A stretch of DNA of 64,000 nt from Agriterribacter humi (GTDB taxonomy: Bacteria > Bacteroidota > Bacteroidia > Chitinophagales > Chitinophagaceae): contig NZ_VOHQ01000011.1 in the NCBI RefSeq assembly GCF_009192765.1, forward strand, positions 159,444-223,443, written 5' to 3'. Made by a program: the position numbers and the translations under genes. The notes under the pieces were generated by a model. It had not been told where the DNA came from. It made no database searches and saw nothing but the letters and a program-made list of their open reading frames with translations. Position 1 is the first letter of the stretch. The number at the start of each line of letters is the position of its first letter. Positions 1 to 64,000 of this stretch are shown piece after piece.

Positions 1-255
1 GAGCAGTTCGTCTTTGTAAAAGAAATGATAAGCGGTTTGCTGTTCAATGACTTTGAAGATCTTCTGTACCGGTACATTTTTTTCCTTTACCGTCAGCTTT
101 TGTGCATAACCTTCGGCGTGCAACTGCAGGCATGCGGCTATCAGCAAAACAACCGTAAGTTTCATAATCAGTAGCACCTGCCTCACCGGCAGGCAGGTTT
201 TGGTAAGCAGGGGCCGCATACCGGGCGGAACCCTTAAAACGACTTTAAAGTTCAT
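1..255 (-). CDS. SusC/RagA-family TonB-dependent outer membrane receptor, N-terminal part (cut by window edge)
   Basis: Eighty-five codons read from an ATG at 255 to the left edge, in frame throughout. The product has a long basic leader, then the hydrophobic stretch MKLTVVLLIAACLQLHA and a cleavage region near GYAQ, followed by the start of an STN (secretin/TonB short N-terminal) domain (KLTVKEKNVPVQKIFKVIEQ). A receptor with an STN domain normally signals to a FecR anti-sigma factor, which fits the fecR and sigma genes directly upstream on the same strand. A later ATG at 165 is an alternative start, but comparable receptors in this window also have a basic leader before the hydrophobic core. 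An 8-bp palindrome (176-198) lies inside the leader codons. The substrate cannot be inferred because the rest is outside the window. Confidence 0.85.
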   Translation of the reverse strand, partial: MNFKVVLRVPPGMRPLLTKTCLPVRQVLLIMKLTVVLLIAACLQLHAEGYAQKLTVKEKNVPVQKIFKVIEQQTAYHFFYKDELL

Positions 256-410
256 ACATTTGTAATGTTTGGGTTATGAAAAACAATCCTTCGACCGATT
301 GTATAAAAATGATTAACCCTTCGCCAGGGGTGCTTCAACCATCCCTGGTTCTTTGGATAACCAGCATTATCAAATTTGATCTTCGTTCAAGGTGGGTCAA
401 AATAAATGCA

Positions 411-452
411 AATGGTATTGTCTCTTTCTCTCAACAAATACTGAATACCATT
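411..452. promoter_or_regulatory. Hairpin in the fecR-susC gap
   Basis: A perfect 9-bp inverted repeat, AATGGTATT (411-419) with AATACCATT (444-452), separated by 24 bases. The rest of the 224-bp gap holds no convincing gene. On the minus strand it would lie in the 5' leader of the partial susC; on the plus strand it ends in a T-run. A hairpin occurs at the same relative place in the other two sigma/FecR/SusC modules (4581-4605 and 15226-15255), so an attenuation or transcript-stability role is a reasonable guess. Confidence 0.4.
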
Positions 453-479
453 TTTTAAAAATCACTGTTTGGGTTATTG

Positions 480-1748
480 CTACGGGAGTATAGTTAGCGT
501 TTTGTCCTGTATTTTAAAATGAAGCCCGCTTTCTTCTAAAATTTTTAATACGGTTGAGAGTTTGCTATCCCTGTTCACAACACCGCTATAGTGCCCGTCC
601 GGTATTTTACCGGCATAGATGGCATTCACATCATACCATCTTTCCAACTGCCGCATGATGTGTTGTATATCATCGCTGCTAAACCGGAACAATCCGTTTT
701 TCCAGGCAACGGCCGATTCTACATTTGCATTCTGCACTTTAATCTCTGCATTGTCTTTCTGCAATAAAGCCTGCTGACCCGGAGCTATTTTTACTGCCTG
801 TTGCTTTCCGTTACCGGATGTTGAAAAATTAACCGAACCTTCCAGTAAGCTGGTATGAATCGCTTTCTCATTTTCATAGGCCATAATATTAAAATGTGTG
901 CCAAGCACTTCAACCTGCCAGCCGGTTGCCCCGGCATTTTGCCTACCATCGCGTACCATAAAGGTCCGCTTTTCACCGGTGCTCATTTTTGATGGCGCTA
1001 TCTCAAAATAGGCTTCTCCTGTTAATTCTACCACCCGTTCTTTTTCGGGAAAAGCAACGGGAAAACGAAGAGAGGAAGCCGCGTTGAGCCATACTTTGCT
1101 TCCATCCGGAAGCACCAGTTGGTATTGGCCGCCCCTGGGTGTTGATAGTGTATTATACACAACCACTGATGAAGCTCCGGAGGCAGCCTGGTAAGACAAT
1201 TGCCCTTTGCCGGTTTTAAGCACCTTTACGTCAGCTTGCCGGGTTAGCATGCCTGCACCAGCACTGTCCAGCATCAGCTCTTTTCCATCTGCCAGTTTTA
1301 AAATGGCCCTGTCTGTGCCGGGCTCAGCATCTGTAACGAAAGCTGGATGTACTGTCTTATTGATCGTAACCGCGGGAGGCGTTTGTTGTTTTGTGAAAAA
1401 AAAATAGATGATACCTGATATACTCATCAGTACAGAAGCGGCCACCATCCAGCGCAGGATGCGGATACGATTGCGGCTGCCCGGCATATGCATTTCCGGC
1501 TGCCCGGTCACCACGTTATTCTGCGTGATTTGTGCCTGCTGTAAAATTCTTTGGAAGATTTTTTCCGACCTCGACTCATCGGAAAGCCCCTTGAAATTGT
1601 CGTCCTGCAATGCCTGCTCCACTACCTGCTCCAACTGCCCTGTATTATTATATAGGCGCAAGTAATGAATAAATTGAGGGAACTCTTCAGGAGTTAGCCT
1701 GTCGTTAATATAATGCTCCAGCAGAATGTTGAATTGCACCTCGTTCAT
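480..1748 (-). CDS. FecR-family anti-sigma factor
   Basis: A 422-residue FecR/PupR-type inner-membrane anti-sigma factor. Residues 1-95 are cytoplasmic and should bind the sigma factor. A single membrane segment follows (about 99-120, RWMVAASVLMSISGIIYFFF). The periplasmic part holds the FecR domain (about 200-330, with TPRGGQYQLVLPDGSKVWLN and ELTGEAYFEI) and a C-terminal DUF4974 domain (from about 355) ending in TLTILP. By family precedent the periplasmic part receives a signal from the STN domain of the cognate SusC receptor and then releases or activates the sigma factor. The gene lies between the sigma gene (1876-2517) and the partial susC, all on the minus strand. Length and domain order are normal for Bacteroidota. 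Confidence 0.93.
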   Translation of the reverse strand: MNEVQFNILLEHYINDRLTPEEFPQFIHYLRLYNNTGQLEQVVEQALQDDNFKGLSDESRSEKIFQRILQQAQITQNNVVTGQPEMHMPGSRNRIRILRWMVAASVLMSISGIIYFFFTKQQTPPAVTINKTVHPAFVTDAEPGTDRAILKLADGKELMLDSAGAGMLTRQADVKVLKTGKGQLSYQAASGASSVVVYNTLSTPRGGQYQLVLPDGSKVWLNAASSLRFPVAFPEKERVVELTGEAYFEIAPSKMSTGEKRTFMVRDGRQNAGATGWQVEVLGTHFNIMAYENEKAIHTSLLEGSVNFSTSGNGKQQAVKIAPGQQALLQKDNAEIKVQNANVESAVAWKNGLFRFSSDDIQHIMRQLERWYDVNAIYAGKIPDGHYSGVVNRDSKLSTVLKILEESGLHFKIQDKTLTILP

Positions 1749-1875
1749 ATAGCAGTCAGATGTAAATAATGAGCTTTTCCAAAATAAAGACGCAAAAAAA
1801 GAGAGGTGGTATGAGTTGTCTCATAAAAAAAATCCCATGTGCTAAAGCTGCAACCGGCTAAAGTGTTTAGATAAG

Positions 1876-2517
1876 TTATAAGATACCGGATACCAGGCAA
1901 TATAAAATAGTAAATGCCACTGCCCCCGAATGTGTATGAAGGTATTGCCGGATAAAATGCAGTGCTTTGCTCAAGTGCGATTTCACCGTGTTTTTTGATA
2001 TAGAAAGCCTTGCGGCAATTTCATCAAGACTAAGACCCTGCTGCCGGCTCAGGGAATATACAAGCTGCTGTTGAGACGGTAATTTTTCCAGCGCCTGTAA
2101 AACAAGCGCCTCCGTTTCTCTGCACAATAACTGCTGATCGGGAAGATTGCAGGATTCTTTGAAATAATCGGCCAGGTGATCAGTAAATGGCTCCTCCATT
2201 ATTTTCTTTCGCAGTACGCTTAATATATGATTTCTTGCAATAATAAAAAGATAGTCACTGAATTTTCTGATGGTACTCAACTGGGTTCTGTTGAGCCATA
2301 TTTTTACAAACACATCCTGTACCATTTCTTCGGCTATCACCGCCGATTTGGTAAACGTAAAAGCAACACTGTAAATTCTATCCCAGTTGGCATCAAACAA
2401 TTGTCTGAATGCAGCTTCATCCCCCCTGGCGGTGTTTAAAAGCAGTGTAGTTTCATCATATGGCTTAAAGGCATGCAACCTGGCAGTAATTAAGTTTTGA
2501 TAAGCGAAAGTAAACAA
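1876..2517 (-). CDS. ECF-type RNA polymerase sigma-70 factor
   Basis: A 213-residue extracytoplasmic-function sigma factor of the Bacteroidota FecI-like type. Region 2 spans about residues 25-95 (AAFRQLFDANWDRIYSVAFT, then AEEMVQDVFVKIWLNR) and region 4 about 130-190 (LEKLPSQQQLVYSLSRQQGL, then LSISKNTVKSHLSKAL). It should direct transcription of the downstream susC module once released by the FecR protein at 480-1748. An unusual point is the hydrophobic C-terminal tail after region 4 (AVAFTILYCLVSGIL), which could anchor the protein at the membrane. The start ATG at 2517 gives a normal N-terminus. It is transcribed away from the next sigma gene (2735), so the 217-bp gap probably holds two divergent promoters. 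Confidence 0.92.
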   Translation of the reverse strand: MFTFAYQNLITARLHAFKPYDETTLLLNTARGDEAAFRQLFDANWDRIYSVAFTFTKSAVIAEEMVQDVFVKIWLNRTQLSTIRKFSDYLFIIARNHILSVLRKKIMEEPFTDHLADYFKESCNLPDQQLLCRETEALVLQALEKLPSQQQLVYSLSRQQGLSLDEIAARLSISKNTVKSHLSKALHFIRQYLHTHSGAVAFTILYCLVSGIL

Positions 2518-2734
2518 TCATTGTTGTTTGAGAAAATTCCCGCGGGCATTCCAAACTTTGGCGCTTGTACTGCGGGGTATGTTTTTGATACGCACTGGAG
2601 TGTATGGAAGTTAGCAGTTCTCTTGCCCGAGAATCATATTGCGCAAACGATTGATATTCCGAAAATGTATGTTTATAACAAACAGGTAATATGCGCCTTT
2701 AAAATTTACACGGCTATTTATATACTTTTACATC

Positions 2735-3319
2735 ATGAGAACTGGCGAAAAGGTCAAATCTTTATTTTTTGACGTTTGCTCTAATGGGAATATGGAGTCG
2801 TTCAACTCGTTATACCGGATGTTGTGCAGCAAACTCATACACTTTTCTGCTGCCATTACCGGTTCTTTTCATGTGGCTGAAGAAATTGTTTCCGATTTGT
2901 TTATAATGCTATGGCAAAAAAGAGAACAACTTTCCAGCGTACAGCAGCCACTGGTTTATATTTATGTATGTACGCGCAATTTATCATTGAACAGTTTAGG
3001 TCAACGAAAAAAACATATCGATTATGAATCATTAGACAGGGACGCCCTGGCAATGGCTCCTGATGTGGAAGACCGGCTTATTTCTACGGAAGTGGCTCAG
3101 CTTATTGAAAAAGCCATTCGGGAACTTCCTGCCCGTTGCCAGCTCATTTTCCGCCTTGTAAAAATGGATGGGCTCTCTTATAAAGAAGTTGCCGGGCTCC
3201 TGGAAATTTCTTCAAAAACGGTTGATGCCCAACTGGCTATTGCCATAAAAAAGCTTTCCTTAACGATACGGTTAGACATTCCTGAAGAGCTTATCAATTC
3301 CTATTTTCATCGCGAATGA
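2735..3319 (+). CDS. ECF-type RNA polymerase sigma-70 factor
   Basis: A 194-residue ECF sigma factor. Region 2 is at about 20-90 (MESFNSLYRMLCSKLIHFSA, then AEEIVSDLFIMLWQKREQL) and region 4 at about 125-180 (AIRELPARCQLIFRLVKMDG, then LLEISSKTVDAQLAIAIKKL). It starts the first complete module of the window: fecR follows after 62 bp, then susC and susD on the same strand. It resembles the sigma factor at 13416 in length and in the DGLxYKE and SxKTxDAQxAIA motifs, so the two modules look paralogous. It is presumably held by the adjacent FecR protein until the receptor senses its ligand. The sequence just upstream is AT-rich but I could not fix a promoter. Confidence 0.93.
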   Translation: MRTGEKVKSLFFDVCSNGNMESFNSLYRMLCSKLIHFSAAITGSFHVAEEIVSDLFIMLWQKREQLSSVQQPLVYIYVCTRNLSLNSLGQRKKHIDYESLDRDALAMAPDVEDRLISTEVAQLIEKAIRELPARCQLIFRLVKMDGLSYKEVAGLLEISSKTVDAQLAIAIKKLSLTIRLDIPEELINSYFHRE

Positions 3320-3381
3320 AATTATTTTAAAAATCTTTAGGGAATTATTGTTTGCTATCCTGTCTTATATTTTTATGGCTT

Positions 3382-4485
3382 ATGTATCATGACAAAAATG
3401 AAAGGATATGGCATCTTCTCGCCCGGAAAACGGCAAAGGAAATATCTGCGGAAGAGATAAAGGAACTGGAACGTTTGCTGCAGCAGTATCCGTATGCACT
3501 ATATATGCAGGAACTAATGAACCAGGAATGGCGCGATACATATAAATCCTTTAATACCGGGGATATAACCCTGCTGGTGGAAAAACACAAACAGCGTTTG
3601 CATGCTGCACAACAATCAAATGAGGTTATTAGTATGAAAAGCACTGCGGCTAAACCCATTCCGCGGATACTTTTACGCTTTGCCACTATAGCGGCAAGTG
3701 TTTTATTGCTGGCGTTTGCAGGTTGGAAATGGGGGATAGGGCACTCAGAAAAAGACCCGGCCCCCTTATTACAACACCTGGCGACTCAAATGGGTTCCCG
3801 TTCGGAAGTATTGCTTCCGGATGGAACAAAAGTGCGGCTTAATGCCGGAAGTTCATTAGACTACCCTAAACAGTTTAATGGTAAAACCCGTGAGGTGAAA
3901 TTAATTGGGGAAGCATATTTTGATGTAGCCAAAGACAGCGCTAAACCTTTTTTTGTTCATACCAAAGCCTTTACCATAAAAGTAACAGGCACCGTGTTCA
4001 ATGTAAGGGCTTATAGCGATGAAGACAGTGCGGTAGCTTCGCTTATCCACGGGTCTGTTGAGGTACAGTTTGATAAAAACAAGGATAATATAATAATGCT
4101 GCGTCCGAATGAAAAATTAACGGTAGCGATGCCTGCAGTTCGGCCTGATGAAAACAAGAACGCTATTCCGGAAAACCACAGTAAAGAAGAAAAGATATAC
4201 GTTAAAAGAGGGGCAATTACAACCATGAACGACAGCACTATTGCTGAAACGGCATGGGTACAAAATAAACTGGCATTTAAAAACATTTCCTTTGAAAAAA
4301 TTGCAGCATCCCTCGAAAAATGGTTTGGCGCTGATATTCGTTTTAAAACCGAAGGTAAAAAACTGCTAAACCTTACGGGAACTTTTGAAGGAGAAAGCCT
4401 GGAAGAAGTATTGCGTGCTTTTCAATTAACGGGAACCCGTTTCCGGTATAGTAAAGACAGCGAAGGTGTGATTTGGATAGAGTAA
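3382..4485 (+). CDS. FecR-family anti-sigma factor
   Basis: A 367-residue FecR-type transmembrane anti-sigma factor. I chose the ATG at 3382 (MYHDKNERIWHLLARKTAKE) because it aligns with the start of the paralogue at 14060 (MSYNKIWQLVARKLSGEASL); an in-frame TTG at 3352 would add ten hydrophobic residues. The cytoplasmic N-terminus is about residues 1-98, the membrane segment about 99-120 (LLRFATIAASVLLLAFAGW), the FecR domain follows (VLLPDGTKVRLNAGSSLDYP, LIGEAYFDVAKDSAKPFFVH), and a C-terminal DUF4974 domain carries LTGTFEGESLEEVLRAF. It should couple the STN-bearing receptor at 4674-8198 to the sigma factor at 2735. Confidence 0.93.
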   Translation: MYHDKNERIWHLLARKTAKEISAEEIKELERLLQQYPYALYMQELMNQEWRDTYKSFNTGDITLLVEKHKQRLHAAQQSNEVISMKSTAAKPIPRILLRFATIAASVLLLAFAGWKWGIGHSEKDPAPLLQHLATQMGSRSEVLLPDGTKVRLNAGSSLDYPKQFNGKTREVKLIGEAYFDVAKDSAKPFFVHTKAFTIKVTGTVFNVRAYSDEDSAVASLIHGSVEVQFDKNKDNIIMLRPNEKLTVAMPAVRPDENKNAIPENHSKEEKIYVKRGAITTMNDSTIAETAWVQNKLAFKNISFEKIAASLEKWFGADIRFKTEGKKLLNLTGTFEGESLEEVLRAFQLTGTRFRYSKDSEGVIWIE

Positions 4486-4580
4486 GAATTTTATAACCAA
4501 AACTACATTTTATATGAACCAACCCCAATCCTCTTAACAATCAAGCGCTCATAGTAATCCGGTTCGTATAGTCATAAAAA

Positions 4581-4605
4581 CGGGAAATGGAGCAAGCATT
4601 TCCCG
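4581..4605 (+). promoter_or_regulatory. Hairpin in the susC 5' leader
   Basis: A perfect 9-bp stem, CGGGAAATG (4581-4589) and CATTTCCCG (4597-4605), with a 7-base loop, between fecR and susC. No T-run follows, so it is not a classical terminator. Together with the hairpins at 411-452 and 15226-15255 it suggests a shared post-transcriptional control point that sets the ratio of regulators to receptor (inference). Confidence 0.4.
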
Positions 4606-4673
4606 CGCAATGAAGGCTACAAGGATTTTTGTCCAAACATTCAAACAAAAACTTTCACCAACAAACCAAAGGT

Positions 4674-7600
4674 ATGCAAAAAACCCTACTGCTTAACCGG
4701 CTTCGCTATAGGCGGAGCCTACGTAAATTTTTCATGATCATGAAATTTACCGCCTTCTTTCTGCTTGTGTTTTGTATGCATGTGAGTGCAGATGTGCATT
4801 CCCAGAAAATCTCTGTTAATTTTTCTAAAACCAGCCTGGAAAAGGCGTTTTCTGTCATTGAAAAAAATACAAACTATCGTTTTGTATACAATGATGATTA
4901 CCTGCCTTTTAATCACAGGGTAACTGTTAATGCTAAAAATATTTCTATTGCTGAGCTATTAAAGGAAATATTAAATGATACCAGGCTGAGTTATCGTATG
5001 CTTTCAGAAAATTTAGTTGTAATAGCCCCAAAGGGAACCGAAAAAAATGATGTGGTAGTAAAAGGTAAAGTAATCAACTCATTAGGCGAAGCATTACCGG
5101 GCGTAAGTGTACAATTAAAGAATACCAATATAGGCACCACCACAGGTGTTGACGGCGATTTTGAAATTAAGGCGCCGGAGAACGCCATTCTTGTTTTTTC
5201 TTTTATCGGGCATGAGCCACAGGAAATAGCAATAGAAGGCAGAGTGTCTTTAACGGTTACGCTTTTGCCTGTAGAAAATTCTTTAAATGAAGTGGTGGTA
5301 GTGGGTTATGGCTCCGAAAAGAAGATTAACATTACCGGTGCGGTAGATCAGATATCAGGCAAGGAACTGGCCGAGCGCCCTATTGCTAACCTGTTCCAGG
5401 GATTGCAGGGGTTAAGCCCGGGACTGAATATTTCTTACCCCGGTGGCAAACCCGGCGCCACGCCCAATATTAATATTCGGGGTATAACAACGCTTACCGG
5501 CGGCGGAGCTTCACCGCTTGTTATTATTGATGGAATTGCATCCACTACAGATGATATTTTACGCCTGAATCCACAGGATATCGGTTCATTAAGCGTTTTG
5601 CGCGATGCGGCTTCGGCAGCTATTTATGGAGCGAGGGCGGCTTTTGGCGTTATCTTAATCACTACCAAACAGGGCGCCAGCGGCGGTAAACAGCGGGTAA
5701 CTTACAATAACTATTTTTCATGGTCGCGGCGCACAGTATTGCCCGACCAGATAACGGATCCCTATATTTATTCGCGTGTGCTGGAAACCTCTACCGATAA
5801 TACACCCTGGGACTATGTAAATTATTCGGATTACCAGTATCAATGGGCTAAGGAAAGATCAGAAAATCCTTCTGTTGAAGATGTAAGAAAAGACCCTAAT
5901 AACCCCAATGCCTGGATATACATGGGCAATAATAACTGGAATGATTACTTCTTCAATAAAATGAGTTCTTCCCAGAACCATAGTATTTCTTTTAGCGGGG
6001 GTTCGGAAATAGGTAAAGGCAAACCGTTCGGGTATTTGCTATCCGCCGACTGGACCAAAGAAAATGGGTTGAATAAACTGTCGAAGGATGACTGGAACCG
6101 ATATGGTTTGAGAGCAAAAATTAATTTTACGCCTTTAAGCTGGCTAAAAATAGAAAACAACCTGAATATTTATCAAACCATAACAGATGCGCCTTCATAC
6201 ACAATCACGGATCTGTATTATTTGCAACCCACGCAGGTAGCAAAAAACCCTGATGGATCATGGGCAAATACCGGTGCAGGCAGATTAGGCGCCCAGTTAA
6301 CCGATGGCGGAAGAGATGAGCAAACAAGATTTGGTTTTCAAAATATTTCCCGTGCAGTAGCTACTTTTTTAAATGGTGATCTTCAGGTTACCGGCAGTGC
6401 CAGTTTTAAGAGAGAGATATGGAAGTATAATACCAATTTTAAAAAGTTTGAGATTGGCTTTGGCGAGGGTGATATCCGGGAAGAAGGTGGCAACGGCTCC
6501 GTTCTGGTTAGAAATGGAATTGTTAAGCATGATGTATACGACCTGTTTGCCAATTACAACAAACAAATAGGGTCCGATCATGCCTTCAAAGTAATTGCCG
6601 GCTATAACCAGGAAGAATACGTTTGGTCGTATGAAGGTGTGTCAAGGGACAGGCTGATTTCTTCTTCCCTTCCTTATATTGGCCTCACCACAGGGGAAAA
6701 CCCCAGTGTTCTGGCAGATTATACTACCTATGCGCTTCGCAGCGTGTTCGGGCGTTTGAATTATACATTCAAGGGACGATATATTATTGAAGGCAACGGA
6801 CGGTATGACGGCTCATCAAGGTTTCCAAAAGAACGGAGATGGGGATTTTTTCCTTCTGTTTCCGCGGCATGGATAGCCAGCGAAGAACCTTTTTTTAAAA
6901 GTATAGCCAAACAGGTGTCAACGCTTAAATTCCGTATTTCCTATGGCGATCTTGGCAACCAGAGTGTAAGTGACTTTGGATACATACAAACTCTGCCTAC
7001 GGGAAGAGCTTCTTATATTATTAACAACTCTTTTCCTTCTGTTATTACTGGTGCGCCTAGTTTGAGTGTTGATCCGGACACCTATACATGGGAGAAAGTT
7101 ACCACTTTTAATGTGGGTGCAGATATTGGCTTGTTACAAAACCGGGTACAGGGCGGCTTTGATTATTTTGTACGCAACACCATAGGCATGCTTGGACCTG
7201 TTGCTGAATTGCCGGGTGTATTAGGAACAAGTCCTCCTACTCAAAATGTAGCAGATCTTTCTACAAAGGGCTGGGAATTATCACTGGCATACCGCGATAA
7301 TTTTGACATGGCTTCAAAACCTTTTTCCTTTGGTGTAAAATTCATTCTTTCTGATTCGCGTACTAAAATTACCAAATATAAGAACGATCAGTTATTGCTC
7401 AACAGTTACAGGGTAGGACAGGAAATAGGAGAGATATGGGGATTGGAGGGTGATGGTTATTTTAAAACGCAGGAAGAAATAGACGCATTGGATGAATTTG
7501 CTATTGTGCCATGGGGTGCATTGGAAATTGTTGAAGGATGGCCTAAATATGTTGACCAGGATAAAGATGGCAAGATAGAGCAGGGCAATACGCAAACAGA

Positions 7601-8198
7601 TCCCAAAGACCTTAAAATAATCGGCAATAACAGTACGAGGTACCGTTATGGAATAAATCTTGATTTCGATTGGTATAATTTTGATTTTTCTGTATTCCTG
7701 CAAGGCGTAGGAAAAAAAGATTTCTATCCTAAACATTATTTATTCTGGGGGCCTTATCAGCAACCTTACGCCGGTATTTATGAATGGAACCTCGATTACT
7801 ACCGCGGCGCTTCTGAAACCGGAACAGACAGGGACAGGCATTCCGCTTCTTATATAGCCGCCGGTTTAGCAGATGCCAATACCGATTCCTATTTTCCTGT
7901 TTTGCAGGCCTGGATGGCCGATGCCAATTATGGTTCAGGACTTGATTTGCCGCAAACCAAATATTTGCTTAATGCAGCTTACCTAAGGGTCAAAAATGTT
8001 ACCCTTGGTTATACGTTACCTGCTTCACTTACTAAAAAAGTTAAAGTAAGCCGGCTGAGATTATTTGTTACCGGGGAAAACCTGTATGAATTTTCTTCTA
8101 TAAAAAAATACATTGATCCCGAAGCCGTGGCAGATGGTTATGGCTGGGCATATCCTTACCAGAGAAAATATGCAGTAGGTCTTAACCTGGATTTTTAA
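4674..8198 (+). CDS. SusC/RagA-family TonB-linked outer membrane receptor with STN domain
   Basis: About 1174 residues, a normal size for SusC. Order: signal peptide with a basic leader and hydrophobic core (about 20-40), STN domain (about 45-115, FSKTSLEKAFSVIEKNTNYR), carboxypeptidase-regulatory-like domain (about 123-205, VKGKVINSLGEALPGVSVQL), a SusC box (LNEVVVVGYGSEKKINITGA), plug, and a 22-strand barrel ending in the aromatic YAVGLNLDF. It should import an oligomeric substrate with the SusD lipoprotein encoded 57 bp downstream. The STN domain links it to the FecR/sigma pair upstream. I chose ATG 4674; an in-frame TTG at 4629 would extend the leader by 15 residues. The phosphatase genes downstream suggest a phosphorylated ligand, but this is inference. 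Confidence 0.94.
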   Translation: MQKTLLLNRLRYRRSLRKFFMIMKFTAFFLLVFCMHVSADVHSQKISVNFSKTSLEKAFSVIEKNTNYRFVYNDDYLPFNHRVTVNAKNISIAELLKEILNDTRLSYRMLSENLVVIAPKGTEKNDVVVKGKVINSLGEALPGVSVQLKNTNIGTTTGVDGDFEIKAPENAILVFSFIGHEPQEIAIEGRVSLTVTLLPVENSLNEVVVVGYGSEKKINITGAVDQISGKELAERPIANLFQGLQGLSPGLNISYPGGKPGATPNINIRGITTLTGGGASPLVIIDGIASTTDDILRLNPQDIGSLSVLRDAASAAIYGARAAFGVILITTKQGASGGKQRVTYNNYFSWSRRTVLPDQITDPYIYSRVLETSTDNTPWDYVNYSDYQYQWAKERSENPSVEDVRKDPNNPNAWIYMGNNNWNDYFFNKMSSSQNHSISFSGGSEIGKGKPFGYLLSADWTKENGLNKLSKDDWNRYGLRAKINFTPLSWLKIENNLNIYQTITDAPSYTITDLYYLQPTQVAKNPDGSWANTGAGRLGAQLTDGGRDEQTRFGFQNISRAVATFLNGDLQVTGSASFKREIWKYNTNFKKFEIGFGEGDIREEGGNGSVLVRNGIVKHDVYDLFANYNKQIGSDHAFKVIAGYNQEEYVWSYEGVSRDRLISSSLPYIGLTTGENPSVLADYTTYALRSVFGRLNYTFKGRYIIEGNGRYDGSSRFPKERRWGFFPSVSAAWIASEEPFFKSIAKQVSTLKFRISYGDLGNQSVSDFGYIQTLPTGRASYIINNSFPSVITGAPSLSVDPDTYTWEKVTTFNVGADIGLLQNRVQGGFDYFVRNTIGMLGPVAELPGVLGTSPPTQNVADLSTKGWELSLAYRDNFDMASKPFSFGVKFILSDSRTKITKYKNDQLLLNSYRVGQEIGEIWGLEGDGYFKTQEEIDALDEFAIVPWGALEIVEGWPKYVDQDKDGKIEQGNTQTDPKDLKIIGNNSTRYRYGINLDFDWYNFDFSVFLQGVGKKDFYPKHYLFWGPYQQPYAGIYEWNLDYYRGASETGTDRDRHSASYIAAGLADANTDSYFPVLQAWMADANYGSGLDLPQTKYLLNAAYLRVKNVTLGYTLPASLTKKVKVSRLRLFVTGENLYEFSSIKKYIDPEAVADGYGWAYPYQRKYAVGLNLDF

Positions 8199-8255
8199 GG
8201 ATGCTTCCTTGGCCAATACGTTACAGGCATGTGTTAAATCAAAAAAATTGAATGT

Positions 8256-10070
8256 ATGAAAAAAGTAAAATATTTATATACATTGCTTGCCGGAATGTTA
8301 ATGCTGGCAGCAATCTCGTGCAAGAAAGATTTTATGGACAGGTACCCGCAAACCTCGGTTCCGCCGGATCGGTTCTTTAACTCCGAAGAAGATCTGGCTT
8401 CCTATATCAATGGTTTATTGAGTATTCCCGGTGCCGGGCAATATGCCAGCGACCAGGGAACGGATGATAAGGCAACTACCGCTGCTGTGGAGATCAAATC
8501 CATGATGACGGGAACGCCCACTTCTCAAAATATAACAGGTGGCTGGAGCTGGGGCAGGCTTAGAAATATTAATTATTTCCTGGAAAATTATGACAAGGCC
8601 AAAGTATCACAGGAAGTAAAAAATCATTATGCCGGTTTGGCGAGGTTTTACCGTGCACAATTTTACGTGGATATGGTAAGCAGGTATTCGGATGTACCGT
8701 GGTATTCACAAACATTAAATCCCGCAGACAGTGGCGGTCTATATAAACCACGTGATCCACGTGCATTGGTAATGGACAGCGTGATGGCGGACCTTGCTTT
8801 TGCTTCTGCCAATGTAAAAGAATCGGTTCCTGAAGGTACTCCCGGTGTGTGGGTGGTGAAACTGATATATGCGAGAACTGCCTTGTATGAAGGAACTTAC
8901 CGGAAATATCATTCCGAACTGGACTTACAAGCTTCGGCCGATGCGTTCTTGCAAATAGCGCAGCAGGTAGCAGGAGAAATTATCAGTTCGGGGAACTATG
9001 AAATATATAATACTGGTAAACCTGATGCAGATTATCTCACTTTATTTACCAGTCTTAGTCTTGCCGGTAACCCGGAAGTATTGTTAGCCAATATCTATGA
9101 TCAGGACCTGAACAGGAGTGGAGATAATAAGTACAGCATTAATGATTACGAACAATCGCCTTCACGCGAGCTGATCCAAACTTATTTAATGAAAGATGGT
9201 TCAAGGTTTACAGACCAAAGCGGCTATCAAACCTTTGGTTTTGTAAAGGAATTTGAAAACCGTGATCCAAGGCTTTCGCAAACTTTTTTATATCCCGGAT
9301 TTATTTTAGCCAGCAATGCTCCCAACCCCACGCCGTATATTCAACGGCTCAATAAAAATTTCACCGGCTACCACCAGTTAAAAGGCTATATCAACAGTAC
9401 TGATCAAAAAGCGGTGGCCGGAACAGATTTTCCTGCCTACCGCTATGCCGAAGTGTTGTTAACGTATGCTGAGGCATTGGCGGAACTAGGCACTGTAACA
9501 CAGGCTGATTTGGATATGTCTGTTAATTTGCTGAGGAGCAGGGCTGGTTTGCCGGCACTTATCCTGACAGCGGCTAATGCCAATGCAGATCCTGTGCTTG
9601 CCGCCCAATATCCTGCCGTCAGTGGTGCCAACCAGGGTATTATTCTTGAGATCAGGCGTGAACGAAGAGTGGAGTTTGCATTGGAAGGATACCGCTATAA
9701 TGATTTGATGAGATGGGCTGCAGGCAAGCGGTTGGAAATTATACCCGACGGCATGTATTTTCCGGGATTGGGAAAATATGATCTTACAGGCGATGCTGTT
9801 CCGGATATTATTTTAATTGATAAAACGGCCTCCATACCACCTGCTGAACAGCAGGAAGAAAATACACTCGGAATAAAGCTGGTCTATTATAAAGCAGGAA
9901 ATTTTGGCGATGATGTAACCGTATATCTTAAAAATGGCAATAGCGGTGGCACCATTGTTACCGAAACAACAACAAGACAGTTTATTGATCCGCAGTATTA
10001 TTACCGGCCTATTCCATTTAACCAGGTCACTTTAAATCCCGCGTTAAAACAAATATTCGGCTGGAACTAA
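8256..10070 (+). CDS. SusD/RagB-family nutrient-binding outer membrane lipoprotein
   Basis: 604 residues. The N-terminus is a lipoprotein signal (LLAGMLMLAAISCKKDFMDR, lipidated Cys near residue 22) followed by the SusD-typical PQTSVPPDRFF. The TPR-like helical core includes LARFYRAQFYVDMVSRYSDV. The C-terminal SusD signature region has RYAEVLLTYAEALAELG, ILEIRRERRVEFALEGYRYN and the ending FIDPQYYYRPIPFNQ. It caps the SusC barrel at 4674-8198 and captures ligand at the cell surface. It has the same architecture as the SusD at 18810, supporting an ancient duplication of the two modules. A terminator-like hairpin follows at 10093, which may reduce expression of the phosphatase genes behind it. 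Confidence 0.95.
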   Translation: MKKVKYLYTLLAGMLMLAAISCKKDFMDRYPQTSVPPDRFFNSEEDLASYINGLLSIPGAGQYASDQGTDDKATTAAVEIKSMMTGTPTSQNITGGWSWGRLRNINYFLENYDKAKVSQEVKNHYAGLARFYRAQFYVDMVSRYSDVPWYSQTLNPADSGGLYKPRDPRALVMDSVMADLAFASANVKESVPEGTPGVWVVKLIYARTALYEGTYRKYHSELDLQASADAFLQIAQQVAGEIISSGNYEIYNTGKPDADYLTLFTSLSLAGNPEVLLANIYDQDLNRSGDNKYSINDYEQSPSRELIQTYLMKDGSRFTDQSGYQTFGFVKEFENRDPRLSQTFLYPGFILASNAPNPTPYIQRLNKNFTGYHQLKGYINSTDQKAVAGTDFPAYRYAEVLLTYAEALAELGTVTQADLDMSVNLLRSRAGLPALILTAANANADPVLAAQYPAVSGANQGIILEIRRERRVEFALEGYRYNDLMRWAAGKRLEIIPDGMYFPGLGKYDLTGDAVPDIILIDKTASIPPAEQQEENTLGIKLVYYKAGNFGDDVTVYLKNGNSGGTIVTETTTRQFIDPQYYYRPIPFNQVTLNPALKQIFGWN

Positions 10071-10092
10071 TTTTATATCATGGGCATCGTTT

Positions 10093-10136
10093 GTATTACC
10101 GGTAAATAAAAAAAGTTTTCCGGTAATACTATTCTT
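10093..10136 (+). terminator. Terminator-like hairpin after susD
   Basis: A perfect 10-bp stem, GTATTACCGG (10093-10102) and CCGGTAATAC (10120-10129), with an A-rich 17-base loop and a short T-containing tail (TATTCTTT). It sits between susD and the metallophosphoesterase gene 20 bp further on, so it could attenuate rather than fully stop transcription. Confidence 0.5.
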
Positions 10137-10148
10137 TAAAAAATAAGG

Positions 10149-11048
10149 ATGAAAAGAAGGTCTTTGTTAAAGCAGGCGGGATGGCTAACAGCAGGTTCAA
10201 TGCTTACCGGAAGTATGGCCGCTGCCACAATAAGTAATAAAAACAAAAAGCCTGTACTCACTATTGCACATATTACTGATGTGCACATCCGGCCGGAAGA
10301 AAATATTCCACAGCGCTATAAAAAATGTTTGGATGATGTAAAAAAACACAGAATAGATTTTATATTGAATGGTGGCGATTCCATACATGCTGCTGACTAT
10401 CCCGATATTACACGGGAACGGGTAACCGAACAATGGGCGGCGTGGGATGAGTGTATGAGCAGTGTGAAAGCGTATGAACTGTTCAGTTGCATTGGCAACC
10501 ACGATCCCTGGTGGGCGTCGCCATCGCCGGAACATGAAATGCATGGAAAAACATATGTGGTTAAACGGTTGAATATTCCTCACCGCTATTATAGTTTTAG
10601 CCGCAAAGGCTGGCATTTTATTGTATTAGACGGCAATAATAAAAACATTTCGCTCGATGATGAACAATACAACTGGCTGGTAGCCGACCTTGAAAAAACG
10701 GCTACTGGAACACCCACGTTGTTAATGTCGCATTACCCGGTATTTGGCGCTACACCTATTCTGGTGGGTGGTAATCATTCCGACAATAAAAAACTAAAGG
10801 ATCTTTTTTACACGCACCGCGATAAGGTAAGGGTAATGCTGAGCGGGCATAATCACCTGTACGATAAAACGCTTTATAATGAAGTGTGGTATTGCTGCAA
10901 TGGTGCTATGAGCGGCTATTGGTGGGGCAAAGGTGATAAGGAGTCGGCGGGTGAAGGGTACTACCTGGAAACGCCTCCGGGTTTTGCCATTTTAAAATTA
11001 TACAGCGATGGATCGGTGGAGAATAATTATTATCCCCATCATTCCTGA
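10149..11048 (+). CDS. Calcineurin-like metallophosphoesterase, exported
   Basis: 299 residues with all calcineurin-like (Metallophos) blocks: D44 and H46 (HITDVH), D77 (GGDS), N117-H118 (GNHD), H195 (SHYP) and H234/H236 (SGHNH). The family uses a dinuclear metal centre to hydrolyse phosphomono- or phosphodiesters. The N-terminus MKRRSLLKQAGWLTAG has a twin-arginine pair followed by a hydrophobic stretch, so Tat export is likely. It lies between susD and an alkaline-phosphatase-fold gene on the same strand with short gaps, so all three probably belong to one phosphoester-utilisation locus. The exact substrate is not visible from the sequence. Confidence 0.9.
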   Translation: MKRRSLLKQAGWLTAGSMLTGSMAAATISNKNKKPVLTIAHITDVHIRPEENIPQRYKKCLDDVKKHRIDFILNGGDSIHAADYPDITRERVTEQWAAWDECMSSVKAYELFSCIGNHDPWWASPSPEHEMHGKTYVVKRLNIPHRYYSFSRKGWHFIVLDGNNKNISLDDEQYNWLVADLEKTATGTPTLLMSHYPVFGATPILVGGNHSDNKKLKDLFYTHRDKVRVMLSGHNHLYDKTLYNEVWYCCNGAMSGYWWGKGDKESAGEGYYLETPPGFAILKLYSDGSVENNYYPHHS

Positions 11049-11110
11049 TAAACAACGGCTTGAACTTGGAATTCTTAATGTATCTTAAATGACCTATTAA
11101 ATTTGTTGGT

Positions 11111-12343
11111 ATGAAACAATATTTCTTATTTATATTATTGATGGGCTGTTGTATGGGCGTCCGCGGACAATCCAATAAAAAGGCCATATTCGTTATTGTA
11201 GATGGGATAGCTGCAGATGTAATTGAAAAATTGAACACACCTGCTTTAGATGCTATCGCCAAAGAGGGCGGATATACCAGGGCACATGTGGGTGGTGAAA
11301 AAGGCGGCTATTCGGAAACGCCCACCATTTCGGCCGTTGGCTACAATAGTTTACTTACCGGCACATGGGTGAACAAGCACAATGTTTGGGATAATGATAT
11401 TGCTGCTCCCAATTATAATTACCGGACCATCTTCCGTTTTTTAGAAGCGCAGTATCCCGATAAAAAGACAGCTATATTTTCCAGTTGGGAAGATAACCGT
11501 ACCAAATTAGTGGGAGAAAATTTGCCTGCTACAGGAAATATAAAATTGGATTATCACTTCGACGGGCTGGAATTAGATACTTTAAATTATCCTCATGATA
11601 AAGGAAGGGATTTTATGCATCGTATAGATGAAGCCGTTGTAAATAACGCTGTGGATTATATTAAAAAGAAAGCGCCTGATCTTTCATGGGTGTACTTAGA
11701 GTATACAGATGATATGGGGCATATGTATGGCGACAGTGAGCAGTTTTATAAAGCGGTAACCATGATGGATGATCAGATGGGAAGGCTGTGGCAGGCGATT
11801 CAATACCGGAAACAAAATTTTAAAGAAGACTGGGTCATCTATATCACTACTGACCATGGCAGAAGCGCTGATAATGGAAAAGGGCACGGCGGGCAGTCGG
11901 ACAGGGAAAGAAGCACCTGGATTGTAACCAATGCCAAAGGATTAAATCATTATTTTAAAACAGGCAACCCCGGTATTGTGGATATAATGCCTTCCATTGC
12001 CAAATTTTTAAACATCTCTATACCGCGTGACCAGTTAATGGAAATTGATGGTGTGCCTTTAACCGGGAAATTGTATGCAACAACTCCCGATATGGCACTG
12101 CAAAATGATAAGCTCCGCGTTACCTGGAAGGCGCTCGAAAAAAAGGGAAATGTGAAGATATGGCTGAGCGCAACCAATCATTTTAAAGAAGGAGGAAAGG
12201 ATGAATATACTTTACATGCTACAGTACCTTTGGCGAAGCAGGAAGCGATAATAGATGTAAGCAAACTGCCTTCCTCTTTTTATAAAGTAGTTATTGAAAC
12301 GCCGGGTAATATGCTGAACAGGTGGGTGACGGAGAGGAATTAA
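11111..12343 (+). CDS. Alkaline-phosphatase-superfamily phosphodiesterase / nucleotide pyrophosphatase, secreted
   Basis: 410 residues with a Sec signal peptide (LFILLMGCCMGVRGQ) and the alkaline phosphatase / NPP fold: metal-binding Asp31 in FVIVDGIAAD, a Thr nucleophile block (SETPTISAVGYNSLLTG), a second metal block (YTDDMGHMYG) and a third (TTDHGRSADNGKGHGGQSD). Family members hydrolyse phosphodiesters, nucleotide pyrophosphates or phosphomonoesters outside the cytoplasm. It is 62 bp downstream of the metallophosphoesterase and about 125 bp upstream of an acid phosphatase, giving three unrelated phosphatase folds in a row. I cannot separate phosphodiesterase from nucleotide pyrophosphatase activity by inspection. 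Confidence 0.88.
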   Translation: MKQYFLFILLMGCCMGVRGQSNKKAIFVIVDGIAADVIEKLNTPALDAIAKEGGYTRAHVGGEKGGYSETPTISAVGYNSLLTGTWVNKHNVWDNDIAAPNYNYRTIFRFLEAQYPDKKTAIFSSWEDNRTKLVGENLPATGNIKLDYHFDGLELDTLNYPHDKGRDFMHRIDEAVVNNAVDYIKKKAPDLSWVYLEYTDDMGHMYGDSEQFYKAVTMMDDQMGRLWQAIQYRKQNFKEDWVIYITTDHGRSADNGKGHGGQSDRERSTWIVTNAKGLNHYFKTGNPGIVDIMPSIAKFLNISIPRDQLMEIDGVPLTGKLYATTPDMALQNDKLRVTWKALEKKGNVKIWLSATNHFKEGGKDEYTLHATVPLAKQEAIIDVSKLPSSFYKVVIETPGNMLNRWVTERN

Positions 12344-12469
12344 CGGGAAGTTTATGGTTTGTAGTTTTGAAGTTTGTATGGCATCGTTTACAAGATGATT
12401 AATCATTAGATCAGGCTTTCTTTGCGGCCCTTGGTGCTTTGCGCCTTTTTGAATAACCGTTTTTATTTT

Positions 12470-13288
12470 ATGAATATCCGTCGGGTAAAATGCAGTTTTA
12501 TAATTTTATTTTTTCTATTAACAGCAGCAGGCTCATGTAAGGTGCAGCGCACAACTGCTGTTAATACCCAAACTTCATTGGTTACGCAGGGTCCGCTATG
12601 GGGAGCCGTATGGCAGCAAAAAGCTTCTGAATATAAAGCCTTATGTTACCAGGCTTACAATACCGCAAGAATGCAGTTGGATGTTTTACTGCAGCAATCT
12701 TACAGCAAACCCCTGGCATTGGTAACCGACATTGACGAAACGATATTAGACAATAGTCCTTACCAGGTGCATATCGCTTTGCAGCATGAAGAATATGCAG
12801 ATGCTTCGTGGATGGAGTGGACAAAAAAAGTGGATTGCGATACAGTGCCCGGCGCCTTATCTTTTTTCGGGTATGCCAAAAGCAGGGGTGTGGATGTGTT
12901 TTATATTACCAACCGCCTGGAAACCGAGCGGGACGCTACTTTAAAGGATATTCAACGCTGGGGTTTTCCCGATGCGGTGAACAGCCACCTTACTTTCAAA
13001 ACCACCACTTCCGGCAAGGAGCCACGCCGGCAAATTGTCGCGGATACGCACGAAATCATTATGCTCTTTGGCGATAACCTCAGCGACTTCAGCGCAGTTT
13101 TCGATAAGCAGCCTGCGGATATCCGCAACGCAGCCACGCGTGATAATGCCGCGCTATTCGGCACAAAATTCATTGTATTGCCCAATGCCATGTACGGCGA
13201 TTGGGAAGGGATGCTATACCAATACAAACACACACTGCCCCCGGCAACAAAAGATAGCATTATCATCGGGGGACTGAAAAAGTATTAA
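12470..13288 (+). CDS. Class C acid phosphatase / 5'-nucleotidase, lipoprotein e(P4) family
   Basis: About 272 residues, HAD superfamily. I chose the ATG at 12470, which gives a lipoprotein signal (FFLLTAAGSC, Cys23); an upstream TTG at 12422 is unlikely. The catalytic DxDxT motif is LVTDIDETILDNSPYQ (D87, D89), followed by the e(P4)-type WMEWTKK, the second HAD motif VFYITNRLE and the acidic motif LFGDNLSDFS. Enzymes of this family remove phosphate from nucleoside monophosphates at the outer membrane or periplasm, often after a pyrophosphatase. That complements the two phosphoesterases just upstream and supports nucleotide or phosphoester scavenging by this locus. Confidence 0.9.
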   Translation: MNIRRVKCSFIILFFLLTAAGSCKVQRTTAVNTQTSLVTQGPLWGAVWQQKASEYKALCYQAYNTARMQLDVLLQQSYSKPLALVTDIDETILDNSPYQVHIALQHEEYADASWMEWTKKVDCDTVPGALSFFGYAKSRGVDVFYITNRLETERDATLKDIQRWGFPDAVNSHLTFKTTTSGKEPRRQIVADTHEIIMLFGDNLSDFSAVFDKQPADIRNAATRDNAALFGTKFIVLPNAMYGDWEGMLYQYKHTLPPATKDSIIIGGLKKY

Positions 13289-13415
13289 AGGTTGGCAACC
13301 TTAGCCTGTTACGAAATCGTTTGCATTTATATTCTTGCTTTAAATAGAATGGTTGAAGAAAAGATTACCTGCCCGGCTGGCGCCGGTTGCATAGAAAATA
13401 GTAATTTGTTCCCGC

Positions 13416-13979
13416 ATGCAAGACGAACTGCAATTACAATACTGGGTTGAACAGGTTGCCTTATTTAATGACCAGGCGGCATACGAAAAGATATTCCTGC
13501 ATTTTAATGACGGACTATACCATCTCGCTTTTTCCTTTGTAAAAGATGAGCAGGTTGCCGAAGAAATTGTTTCCGATACTTTTATTAACCTGTGGCGCAA
13601 CCGTATGCGGCTGCTTGAAATAGAAAACCTGAAAGTATACCTGTATGTATCGGTGAAAAATCTTTCTATTAAATATCTCAGTCGCAATAAACTCCGGGTT
13701 GATTTTGATTTGAATGACATAATACTGCAGCATGTAGCCGCCACAAGTCAGAATCCGGAGGATCTGATGGTTTCAAAAGAAGTGCTTAAATCAATACATA
13801 TGGCTATTGAAGACCTGCCGCCTAAATGCAGGCTTATTTTTAAGCTGGTAAGAGAAGACGGGCTAAAATATAAGGAAATTGCACAAATACTTAATCTTTC
13901 TGTAAAAACGATTGATGCGCAAATGGCTATTGCCGGAAAACGCATTGTACAGTCGCTCAGCTTTCTCATTCATAAATAA
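13416..13979 (+). CDS. ECF-type RNA polymerase sigma-70 factor
   Basis: 187 residues. Region 2 is about 20-90 (AYEKIFLHFNDGLYHLAFSF, VAEEIVSDTFINLWRNRM) and region 4 about 120-180 (IEDLPPKCRLIFKLVREDGL, LNLSVKTIDAQMAIAGKRIV). It starts the third sigma/FecR/SusC module. The fecR gene begins 80 bp later. It is paralogous to the sigma factor at 2735. It probably responds only to its own FecR partner, since the three pairs in this window have diverged. Confidence 0.93.
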   Translation: MQDELQLQYWVEQVALFNDQAAYEKIFLHFNDGLYHLAFSFVKDEQVAEEIVSDTFINLWRNRMRLLEIENLKVYLYVSVKNLSIKYLSRNKLRVDFDLNDIILQHVAATSQNPEDLMVSKEVLKSIHMAIEDLPPKCRLIFKLVREDGLKYKEIAQILNLSVKTIDAQMAIAGKRIVQSLSFLIHK

Positions 13980-14059
13980 TTTTCCGTTTTTTCCTGATCC
14001 ATTTAGGGGATTTTTTTGATTTTAGGTTCCTTTAGTCATTCAAAAGAACCTTTACCTGA

Positions 14060-15172
14060 ATGTCGTATAACAAAATCTGGCAATTGGTTGCACGGAAATT
14101 ATCCGGTGAGGCATCCCTTGATGAGCTAAAAGAGTTGGAACACCTGTTGCAGGAGTATCCTGAAATTGCCTATAAGGTAGATATCTATTGCCAATATTTC
14201 GACAATCCTCCCAGCCAGGTATATCGCACAGACGAAACAAAAAGAAGGTCGTTAGAACAGTTCCGGTTACGGTTTAGCAGGGAATTAAATAACGAGTCTG
14301 AAGCCATTCCGTTGCCGCTAACGCATAATAGTACGGCTATGCCCGGTATAAAAAAATGGTTAGCGGTTGCTGCGGGTCTGATAACTATAGTGGTTACGGT
14401 TTTTTTTATGACCGGAAGGGAAAAGGGAAATGCAGGATTTGCGCAGCATAAGATAAATGAAGTAAATACCATGCCCGGAACGCGATCTAAAACAATACTT
14501 CCCGATGGCACAATAGTATGGTTGAACAGCGATAGCCGGATTAGTTATAATGTTGATTTTGGTAAAAATAAAAGAGAAGTAACCCTTATTGGGGAAGCTT
14601 TTTTTGATGTAGCTCATGATGAGGCGGTTCCGCTGATTGTGCACGCTAAAACGGTTAACATTCTCGTAAAAGGTACGGCGTTTAATGTGCGCAGTTACCC
14701 GGGGAGTGATAAAGTGCAAACATCCCTGCTGAGGGGTTCAGTTGAATTAACGATGAAGGATCACCCTGAGCACAAAATATTCCTGAAACCCAATGAAAAA
14801 ATAACCATTGATGTACAGGAAAATGAACCTGCTGCGAACAATGATATACAGGCTCCGCCGGCAGCGACATATAATCAGAATAGGAAAATATATCATATTG
14901 ATTCACTGAAACAAAGTACGCTGGTTGATGCAATACCGGAAGTGTCATGGATAGAAAACAGGCTGGTGTTTGATAATGAACCATTTACTGATGTAATAGA
15001 CAAAATGGAAAAATGGTATAATGTGGATATCATTCTCACCAACCAGCACCTGGGGAAAAAAAGCTTTTCAGGTGTATTTGAAAAAGAAAATATTGCCGAG
15101 GCATTATCAGCGCTCCAGATCATTAATTATTTTGATTTCGAAATAATGGGAAGAAAAATTATCATCAAATAA
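14060..15172 (+). CDS. FecR-family anti-sigma factor
   Basis: 370 residues: cytoplasmic sigma-binding part (1-95, MSYNKIWQLVARKLSGEASL), one membrane segment (about 97-116, WLAVAAGLITIVVTVFFMT), periplasmic FecR domain (SKTILPDGTIVWLNSDSRIS, VTLIGEAFFDVAHDEAVPLI) and C-terminal DUF4974 (FSGVFEKENIAEALSAL). It lies between the sigma factor at 13416 and the STN-bearing SusC at 15329. Domain order and size are typical. Confidence 0.93.
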   Translation: MSYNKIWQLVARKLSGEASLDELKELEHLLQEYPEIAYKVDIYCQYFDNPPSQVYRTDETKRRSLEQFRLRFSRELNNESEAIPLPLTHNSTAMPGIKKWLAVAAGLITIVVTVFFMTGREKGNAGFAQHKINEVNTMPGTRSKTILPDGTIVWLNSDSRISYNVDFGKNKREVTLIGEAFFDVAHDEAVPLIVHAKTVNILVKGTAFNVRSYPGSDKVQTSLLRGSVELTMKDHPEHKIFLKPNEKITIDVQENEPAANNDIQAPPAATYNQNRKIYHIDSLKQSTLVDAIPEVSWIENRLVFDNEPFTDVIDKMEKWYNVDIILTNQHLGKKSFSGVFEKENIAEALSALQIINYFDFEIMGRKIIIK

Positions 15173-15225
15173 ATTAATAAACAAAAAGGATATGCTTATG
15201 ACATGAACCAATAACCCCTCCACGA

Positions 15226-15255
15226 AAAAGAGAGATGCTGTTACATCTCCCTTTT
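15226..15255 (+). promoter_or_regulatory. Hairpin in the susC 5' leader
   Basis: A 12-bp stem with one mismatch: AAAAGAGAGATG (15226-15237) pairs with CATCTCCCTTTT (15244-15255) around a 6-base loop, and ends in TTTT. It could act as an attenuator or weak terminator between fecR and susC. It is the third example of a hairpin at this position in the window. Confidence 0.45.
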
Positions 15256-15328
15256 ATTAGTTAAATCCGGTAAGGGTTTTCTTAACGCGATCACCCGTAC
15301 CTATTATTAAACTTAATAAAGTAAAATT

Positions 15329-18300
15329 ATGAAAAAATTGATTGTATCCCAGTCAAATGGGGATACTTGTCCAAAATTTCACAAACTGCTTATTGTCATG
15401 AAATTAACTGCAATATTATTAATTGTAGTGTGTCTCCAGGCTTCCGCAACGGGATATTCTCAAAATGATGTGAGTATTTCTGTGAAAAATGTTGAGCTTA
15501 AAAAATTGTTCAACATGCTTCAAAAAAGTACAAGCTACCGCTTTCTTTATGAGGATAGGCAATTACCCGGAGATGTAAGGGTTAACATAGCGGTAGAAAA
15601 GGTATCCATACAAACCTTGCTGAATGATGTATTGCGCAACACGTCATTGCATTACAAAGTGCTTAATAACAACCTGGTAGTCCTCAGCAATGCTGCAGTA
15701 AATGAAATCATGAGCAGCATTATTAAAGGCCGGATAACCGATGAAACAGGGCAGCCGTTACCAGGTGTTAACATCCGTATCAAAGGCAGTACCTCCGGGA
15801 TATCTACAGGTGCTGATGGCGCTTTCTCTATTGAAGTGCCTGAAAACAGTGTACTTGAAATTTCATTTATTGGGTATATAACCCAGGAAATTGCTGTAAA
15901 AAAAGATGAAAACATCAATTTGCAACTGGTGCCCGGCGATAAGAATTTAGACGAGGTGGTGGTGGTAGGTTTTGGTACTCAAAAGAAGGTAAACCTCACA
16001 GGAGCGGTAGATATGGTAACAGCGAAGCAACTCGAAAGCAGGCCCTTAACCAGTTTGGGTGCAGGGTTGCAGGGGTTGATTCCAAACCTTAATATTACTA
16101 TTTCCAACGGAAGGGCAACTACCAGTCCCGCTTTTAATATTCGTGGTTTTACAAGCATTAATGGCGGGGAACCTTTAATTATTGTAGACAATGTGCCTTT
16201 CACCATGGACGAAGTATCCAGGCTCAATCCTAACGATATTGAAAGCGTTTCTGTGTTAAAAGATGCTGCGTCTGCTGCTATTTACGGGGCACGTGCCTCT
16301 TTTGGAGTGGTGCTCATCTCCACCAAGACTGCAAAAGGAAACAAACTAAATGTAGCCGTTAATTCCTTTGTCGCTATCAGAACGATCGGCAAGCTGCCGG
16401 AATTGGTTACTGATCCTTACCTGGTGATGGATACTAAACATGAGGCGGGACGACCCCTTTATAACCTTTACCCGGAGGCTGCACGTGCATATGCCAAGCA
16501 AAGGTCAGAAGATCCTTCATTACCCGCTGTGATACTCAACCCCACAAACCCCGATTACTGGTCATCTACCGGGTCTACCAATTGGTTGAACGAAGCTTAT
16601 CACAAAACAGGTCCTACTTATAATACAAACCTGAGTGTTTCTAAACGTGCTGATAAAATGGCCTATTATTTATCGGCCGATTATTACAGGCAGGATGGCA
16701 TGTTGAAATATGGCAATGACATTTATAACCGTTACAATCTCAGGGGTAAAATTGATCTGAATATTACCCGGTGGCTCGACATCTCTAACAATACACTCAT
16801 AACCAGCAGTGAGTACGATGCACCGGTATTGATGGATGCTGATTTTTTCTGGAATGTAAACAGGCAAAGTTCTTTGGACGTTCCCAAAAATCCTGATGGT
16901 TCCTGGACCTATCTCGGTGGTTCACTATTGGGAAGAATGCAGGAGGGCGGCCGCTCTAAAAACAGGCTCAATGAATTTCAGACTACTTTTTCCGCAAATA
17001 TTTCGTTGATCAAAGGTGTTTGGGATCTAAAAGGCGATGCAACCATTAGAAGAGGTAACGCGTTGACAAGATCTTATGATATTCCTGTTCCTTACAAAAC
17101 AGGTCCTAATATCCCAGTGGCTTATGCAGGCGCCACCACTACCTGGGCACAGAACAATAGTTTAAACAATCGGTACAATGTATATAATGTGTATACCGAC
17201 TTTCATAAAAACTTTGGTAATCATTTTGTGCAGGGATTGGTAGGTTTTAACCAGGAGTATAGAATCGTTTCGACGGATACTGCCAGAAGAAATAATATTA
17301 TTTCTACTTCATTGCCATCTATCGGGCTTAGCACCGGTACAATGACAGAATCTGAAAGGATCAGCGATTGGGCAATGCGCGGCGTTTTTTACCGCTTAGG
17401 CTATAATTACAAAGAACGTTACCTGCTTGAACTGAATGGACGGTATGACGGTTCATCGAGGTTTCCGGCAGATAAACGTTGGGGATTCTTTCCCAGCGCT
17501 TCCGCAGGTTGGGTGATCTCCGACGAACACTTTTTTCAGCCGGTAAAAAATGCTTTAGGGCTGAACCTTTTAAAACTCCGCGCATCGTATGGCAGTTTAG
17601 GAAACCAGGCGGCAGTTGCAGAATACGGCTATATACCTACCATGACGAACGGGCAGGTGAACCGTATTCTTGGAGCAAACCGCCCTATGGCTGTGTATGC
17701 ACCAGGAGCAGTATCTGACAATTTTAGCTGGGAGAAAATTGAAACCATTAACTACGGTATTGACCTTGGTTTTTTTGAAAACCGGTTAACACTAAATTTC
17801 GACAAGTATACCCGTTACACAAAAGATATGTTGATTGCAGGTAAAACATTACCTGCGGTATTTGGAACCGCGGTACCCAGAGAAAATGCCGGTGACTTAA
17901 AAACAAAGGGTTGGGAACTGCGGCTTAACTGGAGAGATAATGGCAATTTGGCGGGATCACCTTTCTTCTACAATCTCACCTTCACACTTGCTGATAATCG
18001 GTCATGGATTACCCGTTTCGATAATCCTGCCAGGTTGCTGAGTAATTATTATGTAGGTCAGGAAATTGGTGAAATATGGGGTGCGGATATCATTGGTTTC
18101 TTTAATGACGAGGCGGATTTGACCAACAGTCCCAATCAAACAGCGATGGGTACCGATGATCAGTCGTACCAGTTTTTTGTAGGCGATCCCAAATTTGCAG
18201 ATCTTAATAAAGATGGTGTGGTGAATAAGGGTAAAAGTACAGTAGATGATCCGGGCGACCTGCATAAAGTTGGTAACAGTGCACCACGCTTGCCTTATGG

Positions 18301-18790
18301 CATTGACCTGGCAGGAGGCTGGAAAGGATTTGATATGCGCGTATTCATCCAGGGCATAGGAAAAAGAGACTGGTATCCCGGTGCATCGAACGTATATTTC
18401 TGGGGGGTGTATGCGCAGCCCTGGACCAATGTAACCGTTCAGAACCTTGATCACTGGACCCCGGAAAACCATAATGCTTATTTTCCTGCAGTTCGTGCTT
18501 ATAGTGCGGAAGATAATATGCAGCAGTTAAGCATCCCAAACAAAAGGTATATGCAGAATGGAGCCTATGCGCGTGTAAAAAATGTAACCTTAGGTTACAC
18601 GCTTCCGGATGGTTTACTACGAAGAGCCAGGCTGAGCAAGCTTCGTTTTTATGTAAGTGCGGAGAATATTTTTGAGATATCGCATATCAGGGTAAAACTT
18701 GATCCTGAATCTCTGGCTACAGGTAGCAGGGCACAGGCAGCGTATCCATTCCAGCGCACCTATTCTTTTGGACTAAACCTTAATTTTTAA
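15329..18790 (+). CDS. SusC/RagA-family TonB-linked outer membrane receptor with STN domain
   Basis: 1153 residues. Signal region (MKLTAILLIVVCLQASATGY), STN domain (about 48-115, VELKKLFNMLQKSTSYRFLY), carboxypeptidase-regulatory-like domain (about 130-210, IKGRITDETGQPLPGVNIRI), SusC box (LDEVVVVGFGTQKKVNLTGA), plug, then a barrel ending in TYSFGLNLNF. It is a paralogue of the receptor at 4674. Downstream come susD, a broken phosphatase-like gene and a GH16 glycosidase, so the ligand may be a beta-glucan or a related glycan (inference from context only). ATG 15329 gives a basic leader like the other receptors. Confidence 0.94.
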   Translation: MKKLIVSQSNGDTCPKFHKLLIVMKLTAILLIVVCLQASATGYSQNDVSISVKNVELKKLFNMLQKSTSYRFLYEDRQLPGDVRVNIAVEKVSIQTLLNDVLRNTSLHYKVLNNNLVVLSNAAVNEIMSSIIKGRITDETGQPLPGVNIRIKGSTSGISTGADGAFSIEVPENSVLEISFIGYITQEIAVKKDENINLQLVPGDKNLDEVVVVGFGTQKKVNLTGAVDMVTAKQLESRPLTSLGAGLQGLIPNLNITISNGRATTSPAFNIRGFTSINGGEPLIIVDNVPFTMDEVSRLNPNDIESVSVLKDAASAAIYGARASFGVVLISTKTAKGNKLNVAVNSFVAIRTIGKLPELVTDPYLVMDTKHEAGRPLYNLYPEAARAYAKQRSEDPSLPAVILNPTNPDYWSSTGSTNWLNEAYHKTGPTYNTNLSVSKRADKMAYYLSADYYRQDGMLKYGNDIYNRYNLRGKIDLNITRWLDISNNTLITSSEYDAPVLMDADFFWNVNRQSSLDVPKNPDGSWTYLGGSLLGRMQEGGRSKNRLNEFQTTFSANISLIKGVWDLKGDATIRRGNALTRSYDIPVPYKTGPNIPVAYAGATTTWAQNNSLNNRYNVYNVYTDFHKNFGNHFVQGLVGFNQEYRIVSTDTARRNNIISTSLPSIGLSTGTMTESERISDWAMRGVFYRLGYNYKERYLLELNGRYDGSSRFPADKRWGFFPSASAGWVISDEHFFQPVKNALGLNLLKLRASYGSLGNQAAVAEYGYIPTMTNGQVNRILGANRPMAVYAPGAVSDNFSWEKIETINYGIDLGFFENRLTLNFDKYTRYTKDMLIAGKTLPAVFGTAVPRENAGDLKTKGWELRLNWRDNGNLAGSPFFYNLTFTLADNRSWITRFDNPARLLSNYYVGQEIGEIWGADIIGFFNDEADLTNSPNQTAMGTDDQSYQFFVGDPKFADLNKDGVVNKGKSTVDDPGDLHKVGNSAPRLPYGIDLAGGWKGFDMRVFIQGIGKRDWYPGASNVYFWGVYAQPWTNVTVQNLDHWTPENHNAYFPAVRAYSAEDNMQQLSIPNKRYMQNGAYARVKNVTLGYTLPDGLLRRARLSKLRFYVSAENIFEISHIRVKLDPESLATGSRAQAAYPFQRTYSFGLNLNF

Positions 18791-18809
18791 TCTGTCAACA
18801 CAAAACATA

Positions 18810-20606
18810 ATGAAACATACAATATATTTTCTATTGGCAGGTTTTGCGCTGTTGAGTTCATGCAATAAAGATTTTCTGCAACGCAATCCTCAAACATCCA
18901 TAACACAAAATGAATTCTTTAATACTGTTGCCGATCTGGAAACCTATACCAACGGCTTTTACAGTATGATGAGTACCAACTCGTACGATCCTTATACTGA
19001 TCTTTACTCAGATAATATATCCATTAATACCGGTGGCAGTGAAACCGATAACCTGATACGGGGTGGCATCACACCCGGAACTGTAGCAGGATGGAATAAT
19101 TGGGGGAATCTGCGTACGGTCAATTTCTTTTTGGCCTATGCCGGAAAAGCTGTAGGAGACCAGGTTGTGATCAATCATTTTATGGGTGTAGCACGGTTTT
19201 TCAGGGCGCAGTTTTATTATAACATGGTAAAACGATATGGTGACGTGCCATGGTATTCCGCCGTAATTGGTACTTCCGATGAAGAGCTGTTGTATAAACC
19301 CAAAGACCCACGCACATTGGTTGTAGATTCTGTAATGGCAGATCTTGAATATGCAATTGCAAATATACTACCCAACAGAACCAACAATACGATGCTTACC
19401 AAATGGACCGCATTATCTCTCTTGTCCAGAGTAGCATTGCATGAAGGTACTTACAGGTTATATCACGATGAACTGAGTTTACAAAGCTCAGCACAAGCTT
19501 TTTTGCAGCGTGCAGCTACAGCTTCTCAAACCATTATTGATGAAGGTGGTTTTGCGGTCTACAATACCGGTAATGGCGGAATGGATTTCAGATCATTATT
19601 CTGCAGCAATAATCTTTCAGCCAACAAAGAAGTGATTATGTTGTGGAAAAACAGCAGGGAAGAAGCTGTGGCAAACAACACAAGCACCGTATTGGACTGG
19701 CAGTGGGCTTTAAGTGCAAGCCTGGAGCATGAATTTTTAAATGCAGACGGCACGCCGTTTACCAATGTCGTAAATTATGATAAGAAAACTTTTGTAGAGG
19801 CATTTCAAAATCGCGACCCACGGTTGGCAGAAACCATTATGCCACCGGGCTTTGCGCTTACACCTGGCGGCCCCTCCTACATTTCCAAACCTAGTTTCGG
19901 TGGTTACTTACAAATAAAATTTTTTCCCCGCGATGCTGCCGTTCGTGGCGGATGGGAATTGAATTATACTGATCTGCCTATTTACCGTTATGCTGAGGTG
20001 TTACTTATTAATGCGGAGGCGAAGGCTGAGTTGGGAACGCTTACTCAAACCGATCTGGATAATACCATTAACCTTTTACGCAGAAGAGTTGGTATGCCCG
20101 ATCTGAATCTTGTTGCGGCAAATACAACCCCCGATCCGTACTTGTCGGCAAAGTATCCATTGGTTACAGGTGCCAGTAAAGGTGTAATCCTGGAAATAAG
20201 GCGTGAACGCCGTGTGGAACTGGCTTGTGAAGGAAAGCGTCTTGATGACCTGTATCGCTGGAAAGCCGGATCGTTATTAGGAGAGGATTCGAAAGGCATG
20301 TATGTACCCGCACTGGGCGGTATTGATATTACAGGTGATGGCGTTGAAGACATTGCTATACTGGAAGCCCCGGGGCAGGAAGGACCCATTGCCGGTTTGC
20401 CTCCTGAAGTGCAAGCCAGTGTTGTAAAATATTATTTGTCTGACGGAAGCTTTTATCTCTCCAATACAAATGAAGGAAGCATCATGTTCGGAAGGGACAA
20501 GCAGCAACCAAGGAACTTTATTGAACCGAAATATTATTACTTCCCCATACCGCAGGAACAAATTGTTCTTAACGAACAACTTACCCAGCCTGCCGGCTGG
20601 GAATAA
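18810..20606 (+). CDS. SusD/RagB-family nutrient-binding outer membrane lipoprotein
   Basis: 598 residues with a lipoprotein signal (FLLAGFALLSSCNKDFLQRN, lipidated Cys near residue 18). SusD landmarks: PQTSITQNEFF, VARFFRAQFYYNMVKRYGDV, RYAEVLLINAEAKAELG, ILEIRRERRVELACEGKRLD and the ending FIEPKYYYFPIPQEQ. It begins 19 bp after susC, so the two are co-transcribed and form one surface complex. A strong rho-independent terminator follows at 20631, which suggests that the GH16 gene further on has its own promoter or is only partly read through. Confidence 0.95.
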   Translation: MKHTIYFLLAGFALLSSCNKDFLQRNPQTSITQNEFFNTVADLETYTNGFYSMMSTNSYDPYTDLYSDNISINTGGSETDNLIRGGITPGTVAGWNNWGNLRTVNFFLAYAGKAVGDQVVINHFMGVARFFRAQFYYNMVKRYGDVPWYSAVIGTSDEELLYKPKDPRTLVVDSVMADLEYAIANILPNRTNNTMLTKWTALSLLSRVALHEGTYRLYHDELSLQSSAQAFLQRAATASQTIIDEGGFAVYNTGNGGMDFRSLFCSNNLSANKEVIMLWKNSREEAVANNTSTVLDWQWALSASLEHEFLNADGTPFTNVVNYDKKTFVEAFQNRDPRLAETIMPPGFALTPGGPSYISKPSFGGYLQIKFFPRDAAVRGGWELNYTDLPIYRYAEVLLINAEAKAELGTLTQTDLDNTINLLRRRVGMPDLNLVAANTTPDPYLSAKYPLVTGASKGVILEIRRERRVELACEGKRLDDLYRWKAGSLLGEDSKGMYVPALGGIDITGDGVEDIAILEAPGQEGPIAGLPPEVQASVVKYYLSDGSFYLSNTNEGSIMFGRDKQQPRNFIEPKYYYFPIPQEQIVLNEQLTQPAGWE

Positions 20607-20630
20607 GAATCTATAGATCGGTTGTAGAAC

Positions 20631-20668
20631 ACCGGTGGGATACTTAGTTGTCTCACCGGTTTATTTTT
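20631..20668 (+). terminator. Rho-independent terminator after susD
   Basis: A 10-bp stem with a single G-T pair, ACCGGTGGGA (20631-20640) and TCTCACCGGT (20651-20660), a 10-base loop, then TTATTTTT. It ends the sigma-FecR-SusC-SusD operon. Confidence 0.85.
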
Positions 20669-20773
20669 GCCTGAAAATATGATTACGGTTTTGCATATAA
20701 CGGATGTGTGTATCCGTACTGTGGTTTAAATAATATTCCTGTTTAAAAAAGTAACTATTATTGCAATAAATAG

Positions 20774-20932
20774 CCTCCATCATTTAGAAATAGTTATAAA
20801 GAATATGACCACACGACAATTACGAAAGCACTACGTGTTTGTTACTATAGCATATCGGAAAAGGAGGCACGCTTCCGCATTTTTGATACGACAGGCAAAC
20901 TGGTGATGAATTGGTTATCCCATAAAAGATAA
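20774..20932 (+). pseudogene. Possible remnant of a type IX sorting-domain end
   Basis: An open frame with no start codon, 52 residues long, ends in EARFRIFDTTGKLVMNWL and a stop at 20930-20932. The pattern FRIFDTTGKLV resembles the strand-turn-strand of type IX secretion C-terminal sorting domains. Nothing upstream in this 360-bp gap continues the frame, so it would be a decayed 3' end. The assignment rests on one short motif. The rest of the gap (20669-20773) shows only a short hairpin at 20700. Confidence 0.3.
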
Positions 20933-20968
20933 ATCAGGGCCAACTATTAAAAACAAAAATGAAATTAC

Positions 20969-21401
20969 ATGTGCAGATCATTGTTCAACTTACCCGGATA
21001 TGCTGTTTTTTTTCTTTTTCTATCCTGCTCTTCCAATAAAATCCCATCAGGAGCCACAACTAAAAATGCTGTAAAGGTGATGACCTATAATGTACATCAT
21101 TGCAATCCTCCGGAAAAGGCTGATGTTATTGATGCAGATGCTGTTGCTGCGGTTATCAAAAAACAACATGCAGATATGGTGGCTGTGCAGGAAGTGGATG
21201 TAAATACCGTGCGTTGATGAGCATTTCACGCGTACCTGCAATAACTGCCCTTCAACTTTTTGGGAAAGCGGTGAAACAGGGGCTATAGATTTTATTGCAT
21301 TCGGTTCAAAAGACGCTTTTAATGTTTTATCGCATAATGTAGTGCAAAATAAAGAGGCATCAGATCACATGCCTGTTATTGCGGAGTTACAGCCAAAGTA
21401 A
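20969..21401 (+). pseudogene. Endonuclease/exonuclease/phosphatase-family lipoprotein, internally deleted and frame-broken
   Basis: The first part (20969-21217) encodes a lipoprotein signal (AVFFLFLSCSS) and the N-terminal EEP block VKVMTYNVHHCNPPEK followed by MVAVQEVDVNTVR and a stop. From 21216, in another frame, the C-terminal part of the same family appears: AIDFIAFGSKDAF and ASDHMPVIAELQ (the catalytic SDH motif), stop at 21399-21401. Together about 143 residues remain where intact family members have about 270-290, so roughly half the protein is missing between the two parts. The Mg-binding N and E and the final DH are present but no functional product is expected. A phosphatase fold here parallels the phosphatase genes of the preceding module. 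Confidence 0.85.
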
Positions 21402-21427
21402 TTACTGATCACGAACAATATACATGT

Positions 21428-22222
21428 ATGAAGAGTAAGAAATTATTTCCGCTTTCATTTTTAGCAATCCTGCTCGTTTCCTGCGCAGGCACAAAGCATG
21501 TCCCAAAAATGGAACTGAACTGGGAGGAAAATTTTAACCAAGTTAATGGTTTCGATACCAGCCGGTGGTCAAAAATACCCCGCGGAACCTCAGACTGGCA
21601 AAAGTATATGAGCGATTTTGACAGTTGCTATGCCATGCGTGATGGTAAATTAATATTGCGTGGTATAGTTAACAATAGCTTGCCGAACGATACTGCCAGT
21701 TATTTAACCGGCGGCGTATACACAAAAGATAAAGTGAGCTTTGGCTTTGGCCGGCTGGAAATATATGCAAAGCTGAATGGAGCACATGGTGCGTGGCCGG
21801 CTTTCTGGTTGTTATCGCAGGGCATGAAATGGCCGGATGGTGGCGAAATAGATATTATGGAAAGATTGAACTTTGATGCTATCGCCTACCAAACGGTACA
21901 TTCTCATTATACCTATACTCTGAAAATGAAAGAACCGAAACAGGGAGCAACCGGAGTGATCAATCCCAATGGCTTTAACAATTACGCTGTGGAGTTGCAC
22001 CCGGATAGCTTAGTTTTTTTCATAAATAATAAAAGAACGTTCTCTTATCCCCGTATTCATACGGACAAAGAAGGACAATTTCCTTTTGATAAGTATAAAT
22101 ATTACCTGTTGCTGGATATGCAGTTGGGCGGCAGTTGGGTTGGTAAAGTTGATCCCGCAGATCTGCCTGTTGAAATGGAAATTGACTGGGTAAGGTTTTA
22201 TGCCTTTAAGCAGAAACGTTAA
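21428..22222 (+). CDS. Glycoside hydrolase family 16 lipoprotein
   Basis: 264 residues with a lipoprotein signal (FLAILLVSCAGTKH, Cys19) and a GH16 jelly-roll. The catalytic signature is GGEIDIMERLNFD, with nucleophile E140, D142 and acid/base E145, a spacing that matches the family motif E-x-D-x-x-E. Aromatic substrate-cleft segments include GAHGAWPAFWLLSQG. The family cleaves beta-1,3/1,4-glucans or galactans; the exact specificity is not readable here. It lies behind the SusC/SusD module and the broken phosphatase gene, on the same strand, and probably supplies oligosaccharides for that transporter. Confidence 0.92.
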   Translation: MKSKKLFPLSFLAILLVSCAGTKHVPKMELNWEENFNQVNGFDTSRWSKIPRGTSDWQKYMSDFDSCYAMRDGKLILRGIVNNSLPNDTASYLTGGVYTKDKVSFGFGRLEIYAKLNGAHGAWPAFWLLSQGMKWPDGGEIDIMERLNFDAIAYQTVHSHYTYTLKMKEPKQGATGVINPNGFNNYAVELHPDSLVFFINNKRTFSYPRIHTDKEGQFPFDKYKYYLLLDMQLGGSWVGKVDPADLPVEMEIDWVRFYAFKQKR

Positions 22223-22258
22223 ATGTATGCCGGGGAATGAAGTAGTATGTAAGATTTT

Positions 22259-22480
22259 CTATAGTTTCCGGAGCAGCCACAGGAGTAGGGAGAGCATGAT
22301 ACTAAAAAGGATCATGGTAGTGATGGGAAAATAAAAACGGAAATTTTCTTTTTCAATACGGATGTCTCCGGGCAGGCGTCCGATCCAGTGCAGCCTGTCG
22401 TGAAAAAAGTAAATCACAATGCCTGCAATAACAATCAGCGCTCCTCCTGCGATGATGTACTTACCTGTTTCAGCGTTCAT
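22259..22480 (-). CDS. DUF2905-family small membrane protein
   Basis: 73 residues with two membrane segments (about 8-26, IIAGGALIVIAGIVIYFF, and about 50-70, ITTMILFSIMLSLLLWLL) joined by the family-defining loop GRLPGDIRIEKENFRFYFP. The family is widespread and of unknown function. It is convergent with the GH16 gene and lies 66 bp downstream of the SAM-hydrolase-like gene on the same strand. Confidence 0.9.
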   Translation of the reverse strand: MNAETGKYIIAGGALIVIAGIVIYFFHDRLHWIGRLPGDIRIEKENFRFYFPITTMILFSIMLSLLLWLLRKL

Positions 22481-22546
22481 TACATAAAATTAAAAAAATT
22501 AGCCATGCGGCCGGGATGCCAGGCATAAGAATGACCAGGCCCTGAG

Positions 22547-23365
22547 CTATTCAAAGAATATGCGTATGGTTTGATAAAACAAACGGTTTTGCAAATGTGC
22601 CGATTGCTTTTCAGAGTATCCCTGTAATCCCAGCAGCCCGGCGGCATTGCCTTTGTTGATGGCAATTTCGAGATAACCTGCCGAGTTAAACAGCGCCAGC
22701 TTTTCGCCCTCCGGCACATCGGCATAGGTTTCACTGATTCTTTCAATCACTTCATCTCTTTTAAAGGCAATGGTAAAACGCCGTCCTTTTCGTTGCTCCT
22801 CAAAAGCTTCACGTGTAATATTGATCACCACGTTTTCAAAATGATCTATAAAAATAATTTGTCCTTCAATCCAGTTTTCGCCAAGCATCGGCCGCAATGG
22901 ATTTTTTTCCAGTATATCTATATCCGGCGTGCCAATGCTGTGAAGGCTTTCTCCTTTTGCGATGGCTTGTATGCTTTTGCCAAATATGCGTGTGATATAT
23001 AATGCGTTTTTGGCCACCATTTTATCCATGGGCAGCCCAATCACCATTTCAGGTTTTCCTTCTGCGATCATGGTAAGCAGCCCGTTATCGGCGCATAAAA
23101 TATATTGCCGGTTGTAAAAAGCCAGCAACAGGTGTTCATGCTTGTTTTCAAAAAGGTTTACCAGCACAATATGAAAAGTAAAGTCGGGAAAATTTTTAAT
23201 GGCGTTGCGGCACACGTAAGCCGCCTGGGGATAATTAAATGGTGTAAGTTCATGGCTGATGTCCACCAGTGTGCATCCGGGAATCACTTGCAGCAACTGT
23301 CCTTTAATAGCCCCTGCCAGGTAGTCTTTTTGTCCGATATCTGATGTAAGTGTTATTAAGGGCAT
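22547..23365 (-). CDS. SAM hydroxide adenosyltransferase / SAM hydrolase family protein
   Basis: 272 residues of the DUF62 (SAM_HAT) family. The N-terminal domain begins MPLITLTSDIGQKDYLAGAIKG and includes YPQAAYVCRNAIKNFP and CADNGLLTMI; the C-terminal beta-barrel has IEGQIIFIDHFENVVINITR, a typical family hallmark. Characterised members use water or hydroxide to split S-adenosylmethionine into adenosine and methionine. The fluorinase/chlorinase relatives have different residues around the halide site, which I cannot check reliably by eye. It is cytoplasmic, with no signal peptide. Confidence 0.9.
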   Translation of the reverse strand: MPLITLTSDIGQKDYLAGAIKGQLLQVIPGCTLVDISHELTPFNYPQAAYVCRNAIKNFPDFTFHIVLVNLFENKHEHLLLAFYNRQYILCADNGLLTMIAEGKPEMVIGLPMDKMVAKNALYITRIFGKSIQAIAKGESLHSIGTPDIDILEKNPLRPMLGENWIEGQIIFIDHFENVVINITREAFEEQRKGRRFTIAFKRDEVIERISETYADVPEGEKLALFNSAGYLEIAINKGNAAGLLGLQGYSEKQSAHLQNRLFYQTIRIFFE

Positions 23366-23504
23366 GTGTGATCAACAATAGTACAACTATATTCGTGCAA
23401 AAATAAGAGACTACACCCGTAATAAACATTGTTTAACGGAATGAACCGGGTGGATTGGTGTGCAAAAGCTGCTGTAAAAGAAAAAGCATTGATTTTTTTT
23501 AAAG

Positions 23505-23535
23505 TTTGGAGGAATGCCTTTTTCCCTTATTTTTG
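23505..23535 (+). promoter_or_regulatory. Bacteroidota-type promoter for tRNA-Lys
   Basis: A TTTG box at 23505-23508 and TATTTTTG at 23528-23535 are separated by 19 bases, matching the Bacteroidota primary sigma consensus TTTG-N19-TAnnTTTG. Initiation would be near 23542, about 55 nt before the mature tRNA. Confidence 0.7.
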
Positions 23536-23597
23536 CACTCCCAAAAACGAGAGGGGTTTATCCTTATTTTAAGGGTGGCGCACTTCTTAATGGTTAT

Positions 23598-23670
23598 GAT
23601 TCCGTAGCTCAGCTGGTAGAGCAATACACTTTTAATGTATGGGTCCTGGGTTCGAGTCCCAGCGGGATCA
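23598..23670 (+). tRNA. tRNA-Lys (anticodon TTT)
   Basis: 73 nt with a complete cloverleaf: acceptor GATTCCG with CGGGATC (one G-T pair), D-loop AGCTCAGCTGGTAGAGC, anticodon stem ATACA/TGTAT with loop CTTTTAA, T-arm ending GGGTTCGAGTCCC, discriminator A; CCA is not encoded. Its last 16 bases are the left copy of the 17-bp direct repeat that bounds the mobile element 23655-39050, and the insertion leaves the tRNA intact. Confidence 0.97.
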
Positions 23671-23671
23671 C
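23655..23671 (+). repeat. Left attachment repeat (attL) within tRNA-Lys
   Basis: AGTCCCAGCGGGATCAC, covering the T-arm 3' strand and acceptor 3' strand of the tRNA plus one base. The same 17 bases recur at 39034-39050. Confidence 0.9.
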
Positions 23672-23680
23672 TTTTTGAAG

Positions 23681-23715
23681 ATTAGGTGTCTGAAAATCAG
23701 GCACCTAATTCTTTT
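23681..23715 (+). terminator. Rho-independent terminator after tRNA-Lys, supplied by the element
   Basis: A 13-bp stem with one G-T pair, ATTAGGTGTCTGA (23681-23693) with TCAGGCACCTAAT (23697-23709), then TCTTTT. The element thus gives the interrupted tRNA gene a new terminator; the likely original one is at 39053-39094 beyond the right end. Confidence 0.8.
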
Positions 23716-23737
23716 ACTCTATAATTTACTCTATAAA
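23712..23737 (+). repeat. 26-bp terminal direct repeat, left copy (probable integrase arm site)
   Basis: Contains two near-tandem copies of TTTACTCTATAA. The identical 26 bases occur at 38887-38912 next to the integrase start. A further partial copy, TTTACTCTGC, is at 23769-23778, and its reverse complement is at 38924-38933. Such clusters near both ends are typical of tyrosine-integrase arm-type or excisionase binding sites (inference). Confidence 0.65.
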
Positions 23738-23940
23738 GAACTCTGAGGTTTCTGATAGTTTACTATTTTTTACTCTGCATGAACTATCCTTACAAAGATA
23801 AATTGATTATGCCTTGATTTAATATATCAATTTGCCAGAGGAAAAGAGAGATGTTAAATAGATTAACCTGGTCAAATTTTGAACAGGTCACTTTCCATAA
23901 CTTTCCTCTATTAGTTTTATTTTTGAAAAAAGGATAAGTG

Positions 23941-24654
23941 ATGAAAGATTTAGTGAAGAGGGCGAAGTCCTTTATTACATTTGACTTCCCGTTACAGACA
24001 GCGAATATCAGTACGCAATTTGCCAATACGCATAAAAAACTCCAAACAGAGATTCCGGGATGGAGTACTACTGCGACCCGGCAGAAATTAATCTCCCATT
24101 ACTGGTTTACGTATGTAGCAGGACATTACGCTATAATGTTAGGATTCCCAGCACTGGTGATTTTCATATGGCAGAGCCTTGCGCAATCAAGCTTTCATTT
24201 ATTAAGTGCCTTGATTGTAGGATTATTAAGCTATCCGGTTTTATACTTGTTTCATTATCTCCCCTGGTTTAGCTCTATTTTTTTGCCCAGGTTGGAGACT
24301 GTGAAAGAATTCTACGAACAAAAACAATTAGAACAATTGGGTAAATGCCGCCAAGCTCAATTATCCAATTTTGCGTTGTCTCTCGTATTCTATGTATTTG
24401 ATAAAACCAGTGGCATAAATACATTGCAATGCAACGATCAATCTGCCGCTTTGTTAATGAAATTATATGGAGTAGATAAAGGAAGTATTAAAAAGAACCT
24501 CGAATTGATACTCGGCAAAAAGCATCGCTTATTACCCAGGAAATGCACTGAAGTCCAAAAGCGGTTCGATGAGGCCTATACTTTTTTCGAAGACCTTCAC
24601 TTTACAGAAGGGATAAAGTTATTGAAGGAATTGAAATCTAAGTTCCAGATCTGA
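23941..24654 (+). CDS. Hypothetical membrane protein of the mobile element
   Basis: 237 residues; the ATG at 23941 is preferred over GTG 23938. A basic cytoplasmic N-terminus (about 1-55) is followed by two membrane segments (about 60-85, HYAIMLGFPALVIFIWQSLA, and 88-110, LLSALIVGLLSYPVLYLFHY) and a 125-residue cytoplasmic C-terminal part rich in Lys and Glu. I do not recognise the family. It is the first gene of the element and has a TAnnTTTG-like box (23918-23925) just upstream of the start. Its position next to the TA pair gives no firm hint of a role. Confidence 0.7.
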   Translation: MKDLVKRAKSFITFDFPLQTANISTQFANTHKKLQTEIPGWSTTATRQKLISHYWFTYVAGHYAIMLGFPALVIFIWQSLAQSSFHLLSALIVGLLSYPVLYLFHYLPWFSSIFLPRLETVKEFYEQKQLEQLGKCRQAQLSNFALSLVFYVFDKTSGINTLQCNDQSAALLMKLYGVDKGSIKKNLELILGKKHRLLPRKCTEVQKRFDEAYTFFEDLHFTEGIKLLKELKSKFQI

Positions 24655-24695
24655 CAATTTGAAAAAAGCGGTTATTATTGTACATTTATGTAATC

Positions 24696-25016
24696 ATGGC
24701 AAAGTCAAAAAATATTGGAATCGGACTGAAACCCAATCTTGATAAAGGGTTGTTTTGGGATTGGCGCTATGATGAAATCGATTGGCAAAAATCTTATCGA
24801 AGCGTCATTGAGAAGGTGCTGGAACGTGGAACAATGGAAGAATGGGAAGAAATAATTCGCTTTTATGGCAAACCAAGAATTATTACTGCTTTAAAAGAAG
24901 AAATCAAGTTTCTGCCTGATTATATTATTAATGCTGTAAGCAGCTATTTTAACATTAGAAAGGAAGAAATGGCATGTTACGTAAGGAAGCAGTTGAGAAA
25001 GGGACAGTGGATATAA
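24696..25016 (+). CDS. Small protein preceding AbiEii toxin, probable antitoxin (DUF6922-like)
   Basis: 106 residues from the ATG at 24696 (MAKSKNIGIGLKPNLDKGLF); a TTG at 24678 is an alternative. Features: FWDWRYDEIDWQKSYRSVIE, then RGTMEEWEEIIRFYGKPRII and a C-terminal FNIRKEEMACYVRKQLRKG. It resembles the short proteins with a WDxxxxxxDW motif that accompany nucleotidyltransferase toxins in Bacteroidota. Its 3' end overlaps the toxin gene by 43 bp in another frame, so the two are translationally coupled. No winged-helix of the classic AbiEi type is visible. Confidence 0.7.
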   Translation: MAKSKNIGIGLKPNLDKGLFWDWRYDEIDWQKSYRSVIEKVLERGTMEEWEEIIRFYGKPRIITALKEEIKFLPDYIINAVSSYFNIRKEEMACYVRKQLRKGQWI

Positions 25017-25678
25017 TTAATAAATTAATGGCAGATGAAAAACTCATGTCATTTAGTTTAGTGGGTGGAACAGCGCTCGCATTAAAGATTGGGCATAGAA
25101 AATCATTAGATATAGACCTTTTTACCGCTACAGATTTCAACTCGCAGGAAATTTCCAGTCACCTAACTACTAATTATAATGTAACACGTATTCAGACAAT
25201 TACTAACGGAGTATTCTGTCTAATAGATGGAGTTAAGCTTGACCTGATTACTCACAAATACCCATTGCTGGAAGACCTGGAAACAGTTGAAGGTATACGT
25301 ATGGTATCCTTAAAGGATATAGGAGCCATGAAATTAAATGCCATCTATAATAATGGTACCCGCCTAAAAGATTTTGTAGACATTTATGCCTTACTGGAAA
25401 CCTTCCCTTTAAAAGAATTATTACAGGCAAGTGAAAAAAAATATCCTGAGAATAATATTGCAATGGTAAAAAATGCTTTACTGCATCATGAGGATATTGA
25501 CTTTACTGTGCCTATTGACTATGTAGGTAAAGAAATTAAATGGACTTCTATAACCCAGCGTTTGCAACAATCTTTTCACGATCCGCAAAAAATCTTCAAT
25601 AAACTGCCGGCCTTAACCCGGGAATTATTAGAAAAAAAACAGCGTAAGGAACAAAAACGCAAAGGCCCCCGACTTTAA
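24974..25678 (+). CDS. AbiEii/AbiGii-family nucleotidyltransferase toxin
   Basis: 234 residues with the minimal nucleotidyltransferase signature: LVGGTALALKIGHRKSLDID (GG-T at 31-33, catalytic D46 and D48), a third acidic strand GVKLDLITHKYPLL, then MVSLKDIGAMKLNAIYNNGT and KDFVDIYALLETFP. AbiEii-type proteins are the toxin half of type IV toxin-antitoxin and phage-abortive-infection systems and transfer nucleotides to RNA, in known cases tRNA. Here it is cargo of an element sitting in a tRNA gene. The upstream small gene overlaps it and is the likely antitoxin. The C-terminal tail is strongly basic. Confidence 0.88.
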   Translation: MLRKEAVEKGTVDIINKLMADEKLMSFSLVGGTALALKIGHRKSLDIDLFTATDFNSQEISSHLTTNYNVTRIQTITNGVFCLIDGVKLDLITHKYPLLEDLETVEGIRMVSLKDIGAMKLNAIYNNGTRLKDFVDIYALLETFPLKELLQASEKKYPENNIAMVKNALLHHEDIDFTVPIDYVGKEIKWTSITQRLQQSFHDPQKIFNKLPALTRELLEKKQRKEQKRKGPRL

Positions 25679-25789
25679 TATCTTCTATCAAAATACAGCC
25701 TGCAGTTAATTATTCCAGTCACATTTAAGTATACTTAGCTTGTTTTCGCCTGTCTTTTAGGCTATGTTGCAATCTTAAAACGGAAAGTG

Positions 25790-26119
25790 ATGAAAGAATC
25801 TGTGAGCAATGGTAACCTCGTTACCCCTATGTTGTTCCCGTATGAGCCGGAGCAATACTGGCAACATGTGCGGCAAATTATCCGGGAAGAGGTGAGCAAG
25901 GTTGAAAAACAAAAGCCGGTTTCCCCCAATTACGAAACACCTGGTCTGACCTACAAACCTCTTTACAAGATCGCCGAGATCTGCGCCCTGTTCCATGTTA
26001 CCAAACCCACTATCTACGATTGGGTGAGACATGGCAAGCTAAAGCCCTTCAAAATCCGCTCAAGGGTGTACTTTCTATGGCAGGATATTCAACAGCTTTT
26101 GCCCCCTGGCGGGCAGTGA
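25790..26119 (+). CDS. Helix-turn-helix excisionase-like DNA-binding protein
   Basis: 109 residues from ATG 25790. The C-terminal half holds a MerR/excisionase-type winged helix: YKIAEICALFHVTKPTIYDW, VRHGKLKPFKIRSRVYFLWQ. The N-terminal half is variable and probably a coiled coil (IIREEVSKVEKQK). In Bacteroidota mobile elements such genes often control excision or the mobilization operon. It has no close partner gene; the primase-like gene begins 41 bp later. Confidence 0.8.
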   Translation: MKESVSNGNLVTPMLFPYEPEQYWQHVRQIIREEVSKVEKQKPVSPNYETPGLTYKPLYKIAEICALFHVTKPTIYDWVRHGKLKPFKIRSRVYFLWQDIQQLLPPGGQ

Positions 26120-26159
26120 TTCAAAGCGAATATTTCATTTTCACCCGCATTTTGTGTAA

Positions 26160-27113
26160 ATGTTTAATTGCGAGAGTATGAAAAAGCTATCATGCAGGGA
26201 AGCCCGGCAAATTGACCTGGTGGAATATCTTGCTGCATTAGGCCATCAGCCAAAAAATATCAGGAACCAGGATTATTGGTATTGTTCACCATTTCGTGAC
26301 GAAAAAACGCCCTCTTTTAAAGTCAACAGAGCCCGCAGTATCTGGTATGATTTCGGTGAAGGAAAAGGAGGGGATATCATTGACTTTGGAGTAGAGTATT
26401 TCAGCTGTTCAGTAAGTGAACTACTGGAAGGATTATCGAAAAAGTCATTATCTCTCAATTTTTCTTTTCACTCGCCTGCCTTTGCTGGTGAAAAGAAAGA
26501 ACCCGGCTACGGCAAGATCATCATCCTTAAGGATCGAGCCCTTGGGGCACCACCCCTGGTTCAATATCTTCAAAAAAGATGTATTCCAAAGGAAATTGCA
26601 GCGCAGTATTGCCGAGAAATAGATTTTGAACTCTATGGCAAAAAATTTTCTGCTATTGGATTTGCCAATGATAAAGGAGGGTTTGAATTAAGAAATGAGC
26701 ATTTCAAAGCAGGCAGTTCTCCCAAAGCCATCACTTTTTTGGTCCAGGGAGGCAAAGAGCTAACTGTGTTTGAAGGATTTTTTGATTTCCTTTCTTTCCA
26801 GACTTTATACAAAAACAATCCCACTATCCCAACAAATATTCTGGTACTTAATTCCCTTTCTTTTTTTCACCAGGCAAAAGACCTGATGGATAAACACCAA
26901 AGGGTACACCTGTACTTAGACCGCAACAAGCAGGGAATAGAGTTTACCCGGCAAGCACTACTATGGGATGAAAAAAAATATAAAGACCTGAGTACCTCAT
27001 TTGCGCAAGGGCAGGATATGAATGACTGGCTTATTGAAAAAAGCTCACTTGTAGACTCGGGGCTTATGACAGAAAATCTCAGGTACCGCCACCGAAAAGG
27101 CAGAAGCATCTGA
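26160..27113 (+). CDS. Toprim/CHC2-like DNA primase of the mobile element
   Basis: 317 residues; an ATG at 26178 is also possible. The N-terminal part matches the CHC2 zinc-ribbon fold of element-borne primases: DYWYCSPFRDEKTPSFKVNR, IWYDFGEGKGGDIIDFG, though most zinc-binding cysteines are absent. The C-terminal Toprim part has the Glu motif LTVFEGFFDFLSFQTLY and the Asp motif RVHLYLDRNKQGIEFT. It would prime replication of the circular or single-stranded form during transfer. It lies upstream of the mobilization operon on the same strand. Confidence 0.85.
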   Translation: MFNCESMKKLSCREARQIDLVEYLAALGHQPKNIRNQDYWYCSPFRDEKTPSFKVNRARSIWYDFGEGKGGDIIDFGVEYFSCSVSELLEGLSKKSLSLNFSFHSPAFAGEKKEPGYGKIIILKDRALGAPPLVQYLQKRCIPKEIAAQYCREIDFELYGKKFSAIGFANDKGGFELRNEHFKAGSSPKAITFLVQGGKELTVFEGFFDFLSFQTLYKNNPTIPTNILVLNSLSFFHQAKDLMDKHQRVHLYLDRNKQGIEFTRQALLWDEKKYKDLSTSFAQGQDMNDWLIEKSSLVDSGLMTENLRYRHRKGRSI

Positions 27114-27165
27114 ATTATCTATCCCTGGAATAAACCTTATTGATCAAAAAATAAAACATTGAATT

Positions 27166-27546
27166 ATGGCAGAGTTTAAAAGAAGAACGCTTTATTTGGG
27201 AAGTGGTAAACAGGTAAAACTTTTTGGCAACAGTATTGCTATTGGCAGAAGTCTGGAGATAGGTGAAGGTTATGCTCCCAATATCTTTTCATGCCTGCAG
27301 CAGGAACAGGAGATCATTAAACCAGCAGCCAGTAGTGTAAAATCTTTAACTGATAATCCTAAAGAAAAAGAAAAACCTGTATCAAAAATTATATCTACTG
27401 TGTCAAATCCATTCAGGTTATCAGAAGCCGACCTGATGGAGATTGCCGATTATAATATCCGGCTTTGGCTTGACCTTAAAGATGGTATCCGTAAACATGG
27501 CACCAACAGTGCCCAACTATTTAACGGTGAAGCCCTCAGGAGTTGA
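27166..27546 (+). CDS. Hypothetical protein upstream of mob genes
   Basis: 126 residues, soluble, starting MAEFKRRTLYLGSGKQVKLF and ending in a helical region LMEIADYNIRLWLDLKDGIR. Its stop overlaps the start of the next small reading frame (TGATG at 27544-27548), so it is the first gene of the mobilization operon. I do not recognise the family; the location suggests an accessory relaxosome or regulatory protein. Confidence 0.65.
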   Translation: MAEFKRRTLYLGSGKQVKLFGNSIAIGRSLEIGEGYAPNIFSCLQQEQEIIKPAASSVKSLTDNPKEKEKPVSKIISTVSNPFRLSEADLMEIADYNIRLWLDLKDGIRKHGTNSAQLFNGEALRS

Positions 27547-27740
27547 TGTATTTAAACAATATGCGGCATTCTGATGAAGGCACCCTGAGATATATGAGGA
27601 CTGATCTGAGGTTTTGTAAGGCGAGCGGTGTTGTTGTCACACAAAAACCCTCGTGGTCAACCACGCTCGCCTTTTTCTCCCGCTGGTCGCAAAAGGAAAT
27701 ACAGGACATGATGCAGCTAGTATTAACCGGTGAGCAATGA
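27546..27740 (+). CDS. Small conserved-looking protein containing the candidate oriT
   Basis: 64 residues (MYLNNMRHSDEGTLRYMRTD, then ASGVVVTQKPSWSTTLAFF, QKEIQDMMQLVLTGEQ). The start overlaps the preceding stop and its own stop lies 3 bp before mobC, which is operon-like packing and argues for real translation. The central codons form a strong inverted repeat (27618-27673) that may be the origin of transfer. I do not recognise the family. An alternative is that only the DNA matters and the frame is fortuitous. Confidence 0.5.
   Translation: MYLNNMRHSDEGTLRYMRTDLRFCKASGVVVTQKPSWSTTLAFFSRWSQKEIQDMMQLVLTGEQ
27605..27680. other. Candidate origin of transfer (oriT): nested inverted repeats
   Basis: AAGGCGAGCG (27618-27627) and CGCTCGCCTT (27664-27673) form a perfect 10-bp inverted repeat. 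Inside it are GTGGTCAACCAC (27653-27664), a small palindrome overlapping the right arm by one base, and GGTTTTGT/ACAAAAACC arms (27610-27617 and about 27641-27649). The site lies directly upstream of mobC and the relaxase, the usual place for oriT. The T-run after the right arm would also allow terminator activity. The nick site cannot be located by eye. Confidence 0.45.
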
Positions 27741-27743
27741 TTA

Positions 27744-28106
27744 ATGAGGCGTATGGAACAGATGAATGTCAAAAGATCAATGGGCGGACGCCCCTTAAAA
27801 GCCGTAAGAAAAGATATCAGGATAAGTGTTCGCTTTAACCGCCAGGAGTATTTTATCCTGAAGGAAAGGGCTGGTTCAGCAGGTGTAAAGCCATCTGTTT
27901 TTATCAGGCAGGCTGCCATCAAGGCAAAAATCACCGGCAGACTTTCTACAGAAGAAGTGCAATTGATCCGCCAGCTTGCCGGCATGGCTACCAATATCAA
28001 CCAGGTAGCAAGAGCATGTCACAGGGAGGGACTCTTTGAAGCTATGCGGTATTTTGAGGAGTACAGAAAAGCGCTTGATCACGTAATGCAAAAATTAAGG
28101 TCATGA
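27744..28106 (+). CDS. mobC: MobC-family relaxosome accessory protein
   Basis: 120 residues. The N-terminal ribbon-helix-helix-like part contains IRISVRFNRQEYFILKERAG and PSVFIRQAAIKAKITGR; the C-terminal MobC signature is IRQLAGMATNINQVARACHR. MobC proteins bind near oriT and assist strand opening for the relaxase. The gene overlaps the relaxase start by 4 bp (ATGA), so the two are co-translated. Confidence 0.9.
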   Translation: MRRMEQMNVKRSMGGRPLKAVRKDIRISVRFNRQEYFILKERAGSAGVKPSVFIRQAAIKAKITGRLSTEEVQLIRQLAGMATNINQVARACHREGLFEAMRYFEEYRKALDHVMQKLRS

Positions 28107-29086
28107 TCAGTAAGCATCTTACGGCAAACTCTTTCTATCATACCTGCCGCTATGTTACCATTAAACCCGGCGCAGAACTACTGGTTGCAAAAGGGGTAAG
28201 AGCTTATGATTTTAAACTGATGGCGCAGGATTTTGCAATACAACAGGCACTCAGACCGGAAAAAAAGCAGGCTTGTATGCATGCCATTCTCAGTTTTTAT
28301 CCGGGAGAAACGCTATCGGATGAAAAAATGAAAGCGGTAGCAAAAGAATATTTAAGCAAACTGAATGTCGTAAATACCCAATATGCCATCACTAAACATA
28401 CCGACAAAGCACATATTCATTTACACATTGTTGCCAATATGGTAAACAATGAAGGGAGACCAATCAGTGATAGCTGGATCGGACTAAGAGGGAAGAAAAT
28501 AGCGCAGGAGCTTACATTGAAGCATCAGCTTATGCAGGCAATAGATAAGAATCTAAGGCTTACTCACCTGGAATCGCTGAATGAATATGAAGCGACAAAG
28601 TACAGGATCTATATGGCTATCTCAGAACTACTCCCCAAATGTAAAAACATGGAAGAGCTGAAAACCCGGCTCGGAAAACGTGGCATTCTAACAGAATACA
28701 AATACAAAGGACAGAGCCTTCAAAAACAGGGTATCAGTTTTAAGATGGGTGAGTATCGTTTTAAAGGCAGTAAAATAGACCGGAGGTTCTCCTATAACTT
28801 TCTTGAAAAAACGCTGGCTTTGCAGCAAAAGCAAGTGTTACAACAAACAAAACCGGAAAGCATAAATACGCCGTTCCAAAAACCTGGAAGTGCTTTCCAA
28901 AAAGAAAATACTCCTTATCCATCCAGGGAACATGACATTGGTTTTGGAAGTGAAATACAGAAAGCTGCTTCAGATCTATGGAAATCATTAACCGACCCTG
29001 TGGGAGAAGGTGGATCCTTACCTAAAGAATTGCGGGAAGAACAAAGAAGGAGAAAGCAGCGCAAAACATTGCGAAGATGGCCATGA
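28103..29086 (+). CDS. Relaxase / mobilization nuclease
   Basis: 327 residues. The relaxase domain has an N-terminal Tyr region (FYHTCRYVTI) and the metal-binding His cluster HTDKAHIHLHIVANMVNNEG (H99, H104, H106, H108), the HxH triad of MOB_P/MOB_B-type nucleases. It nicks oriT, stays on the 5' end of the transferred strand and guides it to a helper's secretion channel. The C-terminal 130 residues are basic and less conserved. It is shorter than self-transmissible ICE relaxases, as expected for a mobilizable element. Confidence 0.9.
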   Translation: MISKHLTANSFYHTCRYVTIKPGAELLVAKGVRAYDFKLMAQDFAIQQALRPEKKQACMHAILSFYPGETLSDEKMKAVAKEYLSKLNVVNTQYAITKHTDKAHIHLHIVANMVNNEGRPISDSWIGLRGKKIAQELTLKHQLMQAIDKNLRLTHLESLNEYEATKYRIYMAISELLPKCKNMEELKTRLGKRGILTEYKYKGQSLQKQGISFKMGEYRFKGSKIDRRFSYNFLEKTLALQQKQVLQQTKPESINTPFQKPGSAFQKENTPYPSREHDIGFGSEIQKAASDLWKSLTDPVGEGGSLPKELREEQRRRKQRKTLRRWP

Positions 29087-29117
29087 TAAAACCATTGATC
29101 AATTTATAACATACGGT

Positions 29118-29723
29118 ATGAATAGTGAAGCAGATAAGGGCAGCCACGCTTTTGTGGAAGTAGCCATCCACAAAATGGAAAAGCAGGACAAAAGAATAGA
29201 GCAGATCGAAGCATTAATCCACAAACAGTTGGAGGCTGGTGCTGAAATAAAACAACTGACCAGCGCCATGGAGTCGCTGGATGAACACCTGCATAACGAA
29301 CCCATTTCTGAAGACAGGATATCAGCACTAACGATGAAGATGGATATGCTGATCAATAAACTTGCCACAGCGCCTGCTAATAAAGTATTGCATCACCACC
29401 ATGTACCGGGAATTATCTGGGGAGTAATACTGCTGGCAATTATACTTTGCATGGTATGTGCGGGCTGGCTCTATACCTACAGAAAGTTAGACGATTTTAT
29501 TGCTAACGATACCAGGTACCGGGCACTCCGGCTGGATACAGCTCTACAACCGCTTCAACAATACCTGGATCTTGTAGATTCTGTCTACGCCACAAATTCC
29601 AGCATGCGTGATGAGGTAATAAAAAAAGAACAGGAATACCAGGACAATTTCTACCGGCTACAAAAAGCATTACGGTTGAGAGGGGAGGCGGGAAAGTTGG
29701 AGAAGGAGGCCGGGAAGAAGTAA
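29118..29723 (+). CDS. Membrane-anchored coiled-coil protein of the mob operon
   Basis: 201 residues from ATG 29118, just after the relaxase stop; an upstream in-frame start at 29010 would overlap the relaxase. Order: acidic coiled coil (about 10-85), His-rich linker, membrane segment (about 96-116, IIWGVILLAIILCMVCAGWL), then a second coiled coil (about 120-200). The topology resembles the small membrane proteins that follow relaxases in Bacteroidota mobilizable elements and may tether the relaxosome to the membrane. The family is not identified with certainty. Confidence 0.65.
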   Translation: MNSEADKGSHAFVEVAIHKMEKQDKRIEQIEALIHKQLEAGAEIKQLTSAMESLDEHLHNEPISEDRISALTMKMDMLINKLATAPANKVLHHHHVPGIIWGVILLAIILCMVCAGWLYTYRKLDDFIANDTRYRALRLDTALQPLQQYLDLVDSVYATNSSMRDEVIKKEQEYQDNFYRLQKALRLRGEAGKLEKEAGKK

Positions 29724-30362
29724 AGATGCTTATTTTAGAAGATTTAAAATAGCTCGCATGAAAATTATAATAATTGACTGCCTAATTTACCAGGGAATCC
29801 ATTTGTGGATGATGGTCCAAAGACAATTCGATCTTCTGAGTACCTTGTAGCACCGGATATGACAAAAAATAAGTAGACAAGACTATTGCGTGTACTATAG
29901 CAGCAGTTATCTTCGCATTGGTTTTTCATAGGATATTGGATTTAAAACGGGGAGCATGTCTATGCACCCTTTTTTTATGGCTGGCCCATTTTATATTATG
30001 AAGCGCTCCCTATGCAAAATCATGTTGTTATCTACCAAATACTAAATAAATGGTCATTATTACAAAATAGTCTTGCTTTCAAGCCTGTTAATTTATAACT
30101 TGTAAACTAGTTTTTCAACCTTGTTCTCACCAAACCCTGTGGCTGAGCAGGCGAAAGCATGTAAACATCTGCCAGGCTCATCAATAATTTGACCAAAATA
30201 TTGAACATAAAATTTACGATTTTTCAAAATAGCAGAACGACATATTGTAAATATATTTAATTTTCATTGGCGCACTCAACAATTTCCAAAAGCGAATTGA
30301 AGGATATTGAGAATCAATACGGAAGAAAAAATAAGTAGTGCGTCTTATATACAAATACTACT
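29724..30362. other. Gap between mob operon and cassette array
   Basis: No convincing gene in 639 bp. It holds a repeat-associated terminator (29915-29977) and, at its right end, a possible half attachment site for the array: ACTCAAC (30274-30280) fits the RYYYAAC core and GTTATTG (30363-30369) the GTTRRRY core, 96 bp apart, but the arms between them do not pair well. It may be a decayed attC or an attI-like site. Confidence 0.45.
29915..29977 (+). terminator. Terminator with repeated 38-bp leader
   Basis: A GGGAGCAT / ATGCACCC hairpin followed by TTTTTTT ends the mob operon. Its left flank, 29915-29952, is identical over 38 bases to the reverse complement of 54277-54314, which leads into another hairpin plus T-run behind fbp. 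Confidence 0.65.
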
Positions 30363-30963
30363 GTTATTGGAAATTGCTTGCAGCCCTTCAAGTGTTCAGG
30401 AGCCGGTTGCCCGCCCTGGGGGTGGACTATCAAGAAGCGGCGTTGGCTCAATTGGGAATCCAGGAAGAATGCCGGACTATTTTTTGGGACGATGTTGAAA
30501 GATTCAGTCAGGTCAACCGTTCGGAGCCGGCTGGTTGAAGCCGCCTTCAGGACAGACGGGGACGAACGGTTGACCGAAGTTAGAGGATTAAAAATTAAAT
30601 ATCCGTTTATAAGCGTTTAAGGTCGGCTAAAGACGGTAAAAAAATAGCCGGACATTATAAAAGTTAGACAATGAGACAACGCCGCTTTACAGACTAATAG
30701 AACAGGGCGGTACAAAGACGACCACTTCGTAAATCACCCATTTAACGAAATGGTCATCTTTCAACCGGCTCCATGAACGGGAAGGGGCAGGCTGCAATCA
30801 ACTACGTTGCATCAGGACGTAAGCAGTCTATAGAGACTGATAAAAATAAAAGGGTATGATTATTACTGATGCAACTTCCAATAACATGGTATTTGCGCAA
30901 TGCCGCTTTTAACATACTGTAGATTCGAAGTTGATTCTCGCGTCACTACGCAAATACCTGCAC
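30363..30963 (+). repeat. Cassette 1, first copy of an exact 601-bp tandem duplication
   Basis: Compared line by line with 30964-31564, I found no difference. It ends in a compact attC-like site. The only open frames are short (about 50-65 codons), lack a good start and run through the attC, so the unit may be non-coding; several strong hairpins support an RNA product (30511-30839). It is GC-richer than the neighbouring cassettes. Confidence 0.9.
30511..30839 (+). ncRNA. Candidate structured RNA in duplicated cassette
   Basis: Consecutive strong stems: GGTCAACCGTTCG (30511-30523) with CGAACGGTTGACC (30563-30575), 13 bp perfect; GTCGGCTA (30622-30629) with TAGCCGGAC (30645-30653), one bulge; GACCAcTTCGT (30720-30730) with ACGAAaTGGTC (30745-30755); and CAGTCT/AGACTG around an ATAG tetraloop (30824-30839). 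Nothing in the stretch looks like a gene. I do not recognise the RNA class. The same RNA occurs at +601 bp in the second copy. Confidence 0.45.
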
Positions 30964-30970
30964 GTTATTG
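30879..30970 (+). repeat. attC-like site 1 (92 bp)
   Basis: CAATAAC (30879-30885) to GTTATTG (30964-30970), with paired inner arms GGTATTTGCGcA (from 30888) and TACGCAAATACC (to about 30958). The size is within the classical attC range. Confidence 0.85.
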
Positions 30971-31564
30971 GAAATTGCTTGCAGCCCTTCAAGTGTTCAG
31001 GAGCCGGTTGCCCGCCCTGGGGGTGGACTATCAAGAAGCGGCGTTGGCTCAATTGGGAATCCAGGAAGAATGCCGGACTATTTTTTGGGACGATGTTGAA
31101 AGATTCAGTCAGGTCAACCGTTCGGAGCCGGCTGGTTGAAGCCGCCTTCAGGACAGACGGGGACGAACGGTTGACCGAAGTTAGAGGATTAAAAATTAAA
31201 TATCCGTTTATAAGCGTTTAAGGTCGGCTAAAGACGGTAAAAAAATAGCCGGACATTATAAAAGTTAGACAATGAGACAACGCCGCTTTACAGACTAATA
31301 GAACAGGGCGGTACAAAGACGACCACTTCGTAAATCACCCATTTAACGAAATGGTCATCTTTCAACCGGCTCCATGAACGGGAAGGGGCAGGCTGCAATC
31401 AACTACGTTGCATCAGGACGTAAGCAGTCTATAGAGACTGATAAAAATAAAAGGGTATGATTATTACTGATGCAACTTCCAATAACATGGTATTTGCGCA
31501 ATGCCGCTTTTAACATACTGTAGATTCGAAGTTGATTCTCGCGTCACTACGCAAATACCTGCAC
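30964..31564 (+). repeat. Cassette 2, second copy of the 601-bp duplication
   Basis: Identical to 30363-30963 as far as I can read, including the hairpin-rich segment (31112-31440) and the attC. The break points of the duplication coincide exactly with the cassette core GTT, so the duplication is a whole cassette. Confidence 0.9.
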
Positions 31565-31571
31565 GTTGCAC
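31480..31571 (+). repeat. attC-like site 2 (92 bp)
   Basis: Copy of site 1, but its last 7 bases are GTTGCAC, contributed by the next cassette, as expected when a different cassette is joined at the core. Confidence 0.85.
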
Positions 31572-32250
31572 GCCACTTCCCGGACAACCCTTTGCGGCAG
31601 GACACAGGTCACACTGCCCGATAAAATATAGTTTTGTTCCTGCAGACACAGGACAATAGCGAAGCAGCTTTTTTACAGGCAATATTTTTACGGGCAGTTC
31701 CCGGCAGACTTTAACGAAAATGGCAGAGGCTCAACTATAGTAATGCTCTCGACTATGCCAGCGCTGCCCGGACACGATTTGTATAGGCAGGTTGTTGTGG
31801 TTCTTTTTGCAGGTTGCGGCAGACTGTTTCTATAGCTCTTTTATTGATCATGTTTTGTTTGACATTGAAAAATAGTAAGTCCCTGGCACTTAGACCCGAC
31901 GCACGACTGAATTCAGCAGGCTTGGCTCCTATTGTTTTTTTATTATGTTTTGCTGTAGACCAATGACATCCAGCCAGTCCTTATACTATAGTTCTGTTGA
32001 CCCTGCGCACAGGGAACTTTACTAATCTGCCATTTTTTCTGCCGCAGGCCGATTGCGGCGTGCAACAGGCGGTTTTGCACAAGTGCGGCTGGACTGAAGC
32101 CTGCCAGGCTAATTGCAGATCCGGGCATCAGTTATCGGCTGACGATGTTCAAACAGAAATTATCTGAATACAATATTTTTTACTTTAAATTGGCAGTACG
32201 GTATTTCAGCAGACGAATTTCAAATTCCACACCTGCGCAAAGCCGCTATC
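31565..32250 (+). other. Cassette 3, no recognisable gene
   Basis: A 686-bp unit that starts GTTGCACGCC and whose attC opens with the reverse complement GGCGTGCAAC. No open frame of convincing length or codon use exists on either strand. There are repeats of a GGCAG motif on both strands, but no clear fold. It could be non-coding or decayed. Confidence 0.6.
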
Positions 32251-32257
32251 GTTATAT
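32060..32257 (+). repeat. attC-like site 3 (198 bp)
   Basis: GTGCAAC (32060-32066) to GTTATAT (32251-32257). Left arm AGGCGGTTTTGCACAAG pairs imperfectly with right arm CTGCGCAAAGCCGCTAT. The middle is closely related to sites 4, 5 and the partial site 9. Confidence 0.85.
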
Positions 32258-32674
32258 GCAACTTGTTCAGAACAGCGTCATCAACAATTCTATTCGGCTT
32301 GGGTAATGGGATAGCTTAAAATTATTTCCTAACCAGTGGCTACAGCAATTCTATTCAGCAACTATTTTCAACGCCGCTTTCATTTCACGGCAGACAGAAA
32401 ACTTGTGACAACAACGCTGTTCCATTTGTTCAAACATTTCTCGCTGTTTCGGTTACAAAAAGTACTCTTAATTCAATCAAGTATGCATATAACAGGCGGT
32501 TTGGCTCAAGCGGGGCAAGACGTAGTACAATCAGCTAAGTGCAATTCCGGGCTTCGGTTACCGGCTGACGACATCATAACAGAAATCATCTAAATACAAT
32601 ATTTTTTACTTTAAATTGGCATCCGGTATTTCGGCAGACGGATTTCAAATATCCCACCTGCGCCAAGCCGTACC
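32251..32674 (+). other. Cassette 4, short unit related to cassette 9
   Basis: 424 bp. The first 40 bases are nearly identical to those of unit 9 (37222), and parts further in also match. A frame starting with GTG at 32336 has a diverged counterpart at 37307 (both contain VLIQSSMHITG-like residues), but this runs into the attC and has no clear start, so a protein is doubtful. Confidence 0.55.
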
Positions 32675-32681
32675 GTTATGC
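32487..32681 (+). repeat. attC-like site 4 (195 bp)
   Basis: ATATAAC (32487-32493) to GTTATGC (32675-32681). Left arm AGGCGGTTTGGCTCAAG pairs imperfectly with right arm CTGCGCCAAGCCGTACC. Confidence 0.88.
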
Positions 32682-32704
32682 GGCATTTTTTAAGAAAACA
32701 CAAC

Positions 32705-33367
32705 ATGACATTTAAATCAGACATCGAAGAAATCATAGCTTCAATTCATAAGGTATATCAGGACGATGAATTGGCATTCTTAGCGCTAACGAGTAAAATT
32801 GAATTACCACTTCGTGATAAAATAGCTTTTCAATTACACAAGAAATATCAAGATAAGTATCTCGTTTGCCGTGAGTGGAGACCAAGAGTTAATAATTCGC
32901 GTAACCGAATTGACATAGCAATTATAGACAAAACTGACTCTAAAGTATTGTGCCTAATTGAATGTAAAGCTAAATCCGTTGTTCGTTATGAAGAACGATC
33001 TACAGGACATTTGGCAAATGACTTGATCAAGATCCGCAACTTAACTAATGACGATAGCGTTGAACTATATTATATATATTTTAATAATGTGCTCAATAGC
33101 GAAAAACACTTTGAGGACATATATTGTAATTCGGTTAAGTACATTTCGGACTTAAACAATAGTATTAGTAAAAAGAATTTATTAAATAATAGTAAAAGTA
33201 TTTGGGAGAAGCATTTAAGTCGGCTTGACCTAAATGCAGAGAAGTCGAAACAAATTATAATTAATGCAGGAACGTATTTCGGTTATGTTGTTTTTATCGA
33301 AACATATATTTATGGACCCGTAAATAGACATGAAATCAAAAACTTAACTTATCAGTCCATTTTGTAA
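32705..33367 (+). CDS. PD-(D/E)XK nuclease-like cassette protein
   Basis: 220 residues from ATG 32705 (MTFKSDIEEIIASIHKVYQD); an ATG at 32678 lies inside the attachment core and is less likely. The central segment NRIDIAIIDKTDSKVLCLIE followed by CKAK is a good match to the PD-(D/E)XK core (Asp, then E-x-K in a beta strand), as in restriction-like and type I restriction enzyme R-subunit N-terminal domains. No methyltransferase or partner is in the cassette. It is AT-rich with codon use unlike the chromosome. Function could be defence or DNA repair, but this is inference. Confidence 0.65.
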   Translation: MTFKSDIEEIIASIHKVYQDDELAFLALTSKIELPLRDKIAFQLHKKYQDKYLVCREWRPRVNNSRNRIDIAIIDKTDSKVLCLIECKAKSVVRYEERSTGHLANDLIKIRNLTNDDSVELYYIYFNNVLNSEKHFEDIYCNSVKYISDLNNSISKKNLLNNSKSIWEKHLSRLDLNAEKSKQIIINAGTYFGYVVFIETYIYGPVNRHEIKNLTYQSIL

Positions 33368-33398
33368 TAAATGTCTTAGGTATCGTTAAAAAACGACC

Positions 33399-33593
33399 GC
33401 ATAACAGGCGGTTTGGCTCAAGTGGGGCAAGACATAGTACAATCGGCTAATTACAATTCCTGGCTTCAGCTACCGGCTGACGACAGCATAACAGAAATCA
33501 TCTAAATACAGTATTTTTTACTTTAAATTGGCATACGGTATTTCAGCAGACGGATTTCAAATATCCCACCTGCGCCAAGCCGTACCGTTAGTG
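33399..33593 (+). repeat. attC-like site 5 (195 bp)
   Basis: GCATAAC (33399-33405) to GTTAGTG (33587-33593). Very similar to site 4 throughout, which implies cassettes 4 and 5 share a common source array. Confidence 0.88.
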
Positions 33594-33631
33594 GCAATTA
33601 CTCACAGACATTCCTAAATTTAAAAGCTTAA

Positions 33632-34237
33632 GTGACACGACTTATTTTTCTGTATATCTTCTTAAATATTATCAACTGTTCTTTTGGGCAGTTACAAAGA
33701 ATAGAAGGATCACCAAGGCAGTTAACAAAAAAGGAAGAAAAAATAGAGGCAATAAATCACAATTGTATATATCAAAATAAATCTACTGCTAGACAAAGAC
33801 TCGAATTATTTCCGTTTAAAAAGGCCTATAAAATACAAATAGTATCATTTGACAAACCGGACTTGATTATCTCAGGAGGTGAAATTCCCATAAAAGATAA
33901 AGTCGTAGATTACTCGAAACTAAAAGAATTCAAAACATTAAGCAATACTGAAATTGACACACTTACTGACATTCTGTATAATCACGTTTATAAGGGACCT
34001 TTTTTGACATCTTTCAAAAGCAAGTGTTATAATCCCAGGAATGCAATTTTGTTTATAGACTCTTCAGGACAGGTGTTTGCTTTTATAGAACTCTGTTTTG
34101 AATGCAATGGCTTCAGGACGGACTCTGAAGACGTTCAAACTGGTGACTTTTGCGATCAAAAATACGAACTGTTAAGGAGCTTCTTTGTACGACTTGGAAT
34201 AGCTTTTGGAACTAACTATGAGTCTTATGAAAAGTAA
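33632..34237 (+). CDS. Secreted protein of unknown function (cassette 6)
   Basis: 201 residues starting with GTG at 33632; no other start exists near the N-terminus. A signal peptide is clear (LIFLYIFLNIINCSFGQ). The mature part has four or more cysteines: CIY, KCYNPRNAILFIDSSGQVFA, FIELCFECNGFRTD, GDFCDQKY. The segment NAILFIDSSGQVFAFIELCF looks like a beta hairpin core. I do not recognise the family. AT-rich and lone in its cassette, with its own attC about 5 bp after the stop codon. Confidence 0.75.
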   Translation: MTRLIFLYIFLNIINCSFGQLQRIEGSPRQLTKKEEKIEAINHNCIYQNKSTARQRLELFPFKKAYKIQIVSFDKPDLIISGGEIPIKDKVVDYSKLKEFKTLSNTEIDTLTDILYNHVYKGPFLTSFKSKCYNPRNAILFIDSSGQVFAFIELCFECNGFRTDSEDVQTGDFCDQKYELLRSFFVRLGIAFGTNYESYEK

Positions 34238-34241
34238 CAGC

Positions 34242-34437
34242 CACTAACATGCAGGTTGGCAAAAATGCTGGCAGACGGAAAACGTTCGTCAACTTTTGGA
34301 GCTTTGTTCTGCTATAGTTCCGGCGAATAACGCCGAGCACTAGAATAAACAATGAGCTTATGTATCTTTAATCAGCAGCGGCACCGGGCAGACGGAACTC
34401 AGAATTCCGCAACATCGCCAATGCTTTTACGTTGGCT
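34242..34437 (+). repeat. attC-like site 6 (196 bp)
   Basis: CACTAAC (34242-34248) to GTTGGCT (34431-34437). Inner arms GGTTGGCAAAAATGC and GCCAATGC pair only partly. Confidence 0.8.
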
Positions 34438-34486
34438 GTCATTGTAAAACGACACGCTACTAACGACAACTTTTAGACATTGAACA

Positions 34487-35314
34487 ATGCAAATGCGACT
34501 TCAAAACATTGAGCCACACCCTTTGCTTAAAAGCTACATTGATAAAATGTGGCTGTTTGAAAGCAGCGGCAAAATGCCTGTTGAAGATTTAAAGTTAGTT
34601 GTGCCTAACGGACGTTGTAAAATATCGATAGCTTTTCGAAATGGTATAGTTGCATCGGTAAACGGAAAAACATTTACATCAAAAGAAGACAATATCAGTT
34701 TGACAGGATTGGTAGATGTTCCGGTTATTTTGGATGTTGAAGATGATATTATTACAGGGACTATTGTAGTTGAATTTAATCCACGGGGTGCGTATCGCTT
34801 TTTTCAAGTTTCCCTCAATGATATTAAAAACCAAATTCATCCACTAAAAGATATTTTGGGAACTGTTTCCCAATATTTAGAAGTTCAAATTTCGAATGTT
34901 GGAACCGTTAGTGAGAAAATAGATTTGCTACAAAAGTTTTTACTGAAACAACTCATTCTGACTGCGCAGGATTTAGTTTTTGAATATTGCGTAGAAAAAA
35001 TTGTTTCATCAAAGGGAAAAGTTACTGTTAAAGAGCTGGAGAAGAAGACAGAATATTCCAGCCGATGGCTAAATAAGAAATTCGCTGTCAACTTAGGTGT
35101 CAGCCCAAAAAGTCTATCTACCATTATTCGTTTCAATCAATATTATAATGCAGTTGCGAACAACAATGAGATGGATTTTATGCAAAACGCTTTTTACGAC
35201 TACTATTACGACCAATCTCATTTTTTAAAAGAGTTTAAAAGGTTTACAGGGCTATCTCATTCGGGCTTTGAAAACACTTCAAATGATTTTGGTAAGTTGT
35301 TCTATAAAGAATAG
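34487..35314 (+). CDS. AraC-family transcriptional regulator (cassette 7, gene 1)
   Basis: 275 residues. The N-terminal half matches the DUF6597-type sensor of AraC regulators (PHPLLKSYIDKMWLFESSGK, VVPNGRCKISIAFRNG, VVEFNPRGAYRFFQV). The C-terminal half is a double helix-turn-helix: VTVKELEKKTEYSSRWLNKK, LGVSPKSLSTIIRFNQYYNA, YDYYYDQSHFLKEFKRFTGL. It shares one cassette with an SRPBCC gene and an EthD-like gene downstream (gaps 70 and 41 bp) and probably controls them. A regulator plus two targets in a single cassette is uncommon. Confidence 0.88.
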   Translation: MQMRLQNIEPHPLLKSYIDKMWLFESSGKMPVEDLKLVVPNGRCKISIAFRNGIVASVNGKTFTSKEDNISLTGLVDVPVILDVEDDIITGTIVVEFNPRGAYRFFQVSLNDIKNQIHPLKDILGTVSQYLEVQISNVGTVSEKIDLLQKFLLKQLILTAQDLVFEYCVEKIVSSKGKVTVKELEKKTEYSSRWLNKKFAVNLGVSPKSLSTIIRFNQYYNAVANNNEMDFMQNAFYDYYYDQSHFLKEFKRFTGLSHSGFENTSNDFGKLFYKE

Positions 35315-35384
35315 CACTTCCGATTTTTACAACACAAGATGAAAAGTTGTTCCGTTCTTTGCATAGTCATTAAAAAAGCAAAAA

Positions 35385-35834
35385 ATGGAAAAGAAAAATT
35401 ACCACAGAACAATTACAGTAAATGCTTCCGCTGCAGAAGCAATAAAAAAAATCGGTCAAGTAAATCATTGGTGGAAGCATGATTTTACTGGAAGTGCTGA
35501 AAAGCAGAATGACATGTTTACAGTTCCGTTTGGGGAACTGAATGGAGAGAAATCCTTTGTTGATTTTGTCGTAAGCGAAATTATCCCAAACAAAAAAGTG
35601 GTATGGAAAGTAACTAACTGTAATTTGCCTTGGTTTAAAGACAAAACCGAATGGAACAATACCGAAGTTGTTTTTGAAATCACATCTGCTAACAACAAGG
35701 TGAATATTGATTTTACTCACATCGGATTAGTTCCGGGTATTCAGTGTTACGAAGTTTGCGAAAAAGGTTGGGATGGACATGTCACAAAAAGTTTGGTAAG
35801 TTTCATGAATGATGGAAAAGGAAATCCACAGTAG
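35385..35834 (+). CDS. SRPBCC (START/AHSA1-like) domain protein (cassette 7, gene 2)
   Basis: 149 residues of the AHSA1/SRPBCC ligand-binding fold: RTITVNASAAEAIKKIGQVN, HWWKHDFTGSAEKQNDMFT, WFKDKTEWNNTEVVFEITSA, VNIDFTHIGLVPGIQCYEVC and the C-terminal helix GWDGHVTKSLVSFMNDG. Such domains bind small hydrophobic ligands. It is cytoplasmic and co-directional with the AraC-type gene. Confidence 0.85.
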   Translation: MEKKNYHRTITVNASAAEAIKKIGQVNHWWKHDFTGSAEKQNDMFTVPFGELNGEKSFVDFVVSEIIPNKKVVWKVTNCNLPWFKDKTEWNNTEVVFEITSANNKVNIDFTHIGLVPGIQCYEVCEKGWDGHVTKSLVSFMNDGKGNPQ

Positions 35835-35875
35835 TATCCAGAAGAAAAATTAAACTCAAAACAATTTTTTTAACA

Positions 35876-36211
35876 ATGGACAACAATAGCTTAAAACCGA
35901 TTTTTTGTGCAACTGTTCTTTATCCAAACAAAGAAGGTGCGACATTTGACTTTGAACTTTATGCAAATGAATTAATTCCAGAATATGTAGAAATACTTGG
36001 CGACAACGTTTTAAAATTTGAAGTACGTAAAGGTTTGACAACACCAGGACAGCCAGCACCAAACTTTATTTGCACTGCTAACATTTGGGTTTCATCAGGT
36101 GAAAAATTTGGAGCATCAATGGCTGACCCAAGAATGAAAAGTTTAATGGCAAAAATTTCTGCCTTTACAGACATTCAACCACTGCGACAGTTTGACCAAG
36201 TTATAGCTTGA
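35876..36211 (+). CDS. EthD-like dimeric alpha/beta-barrel protein (cassette 7, gene 3)
   Basis: 111 residues: IFCATVLYPNKEGATFDFEL, a middle helix region and a C-terminal ANIWVSSGEKFGASMADPRM, which is the EthD pattern (a long first strand, then a W- and F-containing second half). The family forms dimeric ferredoxin-like barrels and is often found near oxidative degradation genes. It ends only 19 bp before its attC. The role is unknown. Confidence 0.75.
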   Translation: MDNNSLKPIFCATVLYPNKEGATFDFELYANELIPEYVEILGDNVLKFEVRKGLTTPGQPAPNFICTANIWVSSGEKFGASMADPRMKSLMAKISAFTDIQPLRQFDQVIA

Positions 36212-36229
36212 GGTGGAAGAACAACGAAC

Positions 36230-36430
36230 AGCCAACAAGCGCATTGGCTATAGCTGGGTTGACGTGCATCTCATCAACTTTTTGTTCGTCATTGAGCAGT
36301 AGTCCCGGGCAGAAAATACTCTATTGAGCTACAGAATAAAAATCTCAACTTTTTGTTCGTTTACTGTACTTTTGTTCGGGCAGAAAAATCGTTGAATGCC
36401 CAGCCATCGCCAATGCTCCGGACGTTAGGC
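36230..36430 (+). repeat. attC-like site 7 (201 bp)
   Basis: AGCCAAC (36230-36236) to GTTAGGC (36424-36430). The inner arms GCATTGGC (36241-36248) and GCCAATGC (36409-36416) pair perfectly, and TAGCTGGG / CCCAGCCA continue the stem. Confidence 0.9.
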
Positions 36431-36441
36431 GCAAGTTTTTT

Positions 36442-37035
36442 ATGACACAACACGCAAGCTATATTCATCTTGTAGTTGACAAAGCTATTAACTTTTCAAA
36501 TGAGTATTTGCGAGGTTTGCAGGAGCCAATTTATCGGGCTCCAGATAACATGATTGATTATTCAAAAGTTTCACCTGGACATGAAATTGTATTTTGGAAG
36601 GCTATTTACGCGAACATTTCTGAACTGGCGTTTAAAGTATACGAGGAAAAGATAGGATATCAACTGCCCCCCACTTACAAGGACTTCCCATCATATAAAT
36701 ATTTTATTTCTCTAAATTTCGGACACGAAGTAGAATTCTTTCGACATACACAATCTTGGGCTCACGATTATTACGGAAATATTTTAAAGACCGGGGTAGA
36801 AGCAACTTTGGGAAATGGACTAATTCCGTTTGCGCAAACAAATGACCGGGTTATATTGTGCTTTGACACAAATGACTCAAATAAGGAGAATGAATATGGA
36901 ATTGTTTCTTATGTTCCTGAATTTGGTGAAAAGGAGTATCCTTCGAGACAGGGACAATATACATTCATCGACTTGATTTTCGATTGTGAAAGAAATTTAG
37001 ACAGGTGGAGGGAAATGAAGCAAACCAGCGCCTAA
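36442..37035 (+). CDS. SMI1/KNR4 (SUKH)-like protein (cassette 8)
   Basis: 197 residues. The SUKH-like features are LPPTYKDFPSYKYFISLNFG, LGNGLIPFAQTNDRVILCFD and VSYVPEFGEKEYPSRQGQYT with a final helix DLIFDCERNLDRWREMK. SUKH proteins act mainly as immunity proteins against nuclease toxins or as phage-defence partners. No toxin is in the cassette, so it could be an orphan immunity gene. The stop codon lies inside the attC core GCCTAAC. Match to the superfamily is by pattern only. Confidence 0.55.
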   Translation: MTQHASYIHLVVDKAINFSNEYLRGLQEPIYRAPDNMIDYSKVSPGHEIVFWKAIYANISELAFKVYEEKIGYQLPPTYKDFPSYKYFISLNFGHEVEFFRHTQSWAHDYYGNILKTGVEATLGNGLIPFAQTNDRVILCFDTNDSNKENEYGIVSYVPEFGEKEYPSRQGQYTFIDLIFDCERNLDRWREMKQTSA

Positions 37036-37228
37036 CATTGGTATTGCCAATAGTGGGGCTGGACATTGTAGCAATGAGCAGCGGTAATTCTGCTGTACTG
37101 CAGTTTGGAGCTTGACGAATAAAGCCCAACTTAAGTTCTTAATATTTAACTTTATCAAAAAGCTAGGCAGCAGTTCCGGGCGTACGAATATAAAATGCCA
37201 CACCATCGGCAATACCTGCCTGTTATAT
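37030..37228 (+). repeat. attC-like site 8 (199 bp)
   Basis: GCCTAAC (37030-37036) to GTTATAT (37222-37228). GGTATTGCC (37040-37048) and GGCAATACC (37208-37216) pair perfectly. Confidence 0.9.
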
Positions 37229-37545
37229 GCAACTTGTTCAGAACAGCGTCATCAACAATTCTGTTGAGCTTCGGTAAAGGGATACCTTAAAATTATTATC
37301 TAAACAGTGGCTTCAGGAACTCTATTCAGCAACTATCTTCAAAGCTGCTTTATTTTTTTAAAACATTTTTCGCTGTTGCAATTACAAACAGCAGTCTTAA
37401 TTCAATCAAGTATGCATATAACAGGCTTGGCTCAAGTGGGGCGGGACATAGTACAATCGGCTAATTGCAAATCCAGGCTTTATATATCGGCAGACGTACA
37501 AACAATAAAAATTAATTTAAATACAGTATTGTTTATTTTAAATTA
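37222..37545 (+). other. Cassette 9, truncated, related to cassette 4
   Basis: Starts like cassette 4 and has the left half of the same attC type (ATATAAC at 37416-37422). Similarity to sites 4 and 5 continues to about 37545 and then stops; the right arm is missing. The tyrosine integrase gene ends at 37538 on the other strand, so the array end overlaps its last codons by about 8 bp. Confidence 0.75.
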
Positions 37546-38887
37546 TGCAAGTTAGCTTATCAGGCTTACGTGAAACGATTTCAATATCACCTCTTTGTTG
37601 CCATAGTTCCCTGATCTTCTGACCAGCTTCTTCAGGACTAATCCGGATATATTTATAGAAATCCCTGAGACTCTTATGCCCACTAATTTTCATGATTAGT
37701 TCAGCAGGTGTACCGGCTAAAAATTCATTGGTACAGAATGAGCGGCGGCAGGTGTGGGAGGTAATCCACAAATATTTTGGCTTGATGGTAATTATATCCT
37801 TGTTCCCTTTTTTGTGTGAAAATTTGATTGGCGTGTCAAAGCCTGCTAGTTTCCCAACTTCTTTAATGTGTCTATTAAACATTCCATTGCACACGTTGGG
37901 AATATTGAAGTTTAAGCGATTTGCCAAAATATCATTAGCCTCTTTGCGCAAGGGAATGACTACCCAATGATCGGACTTGCACTGCTTCTTGTATAACATC
38001 CCTTGTCTAACATCCTCTTTTCGGATTATGGAGAAATCAGAAAAACGTAAGCCTGTTAGACAACCTAAAACAAATAAATCACGGTATTTGATCAGATGCG
38101 GATGGCCGAATAAATCTAGTTGATAAATAACACTGATTTCATTCCATGTTAAATACACTGCATCGGTTTCTTCATCAAGTATTCTAAAATCTTCCAGGTT
38201 AATCGGCGGAATAATCTTCCGGCGCATCCGATTACGCAGAAAAATGCGCAACTGCTTTATCGTCTTTCCTACTGTGCTGATTCGGAAACCTTTTATAAGT
38301 TCTTTCCTGCGGCGTTGTACATGCTCATACATCATATACTCAACAAATTCTTCGTAGAAATTGAAATCAAAAGATTCAAAAGTAACTGGCTTTTTCCGGT
38401 GCGTTTCAAATGCCTTAAGTGTATCCCTCATATTCCTGTAAACATGGAGCATTTTAGGTGTTACCTGCTTTGTCTTAGACTTTATGTATTCGTCAATCTG
38501 GAAAAATACATCGAGATTGACTTTTGGGAGTTCAGCGTCCTTGGCCTTTTCTTCCAGGCTGGAGAGGTCAAGGTCAGGTTTAAATACTTTCTTAAGAAAT
38601 GCAAGCGGATCTGAAATTTCCTTTTTAGCCGCAAAAGTGAGAATATCTTCGACAATGCGGATGGCGTTCTTTAATTGCTCATTCAAGAATTCAGCGTTGC
38701 CATAATGGGCAGGCAGGTCGGCATTTATTCTTAGCCGTTTCAGGTTCCAGTAATTGGGAGGGACCGCAATGCCAGAATTCAGCAGGGTTCTTTTTGCAAG
38801 AGAATGGCAATACTGGATAAAAATAATGCTTGTACCATCTTTGCGTAACAATGCTTTTTTGCAAACGGGTTTGACAGGTAGTGACAT
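37538..38887 (-). CDS. Tyrosine site-specific integrase of the mobile element
   Basis: 449 residues of the Bacteroidota phage-integrase type: N-terminal arm-binding domain (1-120), SAM-like core-binding domain (about 125-225) and catalytic domain with R281 (CLTGLRFSD), H378 and R381 (HTCRR), H404 (SGHKS) and nucleophile Y413 (FYKYIR). It should catalyse integration into the tRNA-Lys 3' end. It lacks the additional alpha-2 segment expected between the HxxR-containing patch region motifs of IntI as far as I can judge, and its closest pattern is the ICE integrase group, not integron integrases. Its start codon touches the right 26-bp repeat. Confidence 0.93.
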   Translation of the reverse strand: MSLPVKPVCKKALLRKDGTSIIFIQYCHSLAKRTLLNSGIAVPPNYWNLKRLRINADLPAHYGNAEFLNEQLKNAIRIVEDILTFAAKKEISDPLAFLKKVFKPDLDLSSLEEKAKDAELPKVNLDVFFQIDEYIKSKTKQVTPKMLHVYRNMRDTLKAFETHRKKPVTFESFDFNFYEEFVEYMMYEHVQRRRKELIKGFRISTVGKTIKQLRIFLRNRMRRKIIPPINLEDFRILDEETDAVYLTWNEISVIYQLDLFGHPHLIKYRDLFVLGCLTGLRFSDFSIIRKEDVRQGMLYKKQCKSDHWVVIPLRKEANDILANRLNFNIPNVCNGMFNRHIKEVGKLAGFDTPIKFSHKKGNKDIITIKPKYLWITSHTCRRSFCTNEFLAGTPAELIMKISGHKSLRDFYKYIRISPEEAGQKIRELWQQRGDIEIVSRKPDKLTCII

Positions 38888-38912
38888 TTTACTCTATAAT
38901 TTACTCTATAAA
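38887..38912 (+). repeat. 26-bp terminal direct repeat, right copy
   Basis: Identical to 23712-23737 and overlapping the first base of the integrase start codon. Integrase bound here could repress its own promoter (inference). Confidence 0.65.
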
Positions 38913-39033
38913 AATGCTGTCAGGCAGAGTAAAGGTAATTCCTGAAAAGAAGGGGAGTTGTTATAGAGTATTGAAGATCAGGCCGTTGAAATAAGGCTGA
39001 ATAATTATAGGTAAAGTTGATAAGTGTGGTTAA

Positions 39034-39050
39034 AGTCCCAGCGGGATCAC
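39034..39050 (+). repeat. Right attachment repeat (attR)
   Basis: The 17 bases are identical to 23655-23671. The sequence after it is the original tRNA downstream region, starting with a terminator. Confidence 0.9.
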
Positions 39051-39052
39051 AG

Positions 39053-39094
39053 AAAGGGAGAAAATGAAATTTTTCATTTTCTCCCTTTGTTTTT
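39053..39094 (+). terminator. Strong terminator, probably the original one of tRNA-Lys
   Basis: A perfect stem of about 17 bp between 39053-39069 and 39072-39088 (AAAGGGAGAAAATGAAA and its complement) is followed by GTTTTT. It lies 3 bp past attR, exactly where the tRNA terminator would have been before insertion. Confidence 0.85.
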
Positions 39095-39160
39095 CAGTAA
39101 ACTTCTAATCATCAGATAAGAACAAAGCATTTAGGTGTATGTATTTCATCATTTATTTAC

Positions 39161-39700
39161 TCAGCAACCGCCTTTGCGGGGGACACGTTTAAAAATTACT
39201 TTACTATCCCGTTCTGCATAGTCGCACGATACTATTGGGTATGCATACTTAGGCGCGTGCGATAGGTTACGGCTTCTTATAATTATTTTGTCGTTAACTT
39301 TCAGGCTATGCAATTGCTCAAGTTGAGACTTTTCCGGCTCAAATTTTACAATGTAATCGTCACCATTAATCCTCACCATCACTCCAAAACCTAATCTTGA
39401 GCCTGGCGGAAGAGAAAGAGAGGTTACAACTCCCTCCATATTGGTAGAATCTTTAATGTGCTTCCATATATTAGCTTCGGCGGCATGCACTTTTTTACCT
39501 TCGGGAGATGCTTCCCATTTTTTGTACTTTATACCAGCAGGGGTAGCCTCCCATCTTTTCACTTCGGCTTCCCTTTCAGCAGCAGAGAGTGGCTTTGGGG
39601 TTGGTGTTTTAGAAGTTTCATTTTTGATTTCGCGATTAGCGAATACCAGTCCGCTTACCACAACCAGCGGTAAGATCAGCGCATAAATAACTTTTTTCAT
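39161..39700 (-). CDS. Secreted protein of unknown function with C-terminal PRKGGC
   Basis: 179 residues from ATG 39700 (MKKVIYALILPLVVVSGLVFA, a signal peptide); 39724 is an alternative. A Pro/Lys-rich stretch (TSKTPTPKPLSAAEREAEVK) and two similar short motifs (WEATPAGIKYKKWEASPEGK) precede a beta-rich part (GFGVMVRINGDDYIVKFEPE, VNDKIIIRSRNLSHAPKYAY) that looks like a small barrel. It ends VPRKGGC. The upstream gene on the same strand (39911-40876) ends PRSGGC. I do not recognise the family. Confidence 0.8.
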   Translation of the reverse strand: MKKVIYALILPLVVVSGLVFANREIKNETSKTPTPKPLSAAEREAEVKRWEATPAGIKYKKWEASPEGKKVHAAEANIWKHIKDSTNMEGVVTSLSLPPGSRLGFGVMVRINGDDYIVKFEPEKSQLEQLHSLKVNDKIIIRSRNLSHAPKYAYPIVSCDYAERDSKVIFKRVPRKGGC

Positions 39701-39910
39701 ATTTTTTGTAGATTTAATTAACATAGATACATCTCCTGATAAATCAGATCCGTTTTAAGGCATTTCTTTTATTTTTCGTATCCTTTTAAAGTTGGTGCAG
39801 CATAAATACTTTGATGTTGTTCAGACGGAGGAACCGCCTGCCGAGGTGTGTGCCCCCACGCACCTCATAGTGACATGACCAGCACATCGGATGAATGTTA
39901 ACCTGATTTT

Positions 39911-40876
39911 TCAACATCCTCCACTTCTGGGAATAGCATAAATCACGTTACCTGAAACAGATAAATTGAAGACCTTACCTTCTATAGCAGGAAGTAACAG
40001 TTTCCATGTTTTTCCCTTGTCTGATGATCGGTAAATGCCTTTAGGATGACCACAAAAAAAATTTCCCCCCACCTGGATAATGGAAGCAATAGAAAGGCTT
40101 GCGGGAATACCGGCATCAATGGCCTGCCATGTTTTGCCGCCATCGTAGGATGTGCGCACTCTTCTGGTTTCCGAAGTTGTATTATAAGTAATAGCAGCAA
40201 ATCCGCCTTTGATGCTTTCTATAGCTATGCCAACACCGCCCTCACTGATCACCCGGTCCCAGTTTTCACCGCCATCGGTCGATCTTATGATTCCCCGCTG
40301 GCTGGTGGCCAGCAGCACCTCATTTGATTCCACGAATTTCATTACCCAGCCTTCGGTATAGACCTGTTTCCAGCTTTTTCCTTTATCAATGGATTTAAAC
40401 AGTCCATTGTCGCAGCCGATGAAAAGGTTGCCTCCGGCAGTTTCAAAAACGGTACGGACCCGTTCTACATGAAAATTAATATACATAGGCGACCACATAT
40501 CTGCCCCGTTCATTCTTTGTAAAAATTGGCCGCCGTAGTTATAGGCAAATATCCCATTCTTGCTTGGAGCAATATCGCTATAATCGTCAGGGAAAATCTC
40601 CTTTTCCCAGAAAGGAGCGGTAGAATTTGGTGTATGGTGAAATATTCCATTACCGGAACGGACATACACGGCGTTATCCTTTTCAACAAAACCAACAGGC
40701 TGCAAATTTTCAGGAAGCCCTTCGCTGATATCCTGCCAGGTCTGTCCGCCATCACTGGATTTTAATACGATTTTAAAGGCTCCCGATTTAGTATTGTTTA
40801 TGGTTGACTGATCCGTGATTGGAAATACTATGGGAAATTGAAAAAGAAACAACAGTGCGAGGTTATAGATTTTCAT
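39911..40876 (-). CDS. Secreted BNR-repeat (sialidase-like propeller) protein ending in PRSGGC
   Basis: 321 residues with a signal peptide (LALLFLFQFPIVFP) and at least five Asp-box repeats of the S-x-D-x-G-x-T/S/N-W type: SSDGGQTW, SIDKGKSW, STDGGENW, SYDGGKTW, SSDKGKTW, as in sialidase and YCF48-like beta-propellers. Catalytic sialidase arginines are not obvious, so it is more likely a binding or structural propeller. It ends IYAIPRSGGC, a tail nearly shared with the next gene. It is divergent from the small RDD gene at 41087. Confidence 0.85.
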   Translation of the reverse strand: MKIYNLALLFLFQFPIVFPITDQSTINNTKSGAFKIVLKSSDGGQTWQDISEGLPENLQPVGFVEKDNAVYVRSGNGIFHHTPNSTAPFWEKEIFPDDYSDIAPSKNGIFAYNYGGQFLQRMNGADMWSPMYINFHVERVRTVFETAGGNLFIGCDNGLFKSIDKGKSWKQVYTEGWVMKFVESNEVLLATSQRGIIRSTDGGENWDRVISEGGVGIAIESIKGGFAAITYNTTSETRRVRTSYDGGKTWQAIDAGIPASLSIASIIQVGGNFFCGHPKGIYRSSDKGKTWKLLLPAIEGKVFNLSVSGNVIYAIPRSGGC

Positions 40877-41086
40877 GACAGAAAATTGATTTGATGAAAT
40901 AATGAAGTAAAAATATCAGGCTTCAACCGCCCTGCAACTTTTTAATAGTAAACCTTTGTAACCGAAATGCAAAACCTTTGTAAATGGACCGAAAACACTG
41001 TCACAGTGAAGCTTCACCAAGGGTTTATGCTATATTGAATATCGATTAGATTTTATTTTTTTACTCCATACATAACACTGCATAAA

Positions 41087-41335
41087 ATGACTGAAACTGC
41101 AAATACAAAATATCAAACTTTCTTCAGGAGACTCGCTGCGGCAATAATTGACGCCATAATCTTTTTGCCGGTTTTATATTTGAGTAATGAATTTTTTGGA
41201 CCCAATCCTGAAAAATCAATTGGATGGCAGGTTGTTCAAAACGGACTTTATTTTACCTACTCTATAATCGGACATGCCATATATGGCCAAACCGTTGGTA
41301 AGAGGCTGACATCAATTCATGTCTGGTTCCCCTAA
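41087..41335 (+). CDS. RDD-family membrane protein, short
   Basis: 82 residues with RDD family features: FFRRLAAAIIDAIIFLPVLY (the R and D residues at the first helix) and HAIYGQTVGKRLTSIHVWF. Family members continue for another 40-80 residues with a third helix; here the frame stops right after the GKRL motif, so the protein is either a minimal form or 3'-truncated. Its stop overlaps the end of the convergent gene (41332) by 4 bp. Confidence 0.7.
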   Translation: MTETANTKYQTFFRRLAAAIIDAIIFLPVLYLSNEFFGPNPEKSIGWQVVQNGLYFTYSIIGHAIYGQTVGKRLTSIHVWFP

Positions 41336-41901
41336 AAGCGGTAATCCTCAGCCAATTGCCTATCGTATACGAGCGTCATAGTATGCTCTCCGGAGCTTGA
41401 ACGCTCATTTACCTGGATAGAAATAGACTTTCCTCCATTGATCAACTTCCAAACCTCTGTTACCTTAAAATCTGCTGTCCCACCATTTTTATCGAAAGAT
41501 CTGACCGAATGAACTGTCATCGTTTGGCCATCATCTGACCACCTCGCAGAAGACTTCTCCCTTGCCATTCCGACATAGGTAGCTTTATTTTGTTTGCCGT
41601 CAAATACCAGTTTCTCCTGTCTCGTAACCAGTGCTCCGTCAGAAGACGAACTTGCTACGTCTACAGTCAGAAAATCTGCGTGTGTGGCTATTTTCATTGT
41701 TTTAGATCTCATACGATCTCCCCCGAAAATGCAAAGGGGAAACTTTCCACCCATTTTACTTTTCGATTCATTCAATTTCCATTCACCGGAAAAATTGACC
41801 TGACCCGGGACCATACACGATAGTGTAAAGCATCCAGCGGTTAACAGGAGCACCCATTGCTTACCTGAAAATGTTGTCATGAATTTTTGATAATAGCTCA
41901 T
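41332..41901 (-). CDS. Lipocalin-like exported lipoprotein
   Basis: 189 residues from ATG 41901 (another ATG at 41880, and an upstream ATG at 41964, are possible). A hydrophobic segment leads to a lipobox-like GCFTLSC. The mature part opens with NFSGEWKLNESKSKMGG, a pattern common to Bacteroidota lipocalin-like proteins, and continues as beta strands (KLVFDGKQNKATYVGMAREK, WSDDGQTMTVHSVRSF, KVTEVWKLINGGKSISIQVN). Function unknown. Divergent from the membrane regulator gene at 41983, with an 81-bp shared promoter region. Confidence 0.75.
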   Translation of the reverse strand: MSYYQKFMTTFSGKQWVLLLTAGCFTLSCMVPGQVNFSGEWKLNESKSKMGGKFPLCIFGGDRMRSKTMKIATHADFLTVDVASSSSDGALVTRQEKLVFDGKQNKATYVGMAREKSSARWSDDGQTMTVHSVRSFDKNGGTADFKVTEVWKLINGGKSISIQVNERSSSGEHTMTLVYDRQLAEDYRF

Positions 41902-41982
41902 AAATATTGTTTTAGCTTCGCATATCAAACATACGCACCCGTGTTGCCGATCCCTGTAAATCAATTGTAAAAAGAAATGTAA

Positions 41983-43035
41983 ATGCGTGTAAATTTTGCT
42001 TTTACCACCCTGCTGCTGGCTGTTTTTTTTGTCGCCACATCTTTCGAAAAAGATTCCGACCGAGATTTACGGGCGAAGCGGGTGAATCTCATTATCCGTC
42101 AGATGGGTCATCGGTTGCTGCAACAGGCAGGTGATTCCACCTCGCGTGTGTTGCCCGTTACCGAGATTAAAGAAGGCACGTTTCTGCTCAGGTTTGAAAA
42201 TGAATTCGTTTTTAACCACGACTCGCTCATGATGATGTCACAGGAACTGCTTCCCAAAACAGAGTTCCCTTCCGGATACACCGTTACTGTACATGATTGC
42301 CTGAAAGGCGAAATCGTATATGGGTTCCAGCTAAATAATACGTCTCCGGACCTCCTGGCTTGCAGCGGCAGAAGTCAGCCCCCAGGTTGCTACAGCATTG
42401 AATTTGCCTTCGCGAACTTTTATGACGACGTAGAACCAAAGAAAGCTGCCGTTGACCAGATGGCTGCATCAGATAGTGTTGCTCCTCAGGAGGTCAATTC
42501 AAAACATGAAAAATTCAAATCAGCTAAAGTTGATCCCCGGGAAGTCAAACCAAAACTTGACGAATTCAAAACGACAACCTCCGGCTATCCATTAATCAAT
42601 GTGGTTTATATCGGCATACTGCTGTTGTTGGGTGTTACCTTGTTGATTTGGCGCTTTGGGAAAATTTTAAAACCGGTGCCCGGGCAAAATCAAAAACACG
42701 CTGTAATAAAAGAATCCGTTCCGGAATTGCCTGCGCTTGGAAAATTTTTATTTAATGGGAAGGAGCAGCGCTTGCTTTTGGGAAGTGAGGTGATTAATCT
42801 CACCGACAAAGAATGCAAGGTTCTGGAATTGCTACACAAAAATTTCGGTGAACTGATCCCCCGCGAAACACTGATGCAGGAAGTCTGGATCAACGAAGGA
42901 GTCATCACCGGTCGCAGCCTGGACATGTTTGTGTCGAAACTCCGAAAGAAATTAAGCCGTGATCCTGAACTGAGCATAACGAATATTCACGGGAGAGGGT
43001 ATAAGCTGGAAATACCTGAAAGACAGATTATTTAA
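41983..43035 (+). CDS. Membrane-anchored winged-helix (OmpR-type) one-component regulator
   Basis: 350 residues. N-terminal signal-anchor (FAFTTLLLAVFFVATSF), a periplasmic sensor of about 175 residues with a Cys pair (LLACSGRSQPPGCYSIEFAF), a membrane segment (about 204-224, INVVYIGILLLLGVTLLIWR), a linker, and a cytoplasmic OmpR/PhoB-type winged helix (about 250-345: LTDKECKVLELLHKNFGELI, RETLMQEVWINEGVITGRSL, GRGYKLEI). It has no receiver or kinase domain, so it would sense in the periplasm and bind DNA directly, like ToxR but with the DNA-binding domain at the C-terminus. Targets may be the neighbouring secreted-protein genes. Confidence 0.85.
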   Translation: MRVNFAFTTLLLAVFFVATSFEKDSDRDLRAKRVNLIIRQMGHRLLQQAGDSTSRVLPVTEIKEGTFLLRFENEFVFNHDSLMMMSQELLPKTEFPSGYTVTVHDCLKGEIVYGFQLNNTSPDLLACSGRSQPPGCYSIEFAFANFYDDVEPKKAAVDQMAASDSVAPQEVNSKHEKFKSAKVDPREVKPKLDEFKTTTSGYPLINVVYIGILLLLGVTLLIWRFGKILKPVPGQNQKHAVIKESVPELPALGKFLFNGKEQRLLLGSEVINLTDKECKVLELLHKNFGELIPRETLMQEVWINEGVITGRSLDMFVSKLRKKLSRDPELSITNIHGRGYKLEIPERQII

Positions 43036-43748
43036 CATCCAATGCCGTCCGGCAGGATCTGCGATTAAACTCATAAAGTCTGCATCGAGAATAGTCTCCG
43101 CAGCGGAAATATAGGGATTTTATGAAAAACAAATGTAATTATGAGTGTCAAACTGATGACTATAAATATTTATAATTCACCCAATAGTCTTAAGTCCGCT
43201 AAAAAGCGATTCGAGTTTGTACCAAGGGGGCACGAAAGGATACAAAATTAAATTTTTCATTTTTCTTTATAAAAGCTGATTTTTTAAAAACAGCAATTTC
43301 TTACACCGAACCGCAATCTGTAATTGAAAAACCAATGTAGCTGCTTTAAATAATTTTTTAGAATTAGTCGGTTAAGTCGTTAAAATGTTTATTCATCGTG
43401 ATTTTGTTTGAACAATTTTTTCTATCAGCTTTGCCTCTGCCATAAATTGTTAATTTATCTATCACCTTCTTCTATAACACTTAAAAACTGAATTTAGGTA
43501 GCCTGTTGAAACAGACGCCAGCAAAGAAGTTCCGGCTGCTGAAGTCACAGTAAATCAAAAGCTACATCAGGGAACCCACCGGAAAACGGGAGGTATTCCC
43601 TGCCAGCCGGCAGGCTGGGTTTTCCGGCGGCTTTTGGTTACTTTTTCCGCAAAAAGTAACGAAGAAAAAATTGTCTGATAGCAACAATCAATTCCCAGTT
43701 AGCTTAGCAAAGCCTATATCTATGATTCCGACCTATGCGCCTAATCCT
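43036..43748. other. Intergenic region with palindromes
   Basis: No gene supported in 713 bp. Two structured spots: 43575-43632 (outer CCGGAAAAC/GTTTTCCGG around an inner CCTGCC-AGCC-GGCAGG hairpin) and 43637-43660 (GTTACTTTTT-CCGC-AAAAAGTAAC, perfect 10-bp stem). Both look like repetitive palindromes rather than ordinary terminators. Confidence 0.6.
43637..43660. repeat. Perfect 10-bp hairpin, REP-like
   Basis: GTTACTTTTT and AAAAAGTAAC with a CCGC loop. Next to a second palindrome at 43575-43632. It could serve as a bidirectional terminator for the VanZ gene. Confidence 0.5.
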
Positions 43749-44216
43749 TTAATTATATTTAGATTTCATCGAACGCGTCAGTTTTGTGAGCATAGTAAAC
43801 GTCCAATAGCCAACCATAACGCCAAGTCCATTCAGTATCACGTCATCAATATCAAATATGCCTACCCGTAACACCGCTTGCATTCCCTCGATGGCAAAAC
43901 CCGCGGAAACTGCGGGAGCGAGAGATTTTTTCCATGTCATGCTCCGCCAGGCAAAAGGAACAAGAAACCCTATTGGCACAAGCAAAACAACGTTTCCCAC
44001 AAGATTAACACCAGCAATAAGTAACCCCTTTTCACCGAGCATGTACGGCAAAATGGTCTTGAACGGCAATAAGTTGGCCGGGCCTTCGTGCGGCCCTCCA
44101 AAATTAAGTCTCAATGAGCCTATCCTGATAAGGGGCATGTCCTTAAACACCATTACCCTGATCAGGATCGCGCTATAGGCGATGAGCATAAATATTGATA
44201 TTAAACGCTTCTTCAT
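43749..44216 (-). CDS. VanZ-family membrane protein
   Basis: 155 residues from ATG 44216 (MKKRLISIFMLIAYSAILIR); the frame stays open upstream but has no homology there. About four membrane segments: IFMLIAYSAILIRVMVF, LLIAGVNLVGNVVLLVPIGF, LAPAVSAGFAIEGMQAVL, DDVILNGLGVMVGYWTF. The pattern NLLPFKTI, NLVGNVVLLVPIGFLVPF and E-x-x-Q followed by FDIDDVILNGLG is that of VanZ. The family is linked to low-level teicoplanin resistance in the enterococcal prototype, but most members have unknown roles. It lies 16 bp behind a D-Ala-D-Ala carboxypeptidase gene, fitting a cell-wall role. Confidence 0.88.
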   Translation of the reverse strand: MKKRLISIFMLIAYSAILIRVMVFKDMPLIRIGSLRLNFGGPHEGPANLLPFKTILPYMLGEKGLLIAGVNLVGNVVLLVPIGFLVPFAWRSMTWKKSLAPAVSAGFAIEGMQAVLRVGIFDIDDVILNGLGVMVGYWTFTMLTKLTRSMKSKYN

Positions 44217-44232
44217 TGTTTTTGCTTTTAAG

Positions 44233-45204
44233 TTATTTCTTTGGCGGTGAACTCGTCCCCGTCTTTGGCGGATGCGCAACAATATTACCTGTTGATTGGC
44301 CGCCAGCCAAACCAAAACATTGCTTCGCCGATGCAAGCAGATCTCTACTGTCGCTGTAGAGGCGGCTATGGTTTGTGTCGCCCATAATAACCCCAACGAT
44401 TGTTCCTTTTTGTCCGCCTTTGGAAACATATCGTGCGGCAAATAAAAGGCAGCTACCCGCATCATGAGTGGTGCCCGTTTTGATACCAATGATACCATCG
44501 GTGCCAAGCAGAAGGTTTGTGTTTTTAATGACGCCTGCTACCGGTATCTGGGCCTGCTGCCGGGCAACAATCCTGGCAATCACCGGGTTTTTGAGCGCGG
44601 CGATGCCTATCGTAACAAGTTCCGATGGCGTGCTGACCGTAGCTGAACTAAAGCCGCTCGCATCGGCAACAACTGTTCTACTAAGGCCTAAACGTTTCAG
44701 CATGTCCTGGGCGTACAACACATATGCATCTATTGAACCAAATATCCTTTCAACCAATATATCAGCCATATTGTTATCTGAAGCAATCAACATCCTTTGC
44801 ATAGCTTCATACTGCGTAAGTTTCATGCCTATGCGTATTGGCAGAACCGAACCACCTTCCGAGATATAAGCATTAAGGCTTGCAATATCATTTCTGGTTA
44901 TGGTGTATGTTTGCCCTTCCTGTCCGCGTTTGAAAGGCTTTTTTTCCATAATAGCCAATGCGGTGATCACTTTTGCCATACTGGCTGTTGGACGAGCCTT
45001 CTCATTGCCGGACGAACGTGCAAGAATTCCATTTTCAACGCTGCCGATCGCAGCCTGCCCCACCGCTGGCCAGGCAAGCTGCACATCTTGTTTTGGATGT
45101 TTTAGCGAAGGCTCATTTTGATATTTAGAAAAAAAGCTGTGCGCTAAAAATCCAATAAATATCAATGCTACTAAAAGGCGTGGTGTAATTTTTTTTATGC
45201 TCAT
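44233..45204 (-). CDS. D-alanyl-D-alanine carboxypeptidase (penicillin-binding protein, S11-like)
   Basis: 323 residues from ATG 45204, with an N-terminal membrane anchor (LLVALIFIGFLAHSFF); an ATG at 45300 would add 32 residues. The three penicillin-binding motifs are present: S75-M-A-K78 (TASMAKV), S142-D-N144 (ASDNNMA) and K242-T-G244 (GIKTGTT). The family trims the terminal D-Ala of peptidoglycan stem peptides in the periplasm. It forms a probable two-gene unit with VanZ downstream. The C-terminal tail is Pro/Lys/Thr-rich rather than the usual amphipathic anchor. Confidence 0.92.
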   Translation of the reverse strand: MSIKKITPRLLVALIFIGFLAHSFFSKYQNEPSLKHPKQDVQLAWPAVGQAAIGSVENGILARSSGNEKARPTASMAKVITALAIMEKKPFKRGQEGQTYTITRNDIASLNAYISEGGSVLPIRIGMKLTQYEAMQRMLIASDNNMADILVERIFGSIDAYVLYAQDMLKRLGLSRTVVADASGFSSATVSTPSELVTIGIAALKNPVIARIVARQQAQIPVAGVIKNTNLLLGTDGIIGIKTGTTHDAGSCLLFAARYVSKGGQKGTIVGVIMGDTNHSRLYSDSRDLLASAKQCFGLAGGQSTGNIVAHPPKTGTSSPPKK

Positions 45205-45335
45205 CAGCTTTTTCGTATAAGTATTTTCATCAAATGCGCCTGACAAAACCATAAAATTCTTATCGGGTTTACAGTTCCCCGGCCAGGTGTAATGTTTCAT
45301 ATTCTATCCTGGTGTGTAAAGAATAGTTGAATAGC

Positions 45336-47780
45336 TCATTCAGAGCGAAGGCTTTTCAACGGATTTGCAATTGCCGCTTTTATTGCCTGGAAACTGATCG
45401 TTGCAAGTGCAATAAATATTGCAGCAAGTCCGCCTGCAGCAAATAACCACCAACTGATGCTGATGCGATAAACATAATCCTGCAACCATTGGTGCATGTA
45501 ATACCATGCAATGGGTGTAGCAATGGCGAAGGCAATGGCAATGAGCATGATAAATTCTTTTGAAAATAAATAAACGATACTGCCTGCAGTAGCGCCAAGC
45601 ACTTTGCGTATGCCCACTTCTTTTACGCGCCGCACTGCCATAAAGGATGCAAGGCCGTACAAGCCAAGGCAGCTAAGGAATATGGCTATTGCTGCAAAAA
45701 TTTTATACAATTGCGACAACTGGTTTTCCTGTTTGTAAAAACTTTCAATTTTGTTATCAAGAAACCTGTATTCATACACAAAATTGGGAAATGTTTGCTC
45801 CCATATTGCTTTAACAGATTGCAGTGTACCCGAAATGTTTTTTGTTTCAAGCTTAATTCCTGCCTGGCTGTACATCGTAACGTTTTGCGTAACCAGCAAG
45901 GGTGCCAGATCATTACGAAAAGATCTGTTATTGAAATCTTTCAATACGCCAACAACCGGGCATTTTATCCTATCCTCCCATATACTTATTTCTTTATTCA
46001 ATATTTCATCCGGGTTTTGTATTCCCAGGCTTTTCATCATTGACTCATTCACTAAAAATTCTCTTGTCATTTTGGAAGGTTGCAGATTTCTTCCGGCTAC
46101 CAGTTGTAATTTATAAGCCGGTACATATCCATCATCGGCGAATTTGGTAATGGCTTTAAAATCTGCTTCTTTTATTGCATGGTCAAATTTGAATGTGCTC
46201 CATATGTCATTACCCGCTTCAATTGGGGTGTTGGAGCTGAAGCTAACTGCCTGCACACCATTAACCTGCAGCAACTGTTGCTTTAAATAGTCCAGCCTGC
46301 TGATGCGAAGACTATCTGAACGGAAAGGAACATTTACAACTGCATCTTTATCGAAGCCTAAGGGCTGATCCATGAAATAATTCATCTGTTGTACAATGAT
46401 TAATGTTCCGATGATGAGCGCTTGTGCAATGATGAACTGAAACACAACCAATCCTCTTCTTAATGAAAGTCCTTTTGATGTGCTTGCTGTGCGTTTGCTC
46501 TTTAATGCATTAACAGGATTGAAACGTGATAAAACAATAGAAGGATAAAAGCCGGCCAGTGCGGTTACAACAATGGTTATCACCAAAAGAAATAAAATAA
46601 TTGCCGGGTTACTGAGTATGTTGAATGAGAGTGAAAGTTCTAACAATTGATTTACATAAGACAATGCAAGAATGGTGATAGCTACTGCAAGCAGTACAGC
46701 ACCTGTAACAATTAAAAAAGCTTCAATAATGAATTGAATCTGCAATTGAGTTTTATTACCGCCTAACACTTTTCTTACGCCAACCTCTTTTGCACGGGTA
46801 ACAGCTTGCGCTGTGGAAAGATTGATAAAGTTTACGCAGGCAATTAACAGGATGAAAGCTGCAATCAGCCACAATACGTTGAGCAGTTCATGACCGATTG
46901 TTTTGTTGCTGTAATTACCTGCCTGTGTGTCGTAATGCACCTCAGTTAAAGGTTGTATAACGTAGTTATCCCTATTGTCGGGCGATTTAACCTTTCCTGC
47001 ATAGGCGCTTAATTGTTGATTAAAATTGTCAACGTCAATATTTGACGGCAGCAGAATATAACAACCAAAATCAGCATTCGTTCTATCCTCCCATCCGGCG
47101 GATTCTGCTAAAAACCCTGTAATGCCTGTTCCAAAGGCCACCACAACTTTTAGCTGGAAGTCTGTATTTGCAGGTATTGGCGCCAGAATGCCTGACACTT
47201 TTAATTTATCGGTGCCATGCTCGAATATATGTCCGCCTACTTCTATGTTGATGGTTTTGCCCATTGCAGTTTTCCAGTCACCAAAATACTTTTCTGCAAT
47301 CTCTTTTGTAAGCAATACGTTGTTCGGATCTTTTAGTGAGGCATACGAACCTGCGAGCAAAGGGAAATCAAACATGTTAAAGAATGAAGGCGTTGTAAAA
47401 AATACACCCCTGTCTTCTTTAAATGTATTTACGGTTGTTCCATTGTCGTTTGGTATCAGCAATTGATCATTGTGGCTTTCCCAAACTGCAGCTACCTGTT
47501 CTAAATGGGGGAATGCTGTTTTCAAGCCCAGGGGCAATGGAAAAGGAATGTCTTTCCCATAAGCAATAGTTGCTGCATCTGCATGATGATATTCGGTTAA
47601 CACACGATAGATGCGATCTTTCCCTGAGTGAAAATTATCGAAACTTGTTTGAAATCGTATAATGATAAAGATGATCATACAAACGGCTACGCCAATAGCC
47701 AGTCCAATAATGTTAATAGCAGCATGACTTTTATTGCGTACCAGGTTGCGCCATGCTATTTTAAAATAATTTTTAAACAT
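45336..47780 (-). CDS. MacB/FtsX-type ABC transporter permease
   Basis: 814 residues from ATG 47780 (MFKNYFKIAWRNLVRNKSHA). Two copies of the MacB periplasmic core plus FtsX unit: segments near residue 12-40 (INIIGLAIGVAVCMIIFIII), 280-420 (LWLIAAFILLIACVNFINLS, AREVGVRKVLGG-like AKEVGVRKVLGG), and again 670-800 (FAAIAIFLSCLGLYGLASFM, VKEVGIRKVLGATAGSIVYL). No ATPase gene is adjacent, which is usual for these orphan Bacteroidota permeases. It is divergent from the LytS-type kinase gene, so the two-component pair may control it (inference). Confidence 0.92.
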   Translation of the reverse strand: MFKNYFKIAWRNLVRNKSHAAINIIGLAIGVAVCMIIFIIIRFQTSFDNFHSGKDRIYRVLTEYHHADAATIAYGKDIPFPLPLGLKTAFPHLEQVAAVWESHNDQLLIPNDNGTTVNTFKEDRGVFFTTPSFFNMFDFPLLAGSYASLKDPNNVLLTKEIAEKYFGDWKTAMGKTINIEVGGHIFEHGTDKLKVSGILAPIPANTDFQLKVVVAFGTGITGFLAESAGWEDRTNADFGCYILLPSNIDVDNFNQQLSAYAGKVKSPDNRDNYVIQPLTEVHYDTQAGNYSNKTIGHELLNVLWLIAAFILLIACVNFINLSTAQAVTRAKEVGVRKVLGGNKTQLQIQFIIEAFLIVTGAVLLAVAITILALSYVNQLLELSLSFNILSNPAIILFLLVITIVVTALAGFYPSIVLSRFNPVNALKSKRTASTSKGLSLRRGLVVFQFIIAQALIIGTLIIVQQMNYFMDQPLGFDKDAVVNVPFRSDSLRISRLDYLKQQLLQVNGVQAVSFSSNTPIEAGNDIWSTFKFDHAIKEADFKAITKFADDGYVPAYKLQLVAGRNLQPSKMTREFLVNESMMKSLGIQNPDEILNKEISIWEDRIKCPVVGVLKDFNNRSFRNDLAPLLVTQNVTMYSQAGIKLETKNISGTLQSVKAIWEQTFPNFVYEYRFLDNKIESFYKQENQLSQLYKIFAAIAIFLSCLGLYGLASFMAVRRVKEVGIRKVLGATAGSIVYLFSKEFIMLIAIAFAIATPIAWYYMHQWLQDYVYRISISWWLFAAGGLAAIFIALATISFQAIKAAIANPLKSLRSE

Positions 47781-48068
47781 ACAACTGCCTTTTATCAATT
47801 GAGACATCGCAAAAGAATCATATTATTTTTATCTCACGAAACGCAATAGACGAGCGCTCATCAATCACCGAGGGAGATGGCTCTTTGCCCGATTAAGGCA
47901 TTTTTGTACCGGTTAAAATCTTAAAACAACCGTTAACAGATGATGAATGGCTGTTTGTCGGTAAAAACCGGCTCAATGGCGGTTAAGTTTGCAGGTAATG
48001 AATTGATACGTGATATTGTAACCGTTTTGTAACATCGGAGACAAATATTGTAAATTACTTTTGTGAAA

Positions 48069-49163
48069 ATGACGCTCCAACCATTAAAAAGTAAGATGAT
48101 AACCATTTTGGCCCACATATTGGTGTGGGTGGTTTTCGGTATTGCCATATTTTTCTATCATCCTCTTTTCTCAGGTATTGACATACCCTACGAGGCCTGG
48201 ATAACGCAGGCCGTCACGCTAGTCCTGCTCGTGACGGGTTTTTATGTCAATGTATTCGTCCTGGTTCCCAAATTCTTGCTGAACAATCACTTTGGTTACT
48301 ATTTTGTGATGATCATTGCCCTCATAGCGGCAATTGTGTTCATTAACAAGGGCGTAGAAAATGTGCTTTATCACTCCCATGTTTTTCCTCAGAACAGGCG
48401 GGGAGAAACGACTGAATTGATAAAAGCTGCTCCGGTTTTTAAGCCCGGCATGCGCAGGCCTATAGATAGGCCCACTATTATTATCAGTGCGCTGGTGCTT
48501 GGTATCGGCACGAGTATTACGGCGATACAAAAATGGCAAAAGGACAAACAGAAACGCGAAGAGCTGGAAAAAGATAAGGTTGCTTCCGAGCTGTCATTCC
48601 TTAAGGCGCAGATAAACCCGCACTTCTTTTTTAATACCCTGAATAATATTTACGCGCTCACGCAGGTAAATGCGGATGAGGCTGGTAAGGCTGTTTACGA
48701 GCTTTCGCGCATGATGCGGTACCTGCTTTATGAAACACAGCAGGGGCAAACCATGCTTAGCCGGGAAATAGCCTTTATGAAGGATTATATCAGCCTGATG
48801 CAATTGCGGCTAACCGATGCGGTGAAGGTAAGCATCAATACGCCCCACCACTTACTGGATATGCCTATGGCGTCAATGATGCTATTGCCTTTTGTGGAAA
48901 ATGCCTTTAAGCACGGCGTGAGTGCGACACAGCAAAGCCATATCAATATCGTGGTATTGCAACGCAGCGGCGTGCTTGATATTACCGTAAAAAATTCCGT
49001 AATGAAGGATAATAGTGTTAGCTTAGATACCAATAGCGGCATAGGCTTAATGAATACCCGCCGGAGGCTGGACCTGCTTTACCCGGGTAAATATACACTG
49101 GATATCTGCGAGAGTAATAGCATTAATGAGTACACTGTTCACTTAATTCTTGATCTGAAATGA
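48069..49163 (+). CDS. LytS-family sensor histidine kinase
   Basis: 364 residues from ATG 48069; an in-frame GTG lies at 48063. Four membrane segments in the first 160 residues (MITILAHILVWVVFGIAIFF, AVTLVLLVTGFYVNVFVLVP, YYFVMIIALIAAIVFI, IIISALVLGIGTSITAIQ). The cytoplasmic His_kinase (PF06580-type) domain has the phospho-acceptor region SFLKAQINPHFFFNTLNNIY and the ATP-binding parts LLPFVENAFKHG and GIGLMNTRRRLDLLYPGKYT. Its stop overlaps the response regulator start (ATGA), so the two form a pair. Confidence 0.93.
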   Translation: MTLQPLKSKMITILAHILVWVVFGIAIFFYHPLFSGIDIPYEAWITQAVTLVLLVTGFYVNVFVLVPKFLLNNHFGYYFVMIIALIAAIVFINKGVENVLYHSHVFPQNRRGETTELIKAAPVFKPGMRRPIDRPTIIISALVLGIGTSITAIQKWQKDKQKREELEKDKVASELSFLKAQINPHFFFNTLNNIYALTQVNADEAGKAVYELSRMMRYLLYETQQGQTMLSREIAFMKDYISLMQLRLTDAVKVSINTPHHLLDMPMASMMLLPFVENAFKHGVSATQQSHINIVVLQRSGVLDITVKNSVMKDNSVSLDTNSGIGLMNTRRRLDLLYPGKYTLDICESNSINEYTVHLILDLK

Positions 49164-49900
49164 TATTAAATTGCATCGCGGTTGATGATGAACCCCTGGC
49201 GCTGGGCCTGGTAAGTAAATTCATTGAACAAACACCATTTTTAAACCTGGCGGGGAAATACGCGGGCGCTGTGGATGCACTAAAAGCCATTCACACGCAG
49301 GAGATAGACCTGATATTCCTCGACATACAAATGCACGACCTGAACGGCATAGCGCTGGCCCGCGTACTGGACAACGGGGCCGGTAAGCCCCGCATAATAT
49401 TTACTACCGCCTACAACCAGTTCGCGCTTGAGGGCTATAAGGTTGATGCTTTGGATTACCTGCTAAAGCCGTTTAATTATGAAGAGTTCCTCCGTGCGGC
49501 CCAAAAAGCTTTGCATTACGCCGGATTATTAAATAAGCCTGCCACACAGCCCCTGGTAAATGAAACTGAACACGCAGATAACAATTATCTTTTTCTGAAA
49601 GTGGAATATCAACTGGTACGTATCGCCCTGGATGATATCCTGTATATTGAAGGGTTGAAGGATTATGTCAAGGTCGAATTGAAGAACGCTCCAAAAGCCA
49701 TTCTGTCACTTACAAGTCTGAAGGCGCTGGAAGAAAAATTACCCCCGAAACGTTTCATGCGCATACATCGTTCGTTTATCGTGTCGCTCGATAAGATCAC
49801 ATCCATGACTAAGAACTCGACCCATATCGGCAACACACGAATCACCATTGGAGACCAATACAGAGATGCTTTCGCACAGTTTTTTGCGAAATGGATTTGA
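49160..49900 (+). CDS. LytTR-family response regulator
   Basis: 246 residues: receiver domain (1-118) with the acidic pocket VDDE, phosphorylated Asp in LIFLDIQMHDLNG, T/Y switch residues (TTAYNQFALEGYKVDALDYL) and K in LLKPF; then a LytTR DNA-binding domain (about 140-240: VRIALDDILYIEGLKDYVKV, KRFMRIHRSFIVSLDKITSM, TRITIGDQYRDAF). Partner of the kinase encoded immediately upstream. The divergent ABC permease is a plausible target. Confidence 0.94.
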   Translation: MILNCIAVDDEPLALGLVSKFIEQTPFLNLAGKYAGAVDALKAIHTQEIDLIFLDIQMHDLNGIALARVLDNGAGKPRIIFTTAYNQFALEGYKVDALDYLLKPFNYEEFLRAAQKALHYAGLLNKPATQPLVNETEHADNNYLFLKVEYQLVRIALDDILYIEGLKDYVKVELKNAPKAILSLTSLKALEEKLPPKRFMRIHRSFIVSLDKITSMTKNSTHIGNTRITIGDQYRDAFAQFFAKWI

Positions 49901-50247
49901 ATTTTAAAAGCTGGCTATCTCTTTTTGTACCGTGTACTGCCAACGCTGATCTGTTTATCTATGATGGCATTGGTCGCCAGATATTGCGGCAACAGGGCAT
50001 AATGTGATCCGTACGGGAATTCTTAGCTGCAAGAGTTGTTTATTTTATAAATGTTGTACAAGGCACAAACGTATGTACAATGGCCGCTTTGTAAATTAAA
50101 TTGCCCCGGGTATATAATAGCAACATTGCAATGTGCTTGCTAATATCTGAACGATAGAATACAGTTCTTCAACGTGAGCTTTGTGTTTTGTTTTTTGGCC
50201 TGATTTTTTATTTACAATAGTCATTATTAAAATACTAAATCATTTTT
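49901..50247. other. Intergenic region
   Basis: 347 bp with no supported gene or strong structure; presumably the promoter region for the stress cluster that follows. Confidence 0.5.
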
Positions 50248-50403
50248 ATGGGAAATTTATTGTACATCATTGCTGTTATACTGGTTATCGGCTGGGCGAT
50301 AGGGTTTTTAGGATATGCTGCAGGCGGCATCATCCATATTTTATTGGTAATTGCCGTAATCCTGGTTTTATTAAAAATCATTGGTGGCCGTTCCAGTGTA
50401 TAA
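50248..50403 (+). CDS. Small lmo0937-family membrane protein
   Basis: 51 residues, nearly all hydrophobic with two membrane segments: MGNLLYIIAVILVIGWAIGF and IIHILLVIAVILVLLKIIGG. This is the lmo0937/DUF5670-type pattern. Such genes often neighbour DUF4142 and other stress genes, as here (32 bp before the DUF4142 gene). Confidence 0.85.
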   Translation: MGNLLYIIAVILVIGWAIGFLGYAAGGIIHILLVIAVILVLLKIIGGRSSV

Positions 50404-50435
50404 AGACATCATTTTTAATGTAAACTAAAAATAAC

Positions 50436-51005
50436 ATGAAAAAACCAACATTTTTCTTAGGTTTTACTGCTTTAATTATGCTGGCTTGCAATAACCAGCC
50501 TGCTGATCCTGTTGAAAAAGCAGACTCTACCAATGAAGCCAGGCAGGATCAGGCCGCTGATGTTTCCCAAACAAAAGAAAATACCAGCGCGTTTTTAATC
50601 AAAGCTGCCGATGGCGGCATGGCCGAAGTACAGGCCGGTAAGCTGGGTGAGGAAAAAGCTACCCACAACCAGGTAAAAAAATTCGCAGCTTTGATGGTGG
50701 AAGATCATACAGCTGCCAATAACGAAATAAAAGCACTTGCATCAAAGTTGAATATTAGTTTACCGCAAGCCCCATCTGAAGAAAATATGAAGAAAACGGC
50801 GGAAATGGGTGGAAAGACGACGAAAGATTTTGATAAAGACTTTATGGATATGATGGTGAGTGATCACAAAAAGACCATTGATCTTTTTAAGGACGCTAGT
50901 GACGATAACATTGATGCAGATGTAAAGGCATTCATTAATAATACAATTCCGAAACTGGAGGAGCATCTTGCCAAAGCAGACTCCATCCACAAAACGCTAA
51001 AGTAA
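50436..51005 (+). CDS. DUF4142 lipoprotein
   Basis: 189 residues: lipoprotein signal (FLGFTALIMLACNNQPAD, Cys18), a low-complexity linker, then a DUF4142 helical bundle (about 50-185): FLIKAADGGMAEVQAGKLGE, VKKFAALMVEDHTAANNEIK, FDKDFMDMMVSDHKKTIDLF, NTIPKLEEHLAKADSIH. The fold is ferritin-like in appearance but metal ligands are not established. Found in stress-associated clusters of soil Bacteroidota. Confidence 0.92.
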   Translation: MKKPTFFLGFTALIMLACNNQPADPVEKADSTNEARQDQAADVSQTKENTSAFLIKAADGGMAEVQAGKLGEEKATHNQVKKFAALMVEDHTAANNEIKALASKLNISLPQAPSEENMKKTAEMGGKTTKDFDKDFMDMMVSDHKKTIDLFKDASDDNIDADVKAFINNTIPKLEEHLAKADSIHKTLK

Positions 51006-51136
51006 TTTATAACAAGATTGATGCCTTGCAGGAGAACACCAATAAACAATCAGCAGCCGGTAAGTCCAGGTTTTAATAAATGCACGGTACTTTCCGGCTG
51101 ATGATTTCTTTACCTTATTCACATAAATTTTATTTT

Positions 51137-51319
51137 ATGCCGGACGATAAAAAGAAAACAGGAGGGGCAGACGATAAACGTATTGATAAAAATGACAACA
51201 GTGAGCTTGCTTACTGGTCGGCCAAATTTAAAGTTACCAGGATTGAATTATTGAATGCTATTGAAAAAGCCGGGAGCCCGATGGTCGGAAAAGTAAGGGC
51301 ACAGATAAACAGGAAATAA
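51137..51319 (+). CDS. DUF3606 protein
   Basis: 60 residues from ATG 51137 (MPDDKKKTGGADDKRIDKND). The domain core is ELAYWSAKFKVTRIELLNAI followed by EKAGSPMVGKVRAQI, typical DUF3606. It is 4 bp upstream of the LigD-like gene, so they are co-transcribed. A shorter relative lies at 52177. Confidence 0.88.
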   Translation: MPDDKKKTGGADDKRIDKNDNSELAYWSAKFKVTRIELLNAIEKAGSPMVGKVRAQINRK

Positions 51320-51323
51320 CAAA

Positions 51324-52064
51324 ATGGGACTCTCCACTTACAGGAAGAAAAGATCCTTTGATGTTACTCCCGAACCGCAGGGCGGAAAAGGTGATTTAGC
51401 AGAATTGCGTTTTGTGGTGCAAAAGCACGATGCCAGCAGGTTACATTATGATTTTCGTCTTGAGATCGGAGGCGTGTTAAAGAGCTGGGCAATACCAAAG
51501 GGACCATCGTTGAATCCCGAAGACAAACGACTTGCAATGATGGTGGAAGATCATCCTTTCGATTACAGGAATTTCGAGGGTGTGATCCCGGAAGGCAATT
51601 ATGGTGCGGGCACTGTTATCGTTTGGGACGAAGGTGCATTTGAACCGCTCGAGCCTACCGGAAGCAAAACATCAGATGAAAAACTGCTGCTCAAAGCACT
51701 CAAAGCCGGTTCGCTAAAATTCAGCCTCCATGGACACAAGCTAAAAGGAGAATTTGCGCTGGTGAAATTAAAAAAGGCAGAGAACAATGCCTGGCTGCTG
51801 ATCAAACACCGTGATGAATATGTAAACGAAACCGATGTTACAAGAAAAGATAAATCGGTGATCAGCAAAAAAACAATTGAACAAATGGCTAAGAATCCTG
51901 CTAAGGTATATGGTAAGGCAGCGATAAAAGCCACTACAGGCATTACAAAAAAAGCTGCGAAAAAATTCACAAAAAAATCCTCCTCATCAAAATCCGCATT
52001 AAAAAAATTGGCTTCCAAAGCTCCCTCACGAAAAAAATCCGCTAACAGAACTCCCGGATATTAA
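51324..52064 (+). CDS. Stand-alone LigD-type 3'-phosphoesterase domain with Lys-rich tail
   Basis: 246 residues. Residues 25-165 match the DNA ligase D phosphoesterase (PE) module: FVVQKHDASRLHYDFRLEIG (H35, H41, D43), EDHPFDYRNFEGVIPEGNYG (H77) and GHKLKGEFALVKLK. The module removes 3' phosphates or ribonucleotides at break ends in non-homologous end joining. No polymerase or ligase domain is attached and no Ku gene is in the window. The last 60 residues are Lys/Ala/Ser-rich, histone-H1-like, and should bind DNA non-specifically. Confidence 0.9.
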   Translation: MGLSTYRKKRSFDVTPEPQGGKGDLAELRFVVQKHDASRLHYDFRLEIGGVLKSWAIPKGPSLNPEDKRLAMMVEDHPFDYRNFEGVIPEGNYGAGTVIVWDEGAFEPLEPTGSKTSDEKLLLKALKAGSLKFSLHGHKLKGEFALVKLKKAENNAWLLIKHRDEYVNETDVTRKDKSVISKKTIEQMAKNPAKVYGKAAIKATTGITKKAAKKFTKKSSSSKSALKKLASKAPSRKKSANRTPGY

Positions 52065-52176
52065 ACCATTATCCAAAGTCCCGTTTCCGTTTGTTATAAA
52101 GGCGCATTAATAACGGGAGAGTCATAACTGCATATGATCCGGCACGTTTTTTTATGTATTGTACTCAAACGGGGCT

Positions 52177-52284
52177 ATGAATAATCAGATAAACGATCAA
52201 CAGAACCTGCAGGATGAAATCAATTATTTCAGCCGGAAGTTCCATCTTACAGGAGAAGCAAGAGTAATGAAAGACAAAAAATAA
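52177..52284 (+). CDS. Short DUF3606-like protein
   Basis: 35 residues (MNNQINDQQNLQDEINYFSR, then KFHLTGEARVMKDKK). The segment EINYFSRKFHLTG aligns with ELAYWSAKFKVTR of the DUF3606 protein at 51137. It is shorter than the family and may be a fragment or a minimal form. Confidence 0.5.
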   Translation: MNNQINDQQNLQDEINYFSRKFHLTGEARVMKDKK

Positions 52285-52307
52285 CACCGGCACCAATAAT
52301 AAATTTT

Positions 52308-52640
52308 ATGAAAAAAATAGGGTTGATACCTGTATGGATAGCTTTTTGCTTTGCCTGCAACAGCAACGGAACGGGTAGTGCCACAGATCACAACAATATG
52401 AACGATTCGCCTGCCAGTAATGCTGCCCCCACGCCAGGCCTCGGGAATGACCCGACCAGGAATGATGCATCAAGGCCTGATCCCGCAGAACGTCGCAAAG
52501 TTGAGGACTCATCATCCACGAACAATAAGGCAGATCCCACACCGGGTTTGGGAAATGATCCAACGAGGAATGACGCTTCAAAGGATCCTTCCAGGGATAA
52601 CGCACAGCCAAAGCAGGACACCGGGCTGAGAAAAAATTAA
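52308..52640 (+). CDS. Repeat-containing lipoprotein, low complexity
   Basis: 110 residues with a lipoprotein signal (LIPVWIAFCFACNSNGTG, Cys17). The mature part is disordered-looking, rich in Asp, Asn, Pro and Ser, with the 15-residue sequence PTPGLGNDPTRNDAS present twice (positions about 41-55 and 77-91). No known domain. It belongs to the same plus-strand stress cluster. Confidence 0.7.
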   Translation: MKKIGLIPVWIAFCFACNSNGTGSATDHNNMNDSPASNAAPTPGLGNDPTRNDASRPDPAERRKVEDSSSTNNKADPTPGLGNDPTRNDASKDPSRDNAQPKQDTGLRKN

Positions 52641-52736
52641 GAAGAGCGGATACGCGGGCTAAATTAATATTCCCGTATTAGGGAAAACTATGCAAAAAAT
52701 CAGGTATTTTTCCATTCAACATTTTAAACCCACTAT

Positions 52737-53144
52737 ATGGCAAAGAAAAAAACAACGCCGGACAAGCCCGGTATTTTTGAAAGGATTACCGAATCGGCAG
52801 AACAGTTGAAAGACAATATTTCCGCAGCTACATCTGCCATTGTTGAAACTGCAGGTGATAAATATGATGAGGCGAAAGAAGCCGTGAAGTCTTATATTGC
52901 TAAAAAAGTACAGCCTGCTAAAAAAGGTATAAAAAAAGCAGCGGCAAAAGTATCGAAAGCAGCAACCAAAGTAAAACCGGCTGCAAAAAAGACAATAAAA
53001 AGAGCTGCAACAAAAGTTGCCGTTGCCAGGCCTGCCGTTAAAAAAACTGTGAAGAATGTCGCAAAGAAGCTTGCACCCAAAAAGGCAACAACAAAAAAAG
53101 CTGCGCCCAAAAAAGTTGCAAAAAAGAAGACGGGAAAAAAATAA
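52737..53144 (+). CDS. Histone-H1-like Lys/Ala-rich DNA-binding protein
   Basis: 135 residues. An N-terminal 50-residue helical part (ERITESAEQLKDNISAATSA) is followed by about 75 residues of repeated KKAAAK/KKTVKN-type motifs with very high Lys and Ala, like bacterial H1 homologues. It should compact or protect DNA. It lies in the same direction as the LigD-like gene whose tail has similar composition. Confidence 0.85.
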   Translation: MAKKKTTPDKPGIFERITESAEQLKDNISAATSAIVETAGDKYDEAKEAVKSYIAKKVQPAKKGIKKAAAKVSKAATKVKPAAKKTIKRAATKVAVARPAVKKTVKNVAKKLAPKKATTKKAAPKKVAKKKTGKK

Positions 53145-54072
53145 TAGCGATTAAGAATTTTGATGAAGAGGCTGCTATACTCAACATTCAGAATAACCAT
53201 GAAGGATAAAGAAGTTATATGAAAAATTGCTTGTAAAATACTTAGCTGCGGTACTGCTATTACACTTCGTTTGCCAGCCCGCCTGTCCCATTCGGGCAGG
53301 CTCGCTTGTGCTGCAACAATAACTATGCAGCTTTTATAAGAAAAATTTCAAAATTACATGGGTATTAGTTATCACGATAGTGGAATTGAAATTTTACTTA
53401 TCAAATGCGGCAATTGGTGACTCTGCTCTTTTAATCGAACCACAGCTCCGCTTTTATACCCTCTTGGTACTGGTTCAATATTGGTAGCCAAAAGTGGGAT
53501 AAATAATATAGATCTGGCTCGTCATGTTCCAACAGGCGCTATAAAAATCTTATCAAAATAAATCTTCCATCCTCACTTCGCTGTCAACCAACTGCATTTT
53601 GTGGTCATTGCCGGTAACGCCATGTGACAGAAGTAGACAGTACGCTTAATCGAAATAGTGAAATTGAAATGCACGTAAAATTTCAAAGGGATGGGAATAT
53701 TAAAATTGCAATAGAATACACTTATAGTAATTTTCCGCATGCGTAGTAATAATTATTACAGCATGGCAGCTACTGTCATTACAACATAATAGTATAAGGT
53801 TCTATTTTTTGAACATGCAGACGGCCGTTTCTTTGTGTAACAAATCCAATAAATCCTTTTTAATCCATACCCTGAAGAACAACCGAAACCTTAACCCAAA
53901 CCGTACCCTGAAACCCTAACCTGAAGAAAAACCTGCAACCCTGATCTGACACCCTAGCCCGGGAAATCCAATGCAATGTCCTAAAAACCGACAAAGACAT
54001 TGAGCAAAGCAATGACAGCGTAAAAACTGTTGTTGCTTTGTGCTTTTAATGGCAGTGATGAGTGTAAAAAGG

Positions 54073-54098
54073 AAAAGCTCCATGAAAATGGAGCTTTT
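54073..54098. terminator. Terminator hairpin
   Basis: AAAAGCTCCAT / ATGGAGCTTTT, an 11-bp perfect stem with a GAAA loop; A and T runs on both sides make it potentially bidirectional. Confidence 0.7.
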
Positions 54099-54249
54099 AA
54101 TACGAACCTAAACCCTCGAATTGAGACCCACAAATTAGTGTACTATTTTGGTTAATGCAATAAGCAATAACACTTGTAGCTTGTAAATAGAAAATGTGTT
54201 TTGCGTGTAAAACCATATTTAAACGAGAACCCGGCTGTCGCTTCCTTAA

Positions 54250-54314
54250 TAAAAAAAGGGGCAGCATAAAAATGCACCCCGTTTTAAATCCAATATCCTA
54301 TGAAAAACCAATGC
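54250..54314 (-). terminator. fbp terminator with repeated 38-bp leader
   Basis: Read on the minus strand: the 38-base repeat (54314-54277), then a GGGGTGCAT / ATGCTGCCCC hairpin and TTTTTTT. The 38 bases are identical to 29915-29952. It lies downstream of fbp. Confidence 0.7.
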
Positions 54315-54429
54315 AAATATAGGTTTGCATTTAGTTTAACTAAGCATTTATGCTATACAATTCGACAGATGGTCGGTTTACTTCGATGAATTGCATTGCC
54401 GTGTTTAAAAAATTAAACCCATGTTATAA

Positions 54430-55446
54430 CTATTGCTGGATCTGCCTGCCTATTTCCCATTCTTCCATCATATTACTGCTGCCGATAAACAGTGGAGAAC
54501 GCTGGTGCAGGCTGGCGGGGGCAATATCCAATATGCGTTTATAACCGTTTGTTGCTAAACCACCGGCTACCTCCACTATAAAAGCAAAAGGATTACATTC
54601 ATACTGCAACCTTAATTTTCCCTGCGGCATATCGGTTGTTGCAGGATACATAAAAATTCCTCCCTTCAGGAGATTGCGGTGGATATCACTAACCATGCTG
54701 CCAATATAGCGTTGTGTATATGGCCCACCTTCCTGCGCTGTATTGCATTGATATTTTTTGATAAAGTTTTGTACCCTTTCTTCAAAGCGATAAAAATTAC
54801 CATGATTAACCGAATATATTTTTCCCTGTGCAGGACATTTAATATCAGGATGGCTAAGACAAAATTCTCCTATGGAAGGATCTAATGTAAATCCATTTAC
54901 GCCTCTGCGGGTGGCATATACCAATATGGTGGACGAACCATACACTATATAACCTGCTGCTACCTGCCGGATACCGGGCTGCAGGAAATCATCCGGCTCA
55001 ACTACAGCTCCCTTTGCCGTAAGGCGGCGGTAAACACTGAATATGGTTCCAACAGAAACATTTACATCAATATTAGAGCTGCCATCCAAAGGATCAAAAA
55101 GACAAATGTATTTGGATTGACGGCTGGCCTCATCTTCAAACGCTATGAAGTCATCCCATTCTTCGCTCGCTATGCCTGCGCAACTGATGCCATGTTGTAA
55201 AGCACCTGTAAACTGGTTATTGGCGAACAGGTCTAATTTCTTTACTTCCTCACCCTGCACATTCATCATGCCGGCTTCTCCAAGTATATCCGCCAAACCC
55301 GCTTTGTTCACTTCCACGTTCACCCTTTTTGCCGCAAGTCCAATGTCCCTCAGCAAGCCCGACAACTCGCCGGTGGCGTGTGGAAAATTCCTTAACTGCT
55401 GAATAGTGAATTCATCAAGGGTGTATACTTTTCTGCTGATGGCCAT
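54430..55446 (-). CDS. fbp: Class I fructose-1,6-bisphosphatase
   Basis: 338 residues. Metal- and substrate-binding motifs are all present: FDPLDGSSNIDVNVSVGTIF (the DPLDGSSN signature), IGSMVSDIHRNLLKGGIFMY and GKLRLQYECNPFAFIVEVAG (the catalytic Lys and Glu of the C-terminal signature). It hydrolyses fructose-1,6-bisphosphate to fructose-6-phosphate in gluconeogenesis in the cytoplasm. It is a single-gene unit with its own terminator on the minus strand. Length and motifs are standard. Confidence 0.96.
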   Translation of the reverse strand: MAISRKVYTLDEFTIQQLRNFPHATGELSGLLRDIGLAAKRVNVEVNKAGLADILGEAGMMNVQGEEVKKLDLFANNQFTGALQHGISCAGIASEEWDDFIAFEDEASRQSKYICLFDPLDGSSNIDVNVSVGTIFSVYRRLTAKGAVVEPDDFLQPGIRQVAAGYIVYGSSTILVYATRRGVNGFTLDPSIGEFCLSHPDIKCPAQGKIYSVNHGNFYRFEERVQNFIKKYQCNTAQEGGPYTQRYIGSMVSDIHRNLLKGGIFMYPATTDMPQGKLRLQYECNPFAFIVEVAGGLATNGYKRILDIAPASLHQRSPLFIGSSNMMEEWEIGRQIQQ

Positions 55447-56002
55447 TTGAAATCTATTAAACTAACGATTGTTAGTCAAATATTATACTTTTATTGCTTT
55501 TTTGCAAAAAAAAGGATTAGCAAAACATTGTCATTTGGCTAAGGTTGTATTTATTTACTGAACCTGTCGGTTGCCTTCGACGCCTACAGCTTTACACTGT
55601 ATTATTTTTATGGCGATTACGACCCCATCAATAAATATTATTACGAAGTCTTTCAGTGGAAGTAGTGGAAAAAAAGTAGAAGTAGTGGAAAAAAAATAGC
55701 GTGGAACTCCACTTACCGTCTTGAGTCCCTCGGAGAACCCGACCACGAATAAGGGAGCCCACGCCTGAACGTGAGCTCTTGCTTATCATCCCGTGGTCTT
55801 TGAACTTTCCGAGGTTTCAAGACGAGACTCAAAGCGAAAGCTTCAAATTAGTTTGAAGTAGTCGCAAAATACCTTTATAACAAATACTATTTATCCGGGT
55901 ATTGAATTACTTGATAAATCAAACTTACAATATAAGATTTATATATCAAAATGTAGTTATTGAACTTCATTTTAATATATGAAAGCGTATTCTTTTTGCT
56001 GA
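55447..56002. other. Intergenic region with repeat and long hairpin
   Basis: 556 bp. A 40-codon startless frame ends near 55670 (TLYYFYGDYDPINKYYYEVF), perhaps a gene remnant. Two tandem copies of GTAGTGGAAAAAAA follow at about 55663-55696. Next come a small palindrome (GTGGA-AC-TCCAC, about 55701-55712), the long imperfect hairpin at 55717-55824 and a CTTCAAA/TTTGAAG hairpin at about 55841-55858. Confidence 0.55.
55717..55824. repeat. Long imperfect palindrome (about 35 paired bases)
   Basis: Nested arms: CGTCTTGA (55717-55724) with TCAAGACG (55817-55824); CCTCGGA with TCCGAGG; GACCACG (55741-55747) with CGTGGTC; ATAAG with CTTAT; GAGC-c-CACG with CGTG-a-GCTC around a CCTGAA loop. It could be a structured RNA, a transposon-derived palindrome or a recombination site. 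No T-run follows. Confidence 0.6.
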
Positions 56003-56491
56003 ATGGCCCGATACCGCAATAAAAGGGATACAAAAAGGATAGGTGAACAAATTAAGCTGCTGCGAAAAAAACGCGGCTGGAACATTGAGGATATCTCTGC
56101 CATGACAGGCTTCGCACGATCAACAATTACTTCAATTGAAAATGGAGCAGAAACCGACACAACACATTTAATTGAAATTGCCAAAGCAATTGGCGTTCAT
56201 CCAACAGAGTTATTCAATATCCCGATAGATTTAAAGCCTCGCTATAAATTGTCTGGAAAACGAAAAGAACAACTGAAGCTGACCCACAAAATAAACGTTC
56301 TGGCCGGGGAGGGATATTTTACATCACCGAAATTTGTGAACCAGGTAAAATTAGTTCTTCATGAAAATTTCAATATAAAGGCAAATTCAGTAAGCATCTC
56401 AGGCGTCTTGCTGCGGTTGGTTAAAGAAAATGTCTTGAAGTTTTCCAAATCAGGACGAAAGAATTTGTATGTTGCCAGAAATAAGAAGTAG
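56003..56491 (+). CDS. XRE-family HTH transcriptional regulator
   Basis: 162 residues. Residues 10-72 form a Cro/CI-type helix-turn-helix: IGEQIKLLRKKRGWNIEDIS, AMTGFARSTITSIENGAETD, LIEIAKAIGVHPTELFNIP. The C-terminal 80 residues (LTHKINVLAGEGYFTSPKFV, VSISGVLLRLVKENVLKFSK) resemble a small winged-helix domain. It stands alone, so its targets are unknown. Confidence 0.9.
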   Translation: MARYRNKRDTKRIGEQIKLLRKKRGWNIEDISAMTGFARSTITSIENGAETDTTHLIEIAKAIGVHPTELFNIPIDLKPRYKLSGKRKEQLKLTHKINVLAGEGYFTSPKFVNQVKLVLHENFNIKANSVSISGVLLRLVKENVLKFSKSGRKNLYVARNKK

Positions 56492-56784
56492 CCCTATAAT
56501 ACCTTCTCAATTTCTTTTTATAGTTCTTTGGTATTACCTTTCCAGCGCTGGTCTGGTAGCAAAGGATTATTGCGCCAGTCCAGACCTGATTGCTGGCTAA
56601 AGCGTATATCCTCGTTGTCTCATCCGCTACTCATCTGCAGTTCGCGCTGAAGTAACACGGAATACCATCACAGCAGAACGACCTGCTCTAAGCAACAATT
56701 GTATGGGTATATGGGCCCCTGGCTCAAATCAAAAAATGCGCAAATGACTGTCAGTTAATCCAATAGTTTCTTAAACTTTTCGAC

Positions 56785-57234
56785 ATGAAAAAATTATTTT
56801 TACTCATTACTTTATTGATTCCAGGTTTAATTATGTCACAATCAGGAAATAATAAGATTACAGCGCAATTTCTTCAATCTTTTGCGGATGCATTCAATGC
56901 GCATGATATAAAAGCCGTTATGTTGCATATGACGGAAGACTGTATATTTGAGGCTTCAGCAGGCGGAGAAAAGAATGGTGAAAGATTTAGCGGGCAGGAG
57001 GAGGTGAGCAAAGCATTTGAAACCGTATTTGCAACATTCCCCGATGCACATTGGGCAAATGCCCACCATTTCATTTCGGGGAACAGAGGTTTTTCAGAAT
57101 GGATCTTCACAGGAACAAAGTCCGATGGAAGCAAAGTTGAAGTAACCGGCTGTGACCTGTTTACTTTTAAAGATGGCAAAATAGCCGTTAAGAATTCTTA
57201 TAGAAAAAATCGTTTAACCGGCGCATTGAAGTGA
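56785..57234 (+). CDS. Secreted NTF2-like (SnoaL-type) protein
   Basis: 149 residues with a signal peptide (LFLLITLLIPGLIMSQS). The NTF2 fold is shown by FLQSFADAFNAHDIKAVMLH, MTEDCIFEASAGGEKNGERF, GQEEVSKAFETVFATFPDAH and GCDLFTFKDGKIAVKNSYRK. Family members range from isomerases to binding proteins; the catalytic function is unclear. A gap of 293 bp with no evident feature separates it from the XRE gene. Confidence 0.85.
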   Translation: MKKLFLLITLLIPGLIMSQSGNNKITAQFLQSFADAFNAHDIKAVMLHMTEDCIFEASAGGEKNGERFSGQEEVSKAFETVFATFPDAHWANAHHFISGNRGFSEWIFTGTKSDGSKVEVTGCDLFTFKDGKIAVKNSYRKNRLTGALK

Positions 57235-57457
57235 TGCAATACGAATATATTGCTGACAACGGTCCTGAAGGCAAATTCAACAGAATTTTTACAAGGAATA
57301 TAAATTCAGGTCCGCGTTTGATTTGCCGGTAGATCCATTGCTACAGCTTATTATCAAACCGGTTGGTTTCCACCGCTTTTTGCTCAATGTGTTTGAGCCT
57401 GTACCCGGGGACTGTACCTTTGCTGTTTATTTTTCAGCTCATATTTTTACTTTCAGT

Positions 57458-59662
57458 ATGAAACAATTTATCAGCCTGCTGGCATTGGTCTTCTGCCTTC
57501 ATTTTGTACTGCCTGCACAGGTGCTGTTGGTTAAGAATGGAAAACCTTCAGGCAGAATTATACTCACATCTAACGACAGCATTGATACCGGGGCTGCACG
57601 CCTGCTGCAGGATTTTGCAGAAAGAATTACCGGAGCGAAACTGCTGATTCAAAAAACAGATCAGGTTAAAAAGAATGATATTGTCATAGGCAATGACGGA
57701 TTTAATAAAAATGTGCAGAAAGACAATCTTCAGGAAGATGGATTTCGCATCGTGTACAACAATCATACACTACGGGTGGTTACAGGCGGTGGAAAAGGGT
57801 CAATATATGCTATAGTGAGCCTGCTTGAACGGTACTGCGGGGTTTCCTACTGGGGAGAAAATGAATACAGCCTAACGCCGGCTTCCACACTGCAAATACC
57901 TGTAGTTGACTTCACAGAAACACCTTCCTTCCGGTACAGGCAAAGCCAGCATTATGCTATGGCAACCGATTCTGTTTACGGCAACTGGATGCATTTAAAA
58001 ACACCCCGGGAAATATTTGCCGGTAACCTGTGGGTACACACTTTCGATTTCCTTCTGCCCTCGGCAGTATATGGTGAAACACATCCTGAATACTATTCTT
58101 ATTTCAATGGCGGACGTCATCCCGGCAAAGCCAGCCAATGGTGCCTGTCCAATCCTGAAGTGCTGGAAATTGTAAGCCAAAGACTGGATTCGGTTTTTAA
58201 AGCCAATCCTGATAAACATATTGTTTCCGTAAGCCAAAACGACGGGAACTATACTTTTTGTCAGTGCAAAAAATGCAAGGCAGTTGATGATTATGAAGGT
58301 GCTCATTCGGGCAGCCTTATACATTTTATGAACAAGCTGGCTGAACGTTTTCCCGGCAAAGAAATTTCAACACTGGCTTATTTGTATTCCATGAAGCCTC
58401 CGCGCCATGTAAAGCCTGCCAAAAACGTAAATGTAATGTTGTGCAGCATTGATTGCGACAGGGAAGTTTCTTTAAAAGAAAATGCTTCGGGACGCGAATT
58501 TGCAGCAGCGCTGGAAGGCTGGAGCGCTATAACAAAAAACATATTTGTTTGGGATTATGGCATCAACTTCGACAATTATCTTGTGCCCTTCCCCAACTTC
58601 CATATACTGGGAGAAAATATGCGGTTGTTTCATAAGAACAATGTGTCCATGCATTTTTCTCAGATAGCCGGCAGCCGAGGTGGTGATTTTGCTGAATTGA
58701 GAACATGGCTCGTGTCAAAACTCATGTGGAATGTAGACCAGGATGAGGATGCTCTTGTACAAACCTTTCTGCGTGGATATTATGGCGCTGCAGCTCCTTA
58801 TTTATACCAGTATATCAAGTTGATGGAAGGCGCCCTGCTGGGTAGCGGCAAACGGTTATGGATATACGATTCGCCGGTATCGCATAAAGAAGGTATGTTA
58901 AAGCCATCCCTCATGCGCAGGTACAACAGCTTGTTTGATCGCGCGGAAAAGGCTGTTGCAGCAGATTCCGTTTTATTGAAAAGAGTATGGCGCACCCGTT
59001 TGCCGCTGCAATATTCCGAGCTGGATATTGCCCGAACAAATAAAAAGATGCAGGTGGATGATATCAGCCGCAAGCTGGATTTGTTTGAAGAAAGGGTGAA
59101 ATTGTTTTCTGTTACTGCGCTCAATGAAAGGGGGAATAGTCCGCTTGATTATTGTGCATTGTACAGAACAAGGTATATGCCATCGGGCAAACAAACCATA
59201 CCGGTTGCCGGTATCGCTTTTTCAATACCGCCCAGTGAAAAGTATGCCACTATGGGCGGGGAGCTTACAGACGGGTTGTATGGAGGCATGACATTTGCCG
59301 AGGGATGGGTAGGCTGGCTGGGCGCAGATGCTGCATTGACCCTTGACCTGGGCAGTGAAAAGGAATTTACCGGCGTTCATACAGATTTCCTGCACCAGTT
59401 GGGTGCATGGATTCTGGCACCGTCTAATGTTACTTATTCTATTTCAACCAACGGTACAGATTACACGATGCTGCAATCCATTGATCACCCTGAAGACAGG
59501 AATCCCCAGGTAAAATTCGTTGATCTCAGTTATACAGGCGATAAGCCTGTTAAAGCCCGTTACATTAAAATAGATGTAACGGCTATAAAAACCTGTCCGC
59601 ACTGGCATTACGGCGTGGGACATCCCTGCTGGTTTTTTATAGATGAAATATGGATTGAATAA
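57458..59662 (+). CDS. DUF4838 glycosidase-like protein with C-terminal discoidin domain
   Basis: 734 residues from ATG 57458, which gives a signal peptide (MKQFISLLALVFCLHFVLPA); upstream in-frame sequence is not needed. An alpha-glucuronidase-like N-terminal domain (DTGAARLLQDFAERITGAKL), then DUF4838 (about 200-480: HPEYYSYFNGGRHPGKASQW, VSQNDGNYTFCQCKKCKAVD with a CxxC pair, FVWDYGINFDNYLVPFPNFH) and an F5/8-type discoidin domain (about 590-734: LTDGLYGGMTFAEGWVGWLG, ending HPCWFFIDEIWIE). The fold is that of GH67/GH84-like TIM barrels; the substrate is unknown. Discoidin modules often bind glycans. Confidence 0.88.
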   Translation: MKQFISLLALVFCLHFVLPAQVLLVKNGKPSGRIILTSNDSIDTGAARLLQDFAERITGAKLLIQKTDQVKKNDIVIGNDGFNKNVQKDNLQEDGFRIVYNNHTLRVVTGGGKGSIYAIVSLLERYCGVSYWGENEYSLTPASTLQIPVVDFTETPSFRYRQSQHYAMATDSVYGNWMHLKTPREIFAGNLWVHTFDFLLPSAVYGETHPEYYSYFNGGRHPGKASQWCLSNPEVLEIVSQRLDSVFKANPDKHIVSVSQNDGNYTFCQCKKCKAVDDYEGAHSGSLIHFMNKLAERFPGKEISTLAYLYSMKPPRHVKPAKNVNVMLCSIDCDREVSLKENASGREFAAALEGWSAITKNIFVWDYGINFDNYLVPFPNFHILGENMRLFHKNNVSMHFSQIAGSRGGDFAELRTWLVSKLMWNVDQDEDALVQTFLRGYYGAAAPYLYQYIKLMEGALLGSGKRLWIYDSPVSHKEGMLKPSLMRRYNSLFDRAEKAVAADSVLLKRVWRTRLPLQYSELDIARTNKKMQVDDISRKLDLFEERVKLFSVTALNERGNSPLDYCALYRTRYMPSGKQTIPVAGIAFSIPPSEKYATMGGELTDGLYGGMTFAEGWVGWLGADAALTLDLGSEKEFTGVHTDFLHQLGAWILAPSNVTYSISTNGTDYTMLQSIDHPEDRNPQVKFVDLSYTGDKPVKARYIKIDVTAIKTCPHWHYGVGHPCWFFIDEIWIE

Positions 59663-59729
59663 AATAAACAATCTGGAAAGCCGGACGCTCACCTCTCCCT
59701 TCTCTCCTCTCACCCCTCGCCACATAGCG

Positions 59730-60896
59730 CTAGTAAGATAATTTTCCCTTTTCCTGTTTGGCTGAATTTTCCCCGCCTATATTAAACAGGAGGCCGATCC
59801 GCATTGTGTTCGACAAAGGATTCCTGTTCACTCCATTACCTGAGGCCAGGAGATAAGAAAAATTGAGGCCAATAATATTATAGTTGATGCCCAATCCCAT
59901 AGTGAAATAGCTTCTTCTACCCATGGTACGGCTGTCGGCATAATAACCTGCTCTCAGTGCAAACTGATCGTTATAAAAATATTCGGCTCCCAGGGAGTAT
60001 GCCATAGCATTATTACCAAAGGATTTCATCCAACCATCTACTACGCCATCGCTGTTGTATTTGGCATAGTCGGCCGAGTCGGCTGCTGCACCCGGCACAG
60101 CAGGCACCAGTAACTTATTGATTTCCCCGTTGAGCGATATCTTATGCACTTCATTGGTAACCCAGGTATGTCCTGCTCCTATACCGATGTTGGCAGGAAT
60201 GAAGTTTTTCTGCGTAGCATCTGAAGTATATGAAATTTTAGAACCCAGGTTACTCATTACCAAACCGGCATTCCAGCCCTGTCCGTCATCGTTAGCTGTG
60301 GTATAATATAAACCAACATCACCTGCAAATGCATTACCTGCTTTGTATGAACCACCACCGTAAGGCGAAGAGGAACCTGAAGCCAGGTTGCTGTAAATAT
60401 ATCGAAGCGCTACTCCTAACGACAGCTTATCAGCCAATTTGCGGGAGTAACCGAAATCGAGACTGAACTCACGGGGATTGCCTTTATTGAGCTCATTACC
60501 CAAAGCATCGGAAAATTGTATACTGCCCAAGTTAAAATACCTCAAAGAGCCGGAGATTACCTGTTGTTCATCCAATTTATAATGAGCGGCCAGCGAAGCG
60601 AGATATACATCTTTTAACCCAAGATCTTTTAACCAGGGCGTATAAGTAGCGCCAACGCCCCATTCATTTTGAATAAACGGATATTTGGCCACATTGTAAA
60701 ACTGCGCGTTCGCATCCGGCGATGTGGATATGCCCTGGTCGCCCATGGCGCCGGCTCTTGCATCGGGCGAAACCCGTAAAAAAGGTACGGATGTAGTAAC
60801 AATATTAATGGGGTCAGCAGTTTGTGAATAGACTGCTACAGAAAAACCAAAGGCTGCAGACAGCGTCATCAGCAACTTACTATATGCGGTTTTCAT
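59730..60896 (-). CDS. PorV/PorQ-family outer membrane protein (type IX secretion)
   Basis: 388 residues with a signal peptide (MTLSAAFGFSVAVYSQ) and a FadL-like barrel. PorV features: VPFLRVSPDARAGAMGDQGI, a family hallmark, SASPDANA-like STSPDANAQFYNVAKYPFIQ, FSLDFGYSRKLADKLSLGVA and the ending MRIGLLFNIGG. PorV carries type IX cargo to the sortase PorU at the cell surface. It lies directly downstream of a giant type IX substrate on the same strand, so a dedicated adhesin-secretion unit is likely. Confidence 0.9.
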   Translation of the reverse strand: MKTAYSKLLMTLSAAFGFSVAVYSQTADPINIVTTSVPFLRVSPDARAGAMGDQGISTSPDANAQFYNVAKYPFIQNEWGVGATYTPWLKDLGLKDVYLASLAAHYKLDEQQVISGSLRYFNLGSIQFSDALGNELNKGNPREFSLDFGYSRKLADKLSLGVALRYIYSNLASGSSSPYGGGSYKAGNAFAGDVGLYYTTANDDGQGWNAGLVMSNLGSKISYTSDATQKNFIPANIGIGAGHTWVTNEVHKISLNGEINKLLVPAVPGAAADSADYAKYNSDGVVDGWMKSFGNNAMAYSLGAEYFYNDQFALRAGYYADSRTMGRRSYFTMGLGINYNIIGLNFSYLLASGNGVNRNPLSNTMRIGLLFNIGGENSAKQEKGKLSY

Positions 60897-60983
60897 TTGA
60901 ATTGAATTTAAGATTGATTGGGTTGTTGTAATAAGTCAGAGAGAAAATTGCTGCCCGGATGGCCAGGCAGCAATTATATGTTA

Positions 60984-63900
60984 CTATTTCACTTTTACTT
61001 TTTGCGCGTCCCTGAATTTCTCTGCGGTAACGCCCAGCACATAGGTGCTTGATGCCAGATGTGACACAGATACATTGAAGCTGTTTATACCAGCGCTCAA
61101 CTGTTGTTGTTGCAATATCACCTGCTGACCGGTTTCGGTATACAAGGTGATCGCAGCCTTTTGCGCCACCGTAGTGTATATTTTTACCGTTAATGTATTG
61201 GGGTTGCTGCTCCATACTTTTACACTATAATCGGCATTACTGGCAGGCGTAACCGTAAGTTTTCCTTTTGCATAACTGATCGTATAGTTACCCGATGCTG
61301 CACCGGACGCTTCGATATCATAGTAGCCGATCGGTGAACCGGTAGTTGCATTCGTAGCTGCTGCCGGTTGTGCATCCAGGTCAGATGGCTGATCTCCTTC
61401 CGCCAACCCGTTGTAACTGAAAGTAAATACAGGGTTGGTTGCACCTTGTTTTTTGGTTTTATCTTCCGGTGTAATCACCAGCGGCGCCGGTGCAATAGTA
61501 AATGCAGCAGCTCTGAACGATTCAATCTCATAATCATCTCCACCGTTAAGGCTTCCCTGCTCTATTTCATAAGTACCCACGTTTTTACCTGCTGTTCTTT
61601 GCAATGAGCCCGGGAACCGATCGCCGGCCAGCTTACCTTCTGCTAAATAGGTCAGTTCGGGATCAGCCTCACCATACAGCTTGGTTTGTGATACAGCAGT
61701 TACTTCAATCAGCTTTTTGGTAATTACGCCAACATTGCCACTCACTGTTGTTGATTCTAAACTGTAATTATCTGCATCCTCACCCGTTAACTGCAATCCA
61801 CTTACTGTTACTTTTTTCTCTTCCCCGCCATGTTTGGTATCATACACTCCTTCCGGAGGATAATTTATCGCAACGTAGTCATCTCCTGCAATACCTTCCA
61901 CCGAATAGTTCCCGGGCAGTAATACTGCACCGGTATTGCCATCGTATGCTTTTGTGATGGCAGGTGAGGCTGTCAACGAAACTTTAAGAGTTGCTTTCCG
62001 GATACTGCCTTCGGTTGTTGTTTCTTTGGTGGTTAAACGATAGTTATCTTTATCATCGCCATCCAGCACAAAAGCATTAACGGTAACAATCTTGTCGTCT
62101 CCTGCCTGCCTGCTGTTGTACACGGCCGTTCCTTTCACCGAAACCTTATCGCCTTCTTCTATTCCTGTCAACTGGTATTTTTCAGCCGGAACAGTTGCTT
62201 CAACAGACCCGTTGTAGGTTTTGCTGATAGCGGGGCCAGCTAAAAGTGAGAGTGTAATATCTTTCGCAATGATATCACCACTGGTAGTAGCCGATACTGT
62301 GCTTACACTGTAATTGTCCTTTTGCTCACCACCTAATTCAAATGTGGTAACAGTGATTTCTTTATCATACCCTGCTTTTTTATTGTTATAAGAAGCTTTA
62401 CCGGACGCAACAATTACATCATCTTCACCCACAACACCCGATAAGCTGTAATGGGCTGCCACCAGGTTTGCCTTATCAGACCCATCGTAAGCCTTACTGA
62501 TAGATGGCTCGGAATGCACGGATACTTCAATGATTTTGCGTGTAATGGTACCTTTCACTTCTGCAGTAGTGGTGGTCAGTTCATAATTATTCACAGACTC
62601 ACCATTCAATACAAAGCTGTTCACATCAATGTCTTTATTTCCGCTTGCATTGCTATCTTCAAATTTGGCTGCGCCGGTTACATGCACATCATCTCCTTCT
62701 ACCACGTCATGCAATACATAGTTACCTGCGGATAATTTAATACCTGTGTTGCCATCGTATGCTTTGCTGATGGCAGGAACCGCGTTCAATGATACTGTGA
62801 TCCGTTTTTTGGTGATTGTCAATACCTGTTGAACCGGGGCTGCGGGTTTATAATCATTGTTACCAGCCTGGGTAGCCGTAATGGTTACCTGGCCTGCATT
62901 TTTGATATGTACTTTTCCATCAGTAACAGACGCAATAGATTCGTTGCTGCTGCTATAGCTGATCTCCAATCCTGCATCGCTGGTTGCTGCAGGTATAAAA
63001 TCAGCAGCTCCATATACTTTTTCTTGTGTTGAGGCAAAACTGATGGTTTGTGCTGTTCTTACCCGCACACTGAGTTGAGCACTGTTGGAATTTGCCGGGG
63101 CGCAATTACCGGTTGCTACACAACGGTAATGATAGCCATCCATCTCACCCAACGCATTGCTTATGATAAGTGTAGCAGTGGCAGCGCCACTGTAATAACT
63201 GTTATTGGAAATATTGGTAAATCCGCTGCCGGCATCCACCTGCCACTGATAGGAAGAGGCATTATTGGCTTCTATAGAAAAACTGGTGCTTTCTTCTTCA
63301 TCAATCGCTTTGCCTGAAGGATGAAGAGCTATAGTAGTAAGTGCATTCACTGTAATCAATATATCCTTAGACTCGCCTGAGCATAATCCGTTATTAGGTA
63401 TAATGGTATATTTTACTACGCCACTACCGGTAAGTGTTTGCTGTATGGATGAGCCGCTGGAAGCCGATGCACCCGACACGCTACCGCTAACGGTAGTGGC
63501 AGTCCAACTGAAACCGGCGCCAGACGATGAAGATATCAACGCAATACCTGTTGTGCCTCCGCTGCAAATGGTTTCTGCAGCGGGTGTTGCAACTACTGTA
63601 ATGGCGGCCGGTTCATTAACCGTAACTGGCCTGGTAGTTTGACAGGTATTGTTATCTGTAATTGTTACTGTATAGGTGCCGGCAGTAAGACCACTTGCAG
63701 TTGCTGCTGTACCACCGCTGGGCGACCAGCTATAGCTGTAAGGTGCTGTGCCACCGCTTACGGCAACACTCGCCGTACCATTGCTACCCATGTAACAGCT
63801 TACATCTGTTTTAGAAGCAGCAGCACTTAACGCTGAAGGCTGATTGACAGTAACTGACTTTGTAGTTTGACATGTATTGTTATCTGTAATTGTTACTGTA

Positions 63901-64000
63901 TAGGTGCCGGCAGTAAGACCACTTGCAGTTGCTGCTGTACCACCGCTGGGCGACCAGCTATAGCTGTAAGGTGCTGTGCCACCGCTTACGGCAACACTCG
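60984..64000 (-). CDS. Giant type IX-secreted adhesin with SprB-like, YDG and MBG repeats (N-terminus outside window)
   Basis: The frame is open from the right edge to the stop at 60984, over 1000 residues. Order: SprB-type repeats (GGTAPYSYSWSPSGGTAATA, once near 63740 and again near 63970), an Ig-like part with QWQVDAGSGF, four YDG repeats (PAISKAYDGN, PSISKAYDGS, PAISKTYNGS, PAITKAYDGN near 62750, 62480, 62210 and 61940), two MBG-type domains (TKLYGEADPELTY near 61700, PLVITPEDKTKKQGATNP near 61460), and a type A sorting domain (61210-60987, VKVWSSNPNTLTVKIY, LYTETGQQVILQQQQL, SSTYVLGVTAEK). It should be surface-exposed and act in adhesion or gliding. Confidence 0.9.
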   Translation of the reverse strand, partial: SVAVSGGTAPYSYSWSPSGGTAATASGLTAGTYTVTITDNNTCQTTKSVTVNQPSALSAAASKTDVSCYMGSNGTASVAVSGGTAPYSYSWSPSGGTAATASGLTAGTYTVTITDNNTCQTTRPVTVNEPAAITVVATPAAETICSGGTTGIALISSSSGAGFSWTATTVSGSVSGASASSGSSIQQTLTGSGVVKYTIIPNNGLCSGESKDILITVNALTTIALHPSGKAIDEEESTSFSIEANNASSYQWQVDAGSGFTNISNNSYYSGAATATLIISNALGEMDGYHYRCVATGNCAPANSNSAQLSVRVRTAQTISFASTQEKVYGAADFIPAATSDAGLEISYSSSNESIASVTDGKVHIKNAGQVTITATQAGNNDYKPAAPVQQVLTITKKRITVSLNAVPAISKAYDGNTGIKLSAGNYVLHDVVEGDDVHVTGAAKFEDSNASGNKDIDVNSFVLNGESVNNYELTTTTAEVKGTITRKIIEVSVHSEPSISKAYDGSDKANLVAAHYSLSGVVGEDDVIVASGKASYNNKKAGYDKEITVTTFELGGEQKDNYSVSTVSATTSGDIIAKDITLSLLAGPAISKTYNGSVEATVPAEKYQLTGIEEGDKVSVKGTAVYNSRQAGDDKIVTVNAFVLDGDDKDNYRLTTKETTTEGSIRKATLKVSLTASPAITKAYDGNTGAVLLPGNYSVEGIAGDDYVAINYPPEGVYDTKHGGEEKKVTVSGLQLTGEDADNYSLESTTVSGNVGVITKKLIEVTAVSQTKLYGEADPELTYLAEGKLAGDRFPGSLQRTAGKNVGTYEIEQGSLNGGDDYEIESFRAAAFTIAPAPLVITPEDKTKKQGATNPVFTFSYNGLAEGDQPSDLDAQPAAATNATTGSPIGYYDIEASGAASGNYTISYAKGKLTVTPASNADYSVKVWSSNPNTLTVKIYTTVAQKAAITLYTETGQQVILQQQQLSAGINSFNVSVSHLASSTYVLGVTAEKFRDAQKVKVK
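63646..63772 (-). repeat. Adhesin repeat, copy 1 (identical to 63874-64000)
   Basis: 127 bases identical at a 228-bp (76-codon) offset, encoding part of the SprB-like repeat. More copies probably continue outside the window. Identity at the DNA level points to recent duplication or gene conversion. Confidence 0.85.
63874..64000 (-). repeat. Adhesin repeat, copy 2 (runs off the edge)
   Basis: The second copy of the 127-base identity; only the first mismatches to its left (63873 and below) separate the two units. Confidence 0.85.

What the first reader, a model, noticed from the sequence alone, without database searches (positions are those of the whole stretch)
30363..37545. Integron-type gene cassette array inside a Bacteroidota mobilizable element, without IntI
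Seen directly: nine head-to-tail units. In each, the first 7 bases (GTTRRRY-like) are the exact reverse complement of the 7-mer that opens that unit's own 3' palindrome; 9 of 9 match. The complementarity continues for several more bases (for example GTTGCACGCC with GGCGTGCAAC). Inner arms pair as well (GCATTGGC/GCCAATGC; GGTATTGCC/GGCAATACC). This is the diagnostic build of integron cassettes and attC sites. Known integrons are mainly proteobacterial; an array carried by a tRNA-inserted mobilizable element of a Bacteroidota, with no IntI, would be a new vehicle for cassettes. Six of the sites have a uniform 195-201 bp length, longer than most attC sites.
Basis: partly seen in the sequence, partly recalled or inferred. 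Interest (0 to 1): 0.95.

Follow-up and report, generated by a model that had tools for sequence, protein, structure and literature searches.

The report
Integron with a non-IntI integrase
A mobilizable element in a Bacteroidota genome carries nine gene cassettes and an attachment site but appears to have lost its integrase gene; a related platform with about 36 cassettes lies elsewhere in the same genome beside an integrase that lacks the segment by which integron integrases are defined, so cassette capture is likely run in this bacterial family by a different kind of enzyme.

Summary
Observation confirmed: window 30363-37.5k holds nine head-to-tail integron-type cassettes (9 of 9 heads complement their own R'') inside a 15.4-kb mobilizable element in tRNA-Lys. 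Before cassette 1 lie an attI-like site and the last codons of a mostly missing integrase gene. Contig C14 of the same genome has an intact platform: a 396-aa tyrosine recombinase, a 112-bp attI region, about 36 cassettes. A 601-bp cassette is 100% identical at four places in this genome and 96% identical, with exactly the same borders, between other cassettes in another genus. The integrase is not IntI: no IntI-specific insert, below the IntI cut-off, outside the IntI clade in the best tree; instead an 80-aa N-terminal domain whose predicted fold weakly matches the SMARCAL1 HARP domain. It occurs in 53 of 147 genomes of the host's family; IntI in 0 of those 147, though in 105 of 395 of the phylum. 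Strict cassette chains follow it in 12 of 26 loci examined (one doubtful), 7 with two or more links. Recombination is untested, and descent from an IntI ancestor is not excluded. A new integron variant that searches requiring the IntI domain would miss.

The parts
23598..23671 (+). tRNA-Lys; its 3' end (23655-23671) is the left att repeat of the element
39034..39050 (+). right att repeat (17 bp)
26160..27113 (+). CHC2/Toprim primase-like protein of the element
27744..28106 (+). MobC/NikA-like mobilization protein
28103..29086 (+). MobA/VirD2-type relaxase; DNA homology to two related elements (L181, L182) ends at about 29.73 kb, before the integron segment
30063..30160 (+). stretch resembling the DNA upstream of the C14 integrase gene (69%)
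30237..30250 (+). remnant of the last integrase codons (stop included); about 1.1 kb of the gene is missing relative to C14
30253..30362 (+). attI-like site, 82% identical to the attI region next to the C14 integrase
30363..30963 (+). cassette 1, 601 bp, no long ORF; attC 30879-30970
30964..31564 (+). cassette 2, identical to cassette 1; attC 31480-31571
31565..32250 (+). cassette 3, 686 bp, no long ORF; attC 32060-32257
32251..32674 (+). cassette 4, 424 bp, 96% identical to two C14 cassettes; attC 32487-32681
32675..33586 (+). cassette 5, 229-aa ORF with a weak, sub-threshold HSDR_N_2 match; attC 33399-33593
33587..34430 (+). cassette 6, 201-aa ORF (GTG start) without Pfam match; attC 34242-34437 with an imperfect L pair
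34431..36423 (+). cassette 7, three ORFs (DUF6597 with AraC-type HTH, AHSA1, sub-threshold EthD); attC 36230-36430
36424..37221 (+). cassette 8, SUKH-family ORF; attC 37030-37228
37222..37548 (+). cassette 9 with a truncated attC (R'' at 37416-37422, no L'/R'); its end overlaps the end of the element integrase ORF (37538)
37538..38887 (-). the element's own tyrosine integrase (Arm-DNA-bind_5, SAM_5), not the cassette integrase

Best explanation
The window array is an integron that has most likely lost its integrase gene by deletion, carried by a mobilizable element, and its cassettes are likely moved in trans by the non-IntI integrase encoded next to a second attI and about 36 cassettes on contig C14. 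The enzyme is a Xer-like tyrosine recombinase without the IntI-specific insert. Inferred: it would join a folded single-stranded attC (bottom strand) to double-stranded attI at the GTT of the cassette, as IntI does, and its N-terminal HARP-like domain would take over recognition of the folded site. Shown by sequence: attI copies, integrase remnant, attC folds, exact-border cassette copies, integrase next to arrays in several genera. Not shown: recombination, strand choice, role of the N-terminal domain, activity in trans.
For: C14 integrase followed by an attI region and cassettes. The 601-bp cassette is 100% identical over exactly 1-601 at four places: directly after both attI sites, in tandem in the window, and after another cassette at C14:6906; 96% identical at the same borders in 1 of 293 other family genomes, with unlike 500-bp flanks. 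C14 units 6 and 11 identical over 678 bp. Window attI 82% identical to the C14 attI and preceded by the last integrase codons. Strict cassette chains after the integrase in 12 of 26 loci examined (L016 doubtful: its head lies inside the integrase gene), two or more links in 7 of 26, against 0 of 106 non-array windows and 0 of 60 shuffles. No IntI insert in the query or in 47 of 47 readable homologs, nor in the 13 family rows added. TIGR02249 181 bits against a cut-off of 265. IntI in 0 of 147 family genomes against 53 of 147 with this integrase. HARP 4o66 is the top Foldseek match of the N-terminal domain, probability 0.99, E 0.016.
Confidence: 0.78

Rival explanations
1. The cassettes were assembled by a canonical IntI that is absent or lost, and the C14 recombinase next to the array is a bystander.
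For: Canonical IntI is common in the phylum (105 of 395); the attC architecture is close to the usual one.
Against: No match over the IntI cut-off in the own genome and 0 of 147 in the family, while the same recombinase family sits directly before arrays in several genera. Identical copies suggest recent movement.
Confidence: 0.07
2. Host XerC/XerD move the cassettes, as they do for CTX phage, and the neighbouring recombinase has another job.
For: Other Xer-like genes exist in the genome (C33 and C12); XerCD use a folded single strand in CTX integration (PMC4792948, passages).
Against: attI-like motif and array start about 100-200 bp after the recombinase stop in many of the loci with a chain.
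Confidence: 0.06
3. The window array was copied or swapped in by homologous recombination with the C14 array and is now inert.
For: Shared cassettes; the window copy has no integrase gene and a truncated last site.
Against: At the left edge identity steps from 82% (attI) to 100% exactly at the cassette border; the order of cassettes differs; the exact-border copy in another genus has unlike flanks.
Confidence: 0.15
4. The units are miniature transposable elements or repeats that only look like cassettes.
For: Many units have no long ORF and are repeated; the 601-bp unit is a large imperfect hairpin.
Against: 16 of 44 units have a long + strand ORF (at least 100 aa, ATG, half of the unit) and none a minus-strand ORF over 83 aa; head/R'' pairs differ from unit to unit and stay compensated; L''/L' pairs inside; attI at one end.
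Confidence: 0.02

Closest known systems
Integrons with IntI (class 1 and sedentary chromosomal integrons)
   Same: attI beside a tyrosine recombinase gene, head-to-tail cassettes with attC-type sites, cassette heads pairing with own R'', genes in one direction, copies at exact borders
   Different: integrase without the IntI-specific insert, outside the IntI clade in the best tree, with an extra N-terminal domain; integrase and cassettes point the same way; long L stems, no clear canonical extrahelical base
CALIN (attC cluster without integrase)
   Same: the window array has attC sites and no integrase gene beside it
   Different: it keeps an attI-like site and an integrase remnant, and a related platform is intact in the same genome
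XerC/XerD/XerA recombinases
   Same: closest solved structures and best profile scores; no insert
   Different: linked to attI and cassette arrays; N-terminal extension; the four Xer rows form another clade
SMARCAL1 HARP / XPB N-terminal domains
   Same: predicted fold of residues 1-83 resembles them
   Different: weak scores, other folds score as high; fused to a tyrosine recombinase, not to a helicase

Membership tests
integron | tandem cassettes with attC sites whose R'' pairs with the cassette head | tested here: met
   9 of 9 in the window (unit 9 with half a site); about 36 units on C14, the first 20 links strict
integron | attC folds on the bottom strand into R and L stems | tested here: met
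   44 of 44 sites; the R stem by construction
integron | extrahelical bases that select the bottom strand | tested here: inconclusive
   C.A mismatches or asymmetric loops, no single canonical base; bottom more stable in 30 of 44
integron | attI between integrase gene and first cassette | tested here: met
   112-bp region on C14 with an 82% copy in the window; recurring motif before the first cassette in relatives
integron | cassettes move as units | tested here: met
   comparative only: exact-border copies at four places and in one other genome of another genus
integron | integrase with the IntI-specific additional domain (I2 region) | tested here: not met
   about 40 residues missing against IntI4; absent in 47 of 47 readable homologs and in the 13 rows added, present in 21 of 21 IntI rows
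IntI (TIGR02249) | score over the curated cut-off of 265 bits | tested here: not met
   181.4 bits; positive control 105 of 395 genomes
IntI | lies in the IntI clade | tested here: inconclusive
   best tree: outside, IntI 16 rows 100/100; joining not rejected, AU p 0.15
integron | Pc promoter for the cassettes | not tested
   a TAnnTTTR motif precedes the first GTT in many relatives; that it is the Bacteroidota -7 box is recalled
integron | integrase catalyses attI x attC recombination | not testable with these tools
   needs an assay
mobilizable element | relaxase, mobilization protein, integrase and att repeats | tested here: met
HARP domain | fold of the domain | tested here: inconclusive

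The most novel reading that the evidence does not exclude
There is a second integron lineage whose integrases never had the IntI domain: Xer-like enzymes with a HARP-like head that recognises folded attC DNA, serving about a third of the genomes of one Bacteroidota family, with plain insert-less relatives beside arrays in Chryseobacterium, Alkaliphilus and Rhodopirellula. The IntI insert would then be a late addition in one lineage and not a condition for cassette recombination, and integron surveys have missed a whole class.
Probability: 0.6. Interest if true: 0.92.

Novelty: new variant of a known kind. Interest (0 to 1): 0.86.

Why it matters
The insert called I2 is described as not identified outside integron integrases and as fitted to the extrahelical bases of attC, and its acquisition by a Xer-like ancestor has been imagined as a step in the evolution of integrons (PMC4792948, passages). 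Integron surveys define IntI by the additional domain (PMC9668308, methods passage; PMC2426708, passage). Cassette platforms run by integrases without it would make the origin of integrons directly testable, would offer a natural comparison for how a recombinase handles a folded single strand, and would show a blind spot: such platforms would be recorded at best as attC clusters without integrase (inference). The window copy also shows such a platform as cargo of a mobilizable element.

Tried and rejected
Rfam: no match at E up to 1 in 29000-39500. NCBIfam: no family over its cut-off for the C14 integrase. A first scan of the 56 genome-contig loci for near-perfect L pairs gave few sites; the head-walk replaced it. 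Minus-strand runs of the walk also chain, because the sites are near-palindromes, so direction rests on attI and genes. No control was run for the settings. Related mobilizable elements: 7 elements of 5 genomes examined, none with an array after the relaxase; one isolated link in L184 is probably chance. The 601-bp cassette was not found in plasmids. Tree: of 87 rows aligned (L105 and L138 gave no readable ORF and never entered), ten were dropped before (L046, L048, L050, L056, L064 and five near-identical IntI rows), leaving 77; a further filter on filled columns dropped none. In one search, 48 of the 56 loci were used. For arrays, 13 of the 53 family genomes with the integrase were examined, chosen mostly for long contigs; six more regions asked for were not asked for again. 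Literature: nine searches on integrons and one on HARP; none of the listings shows a paper on such integrases or on integrons of Chitinophagaceae. The library holds open-licence papers only and no preprints; the 2016 IntegronFinder paper and the Messier and Roy paper were not held. IntegronFinder 2.0 reports In0 only in its earlier study and one complete integron (Salinibacter ruber) in Bacteroidetes (PMC9024848, passages). PMC9371921 was seen in passages only and said nothing on the fold.
Full report
OBSERVATION. The window array was read directly and walked with a rule: the first 10 bases of a unit must pair with its own R'', followed by a 9-bp L''/L' pair before the next GTT. The walk ran through units 1-5 and stopped at unit 6, where the L pair is imperfect; units 6-9 were placed by their R'' match. 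Starts: 30363, 30964, 31565, 32251, 32675, 33587, 34431, 36424, 37222. The 7-base match holds in 9 of 9; over 10 bases it is 10/10 in five and 9/10 in four. Sites 1-2 are 92 bp, sites 3-8 195-201 bp; unit 9 has R'' but no L'/R'. In its strict form the rule finds nothing in 106 windows outside arrays nor in 60 Markov-resampled copies of part of the C14 array; in loose form controls give one link in 51 and two links in 6 of 106, so only strict links or longer loose chains count (the strict threshold was set). Folding the bottom strand as in the excised circle gives R and L stems of at least 7 pairs in 44 of 44 sites of the window and C14, the R stem by construction; 37 of 44 have z below -2.

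SURROUNDINGS. The array lies in an element bounded by a 17-bp repeat of the tRNA-Lys end (23655-23671, 39034-39050) with a primase-like protein, MobC/NikA, relaxase and its own integrase at 37538-38887. Relaxase relatives were found in 16 of 294 family genomes, the own included. DNA homology of the mobilization part ends at about 29.73 kb (L181 and L182), before the integron segment; none of seven related elements examined has an array in 9 kb after the relaxase. So the integron looks like cargo of this one element.

THE INTACT PLATFORM. A search of the own genome with the integron-integrase family gave a below-cut-off match on contig C14. There a 396-aa tyrosine recombinase (L009:2662-3852) is followed after 112 bp by the same 601-bp cassette and then by further units, about 36 in all, to about C14:30.9 kb (the first 20 links are strict; the 37th link is weak). 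The 112-bp region has one other copy in the genome over its length, 82% identical, exactly in front of the window array. Before it the window keeps the last integrase codons, and further up a 98-bp stretch that resembles the DNA upstream of the C14 gene (69%); between them 76 bp stand where C14 has about 1.19 kb. The simplest reading is that the window platform lost its integrase gene by deletion.

MOVEMENT. The 601-bp cassette is 100% identical over exactly 1-601 at C14:3965, C14:6906 and twice in the window. At the window attI the identity steps from 82% to 100% at the cassette border. Of 294 family genomes searched, one besides the own has it (G562, another genus; only two candidates a genome were scored, so others may be missed): 96% identical, again over 1-601, preceded by the site of another cassette and followed by another cassette, with no similarity in 500-bp flanks. 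The automatic walk in G562 found two units and stopped before the 601-bp one; its neighbours were read by eye and by head/R'' matches. G562 has a relative of the integrase (54% over residues 104-387). Two 678-bp cassettes on C14 are identical, and window cassette 4 is 96% identical to two C14 cassettes. Sites related to these attC, some of them short fragments, occur on seven other contigs (C1, C2, C8, C12, C13, C32, C34).

DISTRIBUTION. The integrase matches at E up to 1e-60 in 53 of 147 genomes (40 of 100 genera) of the family; IntI over the cut-off in 0 of 147 (that run's own controls did not ring, but the same family model rang in 105 of 395 genomes of the phylum). The profile A1 at E up to 1e-100 matched 12 of 395 in the phylum, in seven families. 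The family is likely Chitinophagaceae: family contig G024:C57 has the length of L021, whose record is named Chitinophagaceae, and G059:C109 that of L015. Twenty-six loci were examined after the integrase: 13 of the 53 family genomes, chosen mostly for long contigs, and L012-L024. Twelve have at least one strict link (one, L016, doubtful because its head lies inside the integrase gene) and seven at least two (G068 24, C14 20, G080 7, G058 4, L021 3, G007 2, G045 2). Fourteen have none: seven of them hold under 2.4 kb after the integrase, seven hold 4 kb or more; of the latter G066 and G109 show loose chains of 5 and 4 links. A TAnnTTTR motif stands a few bases before the first GTT in many, another motif in G000-like loci. 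Outside the group, insert-less integrases without the N-terminal domain also stand next to chains: L039 Chryseobacterium (5 strict links, divergent), L055 Rhodopirellula (4 strict), L026 Alkaliphilus (6 links, the first 3 strict) (without its own control); the other 29 of 32 loci of that call have at most one strict link on either side.

MECHANISM. Shown: anatomy, exact-border copies, integrase remnant, linkage. Inferred: insertion at attI by the C14-type enzyme acting on a folded bottom strand, action in trans on the window array, recognition by the N-terminal domain. The attC sites have long L stems and C.A mismatches or asymmetric loops in place of a clear canonical extrahelical base, which would fit an enzyme without I2; that link is inference.

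NOVELTY. It works like an integron. By the usual definition, which needs the IntI domain, the integrase fails, so I file it as a new variant. Nine literature searches on integrons in an open-licence library listed no description of it; papers outside that library were not seen.

Noticed in passing
window 30363-30884 (cassette 1; also C14:3965, C14:6906): The 601-bp cassette without long ORF is a giant imperfect hairpin: -200.6 kcal/mol as RNA, z -8.3, 0 of 100 shuffles as good, both strands alike; no Rfam match; it sits first after both attI sites.
   Followed up: partly
L009 (C14) 7507-8184 and related units: A second cassette family of about 680 bp without long ORF (head GTTGCACGCC), seven diverged copies on C14, two of them identical.
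   Followed up: partly
G000 contigs C1, C2, C8, C12, C13, C32, C34: Dispersed attC-related sites or fragments outside the arrays, possibly off-target insertions.
   Followed up: no
L039, L044, L035 (Chryseobacterium), L026 (Alkaliphilus), L055 (Rhodopirellula): Insert-less integrases without the N-terminal domain beside cassette chains, divergent in Chryseobacterium; L044 and L035 have one strict link only.
   Followed up: partly
L030, L033, L067: Integrases of 587-617 aa related to the extended group.
   Followed up: no
395 Bacteroidota-phylum genomes: Canonical IntI over the cut-off in 105 of 395, more than the complete-genome survey quoted suggests for this phylum.
   Followed up: no
window 24678-25678: DUF6922 and AbiEii nucleotidyltransferase-like pair near the left end of the element, perhaps a toxin-antitoxin or abortive-infection module.
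   Followed up: no
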